The notes beneath the pieces were generated by a model, which was given only the letters and a program-made list of their open reading frames with translations, was not told the DNA's origin and did no database searches. A stretch of DNA of 20,946 bases from positions 1 to 20,946 of the IMG/VR virus record IMGVR_UViG_3300027503_000071; one strand, 5' to 3'. The stretch's first letter is position 1, and every line of letters starts with the position of its first letter. Shown here in pieces: positions 1 through 20,946 of the stretch. Both the position numbers and the translations under genes were made by a program. This DNA is from a virus.

Positions 1-1456
1 CATAAAGATTTTTATCAGTAATAAAATACTCGCTGTTTAAACATTCATCTCTAAAATTTAAAATATCTGTTTGAAAGTATTTTTCTAACACAGGATCAAA
101 ATTTTTATAATTGTCGTCGTTAATACACGGAACAATTAACAATCTTCCTTTTAAATGGTTTGATGATAATTGTATTAGTCGTGAAAGACACAAGTAATAA
201 AAATAATACATAAACATAGAATTATTAAAATCCGCAATTGGTCCTTGATACTTTTGAAATTGTTTTGGAAAATTTTCTCTCATATGCATCAGAACCGAAA
301 CTGGTTCTTTATGTGAAAAATATATATTTCTTTCGTATGATGTTAATCCAACAATTATTAAATCTTTTTCAGTAATATCTCCGTTGGCAAAATCTTTTTC
401 AATTTGCCAAACTATATTTGCTAATGAATTTCCTGCTTTAGCTCTATTATCAATTAACATCGATAATCTATTTGCTAAGATTGCAGGCCAAGCCATATTT
501 CTTTGTTTTTCATTAATGGTTGCAATTAAATTTTTATCAAAATTAACTTTAAGATCAAACCATTCTCTAATGTTTCGTTTTTTAATTTCTTCCGCATCGG
601 CTCGATATAAAGTATCTAAAAATTCATCTCCTGCTGTATAACTACATCCATAAGCAACAATCCTTGATATTAATTTTTTATCAAATTTAAATTTAGATTG
701 TTTACTTGCGGTATCTTTATACTTTCTCCAATTTTCAAACATAATACTCAATTGATTAATAGATTTTTTTAAATCTGTAATAACCATTGTGGGTCTTACC
801 TTACATTGATGTATTGTCTTTAATATTTTAATTTTTATTCCACAATATTCAAAAAGTTTTTCCCAAAGTGTTTCAGCCTTGAACCAAGTTTCTGGAGGAT
901 TTGTTGTAAAAAATGTAGATAAAAACTCACTGCTTTTATTAAGAATTATTTCTCTTGCCTTATTGTTTAAAATAATAACATGCGGAATTAATAAATTTTT
1001 ATAATGACAATAAACCTGAGGAGTTTCTAAATCTACTCCAATAAGAAAAGAATTTAAATCTCCTTCTAATATTAAATCTGTTGTTATTGAAACAACAACA
1101 TCATTTTTAGTTTGTTTTAATCCTTCGATGAATGTATATAAGTGTTGAATATAATAGACTTTATAGGTATCTATTTCCCCATATGCATTTTGAAACCATT
1201 CAGAAATTTGATATTTTGAATATACAGCAGTGACCTCTGGATTCAATTGTTCTGTAATATAATTTAAAGCATATCGAAAATCTTTGTCAGCATCAAACAT
1301 GTAGGAAGATCGTAATGCCATTTTTGCATGAGAATCTTGTACGATGTCTAATAAACTAAAAACATTTCGACACTCAGTATTTTTAAAAAATTCTTTTTGT
1401 CGAGAACATGCCTCAGCATATCTTAATTGTCCGGAGTATAATACATCAACTTTCAT
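1..1456 (-). CDS. Glycosyltransferase-like / SGNH-hydrolase-like fusion protein (3' end beyond window)
   Basis: An open frame of 485 codons starts at ATG 1456 and runs off the left edge, so the C-terminus is missing. Residues 1-230 open with VLYSGQLR, and around 103-130 there is QHLYTFIEG followed by DVVVSITTDL. This resembles WavE-type or related glycosyltransferases, which start with an SGQ-R motif and carry a later R/T-D-L strand (moderate support). Residues 265-450 look like the SGNH hydrolase fold common in phages: GCSYTAGDE at 270-278 (block I, candidate nucleophile Ser272), AWPAILANRL at 322-331, AGNS at 341-344 (block II) and a strand ending GLTSYER at 370-376. The catalytic Asp/His block would normally lie near the C-terminus and may be outside the window. 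SGNH enzymes remove or transfer acyl groups on sugars, so a glycan-modifying role is plausible. The start overlaps the upstream radical SAM gene by 11 bases, with no strong Shine-Dalgarno, suggesting translational coupling. Confidence 0.8.
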   Translation of the reverse strand, partial: MKVDVLYSGQLRYAEACSRQKEFFKNTECRNVFSLLDIVQDSHAKMALRSSYMFDADKDFRYALNYITEQLNPEVTAVYSKYQISEWFQNAYGEIDTYKVYYIQHLYTFIEGLKQTKNDVVVSITTDLILEGDLNSFLIGVDLETPQVYCHYKNLLIPHVIILNNKAREIILNKSSEFLSTFFTTNPPETWFKAETLWEKLFEYCGIKIKILKTIHQCKVRPTMVITDLKKSINQLSIMFENWRKYKDTASKQSKFKFDKKLISRIVAYGCSYTAGDEFLDTLYRADAEEIKKRNIREWFDLKVNFDKNLIATINEKQRNMAWPAILANRLSMLIDNRAKAGNSLANIVWQIEKDFANGDITEKDLIIVGLTSYERNIYFSHKEPVSVLMHMRENFPKQFQKYQGPIADFNNSMFMYYFYYLCLSRLIQLSSNHLKGRLLIVPCINDDNYKNFDPVLEKYFQTDILNFRDECLNSEYFITDKNLY

Positions 1457-2711
1457 TTGGTTTTTGTGATTCTAAATATCTTTTTTTTCTATTTTTTAAA
1501 ACAATTTCATGTGTAAAAATTTTATCTATAGATGAAAATGTTCCGCAGGTTTTAGAACAATAAACAAGTTTTCCTTCTTTTGTTGTTTTATCCCATGTGT
1601 CTGCATATAATCTATCTAAATGCTCCGCTGATAAAATTTCTTCTAAAGAATGGTTATTTAAATTAAGTTTTTCTGGTCCATAATTATTTAAATTACGAAC
1701 AAGTTGCATACTTGGAGGATCAGAATAAATTCCATTTAAATGTGTTCCAATATAACAACAAGGCATAACGTTACCAGCACTATCGACAAAAATTTCTTTT
1801 CCACGTTTATACCCATCATCAATATGCGATTTACACTTAATATTACACGAGTCGTGTTCGTCATATTTAGAACTTGCTATTATATCAACAATTTCTTCTG
1901 TTCTTTTATAATAAGAATTTTTAAATTCTGAATTTTCTTTCATCTTATTATAATCATCTTTTGAAAAAGGATAAAATTTTAAAGGTTGGATTCCTGTTGG
2001 ATTTTCTAAATTTCTATTTTTGGGATTTGTAGGAGCTTCAATATAGTAATCTAATTGTCCTTCTTTATTAAGAGCTACCATATATATTAATTCTGTTCCA
2101 TTATCAACGCCTAATGCTTTTTTAGGAACAAATTCAGTAAATCCCATATCCTCAGATAATTTTTTTGCAGTATCTAGTTGATGCTCGTTGTGTTTAAAAA
2201 TTAAAAAGTCCCAAAGAGCTCTCCCACCCGCATCAATAAATGCTTGTGCATTTGCTATAAGTTTATCCCATTTAACGTTTCTTCGATAAATGTGATTTGT
2301 ATCTTCTAACCCGTCAATGGAAAAAGTAAGCCTATATTGATTTGATGCTTTTCCTTTTGCAAAAAGATTACCTAATTTTGCCCACCATTCAGGATTTCTC
2401 ATGCCGCCATTTGTATGCACAGCTATGACCCCAGGACTATTATTAATGATGTACTCGCATATTTCATAAAAATCTTTAGCCATACACGGATCTCCATGAA
2501 CGCCACAGAATAACCAAAGTTTAACTCTATCTAATACTTCTTGAGGGAACCATTTTTTAAAATCTTCTAAAGAAATTTGACTTAAATTTAAATCTGGTCT
2601 AATTAACTCTGAAGAATTATAAAATCTTACGCACATAGGACAAGCAGCATTACAATGATTTGTAAGTTCAATATGTACTTGTATTAATTCATTAAAATTC
2701 CAAAAACTCAT
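1446..2711 (-). CDS. Radical SAM protein with SPASM-like C-terminal domain
   Basis: The 421-aa product has the radical SAM signature CNAACPMC (Cys20, Cys24, Cys27; CX3CX2C) on a strand right after an HIELTNHC-type lead. This signature holds the 4Fe-4S cluster that cleaves S-adenosylmethionine. A GDP at 73-75 takes the place of the usual GGEP motif, and TFSIDG at 129-134 is the typical later strand. The C-terminal third carries further cysteines: Cys289, Cys293, the CC pair 318-319 after the FVDSAGNVMP strand, and Cys385/Cys389. That layout matches SPASM domains, which bind auxiliary Fe-S clusters in enzymes acting on peptides and some other substrates. The gene lies 2 bases after the upstream radical SAM gene and overlaps the next by 11 bases. 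It belongs to a different subfamily from the three radical SAM genes before it, which carry their extra cysteines at the N-terminus. The substrate is unknown. Confidence 0.88.
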   Translation of the reverse strand: MSFWNFNELIQVHIELTNHCNAACPMCVRFYNSSELIRPDLNLSQISLEDFKKWFPQEVLDRVKLWLFCGVHGDPCMAKDFYEICEYIINNSPGVIAVHTNGGMRNPEWWAKLGNLFAKGKASNQYRLTFSIDGLEDTNHIYRRNVKWDKLIANAQAFIDAGGRALWDFLIFKHNEHQLDTAKKLSEDMGFTEFVPKKALGVDNGTELIYMVALNKEGQLDYYIEAPTNPKNRNLENPTGIQPLKFYPFSKDDYNKMKENSEFKNSYYKRTEEIVDIIASSKYDEHDSCNIKCKSHIDDGYKRGKEIFVDSAGNVMPCCYIGTHLNGIYSDPPSMQLVRNLNNYGPEKLNLNNHSLEEILSAEHLDRLYADTWDKTTKEGKLVYCSKTCGTFSSIDKIFTHEIVLKNRKKRYLESQKPNES

Positions 2712-2713
2712 TT

Positions 2714-3937
2714 TTACATACCTATAATTTTTGAATAGTCAGGAAAAACTTTATTAAATTCTTGTCCTCGATATTGATCGTGTTTTTTTGTTACTTCCTT
2801 TAGAGAAGTAAAACTTGAAGGCTCGTAGTGTCCGTTTTTTATAAAATTTAAAATGCCATCTAGATACATCCATGCTTGATTCTGCGTCTTAGGCACAACA
2901 TCATTAATATGTTGAATAATTTTTTCTTTAATATCTGTTGGGAGAGTTGAAATATTATAATGTCGGGGTCCGTGAACTAAATTTAGATAAAAACCAAAAC
3001 TAGAAAAATGATCGTAATAAAAATTTATTGTTTTAGGTAAGTCATATATGTTCAGTGTACTTAAAGTAATGCACCAACTAATTTTAAGAGTTTTTAAACT
3101 ATTAGCAAGCTCTTTTGCCTTATTCATATTTTCTAATACTTCATTCCATTTTGCTGGAAATCTCATATATTCAAATTGTTCTTCTATACCGTCAATACTA
3201 AAAGATAAATTAACACCTTTAAAATGTTTAAACATAGAAATTTTATCTTCTGGCCAAGTTGTACCGTTAGTATTATAATGCAATTCAATATCTTTAGCAT
3301 ATCCTTTGTCAACACATATACTTAGAATTTCCCACATCTTTTTACTTAAAAACGGTTCGCCGCCATAAAAATCAAATTGTCTAATATTGACTAAATTATT
3401 TTTTAAATCTTCCCAGAAAACACTTTCGTCGTCGTAGCTCTGATGAAACACTCTCATCATTTCTGCATATTCTTTATAAGAAATTTTTGAATGATGCAGA
3501 TCGTAATCTTCTTTCATCCATGTTGAACTAATCTGAGGAGCACAGGTTCTACACTTTATGTTACAATTATTTCCTAGATTTAATTCAAACTTAGCAAGAC
3601 CGGTAAATGGTTTTTCTCCCCTTTCTATCGATCTAAAATATATTTCATTATCTCGAAGACGCTTACTTTTACGTCCAGCATTTTCTTCTTCCCAACAATT
3701 TTTGCAGGCATAATTTCTTATTCCGTTTTCTAAATCTTTTCGAATTTGTATTGCTACAGGATTATTAAAATTTTGTTCGATAGACATTTTGTCTACAAAA
3801 TAAATTGGTTGTAATTCTTTCATTCTGTTGTATTCTTCAATAATCATACAACACATTTTAGAACTTCCGTTGTTATTTGCGCTCATTCCATGGAACGCAT
3901 TAACACACCAAGAATTTTTATTTGTTTCTGTTATCAT
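2714..3937 (-). CDS. Radical SAM protein with N-terminal twitch-like Cys region (canonical CC type)
   Basis: The 407-aa product carries CNIKCRTC (Cys125, Cys129, Cys132), the radical SAM cluster motif, followed by APQISSTW. YGGEP at 191-195 is the SAM-binding GGEP motif, and FSIDG follows later. Before the core lies a Cys-rich N-terminal region: Cys11, a CC pair at 29-30, then CKNCWEEENAG with Cys78 and Cys81. This order (C, CC, CxxCW-E) is what I know from the 'twitch domain-containing radical SAM' proteins found in marine phages and bacteria, where it probably holds an auxiliary Fe-S cluster. The end of the protein (FNKVFPDYSKI) matches the conserved tail of the two upstream paralogs (F-E-VFPEY-NF). 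The start overlaps the upstream gene by 20 bases and has no clear Shine-Dalgarno, so translation is probably coupled. The reaction is unknown for this family. Confidence 0.88.
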   Translation of the reverse strand: MITETNKNSWCVNAFHGMSANNNGSSKMCCMIIEEYNRMKELQPIYFVDKMSIEQNFNNPVAIQIRKDLENGIRNYACKNCWEEENAGRKSKRLRDNEIYFRSIERGEKPFTGLAKFELNLGNNCNIKCRTCAPQISSTWMKEDYDLHHSKISYKEYAEMMRVFHQSYDDESVFWEDLKNNLVNIRQFDFYGGEPFLSKKMWEILSICVDKGYAKDIELHYNTNGTTWPEDKISMFKHFKGVNLSFSIDGIEEQFEYMRFPAKWNEVLENMNKAKELANSLKTLKISWCITLSTLNIYDLPKTINFYYDHFSSFGFYLNLVHGPRHYNISTLPTDIKEKIIQHINDVVPKTQNQAWMYLDGILNFIKNGHYEPSSFTSLKEVTKKHDQYRGQEFNKVFPDYSKIIGM

Positions 3938-5285
3938 AATTTTCGTAAATGTTTTTACATAAGTTATAAAAGTTACTATACTCTGGAAAAACCTCTAATA
4001 AATTAGTTCCTAATCTTCTATCATTTTCAGAAAAGAAACTATAAAAATCTCTTCTTCCTTGAAGAATTTTTAAATCGCTAACTGGATTTTCTTTCATGTA
4101 ATCTGTTACACGTTTAAACTTTTCGTATTCGACGCCTGTAAACCAATCCATATTATCTTCAATAAATTTTAAAGTGTCTTCTTGATGTTTAATAAATTCT
4201 TCAGGCAAAATATTAATCATCCAGTGTGGCGGTTCTTTTAAATATGGTGTATCAAAAGATACAGCTTCCTTGCCGTATTCTTTTCTCCATTCGATAACTT
4301 TGTGTAATAACTTTTGAAAATTAGTTACACATAATACGTTATAAGTACACATTAGATTTACCGTTGCACCGGCTTTAATTACTTCTTTCATATTGCGTTC
4401 CCAGTGATCACATTTTAATCCTGTACGCATATATTCTGCTTGTTCTCCCCAGCTATCAATGCTAGTAAAGAAACTAAACTTTCTAATTTTTTTCTGTTCT
4501 ATTAAACTTTTTACTCGAGCTATTAATCGATCAACTCGATCAAAAGTTACTCCAAGATTACTATTAAGTGTAATCTCTAAATGGGGAGCTGGCTCATCTT
4601 CTAGTAAATCAAAAAACTGCATAGCACCAGGATTCATTAATGGTTCACCGCCTGTAATACGTAAAGTATGTAAATCATTACGTAAACTTGGCCACCACTT
4701 CCAGAATGCTTCGATGTAAGGGTTTTCATCTTTAGGCCCATAATATGTTCCATTTTTTAAAAACTCAATACCATATTGATTATAAGTTAAATCATAATTA
4801 CCGTGTTTCTTGATCTCTTCCATCCACATAGTACTAGCCTGTGGGCAACAATAACCACAGCGATAGTTGCATCCGTTACCAAAACTTACTTCTAGATAGC
4901 GTGGGTTTACCGGAGCGTCCCATGGTAATTCTGCTAATTTTTCTATGTAAGGTTCTGAAAAATCGCTAGAACTATGAATCATTCGATCACTTATATGCTC
5001 TCCCGGCAAGTCTTCAATATTCCAACAATAATAACATTCTTCTGGTCTTTCACCTTCTAACATTTTTTTACGTTGTTGTTTTTTCCATTTAGTATTGTGT
5101 AAAGCACTTGCATCTATTTTAATTTCATCTAATGGAATGTGATGAGGACGAGGATGGTAACAACTATGGTTATCACCGGTGTGAAGATACAAAGTTTGAT
5201 GCAACCATTTCATTGCACAAAAACCTGGACCTATTTTGTTTAAACGATCTCTAACACCTTTAATATAATTTACTCTATCATCCAT
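3918..5285 (-). CDS. Radical SAM protein with N-terminal twitch-like region (CYHPR type), copy 2
   Basis: The 455-aa product is a close paralog of the 472-aa gene just upstream and more distant from the 407-aa gene downstream. Radical SAM motif: CNYRCGYC (Cys139, Cys143, Cys146), then CPQASTMW. SAM-binding motif: TGGEP at 211-215. The N-terminal region has FCAMKW (Cys23), SCYHPRPH (Cys42), a conserved block IPLDEIKIDASALHNTKW and ECYYCWNIED (Cys84, Cys87). Thus the CC pair of the family is reduced to a single Cys followed by YHPR, leaving four cysteines plus histidines as possible ligands for an extra Fe-S cluster. The C-terminus has SENDRRLGTNLLEVFPEY, the family's usual end. Start and upstream stop share one base (TAATG), a strong sign of coupled translation. 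Substrate unknown; the neighbouring glycosyltransferases hint at a sugar or glycoprotein pathway (inference). Confidence 0.9.
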   Translation of the reverse strand: MDDRVNYIKGVRDRLNKIGPGFCAMKWLHQTLYLHTGDNHSCYHPRPHHIPLDEIKIDASALHNTKWKKQQRKKMLEGERPEECYYCWNIEDLPGEHISDRMIHSSSDFSEPYIEKLAELPWDAPVNPRYLEVSFGNGCNYRCGYCCPQASTMWMEEIKKHGNYDLTYNQYGIEFLKNGTYYGPKDENPYIEAFWKWWPSLRNDLHTLRITGGEPLMNPGAMQFFDLLEDEPAPHLEITLNSNLGVTFDRVDRLIARVKSLIEQKKIRKFSFFTSIDSWGEQAEYMRTGLKCDHWERNMKEVIKAGATVNLMCTYNVLCVTNFQKLLHKVIEWRKEYGKEAVSFDTPYLKEPPHWMINILPEEFIKHQEDTLKFIEDNMDWFTGVEYEKFKRVTDYMKENPVSDLKILQGRRDFYSFFSENDRRLGTNLLEVFPEYSNFYNLCKNIYENYDNRNK

Positions 5286-6703
5286 TATTCTTTACACCTA
5301 TTCCAAAAATCTGTTAGTTCAGGAAATGTATTTAAAAAATTTGTATTTCGTCTTCTATCGTGTTCTGAGAAAAATTCATAAAAATTTTTCATAGCTTTAT
5401 CTTTGTCAAATCCTGTATCTGATTCAATCCAATCAATTAATCTTCGAACTTTACTCACTTCAAAGTCGCTAAATCCCATAAACTGATTACCACGACCTTC
5501 TTTATTTTCTAACATATATTTTAATGCCAATTTAAGTTCTGTTACCATTTCTGGCATTACTTTGGGATTTAAAAAATCTGGATCATGGAGCGGAGGGATA
5601 TCAAACCAAATTAGTTGTCTACGTTTACTAAATTTTCTTCTCAATTTAATAATGTTCTGCAAATATTCAACAATACGAGTATAACTCAAAGCATTAAATG
5701 TTATGATAAAAGTAAGTGAATGTTTCTGACTATTTGCAAGATAGTCAGTGACGTTTGCCTTTAACATTTCAAAATCCATTCCATTACGTATATATTCTGC
5801 TTGCTTACCCCAACTATCTAAACTACAAAATAACATAAAATGATCAACAGCCTCTGCATCTGTAATTTCTTTTAAACTAGACATAAATTTTGACCATTGG
5901 TCTTTTGGAGGACAGCAATTACTTGTAATACTTAAATGAAGATCACTTTTAGGATTATTTTTTACATATTCAAACATCCTAAAGGTATTTTTATCCATAA
6001 GCGGTTCTCCGCCAGTCATGCGGAATGTTTGTAAGGTTGGATAAATTTCTGGAAGCCATTCCCAGAATGCTTTTACATAAGGATTTTCAGGACTATTGTC
6101 GATTGGTGATTCGTTTTGAATCCATAGAATATCATTATGCACACGGTCAGTTAAAAGGTACGGGCCTTCTTTTTTAATTTCATCATACCATGCTGTGCTA
6201 AGATGAGGGCTACAATAACTACATTTAAAATTACATGCTTGATTAAAATTTACTTCAACATATCTTGGTTTAGCATTTCCCTCGTAACCAAGCTCTAATG
6301 CTTCATCAATTAACCCTGGTTCCCATACATCTTTGCTTCGATATGCTCGATCGCTTAGTTGGTTTCCGCTATCTTCAATTTGCCAACAAAATTCGCATTC
6401 TTTAGGTCGTATACCCTGTAACATCAATGCACGTTGAGATTTTTTATATTTTGTATTATGCAATGCACTAACATCGATCTTTACTTCATCTAATGGAATT
6501 GCATGACTTCTAGGATGATAACAACTATGTGTTCTTCCAGACGGAATGTGTATACTAACATTAAACCATTTGGCCAAACAAAAACTTGGACTTACTTCGT
6601 TTAATTCCTTATGAACAAATTCTGCATCTAATAGATATCGAGACTGATATTTTCCATCAATCTTTCTAAGTTCATTACCTTTTATATTTCTATTAAATTC
6701 CAT
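5285..6703 (-). CDS. Radical SAM protein with N-terminal twitch-like region (CYHPR type), copy 1
   Basis: The 472-aa product has CNFKCSYC (Cys157, Cys161, Cys164) followed by SPHLSTAW, the radical SAM cluster site, and MTGGEP ending at 234 as the SAM contact. The N-terminal region carries FCLAKW (Cys42), SCYHPRSH (Cys61), IPLDEVKIDVSALHNTKY and ECEFCWQIED (Cys103, Cys106), almost motif for motif the same as the gene downstream. The C-terminal SEHDRRRNTNFLNTFPEL is the shared family end. The pair clearly arose by duplication; a first stretch of about 20 residues is extra here. The gene overlaps the preceding repeat-bearing glycosyltransferase by 11 bases, and its start codon has only a weak Shine-Dalgarno. 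The function is unknown: the family is recognisable, but I know of no established reaction for its phage members. Confidence 0.9.
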   Translation of the reverse strand: MEFNRNIKGNELRKIDGKYQSRYLLDAEFVHKELNEVSPSFCLAKWFNVSIHIPSGRTHSCYHPRSHAIPLDEVKIDVSALHNTKYKKSQRALMLQGIRPKECEFCWQIEDSGNQLSDRAYRSKDVWEPGLIDEALELGYEGNAKPRYVEVNFNQACNFKCSYCSPHLSTAWYDEIKKEGPYLLTDRVHNDILWIQNESPIDNSPENPYVKAFWEWLPEIYPTLQTFRMTGGEPLMDKNTFRMFEYVKNNPKSDLHLSITSNCCPPKDQWSKFMSSLKEITDAEAVDHFMLFCSLDSWGKQAEYIRNGMDFEMLKANVTDYLANSQKHSLTFIITFNALSYTRIVEYLQNIIKLRRKFSKRRQLIWFDIPPLHDPDFLNPKVMPEMVTELKLALKYMLENKEGRGNQFMGFSDFEVSKVRRLIDWIESDTGFDKDKAMKNFYEFFSEHDRRRNTNFLNTFPELTDFWNRCKE

Positions 6704-8960
6704 ATTGTGTTTTTAACCAATCAAAATCATTAATTTTTGCAAGGGCTTCTGGATTGTTTTTATTTTCTTCTCCGTACTTACGTCCTGCAATTGCACCGCT
6801 AAGTGCATCATTAGCAAATTTGTCTTTTGCTACAGAACACCATATGTCTAATCTCTTTTGTGTTTCCTCATCAACTTGTCCAGCAATTGTTCTACTAGAA
6901 AGTTTTACACATTCTCTAAATGCCGATTTCCAAGTATTAAAAGGATCTGTATTGAATGCAGATATATTACTGACTTCCGGCATTGCTTTAAATTTTTTAC
7001 TAATCGATGTTGTCATGTCGGCTGTATTTACATCCATATCTAATGTTAATTTTCTTGGTAATAGTTTTACTCCACCATAACCATATATTAAATCATTTAT
7101 TGGATTTTTACTTCTCCACACATGAACAACATCTTTTTCGTATCGCGTTGCCTGATGATTAAAATTAAAATCATCTATTATATGTGCATCGGCATCAACA
7201 ACCCAGAACATGTCTGTTGTGGCAAGTTCAGCTGCCTTTATATGCGCTTGATGAATACCTTTAACACCATGTACTCGTTTAGCTCTTGGAAATTTGTTAA
7301 TTAGTTTATTATAATTTTCTTCAGCATTAGGTTCGTTATAACTTACAAATATTATATCATAGTCTTTATGCTTAGAAACAACTTGTTCATATTGTTTTTT
7401 ATTAATTAAAAACCTAAAATCAATTTCTTTAGGACTAACTGGCGTTGATGTAGACATTAACATCAATCCGTTATATGTTAATTCGTTTCTAAATTTATGC
7501 TGAAATACATGATTGATATTTCTATCATAATCATATACGCCATTATTAGGTTCAAAATATAAATTAAAAATTTCAGAATCAATAATTTCTATTTCAGGCC
7601 AAATTGCCCAGAATAAAGGTTGAGATTCGGTGTCTATAATTTGTTTGTAATCGTCATAAGTATCAATATTGTAAACAGGATACGCATAACGACTTGCTAC
7701 AAAATTATGTTCTTTTTTATCAATTAAAAATCTTCTATTAAATTCTTTTTTAGATATGATTTTTTCTTTAGAAAATAATACTACACCGTTTAGAAAAGAT
7801 TCTTTGTCGTTACATAAATTTTTAAAAACATGATTTTCTTTTCTATCATAATCAAATGCCCCACTATTTGGATCAAAATACAAATCAAATAGTTTATCAT
7901 CTAATATTTTAATTTCTGGCCATACACACCAAAACATATTTTGAGATTCAGTTTTACATATATCTAAATATTGCTCGTAAGATGTGATTGTATATATAGG
8001 ATATTGAAATTTACTAGCGATTATATTATATTCTTTTTTATCAGTAGGATATTGTTTATCAAACTCTTCTTGTGTTAAAGGTTTAAATTTGCTGCATAAC
8101 AAAATTCCGCTTAGGTAAGATTCGTCGTAATTACACAAATTTTTAAAAACATGATTTTCTCTTCTGTCATAGGTATTGTGATGGCTAAAATATAAATCAA
8201 AAATTTCATTGTTAATAATTTTTACCTCAGGCCACACAATCCAAAACATATCGTCTGTAATTTGTTTATACTCATCAAATGTTTTAGGAGAATAGATGTT
8301 GTATTGTTTTGGAATACTAGCAACAATATCTATTTCTTTTTTTTCTGCAAAAAATCTATGATAAAATTCTCTCTTAGAAACTTTTACATTTTTTGGAAAT
8401 AAGCAAATGCCGTCAAAAAATTCTCCATTTTTAAAAATATGAACAATATTAGAATTATGCTTAGGAACTTTATAATTAAATTTAAAATCTTCTTTGACAT
8501 TTACATCAGGCCAAATTGCCCAAAACATGTCTGTACTTGATTGTTCAACAGCGTTTAGATAATCATCGTAAGTTGTAATATTAAATTTATCATATCCTAG
8601 TGGAATACTAGCAACAATATCTATTTCTTTTTTATCTGTAAAAAACCGATTATCAAATTCTCTTTGAGAAATTGTAACTGACTTAGGAAATAAACAAACT
8701 CCGTCGTAATGATCACTATTTTTAAATACATGAACATACATATCGTCCCACTGGGTAGCTCTGTATGTGTTTAAATTAAGATTGTCTAATAAGGTAAGGT
8801 CGTCCCACACAACCCAAAACATTTTAGTAAATGCTTGTTTTTTTAATTGATCAAAAGAATTTATGTTTTCAAATTTTCTAGCTGTGGGATATTTTGACTT
8901 GACTGAGTTCCAGTTATAGTCGTTAATGGAATTTTTTGAAACATAAAAAATATCATACAT
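6693..8960 (-). CDS. Multi-repeat glycosyltransferase-like protein: five degenerate half-domains plus one intact GT-A-like domain
   Basis: The 755-aa product ends in a domain (about 533-755) closely related to the gene immediately upstream: YDIIFVSYNEPNAEENYNKL, KRVHGVKGIHQAH, then MFWVVDADAH with a DAD motif at 589-591. DAD fits the DxD site that binds metal and nucleotide sugar in GT-A glycosyltransferases. Before it stand five tandem degenerate copies of the MFWVVDAD segment, with the MFW (or LFW) at residues 47, 145, 238, 342 and 449. Each runs through a HVFKN-type strand and a KREF--RF---KKE-DIVAS block. In all five, DAD is replaced by WDD, WPD or WPE, so they probably do not bind donor sugar in the usual way. 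They may be binding or scaffold domains. Residues 1-46 resemble the start of the intact domain. The gene overlaps both neighbours, by 8 bases upstream and 11 downstream. The nucleotide-sugar role is inferred from the motif. Confidence 0.82.
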   Translation of the reverse strand: MYDIFYVSKNSINDYNWNSVKSKYPTARKFENINSFDQLKKQAFTKMFWVVWDDLTLLDNLNLNTYRATQWDDMYVHVFKNSDHYDGVCLFPKSVTISQREFDNRFFTDKKEIDIVASIPLGYDKFNITTYDDYLNAVEQSSTDMFWAIWPDVNVKEDFKFNYKVPKHNSNIVHIFKNGEFFDGICLFPKNVKVSKREFYHRFFAEKKEIDIVASIPKQYNIYSPKTFDEYKQITDDMFWIVWPEVKIINNEIFDLYFSHHNTYDRRENHVFKNLCNYDESYLSGILLCSKFKPLTQEEFDKQYPTDKKEYNIIASKFQYPIYTITSYEQYLDICKTESQNMFWCVWPEIKILDDKLFDLYFDPNSGAFDYDRKENHVFKNLCNDKESFLNGVVLFSKEKIISKKEFNRRFLIDKKEHNFVASRYAYPVYNIDTYDDYKQIIDTESQPLFWAIWPEIEIIDSEIFNLYFEPNNGVYDYDRNINHVFQHKFRNELTYNGLMLMSTSTPVSPKEIDFRFLINKKQYEQVVSKHKDYDIIFVSYNEPNAEENYNKLINKFPRAKRVHGVKGIHQAHIKAAELATTDMFWVVDADAHIIDDFNFNHQATRYEKDVVHVWRSKNPINDLIYGYGGVKLLPRKLTLDMDVNTADMTTSISKKFKAMPEVSNISAFNTDPFNTWKSAFRECVKLSSRTIAGQVDEETQKRLDIWCSVAKDKFANDALSGAIAGRKYGEENKNNPEALAKINDFDWLKTQYGI
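7212..8822 (-). repeat. Five tandem protein-level repeats of about 93-135 codons inside the glycosyltransferase-like gene
   Basis: The repeat starts, marked by the MFW/LFW codons, are at about 8822, 8528, 8249, 7937 and 7616. The sixth, DAD-bearing copy begins at 7211. Copies 1 and 2 form one subfamily (KKEIDIVASIP in both) and copies 3, 4 and 5 another (longer, with NHVF preceded by a YDR stretch). Identity persists in the DNA: a 33-base identical stretch at 8310-8342 and 8601-8633 (291 bases apart, 97 codons), and a 24-base identical stretch at 7816-7839 and 8137-8160 (321 bases apart, 107 codons). The spacings are exact multiples of three, as expected for in-frame duplications. Confidence 0.85.
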
Positions 8961-9864
8961 TTTCGGGCATTCTAAAATAAGTATCGTTTAAATTCATAGT
9001 TTCATTATATAAATCTAGTGTGTACTTGCTTTGGTTAGGATCTAAATAAGGCCAGTGCAAACCTAAACCAACTTTAATTTTTTCACCTAGGTCCTTTGTT
9101 GCATCAACTAATCCTTCACCGTTTACTTCTTCGTAGGGACGTCCATATTGATTCCAGATTCCTCTAAGAATTTCAAAATCTCTAACTTCTATATAATTCC
9201 AGTCTGTGCAATTAGCCATCCATGTTCCTAGTCTAGCACCGTATACAGCATATAGACCGTTTTCTTCGTGAGCGCCTACCGTAGACCACATACGCAGTCT
9301 ATGAATGTTATGCCACCAAATGCGTTCTTGTATTTCAGCCGGAGGAACTTTGACTCCGTCGAGCAACGTCATTTTAACACCTTCACGGAATCCTGCTCTC
9401 CATGCTTGAAATGGACTTCCTGTAATAATGCTATCACTAAAACTTAAAGGAAAGTTTTTGTATCCATCTTCCCAGCAAAAATCAACTTGTCCTCTATCGC
9501 TATCAGAATTTTCATGTGTTTTCATGTTAAGAACAAAATCTTTTTTCCAGATTTTTAAACCACCATTACCATATCGTAGTCCATTGATAACGTTGCGGCC
9601 ACACCATCCATAGACCTGTATCTTTGGATCATCCATTTTTAAATCGAGATTAAAAAATCTTGGATCTACAATATTGTCAGCATCGACGGTAACAAACCAA
9701 TCAGTGTCACTACTTTCTGCTGCGGCTTTATGTGCATGGTCTGAACCTTTAACACCGTGAATACGTTTTGCCCAAGGTACTTTATTACACAGGTCCGCAT
9801 AATGCAAGTCTGCATTAGGTTCATCATAACTTAAAAATACAACATCAAATTCAATAACTTTCAT
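8953..9864 (-). CDS. GT-A-like glycosyltransferase with DAD motif
   Basis: The 303-aa product starts VIEFDVVFLSYDEPNADLHY, then KRIHGVKGSDHAHKAAAE and DWFVTVDADN, with DAD at 61-63. A leading beta strand, a substrate-binding loop and a DxD after a hydrophobic strand suggest a GT-A nucleotide-sugar transferase. YGNGGLKIWKKDF (about 92-105) resembles the acceptor/donor loop seen after DxD in such enzymes. The same blocks, in the same order, recur in the C-terminal domain of the next gene (SYNEPNAEENY, RVHGVKGIHQAH, VVDADA, YGYGGVKLLPR, then an F--W---FRE-VK helix), so the two are paralogs. The start and the upstream stop overlap as ATGA (4 bases); the downstream gene overlaps by 8 bases. Donor sugar and acceptor cannot be told from the sequence. 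Confidence 0.82.
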   Translation of the reverse strand: MKVIEFDVVFLSYDEPNADLHYADLCNKVPWAKRIHGVKGSDHAHKAAAESSDTDWFVTVDADNIVDPRFFNLDLKMDDPKIQVYGWCGRNVINGLRYGNGGLKIWKKDFVLNMKTHENSDSDRGQVDFCWEDGYKNFPLSFSDSIITGSPFQAWRAGFREGVKMTLLDGVKVPPAEIQERIWWHNIHRLRMWSTVGAHEENGLYAVYGARLGTWMANCTDWNYIEVRDFEILRGIWNQYGRPYEEVNGEGLVDATKDLGEKIKVGLGLHWPYLDPNQSKYTLDLYNETMNLNDTYFRMPENV

Positions 9865-10457
9865 TTTGTCTCGATCACGTATTTGGGGAATAATCTTCTT
9901 GTGTAAACACTAAATCTACCTTCTAAAGGTAAACCGGTTAGTGAAATTTGTTTTTCTGTTAAATCACTGATACTAAATTTTACTATAAATCTAACAATAT
10001 TTGGATCGTTATATTCTGTAATAAAAAAACAAAGCTCGGTACTTCCGTCCCAGTGAATCTTTCTTTTTAATTCTCTATACTTAGGAGAAAGGTCAAAAAC
10101 TAATTTGTCTGTTCCTTCTACATAGGAAACAATTACATCGGGGTCTTCTACATCAGACCATTTTTTATCAACAATCCTATGGAGCACATCGTCTATCTTT
10201 ATAAGACTTCTTATTTCTGCAATTTCAAATTTGCCTGAGCTAATATCAACAAAACACGAATTTAATTTTAATGCGCCTTCATTAATTAATTGTGCTGTTT
10301 CTTGATCAATTTCTACAACATTTTTTTGATCTGTTAGAGCGTGTGACGGATACACTCCTGTTACATCGCCTGTATTAGGATCAAATGCAGCGTAAAATTT
10401 TACTTCTGGCGGTTTATAATTTGCTAACCATTCGTCAAAGTCTATTATTTCTGCCAT
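9861..10457 (-). CDS. Conserved-looking 198-aa protein of unknown function
   Basis: I do not recognise this protein. It starts MAEIIDFDEWLANYKPP, has no signal peptide or membrane segment, and alternates short polar turns with beta-prone stretches (for example KFYAAFDPNTGDVTGVYPSH near the N-terminus, and ELCFFITEYNDPNIVRFIVKF near the C-terminus). No DxD, Cys-rich or nucleotide-binding motif is visible. It sits between two glycosyltransferase genes, overlapping the upstream one by 13 bases and the downstream one by 4 (ATGA). The start has a good Shine-Dalgarno-like stretch (AGGAAGAG) upstream. A virion component or an acceptor/partner for the adjacent transferases are both possible guesses; neither is shown by the sequence. 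Confidence 0.8.
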   Translation of the reverse strand: MAEIIDFDEWLANYKPPEVKFYAAFDPNTGDVTGVYPSHALTDQKNVVEIDQETAQLINEGALKLNSCFVDISSGKFEIAEIRSLIKIDDVLHRIVDKKWSDVEDPDVIVSYVEGTDKLVFDLSPKYRELKRKIHWDGSTELCFFITEYNDPNIVRFIVKFSISDLTEKQISLTGLPLEGRFSVYTRRLFPKYVIETK

Positions 10458-11284
10458 AATTTCTCTTCCTGTATGCTGATAATTTCATCTGTAATCAATT
10501 CTTTTTCAACATAATGAACTACATCATATTGTCTATAATTTCCAATCTTAAGTTCGTTGTTTACATTGAAATAAAATCCTACATGATCTGTGTATCTATC
10601 TGACGGCCATGGCCAATTTTGAATCATTGGCTTCATGTGAACAATTTTAGGAAAATCTAAATCATATGCAATTTGATCAGTAATATCTAAAATTTTAGAT
10701 GATAATGCAAATGCTTCATCGGTTCCAATTACTTTAGGTTTAAAATCTGGAAAGAAAGTATTTTTAAATTCGTTAGGATTTTTTATAATATGTCTTGCTA
10801 AGGTAAAAAATTCTTTTGCTAGTTCGCTATCTTTCTTAAAGAACGTATAGAAAGAATATAAATTAGGCAAATTATTTTTTACAAATGCTTTTCTATAAAA
10901 ATCGCCTGTAATAACTTCTCCTCTGTATGTAAATGCTTTGTTTGCTACATACAATTCTGAGTTATTAATAAAATATTCTGCCCAATGACTAACATCTCTT
11001 GTAAACAACATGTCAGCATCTAAACATATTGTGTTATCCCAAGGTGTTAAATGATCCATCCATGATCGACCGTCCCATCCCTTTTCTTTGTTCCAAGGAA
11101 TTACTTTATCAAATACCCAAGGACTTTTTAATTGTTCTACAGCAGAAACATCATCTGTAACTAAAGCTACATTATTATAACCCCACTTCTGTGTATTTTT
11201 AATACTTAATGCCAAAGAATAGGCTAATTTTGTGTAGTCAATTGTTTCGTGTTTGGCAACTACAATTAAATATCCAAATGTCAT
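10445..11284 (-). CDS. GT8-like glycosyltransferase
   Basis: The 279-aa product begins FGYLIVVAKHETIDYTKLAY, continues with NNVALVTDD (38-45 region) and WDNTICLDADMLFTRDVSHW, where DAD at 89-91 is a DxD site. A start of 'own name, stroll through the day' type (Y-K-A--L--S--, then V-LVTDD, then D-----LDAD) is typical of family 8-like transferases, which move a sugar from a nucleotide donor with retention. Later, GTDEAFALS (about 195-203) matches the family's D-E-AL helix and HMKP (about 225) its metal/phosphate-binding His region. It overlaps the preceding paralog-like gene by 4 bases and the next gene by 13. A GGAG Shine-Dalgarno lies 5 bases before the ATG. The donor and acceptor are unknown. 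Confidence 0.82.
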   Translation of the reverse strand: MTFGYLIVVAKHETIDYTKLAYSLALSIKNTQKWGYNNVALVTDDVSAVEQLKSPWVFDKVIPWNKEKGWDGRSWMDHLTPWDNTICLDADMLFTRDVSHWAEYFINNSELYVANKAFTYRGEVITGDFYRKAFVKNNLPNLYSFYTFFKKDSELAKEFFTLARHIIKNPNEFKNTFFPDFKPKVIGTDEAFALSSKILDITDQIAYDLDFPKIVHMKPMIQNWPWPSDRYTDHVGFYFNVNNELKIGNYRQYDVVHYVEKELITDEIISIQEEKLWQK

Positions 11285-12141
11285 ATTAACTCCAACAATT
11301 TATCTTTATTTCTAACAATGCTTTGTTTATTCATTACATGAACATCGGTATTATTAATAGAACATGCTGTAAATGCTTCTTGATTTAAAGGATCATTTAT
11401 TAGGAAGTATAATTTATTTCCCTTAACATCGGCTAACATATCTTTATCAGTTGTAGTTAATAATGACGGTAAAGCATTTGAAGTATCTGTTGTAAAACCT
11501 TCTAAGAAATGTTTTGCAACGCTGAAAGAAATATCGTTTCTATACTGATGAGGATTAAATCTGTAAATGTCACCGTATTGTTCGTAGTTGTTTCGAATAT
11601 GTTTTACATATTCAAAAAATGTTTTGCTTTCCTCGTTTTTTGTAAAAATGACAGCGGTAGCCCAAAACAAATGAACTCCTGTTTCAGATACATGTTTATC
11701 TAAGAAACCAATTCGATCACCTCTAATATCATTCATAGATTTTGATATTAAAATACTTTCATCAATATCCCAATAATTATTCAGGGCGTTAGAAAAAATC
11801 AAATAATCGCTATCTAGAAGAAGTGTTCTATCATATGGTGTTAGATCCCATACCGATGCTCTATCGGCATTAATGAAAGGAATTGTTTTCGATTCGTTAC
11901 CGTCATTTAAACGTCTTGTGTTCAGAGTTTCTGGACGTGGGGTAGAAATAATGTTTTCAAAAACGTCATTTGCTTTATCCCAAATATTTGAAGTCTTCAT
12001 CCATTCAATTGTAGCATCATCTGTTACTAAAGTAAACGGAATTTCAAGATTCTTTTTTGCAAGGCCACCAGAAATCACTGCCAATAAAGCATAGTCAACT
12101 TCTCTGCTATTATGAGCAAAAATTAGGCCGCCTTTTTTCAT
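11281..12141 (-). CDS. GT8-like glycosyltransferase (DSD motif)
   Basis: The 286-aa product starts GGLIFAHNSREVDYALLAV, with PFTLVTDD near 35-42 and WDLTPYDRTLLLDSDYLIF around 98-116. DSD at 110-112 is a DxD site for metal and nucleotide sugar. The layout (N-terminal strand with Y-L, LVTDD, then TPYD-T--LD-D) is the same as in the downstream 279-aa gene, and both resemble family 8 transferases, though the two are clearly diverged. FWATAVIFTKNEESKTFFEY (about 159-178) is a plausible acceptor-side strand. Its start overlaps the 116-aa gene's stop by 4 bases, and it in turn overlaps the next gene by 4. It is the second gene of the late-promoter-led chain. Whether the two transferases act in sequence on the same glycan is inference. 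Confidence 0.8.
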   Translation of the reverse strand: MKKGGLIFAHNSREVDYALLAVISGGLAKKNLEIPFTLVTDDATIEWMKTSNIWDKANDVFENIISTPRPETLNTRRLNDGNESKTIPFINADRASVWDLTPYDRTLLLDSDYLIFSNALNNYWDIDESILISKSMNDIRGDRIGFLDKHVSETGVHLFWATAVIFTKNEESKTFFEYVKHIRNNYEQYGDIYRFNPHQYRNDISFSVAKHFLEGFTTDTSNALPSLLTTTDKDMLADVKGNKLYFLINDPLNQEAFTACSINNTDVHVMNKQSIVRNKDKLLELI

Positions 12142-12488
12142 AGATCCACCAATGCTTCTACAGAACGAGCTTTTTTAATCACTTCGTATTCTTGATAATA
12201 TTCGTTGGTCGCTGTAAAGTATCTGTCAAAAATTTCATCTTTGAATTTTGACAAATCATTAACTAAAACAGGATTGTCGTTTGCGTCGATAAGAACTACA
12301 TCTGTAGATCTATCTTGATCAATTAAAAATTGAACAAAATTAATTAATTCTCTGTTAATTTTAAAAATACCGCCATTGAATCCAAAAGTTAATTTTGCAT
12401 CAACTTTTTCTTTTAACGCTTTGCGTTGAATGGCTAGAGATTGCTTATAGTTTGAAAACTCTAAGGCTTTTGTTAATAAAGATTCCAT
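12138..12488 (-). CDS. Small conserved-looking protein, first gene of the modification cluster
   Basis: The 116-aa product (MESLLTKALEFSNYKQSLAI...) is largely helical at both ends, with a central TFGFNGGIFKINRELINF strand-turn and a charged stretch around FKDEIFDRYFTATNEYYQEY. No catalytic motif, membrane segment or signal is visible. I recall similar small proteins in marine T4-like phages but cannot assign a function. It is the first gene after the 58-base gap that separates it from the virion-type genes, and is preceded by a late-promoter-like motif and an AGGGAG Shine-Dalgarno 5 bases before the ATG. Its stop overlaps the first glycosyltransferase by 4 bases. Its position might mean it is needed in larger amounts than the enzymes (inference). 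Confidence 0.78.
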   Translation of the reverse strand: MESLLTKALEFSNYKQSLAIQRKALKEKVDAKLTFGFNGGIFKINRELINFVQFLIDQDRSTDVVLIDANDNPVLVNDLSKFKDEIFDRYFTATNEYYQEYEVIKKARSVEALVDL

Positions 12489-12515
12489 ACATACTCCCTA
12501 ATAATATGAGTATAT
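12489..12515 (-). promoter_or_regulatory. Candidate RBS-sequestering hairpin over the Shine-Dalgarno of the 116-aa gene
   Basis: On the minus strand, ATATACTC (12515-12508) and GAGTATGT (12496-12489) can pair as an 8-bp stem with one G-U pair and an 11-base loop. The core ATACTC/GAGTAT is a perfect 6-bp inverted repeat. The right arm covers the GAG of the AGGGAG Shine-Dalgarno (12499-12494) and ends right at the ATG. A stem this AT-rich is only moderately stable. Confidence 0.4.
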
Positions 12516-12523
12516 TATTTATG
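12516..12523 (-). promoter_or_regulatory. T4-late-type promoter candidate (CATAAATA) for the modification cluster
   Basis: The minus strand reads CATAAATA, one mismatch from the T4 late consensus TATAAATA, in the 58-base gap upstream of the 116-aa gene. If initiation follows T4 spacing, transcripts would start near 12510, leaving a leader of about 20 bases with the AGGGAG ribosome site. The same motif type appears in the only two other gaps of comparable nature (13470-13477, 16243-16250). Confidence 0.5.
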
Positions 12524-12546
12524 TGGGGTATAGATGGGGTGAAAAA

Positions 12547-13452
12547 TTATGCTATGGTGCTAGGTGCAGCATAAGCAGGAGAAGGAGCATTAAAACTCTG
12601 AGGTGTTAAATTTGGATATAAAGCTCCGGACGCTCTAACATGGGTTATGGTCCAGGACATTGTTCCGTTAACTGCATCTCCAGGGGGAGGAAATCCGGGA
12701 TCAGTATATCCGTCAATCCATCTAGATCTAAAAGTTATAGATGTTGCGCCGCCTGAATTATTATTACCAATATTACATAATACATCTATTTGCCATCTAT
12801 TAGATGAATATGGAGATGATGATGAAAGTTGATAAAATGTTTGATAAGAATTGGTTAAAGTATAAAAATTAACTGCGGGAGAATTACCCCCAAACACAGC
12901 AGGACTTGCAGATGTTGCAGATAAAGTAGTGTTCCAAGAATTATCTTGTTGTGTAGGAGAAGCACCTTGAGTAAATGCTGAAGTAAATCTTATTTTTCCG
13001 CCAGAATTAAAAAAATATCTTGCTTGATCAGCACTTGTAAATGATATTGTACAGGTACTTGCTACCTCGCCACTAAAAGAAACAGAGTTAGATCTTGATG
13101 TTCCTGCTTCAGTAACATACTGACCTGTTCCTAAATCAAAACGATTTGTTTCTGCTAACGATGCTAATGTGCTATATTGATAATTTGGCTGATCAGCTGC
13201 ATATCTAAGTAATTCGCCTTCGTTAATTGTAGTTATTGTTGGAACTGAACCTGATTGATGCACTATTGCATTAACTACATCAAATCTTAAATTATCCCAT
13301 TGTGTCTTTGTAACAGCATCGCCAGTTGCAACCAACGAAGATTGTAAGGCCTGCCCGTATCCAAGTGTGGCTGACCCGGTAGACATTACTCCAGAAATTT
13401 TATTTCTAATATTGTTATAATCCGGTACGCTAATATAATCATAGGCCGCCAT
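12547..13452 (-). CDS. Virion-type structural protein, tandem paralog B
   Basis: The 301-aa product begins MAAYDYISVPDYNNIRNKIS, has TKTQWDNLRFDVVNAIVHQ near 70-88, ADQARYFFNSGGKIRF near 142-157 and NSYQTFY near 203-209, and ends with a short Ala/Pro-rich tail. The same blocks appear in the same order in the 300-aa gene upstream. Proteins with this DYNNIR / ARYFFNSGG-IR arrangement are known to me as virion structural or tail-fibre-associated proteins of marine T4-like phages. The polar, Ser/Thr/Asn-rich sequence with no membrane segment fits a beta-structured surface protein. A strong GGAGG Shine-Dalgarno (13463-13459) lies 6 bases before the ATG. It is the last virion-type gene before the modification cluster. 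The exact position in the particle is not known. Confidence 0.78.
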   Translation of the reverse strand: MAAYDYISVPDYNNIRNKISGVMSTGSATLGYGQALQSSLVATGDAVTKTQWDNLRFDVVNAIVHQSGSVPTITTINEGELLRYAADQPNYQYSTLASLAETNRFDLGTGQYVTEAGTSRSNSVSFSGEVASTCTISFTSADQARYFFNSGGKIRFTSAFTQGASPTQQDNSWNTTLSATSASPAVFGGNSPAVNFYTLTNSYQTFYQLSSSSPYSSNRWQIDVLCNIGNNNSGGATSITFRSRWIDGYTDPGFPPPGDAVNGTMSWTITHVRASGALYPNLTPQSFNAPSPAYAAPSTIA

Positions 13453-13469
13453 TAAATTCCTCCGTTAGG

Positions 13470-13477
13470 TATTTAAA
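13470..13477 (-). promoter_or_regulatory. Weak T4-late-type promoter candidate (TTTAAATA)
   Basis: The minus strand reads TTTAAATA, one mismatch from TATAAATA, within the 28-base gap between the two ~300-aa paralogs. The predicted start would leave only about a dozen leader bases, which still include the GGAGG ribosome site. AT-rich context makes chance matches likely. Confidence 0.3.
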
Positions 13478-13480
13478 CAA

Positions 13481-14383
13481 TTACGAGCCTGCAATTGCAG
13501 ATATTGAATAACTTGTTGGACTTGTGATTGTAAAAGAACCAGAAGGTAACAGGGTTCCCGAAGCTTTAATTTCTTCGATAGTTAATGTTAATGTTCCGTC
13601 AACACTATCGCCCGGTGGAGGAGGATTTCCAGGACTTGGATCAGTATATGAATCAAGCCAAGTAATTCTAAATGTTAATTGATTAGTTGTTCCGCCAGAA
13701 TTATCAGCAACATTACACTTTACATCAATTGTATATCTATTTGATGCATACGGTGATGACGATGTAGATGTATAGAATGTTTGGTAACTATTTGTCAATT
13801 GATAAAAAGACACTCCGGACGAACTTACTGAAAAATCTCGTGAACCTACTGCGCTAAGTAGGCTAGTCCAGGCAGCATTTTGAGCAGTAGAGGATCCGCC
13901 AGTTCTTGAAGAATATAATCGAATTTTTCCGCCAGAATTAAAAAAGAACCTACACTGGTCAACCGTTCCAAAATCAACAACTACATTTGACGACACGCTA
14001 TTAGCCCATGCCGAGGATCTAGAAACATCCCCTGCTGCTAATGTATGAAATTGTCCTGCTCCAATTGAAAATCTATCAGTTCTTGCTTGTTCAGCAATAG
14101 TATTATACTGATAATTTGGATGATCAGCATCGTAACGTATTGGATCAGTTGTTTGAATTTCTCTAATTGTTGGGAGTGTGCCAGTTTGATGTAATCTAGC
14201 GTTAACAATATCAAATCGAAGATAATCCCACTGAGCTTTGGTTACTTTTTCTTGAACTACTGCTGTGCTAGCAATTACTTGTCCGTACCCGTAAGTTCCG
14301 GCACCGGTACCCATTACCTCAATTATCTTGTCTCGAATATTATTATAATCTGATGCAAGAATCTGTGTTCCAACGCCTGCCAT
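13481..14383 (-). CDS. Virion-type structural protein, tandem paralog A
   Basis: The 300-aa product has ASDYNNIRDKIIEVMGTGAG at the start, TKAQWDYLRFDIVNARLHQ at about 68-86, QCRFFFNSGGKIRLY in the middle, and NSYQTFYTSTSSSPYASNRY later. It is a paralog of the downstream 301-aa gene across its length, including the DHPNYQY and FFNSGGKI blocks; the last block is even identical in DNA over 23 bases (13923-13945 and 12992-13014). Low-complexity Ser/Gly/Pro linkers and lack of membrane segments suit an exposed virion protein. The start has an AAGG Shine-Dalgarno 7 bases before the ATG, which overlaps the end of the upstream tail-fibre gene (9-base gap). Its order after three tail-fibre-like genes suggests tail or fibre association. 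Confidence 0.78.
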   Translation of the reverse strand: MAGVGTQILASDYNNIRDKIIEVMGTGAGTYGYGQVIASTAVVQEKVTKAQWDYLRFDIVNARLHQTGTLPTIREIQTTDPIRYDADHPNYQYNTIAEQARTDRFSIGAGQFHTLAAGDVSRSSAWANSVSSNVVVDFGTVDQCRFFFNSGGKIRLYSSRTGGSSTAQNAAWTSLLSAVGSRDFSVSSSGVSFYQLTNSYQTFYTSTSSSPYASNRYTIDVKCNVADNSGGTTNQLTFRITWLDSYTDPSPGNPPPPGDSVDGTLTLTIEEIKASGTLLPSGSFTITSPTSYSISAIAGS

Positions 14384-14392
14384 TTTTAATCC

Positions 14393-16219
14393 TTATAATA
14401 TAACCGCTTCTATTAATTTAACAGAAGTTTCGTTGTTTGTTTCTAATGCAATAGCAAATACATCATTTGCATGTGGGACTCCAGCTACTGCTGTTCCATC
14501 ATTTCCTGCTATTAGGCGTTGTCCTTTTTTAACTGCGCCTGTTACTTTAACTGGAACGCGACCTTTAAGAGCAATATATGTTCCGCCTTCTAGATCTTTA
14601 TTCATCATAAACGCTGGATTTGTACTTACTACACCAATAGCACGTTGTCCCCACTGACAGGCTTCTACTTCGTGGTCGCCATGTTCGCAAACAGAAACAA
14701 CCGTGCCAGGCTCGTATTCTTTATCTGTTAAGTATTTTTCTGCTAGGTCAGCATATCGAGCTGCGGTTGCTGTACCATCAAATAAAACTGCTGATAAGTT
14801 TCCGCTACCATCACGTGCTGCAATTGAATTTGCAACCGCTGTAGTTTTAGCTGTTCTATAAGTTGCATCTGTATCAACTGCTAAATTATCAATTTTTAAA
14901 CGGTCTGCAAGTAAAGCAGTTCCTTGAAAGGTTGTACCGTAAATATTTCCTTCGGAATCTCTAACTACTACGGTATCAGGAGATGTTGAAATACTTGGAC
15001 TATAAGATCCCAATTTACTTGCAGTTTGGGCTGATCCTGTTACTTCACCTACTAAATCTCCGTAAACTAAACTACGCTGACTTGGAGTACCTAATGTTCC
15101 ATAAAATGTTTTAGTTTCTGGGTCAAAGGCTTCAGTTTCGTCACTGGCATATACTGCACCGATGTGTGTACCTGTTGTATTTCCTGTAACGTTACCAGTT
15201 AATGCACCGTAAATATCTGTAGAATAAATTTGTCCCCAACGTTTTGATGCTGATCCAAGATATAAATTACCATCTGAGCCTGGATATACTCCGCTAGATT
15301 TAACTTTTAATACGTTTGATTTAGTTGTTTCGTTTACACGAATTCTAAAAGTAATTGGTTGTCCTGCAATAGCTTGTTCAATAACAACTTGATCTTCGTC
15401 TCTTAACGGATTACCACCAACTTCATTGTAAAAAGGATCTTGTGTTTCAACAAATACTAGTAAGTCATCGCTATCGCCTACGGTAATTCCTGCATCAGGA
15501 AAAGCAATTTGTTCTGTAAATCTTAAATCACCTTTGGTTAAAAACTGATCTGCTGCAATTCCGTTTAATTTTAACGAGTTACTTGCTGTACCCCAGAAGT
15601 AATATTGCGATGATGCAGTAGTTACTCCAGTTAAACTATCAGTGTTGACTAAAGTAATACCCTTTTTAATTCTGCTAAATCCGGTAATAGGATTAACTGA
15701 TCCTAAAACAAAATCTGTTTTACTTGCAATAGCAATTGTGTCGCCACCTGAAACTAATTTAACAATAGTTTGTGGGCCGCCGGTGTTGTCTTGTACTACT
15801 TGACCTACTGCTGCTGAAGTACCAAATTCCGGAGCGGCTGCTGGTCCAATTAAAACATACTCTGTTCCGCTCCATGTGTATAGTTGATTTGCACTTTCGT
15901 CAAACCAAAAATCACCCTTAGCTAATCCAGTTGGAGCACTTGCGCTAACTTCAGCACCGCTGGCAACTTTAAATCGAGAGCCGTCGTAAAATTTTAACTT
16001 TTTAGTAGAGCTATCATACCAAATTTGTCCGGTGATTGCCTTGGGCGGAGCCGATGTATTAGAAAAATTCTGTAAAAGATGTAAAAAATTCTCGTTTTGT
16101 ACTTCGCCATAACCGGCGTAGTTCTTACCTACGAAACGTAAATCCGTAGTTGTATCAATCGTACCATCTTCTACAGATACTAAAAACGTTCCGTTAAAAT
16201 TATCAACTTGGTATGCCAT
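14393..16219 (-). CDS. Tail-fibre-like protein with N-terminal shared module and Peptidase_G2-like C-terminus
   Basis: The 608-aa product shares its first ~127 residues with the two upstream genes: GKNYAGYGEVQNENFLHLL at 31-49, a TGQIWYDSSTKKLKFYDG block at 63-80 and KGDFWFDESANQLY near 101-114. This is probably an attachment or trimer-start module. The middle carries fibre-type repeats (VVVRDSEGNIYGTTFQGTA, IAARDGSGNLSAVLFDGTA). Residues 487-608 begin ARYADLAEKYLTDKEYEPGT and contain VVSTNPAFMMN and GRVPVKVTGAVKKGQRL. This resembles the C-terminal autocleaving chaperone domains of some tail fibres (Peptidase_G2-like), but I rate that assignment as moderate. GGAG Shine-Dalgarno 7 bases before the ATG. 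It may bind the host surface. Confidence 0.83.
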   Translation of the reverse strand: MAYQVDNFNGTFLVSVEDGTIDTTTDLRFVGKNYAGYGEVQNENFLHLLQNFSNTSAPPKAITGQIWYDSSTKKLKFYDGSRFKVASGAEVSASAPTGLAKGDFWFDESANQLYTWSGTEYVLIGPAAAPEFGTSAAVGQVVQDNTGGPQTIVKLVSGGDTIAIASKTDFVLGSVNPITGFSRIKKGITLVNTDSLTGVTTASSQYYFWGTASNSLKLNGIAADQFLTKGDLRFTEQIAFPDAGITVGDSDDLLVFVETQDPFYNEVGGNPLRDEDQVVIEQAIAGQPITFRIRVNETTKSNVLKVKSSGVYPGSDGNLYLGSASKRWGQIYSTDIYGALTGNVTGNTTGTHIGAVYASDETEAFDPETKTFYGTLGTPSQRSLVYGDLVGEVTGSAQTASKLGSYSPSISTSPDTVVVRDSEGNIYGTTFQGTALLADRLKIDNLAVDTDATYRTAKTTAVANSIAARDGSGNLSAVLFDGTATAARYADLAEKYLTDKEYEPGTVVSVCEHGDHEVEACQWGQRAIGVVSTNPAFMMNKDLEGGTYIALKGRVPVKVTGAVKKGQRLIAGNDGTAVAGVPHANDVFAIALETNNETSVKLIEAVIL

Positions 16220-16242
16220 TACCCTGCTCCATAAACTATTAT

Positions 16243-16250
16243 TATTTATC
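16243..16250 (-). promoter_or_regulatory. T4-late-type promoter candidate (GATAAATA)
   Basis: The minus strand reads GATAAATA, one mismatch from TATAAATA, in the 42-base gap before the 608-aa tail-fibre gene. T4 spacing would put the transcript start near 16237, with the GGAG ribosome site at 16230-16227 in a leader of about 18 bases. No stem-loop plus U-run terminator was seen in this gap. Confidence 0.45.
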
Positions 16251-16261
16251 TGAACCCTTTT

Positions 16262-18385
16262 TTAGATCCTGCCCACAGCAACTTCAATAATGCCCTCAAT
16301 CCCTTCAAAATCTTCTAAGGCTTTACCAATAATAGTACCAATTTGCGGGGTTGTACACGGTCTTGCATACCCGCTACCACCGCTGATTAGCATATCGCCC
16401 TTAGAAATTTTGCCTCGTACTTTACACGGAACTCGACCCTGTAATGCTAGGGCAACTACATATTGCCCAGTACAATGAGAATTCATCAAATAAGCAGGAT
16501 CTGTAGATACAACTCCTGCTACACGAGTAGTTGCATCTTCAGCTATTCTAACTTCTGCAGAACCACCAAATTCTAATACGGTACCAGGTTCGTATGCCGC
16601 ATCAGCAATGTAATTTTCAGCTAAGTCAGCATATCTAGCAGAAGTAGCTGTTCCTTGGAATAATCCAGTGGTAATAATATCGTTAGTTCCTGCATCTAAA
16701 CGTTTATTAATAGTCCACTTATCTCCAGTGGCGCTATAAACTAATCTAGCATTTGCTCCACCAACTATAAATCCTGCACCGTCTGCATTGATAGGACTTT
16801 CTACGTCTTTTGCAACCGTAAATGTTAGGTCATGGACCATAACATCAGTTGAATTAATTGTTGTTGTAATGCCGTTTACAACTAAATTGCCTTGAATTAT
16901 AAGGTCACTTGATACGGTTACGCTGTTTGTTTCGGCTGTTGTATTAATTGTTTCTGTATTAACTATTGGTGCATTAATATAATTTGAATATACTTTATTA
17001 TATCTATAAGCACTAGATCCTAAATTTGCACCGCCAGTTACTCTTGGAGCAAGCATTGCTTTGGTATCGGCTCCTAGTCCAGCGGCAACCTGTCCGGATA
17101 CTAACGAAACTTCAGCTAATTCTGACGGAACGCTTGTGTCGTTAACTCTAAAAACTAATTCACCGTAACTAGTTGCTGAGATTACTGGTAATGTAACATC
17201 AGCATCATAATATAATTTTAAAGTGTTGCTGCCAAGTGTAATACCGGCATCACTAACTTCTAATGAATTTAATGTTCCAACGCTGGTTAAAAATGAAGTT
17301 ACTACGTTTGATGCTAATGTATCACCGGTTAACGTGCTTGCCGCAGATGTTATTGTAATATCAGATGTACCGTTAAAATTAACGCCGTTAATTTTTCTTG
17401 TTGTTTCTAATTGTGTGGCTGAAAATGCATTTCCAGACAACGATGCACCAATAAATTCATTAGCAATTACTCTATTAAATGAGCTTGATCCGGTAGCAAC
17501 ACTAACATTACCTACCACATTTCCTATTAAATTAGCTGTGATTGTTCCTGCTGAGAAGTTTCCAGAACTATCTCTAGCAACAACTTTTCCAATATCATTA
17601 GTTGACGATGCATCAACGGCCCATGTTCTTGTTACGCTACCATCAAAATCGGCACCTGTAAGATATGTACCTTTAATTAATTTGTTAGTGGTTGCAGATT
17701 TAATTGTTACATCAGATCCGCCATCAAATACTACACCATTAATTGTTCTTGATGTTTGCAACCTAGAAGCAGTTGTTGAATTTCCTTCAACATTTCCTTT
17801 AATAACTACTAGAGAAGAAATGTTTAATCCTGGAACTATAGTTGAAAATCCAGAAATAGAATCTGACGAACGAATAGTAAAAAATGTCTTTGATACAATA
17901 CCTTGAACAATGTTGTTTACTTTCATTAAAATTACAGCATGGGCCAAATTACTTGTATCATATAAGGTTGTAGATTCCATTTTGGTGCCAGGGAATCCGT
18001 CAACAGCTTCTGGGCCAACTAATTTCCATTCTGCTCCGTCATACACAAAAAGTTGATTTGTGTCTGGATTGAACCAAAAAGAACCTGTTCCTGTTGGAGG
18101 TTCTGATGTGCTTACATCAGCGGCTGAAGCCGACTTCCACGATGCACCATCATAAATGTTTAAAGTGCTGGTTGTACTATTGTACCATAATTGCCCGCTA
18201 AGAGGTCTAATTGGTGCAGCACCATTTGCAAAATTTTCTAATAAAAATAGAAAGTTTTCATTTTGAACTTCACCGTAGCCGGAGTAATTTCTACCTAGTA
18301 AACCTAAACTAGTTGTTGTATCTAATGTGCCGTCTTCTAAGACAACTAATTGTGTACCGTTGTATCGGTTTATAACGTATGGCAT
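16262..18385 (-). CDS. Tail-fibre-like protein with internal repeats and Peptidase_G2-like C-terminus
   Basis: The 707-aa product has the shared N-terminal module (GRNYSGYGEVQNENFLFLL, LSGQLWYNSTTSTLNIYDG, SFWFNPDTNQLFVYDG). The middle contains at least two copies of a fibre repeat (SRTINGVVFDGGSDVTI and TRKINGVNFNGTSDITI), as in many phage fibres. A NGITTTIN / VHDLTFTVAKD block near 504-525, also present in the 609-aa gene, precedes the C-terminal domain (583-707): ARYADLAENYIADAAYEPGT, VVSTDPAYLMN and GRVPCKVRGKISKGDML. That domain is the same as in the 608-aa protein. An AAGGAG Shine-Dalgarno lies 9 bases before the ATG. The three paralogs probably form different fibres or different parts of one, and this one is the longest. 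Confidence 0.83.
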   Translation of the reverse strand: MPYVINRYNGTQLVVLEDGTLDTTTSLGLLGRNYSGYGEVQNENFLFLLENFANGAAPIRPLSGQLWYNSTTSTLNIYDGASWKSASAADVSTSEPPTGTGSFWFNPDTNQLFVYDGAEWKLVGPEAVDGFPGTKMESTTLYDTSNLAHAVILMKVNNIVQGIVSKTFFTIRSSDSISGFSTIVPGLNISSLVVIKGNVEGNSTTASRLQTSRTINGVVFDGGSDVTIKSATTNKLIKGTYLTGADFDGSVTRTWAVDASSTNDIGKVVARDSSGNFSAGTITANLIGNVVGNVSVATGSSSFNRVIANEFIGASLSGNAFSATQLETTRKINGVNFNGTSDITITSAASTLTGDTLASNVVTSFLTSVGTLNSLEVSDAGITLGSNTLKLYYDADVTLPVISATSYGELVFRVNDTSVPSELAEVSLVSGQVAAGLGADTKAMLAPRVTGGANLGSSAYRYNKVYSNYINAPIVNTETINTTAETNSVTVSSDLIIQGNLVVNGITTTINSTDVMVHDLTFTVAKDVESPINADGAGFIVGGANARLVYSATGDKWTINKRLDAGTNDIITTGLFQGTATSARYADLAENYIADAAYEPGTVLEFGGSAEVRIAEDATTRVAGVVSTDPAYLMNSHCTGQYVVALALQGRVPCKVRGKISKGDMLISGGSGYARPCTTPQIGTIIGKALEDFEGIEGIIEVAVGRI

Positions 18386-18405
18386 TTAATTTCGCTCCTT
18401 ATTCA

Positions 18406-20235
18406 TTATGATACAAACGTCCAGTTGCCAGCAACTAGCTGGAATGTTTTTACAATTCTAAATACCGACACTACAGGAGCAGGAACCGTTGCTGTTGAAA
18501 AAGAAACGCCTGTAACTCCAAACGCTGTTCCGCCTGGAACTAAAGAACTTGGAGCATCTGGTGTAATAAATTCAGTTGTTGGAAGTGAATTTAAGTATGT
18601 ATTAATGTTTAAACTTGATGAACCGTTTGATAACGATGTACATAAAATTCGTGCTACCGTGCCGTCTCTAAAATCTGCCGGTGGCGCAACTAACGTTAAG
18701 TATGCTGCAATACCAGAATTAGAAATAGCATCTGAAATATCCATGCTAAAAACTAAACTTCTTGTTTCTATTGTATTATCAACATATTCTTTTGTTGCTG
18801 CATCTTGTTGATCGATAGGATCGTTCAATCCTGTAATTCTAGGATAGTTAATTAAACTAACATTTCCTGTTCCGTCTGGGGCTAATTCAAGATCCTGATT
18901 AGTCTGAACGGTTGCAATTCTATTATCTTCAAGGCGTAGGTAAGGTGTTGGAGGATTACCTGAACCAGGCGGAAGTTCTGGACCAACCGTTAATAAAGTT
19001 TGTGTACCAAAAGATGTAACACCAGGGATACTAGTAATTCCAGGACCTAATGATGTTGCTGTAATAACTTCAACACCGTTAATCTTAAATGCTTTTCCTG
19101 TGGCTAAATTTATATGTTCGGTACTATTCCATGCTGTGCTTGCCTGTGTCCATAAAAATTCATGATCGCTAGCGCCTTTTAAAATAATACCGCCGCCATC
19201 TGCATAAGCGTCTGTTGGAGTATCTGTTTTTGCTAATTCAATATTTTTATCTTCAACATTAATTGTTGAAGTATTAATTGTTGTAGTATCGCCTTGAATT
19301 GTAAAATCGCCAGCAACTACTAAATTTCCACCAATGAATGTTTCACTGCCGGGATTATCTTTATAAATGTTTAGTGTTTGATTAATTGTGTCTACAGATA
19401 AAACACTATCAACCGCAGCACCTCGTTTTACTTTTACAGAAATGTTTTTATTTTCTGCATCGTTACGAAACTCAACATCACCATCTACAACAACAAATTG
19501 TCCTTGCTGTGCATCACCAACTAACAAACCTCTATTTGAGGTAATTGTTAATTGTCCGTCAATAATGTTATCAGTATCTTGTCTTAAATATTTCGAAGCT
19601 GGTTGGTTTCCAAGTTTATCGGCGTTACTAGATGTAACATTAAATTTTAAATTTGTTAATGTACCAGCATTAAATCCTGGACCAATGTCTCCGGAAAACC
19701 CCGGAATAGCAATTTTAGGAGTAAAACTATCTTTTGAAAATATTCCTAACAACACACCGTTGGTGTATAGATATGTTATAACACGAGTTTGATTTAATGA
19801 ATCAAGTATACTTGCTACTTTAAGTCCGCTAAGACCTTGACTTTGAGAGTATGACGGTCCTAACAATATTGTATTTGTTCCATCATAGAAAAATAATTGT
19901 TTGTCAGTGTCATTAAACCATAAATCGCCTGTACCTAATGTTGAAGGTTGTGTGTTTGATATTGTTGCCGAACTTACTGGTTGAAATTGAGTCCCGTTGT
20001 AAACTTTTAATTTTAATTCGCTTACATCAAACCATATTTGTCCTCGGATAGGTCTTTCTGGTTCACCTGTATCAGCAAAATTTTCTAGCATCTTAACAAA
20101 GTTTTCGTTTAATGCTTCGCCAAATCCGCTGTAGTTTTTTCCAATTAATGTAATATCAGAAGATAGTTGATCGACTTGACCGTCGGCAACCGTTGCTAAA
20201 ATACTTCCATCAGTTTTGTTTATTGTGTATGACAT
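18406..20235 (-). CDS. Tail-fibre-like protein, first of three paralogs, with a different C-terminus
   Basis: The 609-aa product has the shared N-terminal module: IGKNYSGFGEALNENFVKML (31-50), RGQIWFDVSELKLKVYNGTQ (64-83) and GDLWFNDTDKQLFFYDGT (103-120). Around 303-360 it has a GNLVVAGDFTIQGDTTTINT / NVEDKNIELA module also found in the 707-aa protein. At 478-486 DAATKEYVD is a fibre motif known from T4-like long-fibre proteins. Unlike the other two it lacks the ARYADLAE / GRVPVKV C-terminal domain. Instead, about 120 residues of Ser/Thr/Asn-rich, beta-prone sequence end in FQLVAGNWTFVS. The gap to the tail-collar gene upstream is 15 bases, with no strong Shine-Dalgarno. Its distinct end suggests another folding or binding role. 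Confidence 0.8.
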   Translation of the reverse strand: MSYTINKTDGSILATVADGQVDQLSSDITLIGKNYSGFGEALNENFVKMLENFADTGEPERPIRGQIWFDVSELKLKVYNGTQFQPVSSATISNTQPSTLGTGDLWFNDTDKQLFFYDGTNTILLGPSYSQSQGLSGLKVASILDSLNQTRVITYLYTNGVLLGIFSKDSFTPKIAIPGFSGDIGPGFNAGTLTNLKFNVTSSNADKLGNQPASKYLRQDTDNIIDGQLTITSNRGLLVGDAQQGQFVVVDGDVEFRNDAENKNISVKVKRGAAVDSVLSVDTINQTLNIYKDNPGSETFIGGNLVVAGDFTIQGDTTTINTSTINVEDKNIELAKTDTPTDAYADGGGIILKGASDHEFLWTQASTAWNSTEHINLATGKAFKINGVEVITATSLGPGITSIPGVTSFGTQTLLTVGPELPPGSGNPPTPYLRLEDNRIATVQTNQDLELAPDGTGNVSLINYPRITGLNDPIDQQDAATKEYVDNTIETRSLVFSMDISDAISNSGIAAYLTLVAPPADFRDGTVARILCTSLSNGSSSLNINTYLNSLPTTEFITPDAPSSLVPGGTAFGVTGVSFSTATVPAPVVSVFRIVKTFQLVAGNWTFVS

Positions 20236-20250
20236 GTCTTATTTCCAATA

Positions 20251-20946
20251 TTAGAATGCTGGTGGACCAGATCTTATGATATAGTTAATAGTCAAGAACG
20301 GATTCATAATACTAAACGGGGTTGCTAAAGTAGCACTTGTTTTGATACCTCCGGATGTATTAAGATACTGAGCTTGACCAGCTGCTGTTGGTCCTAGTCC
20401 TGAACCAGGAGAAGTTCCCGGAACGACCGCCGAATCAACTCTAACAACAGCAAATTGTCTATCAACTCCAGGCGGTTTTAAATTATGTTCATGTTCAGGC
20501 AGATTTCTAACTTCTAATACGCTTTCAGCATCTCCTGCACCGGCACCTAATGTATCTGCTTCTGTACCTGCAACACGATCAATGTTGCCGCCACCTGCGT
20601 CAATGAAGCCGCCGTTTTCTTCAGGAACGGTGCCATAATTATCCATATTATCTCGACCTAGGGGGAATCTACCACGTAGATCCGGCAATACAAAAGTGTT
20701 TACACCCCTAGTTGGCAAACCATATGTGTTACCAATAGCATCGTATAGTTTACTATATTTTGATTTTTCAACCTCTGATCCGTCACATAATAAAAATCCG
20801 TCTGGAATATCGATGCCTGCGTACGGTAAAATTCCGCCAATTGGAATTCCAAGGTCACCAACAAATACATCCCTTGATTCTTTTATTAGACCTGTACCAG
20901 ATCTAAAAACTAAAACCAAATCGTCTGATTTTGATACATTTGGAAA
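20251..20946 (-). CDS. Phage tail-collar domain protein (5' end beyond window)
   Basis: The frame stays open to the right edge with no ATG (residues FPNVSKSDD precede the first TTG at 20919), so the start is outside the window. About 231 residues are visible. GIPIGGILPYAGIDIPDGFL followed by LCDG and a YSKLYDAIGNTYG helix is the tail-collar fold. LPDLRGRFPLGRDN, a Gly-rich loop and NLPEHEHN complete its usual order. HEH is the HxH type motif that holds metal ions in short-fibre and fibre-tip proteins such as T4 gp12. The end NPFLTINYIIRSG is the family's usual C-terminal strand. It is followed by three fibre-like genes, so a short fibre or fibre-tip role is likely, but the missing N-terminus prevents a precise name. 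Confidence 0.88.
   Translation of the reverse strand, partial: FPNVSKSDDLVLVFRSGTGLIKESRDVFVGDLGIPIGGILPYAGIDIPDGFLLCDGSEVEKSKYSKLYDAIGNTYGLPTRGVNTFVLPDLRGRFPLGRDNMDNYGTVPEENGGFIDAGGGNIDRVAGTEADTLGAGAGDAESVLEVRNLPEHEHNLKPPGVDRQFAVVRVDSAVVPGTSPGSGLGPTAAGQAQYLNTSGGIKTSATLATPFSIMNPFLTINYIIRSGPPAF

Follow-up and report, generated by a model that had tools for sequence, protein, structure and literature searches.

The stretch of viral DNA analysed here (the window, 20,946 nt of IMG/VR record IMGVR_UViG_3300027503_000071) carries eleven open reading frames, A to K, all on the minus strand (2-12488). These genes overlap or abut by a few bases, and the largest spacing in the chain, the sole larger gap, is the 58 bp on the 5' side of K; the overlapping eleven-gene chain described in an original prediction from the letters of this DNA is therefore real. 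Read from its first gene, the chain consists of K (12138-12488, 116 aa), the GT8-like genes J (11281-12141) and I (10445-11284), H (9861-10457, 198 aa), two predicted GT-A-type genes, G (8953-9864) and F (6693-8960), three N-terminal-twitch radical SAM (rSAM) genes, E (5285-6703), D (3918-5285) and C (2714-3937), an rSAM gene with a SPASM-like C-terminus, B (1446-2711), and the SGNH-like gene A (2-1456), which is cut by the window end. H and K have no assigned family. On the 5' side of K, on the same strand, are the Ser/Thr-rich gene L (12547-13452) and its paralogue M (13481-14383), which adjoin genes of tail-fibre type: N (14393-16219; PHROG virion/tail matches), O (16262-18385; PHROG tail fibre matches), P (18406-20235; PHROG virion/tail-fibre matches) and Q (20251-20946), cut by the other window end and carrying a tail collar domain (PF07484, 68 bits). 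The PHROG fibre matches of N to P, together with the order fibres-M-K-J that is kept in relatives, bear out the proposed position of the cluster behind the tail-fibre genes.

Visual inspection first picked out the cores ATAAATA and TAAATAA upstream of K, and their frequency in relatives was then compared with a background estimate. In the window, a late-promoter-like ATAAATA lies 34 nt 5' of the K start (12516-12522, minus strand). Among 97 distinct K upstream regions, 75 have TAAATAA within 70 nt, against 0.008 expected per region. In most distinct loci the late-promoter-like motif sits some 33 nt upstream of K, and it almost never precedes J to A. This distribution argues that K to A is read as one late operon. 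The tail-fibre-type gene N is preceded by the same motif (ATAAATA upstream of 29 of 30 distinct homologues), and in a 219-kb contig that carries an identical gene set the motif is also found upstream of the terminase and other genes of the structural blocks. The window contains no exact copy of the T4 late-promoter octamer, TATAAATA, and simple scans for sigma-70 promoters and terminators gave chance levels.

The phage is large, uncultured, aquatic and jumbo-sized. It had been called T4-like, which proves to be a loose label: the terminase of the 219-kb contig (the one gene tested) is nearest those of the PA5oct jumbo phages, at 55% identity, with T4-type and cyanophage terminases also matching at lower rank. 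In this contig the cluster closes a plus-strand structural block and faces convergent genes, A being the last gene before them.

C, D and E match the NCBIfam profile NF033640 (N_Twi_rSAM) over nearly their whole length with 307, 309 and 326 bits, well above the curated cut-off of 170 bits, and both the CX3CX2C motif and the four N-terminal auxiliary cysteines (C11, C29, C78 and C81) are invariant across their phage and bacterial homologues. B scores 34.2 bits against PF04055 (cut-off 29.5) and 19 bits against the SPASM domain, just under the cut-off of 21.5, so that all four proposed rSAM proteins stand. What distinguishes the operon within the NF033640 family is the presence of three paralogues together in one phage operon; we know of no reaction for the family. 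Double-length, 817-aa twitch rSAM fusions are found in relatives, and a homologue of B is fused to an F-like glycosyltransferase (GT) in an Oligoflexia contig. One related contig contains a second rSAM island, which includes an amidinotransferase nearest inosamine-phosphate amidinotransferase.

The SPASM and twitch proteins also give weak NCBIfam matches to peptide maturases and MoaA, as would be expected if the operon yielded a peptide or small-molecule product, RiPP-like or aminocyclitol-like, with the rSAM proteins maturing a peptide or dehydrogenating sugars and the GTs glycosylating the product. The second rSAM island with its amidinotransferase would agree with such a product, as would the SunS/ThuS S-glycosyltransferases that appear among the Foldseek matches of G and F. 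However, the maturase family scores all fall far under cut-off, no exporter was recognised in the window, and no precursor peptide is apparent among its open reading frames, H and K being long and cysteine-poor. We regard this explanation as improbable.

F and G, as judged from their models, are members of an uncatalogued and unnamed GT-A family. The AlphaFold2 model of G (pLDDT 88.7) is matched by Foldseek to GT2/GT-A enzymes with E about 4e-4, although its top match is HddC, a nucleotidyltransferase, and the model of F (pLDDT 87.6) is likewise matched to GT-A enzymes. The TM scores of these matches, taken by query length, are about 0.3 or lower; at so remote a relation the donor sugar cannot be called. 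Both proteins carry an invariant DxD in the form DAD, which in G was followed across 37 homologues; G is the most conserved member, with 16 diverse representatives 85-91% identical to the window protein. F is built of five degenerate GT-like modules of about 105 aa followed by a C-terminal domain with the DAD. The predicted fold and the DxD are common to GT-A/GT2-type enzymes such as SunS, K4CP, B4GALNT1, pp-GalNAc-T and PBCV-1 A064R, from which F differs in its modules: its relatives fall into length classes in steps of about 105 aa, with 0-7 extra degenerate modules ahead of the DxD domain. A relation in sequence to any solved structure is undetectable by profile search of the PDB, where profiles of G and of a deep G/F set returned nothing useful. 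In Pfam, F reaches 17.2 bits against GT2 (PF00535), below the cut-off of 23.3, and G has no match to that family. The relatedness, the DAD motif and the repeats claimed for these two putative transferases have held up. In actinobacteria, homologues of F and G are flanked by GT4 and GT2 genes; in WOR-3 their neighbour is a GT28-type gene, and one relative has a G-F fusion.

G to K are all left unnamed by Pfam and PHROG scans; G, I and J also went unrecognised by NCBIfam, while F matched weakly in these collections. Profile comparison shows I and J to be homologues (hhalign 96.8%, E=2.4e-10), and each has a conserved DxD, with D89/D91 invariant in alignments of I and D110/D112 in those of J. J has a weak profile match to glycogenin-1, a GT8 enzyme (E=0.22), and in Pfam neither protein matches PF01501 (GT8). 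On balance, the mutual homology, the DxD and the weak glycogenin match make GT8-like, the term applied to the pair at the outset, a fair label that falls short of proof. H occupies a fixed position between I and G within this lineage and has the conserved stretches LHR, YNDPN and FS.YT.R.F; it has no match in Pfam, PHROG or the PDB, and PDB searches with profiles of I and H gave nothing useful. K is recognised by its place 5' of J in relatives. For A, the full length of 523 aa is seen in locus L005 and in the L007 contig. The motif GCSYTAGD lies within the window and DDIHAGGH, seen in L005, past its end, so that complete A contains SGNH/GDSL blocks I and V (GxSxTxGD as GCSYTAGD, DxxH as DDIH). 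These motifs suggest that the C-terminal half of A is SGNH-like; Pfam GDSL and NCBIfam gave no match. The sole PDB match, to neuropilin, was taken as chance. A had been described as a GT/SGNH fusion and counted as the fifth GT-type gene, and this part of the prediction is unsupported: the other half of A has no family or structure match and no assigned type.

Whether these families co-occur in related phages had been set beforehand as a check, and they do. The counts that follow were drawn from the best 80 hits per scan and so apply to close relatives of the query sequences rather than to phages at large. All 56 J-anchored loci whose downstream sequence reaches 5 kb or more contain I, H, G and F, and 53 contain a twitch rSAM gene; K lies upstream of J in 54, the run K-J-I-H-G is kept in 54, and the L/M family is found in 52. 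The order fibres-M-K-J-I-H-G-F-rSAM is strongly conserved among relatives, gene order is also conserved in loci recovered with different anchors, and genes throughout the operon are under purifying selection. The 3' part is more fluid, with the number and kind of rSAM genes, B and A varying between close relatives and C and B being replaced. Such shifts are what a loose hot spot would produce, in which exchangeable, unrelated enzymes collect with no common pathway, but the fixed K-J-I-H-G-F order, the single promoter-like site, the rSAM-GT and G-F fusions and the occurrence of the same set in bacteria make this very improbable.

The bacterial occurrences are found in Bdellovibrionota chromosomes, which have G, a single-domain F and twitch and SPASM rSAM genes without phage genes, and in one case an rSAM-GT fusion. 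Since fibres and L/M are absent from these sets, the core itself needs no virion acceptor. K-J-I was also seen in metagenome-assembled genomes of Neomarinimicrobiota, Rickettsiales, Gammaproteobacteria, Pacearchaeota and Rhodobacteraceae; fibre genes mostly lie alongside, and these were rejected as bacterial occurrences and taken as phage contigs binned with cells. A search of 50,697 GenBank phage records yielded no relative of any gene from E to K at the thresholds used, so that isolates hardly sample the operon. The recurrence of one order in very many related phages, together with a partial set in some bacterial chromosomes, argues for a real pathway.

Elsewhere the 219-kb contig encodes proteins of sugar metabolism, namely a GDP-mannose 4,6-dehydratase, a DegT aminotransferase and a cytidylyltransferase-like/mannose-6-phosphate isomerase protein, as well as carbamoyltransferases and another GT8-like protein; a UDP-glucose/GDP-mannose dehydrogenase family is added in 20 related loci (best 80 hits per scan). 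The contig also has a QueE-like gene just downstream of the cluster on the opposite strand, which could be taken to mean that the operon serves base hypermodification of the phage DNA. The cluster, however, is late-type and fibre-linked, whereas DNA is normally modified while it replicates; furthermore, the core of the cluster occurs in bacterial chromosomes and relatives of F and G sit in ordinary GT operons. Against a 7-deazaguanine pathway in particular, QueC was found, weakly, in one of ten contigs and was not found in the other nine, although contigs may be incomplete. Some phage glycosyltransferases do act on DNA (cited in PMC12619734), and even so we consider hypermodification the least likely of the explanations weighed here.

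The reading we favour, at a probability of roughly 0.45, has K to A expressed late as a single operon whose enzymes assemble and modify a glycan, most likely one carried by the phage's own adhesins. It draws on the conserved order and co-occurrence, the late-type motif before K and N, the predicted GT-A folds, the GT neighbourhoods of F/G homologues, the fusions of SPASM rSAM with F-like GT and of G with F, the nucleotide-sugar genes of the contig, the Ser/Thr-rich L and M, and purifying selection. The earlier idea of a glycan-building and glycan-decorating toolkit survives in this form, minus its fifth GT: it fits the enzymes, the actinobacterial GT operons, the rSAM-GT fusion and the sugar genes. 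In such a pathway J and I would start and extend a glycan from nucleotide sugars, some of them made with the phage's help, and G and F would add further residues, the degenerate modules of F perhaps forming an arm of variable length to hold the acceptor. The rSAM enzymes could then oxidise, epimerise or otherwise edit C-H positions of the sugar or side chain, and A could add or remove acyl groups. A shared stem of the glycan would come from the conserved genes K to G, and its variable ending from F, C, B and A in the rapidly changing 3' part. L and M, or the fibres whose genes lie immediately upstream, would act as the acceptor. Ser plus Thr make up 24.6% of L and 24.7% of M, which places both near the 98th percentile among proteins of the contig but is only suggestive as acceptor evidence, Ser/Thr richness being common in fibre-like proteins.

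The main rival to glycosylation of the virion adhesins is modification of the host surface, in which the operon makes or edits a host-envelope glycan late in infection, e.g. against virion re-adsorption or competing phages. The same core in bacterial chromosomes without virion genes and the LPS-type sugar genes of the 219-kb contig would suit it, and glycosyltransferases of the pelagimyophage cluster discussed below have been read in this way (PMC7029224). The late-type motif at the start and the tie to the fibre and L/M genes argue the other way, such timing being later than expected for the exclusion of a second phage, and Pfam recognised no flippase, polymerase or lipid-carrier transferase among the genes of the window. 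We hold this rival to be less likely than the adhesin reading, if the strongest of the alternatives. A fuller version of the adhesin reading is somewhat less likely again: the operon would be a complete protein-glycosylation line for the phage's own adhesins, with rSAM enzymes editing the glycan or glycosylated side chains on the virion, a conserved stem with a rapidly exchanged, serotype-like ending, the repeat number of F setting reach or glycan length, and a related cellular version in Bdellovibrionota.

The kind of function proposed here, phage-encoded glycans on virion proteins, has a parallel in the virion glycosylation of mycobacteriophages, in which we know of no involvement of rSAM enzymes. 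That system was reported by Freeman et al. 2023, as cited in PMC12619734. A second parallel is provided by the Campylobacter phages CP220 and CPt10, which have exchangeable cassettes of about five rSAM genes with an amidinotransferase (PMC2853527), the latter shared with the second rSAM island noted above. CP220 encodes a distant B-like protein (27% identity over 44% of B), no Campylobacter phage is among the matches of C, E, F, G, H, I, J or K, and a linked GT core was not found in the text of that report, from which the term "glycosyl" is absent.

Also among the closest known systems are the hypervariable, tail-fibre-linked "host recognition clusters" of the pelagimyophages, T4-like phages of SAR11, which contain GT8 glycosyltransferases and radical SAM cassettes and lie, without synteny, between VrlC and gp14 (PMC7029224). 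The original statement that no phage pathway with such a set had been described must therefore be qualified by these clusters and by the rSAM clusters of the Campylobacter phages. The present operon likewise combines several GTs with rSAM genes on the fibre side, GT8 being prominent in the pelagimyophage case. It differs in its fixed K-J-I-H-G-F core, its own promoter-like site and the new F/G family, and in belonging to a jumbo lineage nearest PA5oct by terminase. Fibre-side GT and rSAM genes had previously been recorded as loose cargo of a hypervariable kind; in the present case they form an ordered, late-type operon that persists across very many uncultured contigs, includes an unnamed GT family and an F protein that grows module by module, and has a chromosomal counterpart. 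Now that specific proteins, a minimal gene set and possible acceptors can be named, what such phages decorate becomes testable, and the operon is best described as a better-defined new variant of the fibre-linked GT/rSAM cassettes of pelagimyophages.

All on the minus strand, the genes of the 20,946-base IMG/VR virus record are, in order of transcription, Q for a collar protein; P, O and N for three fibre-type proteins; the paralogous pair M and L, both Ser/Thr-rich; and a close-packed run of eleven (K, J, I, H, G, F, E, D, C, B, A). An assembly artefact is unlikely, because several further IMG/VR contigs of separate datasets, one of them 219 kb long (L007), have the identical arrangement. We regard it as highly probable that K to A are a genuine late-type operon, under selection, whose enzymes are of a glycan type.

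Co-occurrence was scanned in the best 80 loci for each anchor gene, and the figures describe relatives of the queries. Among these, all 19 distinct loci with 6 kb of sequence on both sides of G contained F, H, I, J, K and a radical SAM gene of the N-terminal-twitch type, and F was accompanied by a twitch gene in 15 of 19, by G in 14 and by K, J and I together in 14. Where at least 5 kb was available downstream of J, again among the best 80, I, H, G and F were present in all 56 loci, the order K-J-I-H-G was kept in 54 and a twitch gene occurred in 53; with a twitch gene as anchor, F or G was in reach at 54 of the best 80 loci and at least two twitch proteins occurred in 78. Comparisons of close relatives gave dN well below dS throughout; phages that are 84-96% identical across K to G can nevertheless have C and B replaced, with 33-36% identity in these two genes. 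Two neighbour families, one of about 400 residues with no Pfam match (L081 16477-17634 and relatives, 36 loci) and one of about 200 (L224 6311-6958; 32 loci, also in the vicinity of bacterial clusters), are perhaps further members of the pathway.

The core of T4 late promoters resembles TAAATAA. Of 97 distinct regions upstream of K, 75 have this heptamer within 70 nt of the gene, against an expected 0.008 per region, mostly at a distance of 31-35 nt. The same scan of relatives found none before J, I, H, G or A, one before F, one before B and 8 in 518 regions before twitch genes. ATAAATA precedes 29 of 30 homologues of the fibre-type gene N, and such sites precede the terminase and other structural-block genes of the 219-kb contig. 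Late-type sites at these positions, together with their near-absence from J to A, mean that K to A reads as a late-type transcription unit of its own.

With 307-326 bits against a cut-off of 170, C, D and E are members of NCBIfam NF033640, and seven cysteines, four of them N-terminal and the rest in a CX3CX2C motif, are invariant across phage and bacterial twitch homologues. In six related loci (L044, L041, L045, L042, L054 and L056; e.g. L044 14234-16687) two twitch domains are fused head to tail in a single protein of 817 residues. The radical SAM protein B ends in a SPASM-like region. SGNH motifs lie in the second half of A; no family could be assigned to the first half of A, nor to H and K. 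The predicted structures of G and F (pLDDT 88.7 and 87.6) show remote similarity to PDB entries of GT-A enzymes, and the two proteins share an invariant DxD as well as N-x-x-N-x-L-x-Y-G-x-G-G-x-K and W-x-x-x-F-R-E stretches. I is homologous to J and both retain DxD; a weak match to GT8 glycogenin was obtained with J and not with I. With few exceptions, the lengths of non-redundant F-type proteins group at 220-235, 344-359, 439-458, 550-586, 644-669, 755-771, 865-880 and 972-973 residues, which corresponds to 0 to 7 extra modules of about 105 residues each. The last domain of F carries a DAD/DGD motif, mostly replaced in the extra modules by FW-x-x-W-[DP]-[DEN], and we infer that these modules are non-catalytic and putatively bind or hold an acceptor.

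The F/G family is also present in bacterial genomes. Large Bdellovibrionota contigs (L109, L113, L114 and others) carry F-like, twitch and SPASM radical SAM genes together in ordinary chromosomal surroundings, several with a G-like gene as well; K, J, I and fibre genes were not found beside the clusters on these contigs. At L112 the SPASM radical SAM and F-like domains form one 635-residue protein, L108 has a G-F fusion, a 230-residue F-like protein in actinobacteria is flanked by GT4- and GT2-type genes, and one in WOR-3 adjoins a GT28-type gene. The chromosomal clusters, fusions and glycosyltransferase neighbours suggest that both enzyme classes belong to one glycan-type pathway, a link better than gene order alone would provide. 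Fibre-type genes and the K-J-I order also appear in contigs filed as bacterial or archaeal MAGs (L106/L172, L107/L176, L171, L177, L178), which are probably mis-binned phage contigs.

The terminase of the 219-kb contig is nearest to those of PA5oct-type Pseudomonas jumbo phages (55%), followed by Sinorhizobium phage Phosso (52%) and Agrobacterium phage Atu_ph07 (48%). The contig also encodes a GDP-mannose 4,6-dehydratase, a DegT aminotransferase, carbamoyltransferases, another GT8-like protein and a cytidylyltransferase-like protein that includes a mannose-6-phosphate isomerase domain. Its collar and fibre genes are directly preceded by a single ORF of 4,561 residues (145277-158962), and a few genes past the operon comes a QueE-like radical SAM gene (186504-187367), encoded on the other strand; short radical SAM matches akin to it occur on the opposite strand of several related contigs, and QueC was not found in 9 of 10 contigs. 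A second, larger radical SAM island, on a 281-kb contig (L031; 230176-262544; loci L103-L105), holds about twelve radical SAM genes, a 2OG-Fe oxygenase, an epimerase, an amidinotransferase that comes closest to inosamine-phosphate amidinotransferase (E=1.6e-69) and an SGNH-like gene. Its first radical SAM gene (230176-231156) resembles the third radical SAM type of the Bdellovibrionia cluster (L109 14480-15640; CNYKCSYCWPYARSD); by eye the two look the same, which further connects the bacterial set with that of the phages.

Virion glycosylation has been reported for mycobacteriophages, as cited in PMC12619734. We tentatively favor a virion adhesin as the acceptor here, at a probability of about 0.45, with M and L as candidates. 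In pelagimyophages, a host recognition cluster linked to tail fibres contains radical SAM cassettes as well as glycosyltransferases of the GT8 family, and was interpreted by its authors as modifying the host O-chain (PMC7029224); a host-envelope acceptor for the present operon is the main rival, though less probable than an adhesin, and a secreted product, DNA modification and the absence of any common pathway jointly share the rest. Among 50,697 GenBank phage records, searched with K to E, C and B, there was no match to F, G, I, J, K, H or E, and matches to C and B were distant only. Campylobacter phages CP220 and CPt10 have 11-12 radical SAM genes, five of which are grouped with an amidinotransferase in a cluster that is exchangeable (PMC2853527), and the second island of the 281-kb contig recalls these clusters. 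As far as we have checked, the new elements are the fixed core with its promoter-like site, the F/G family with modules added in steps, and the counterpart in bacterial chromosomes.
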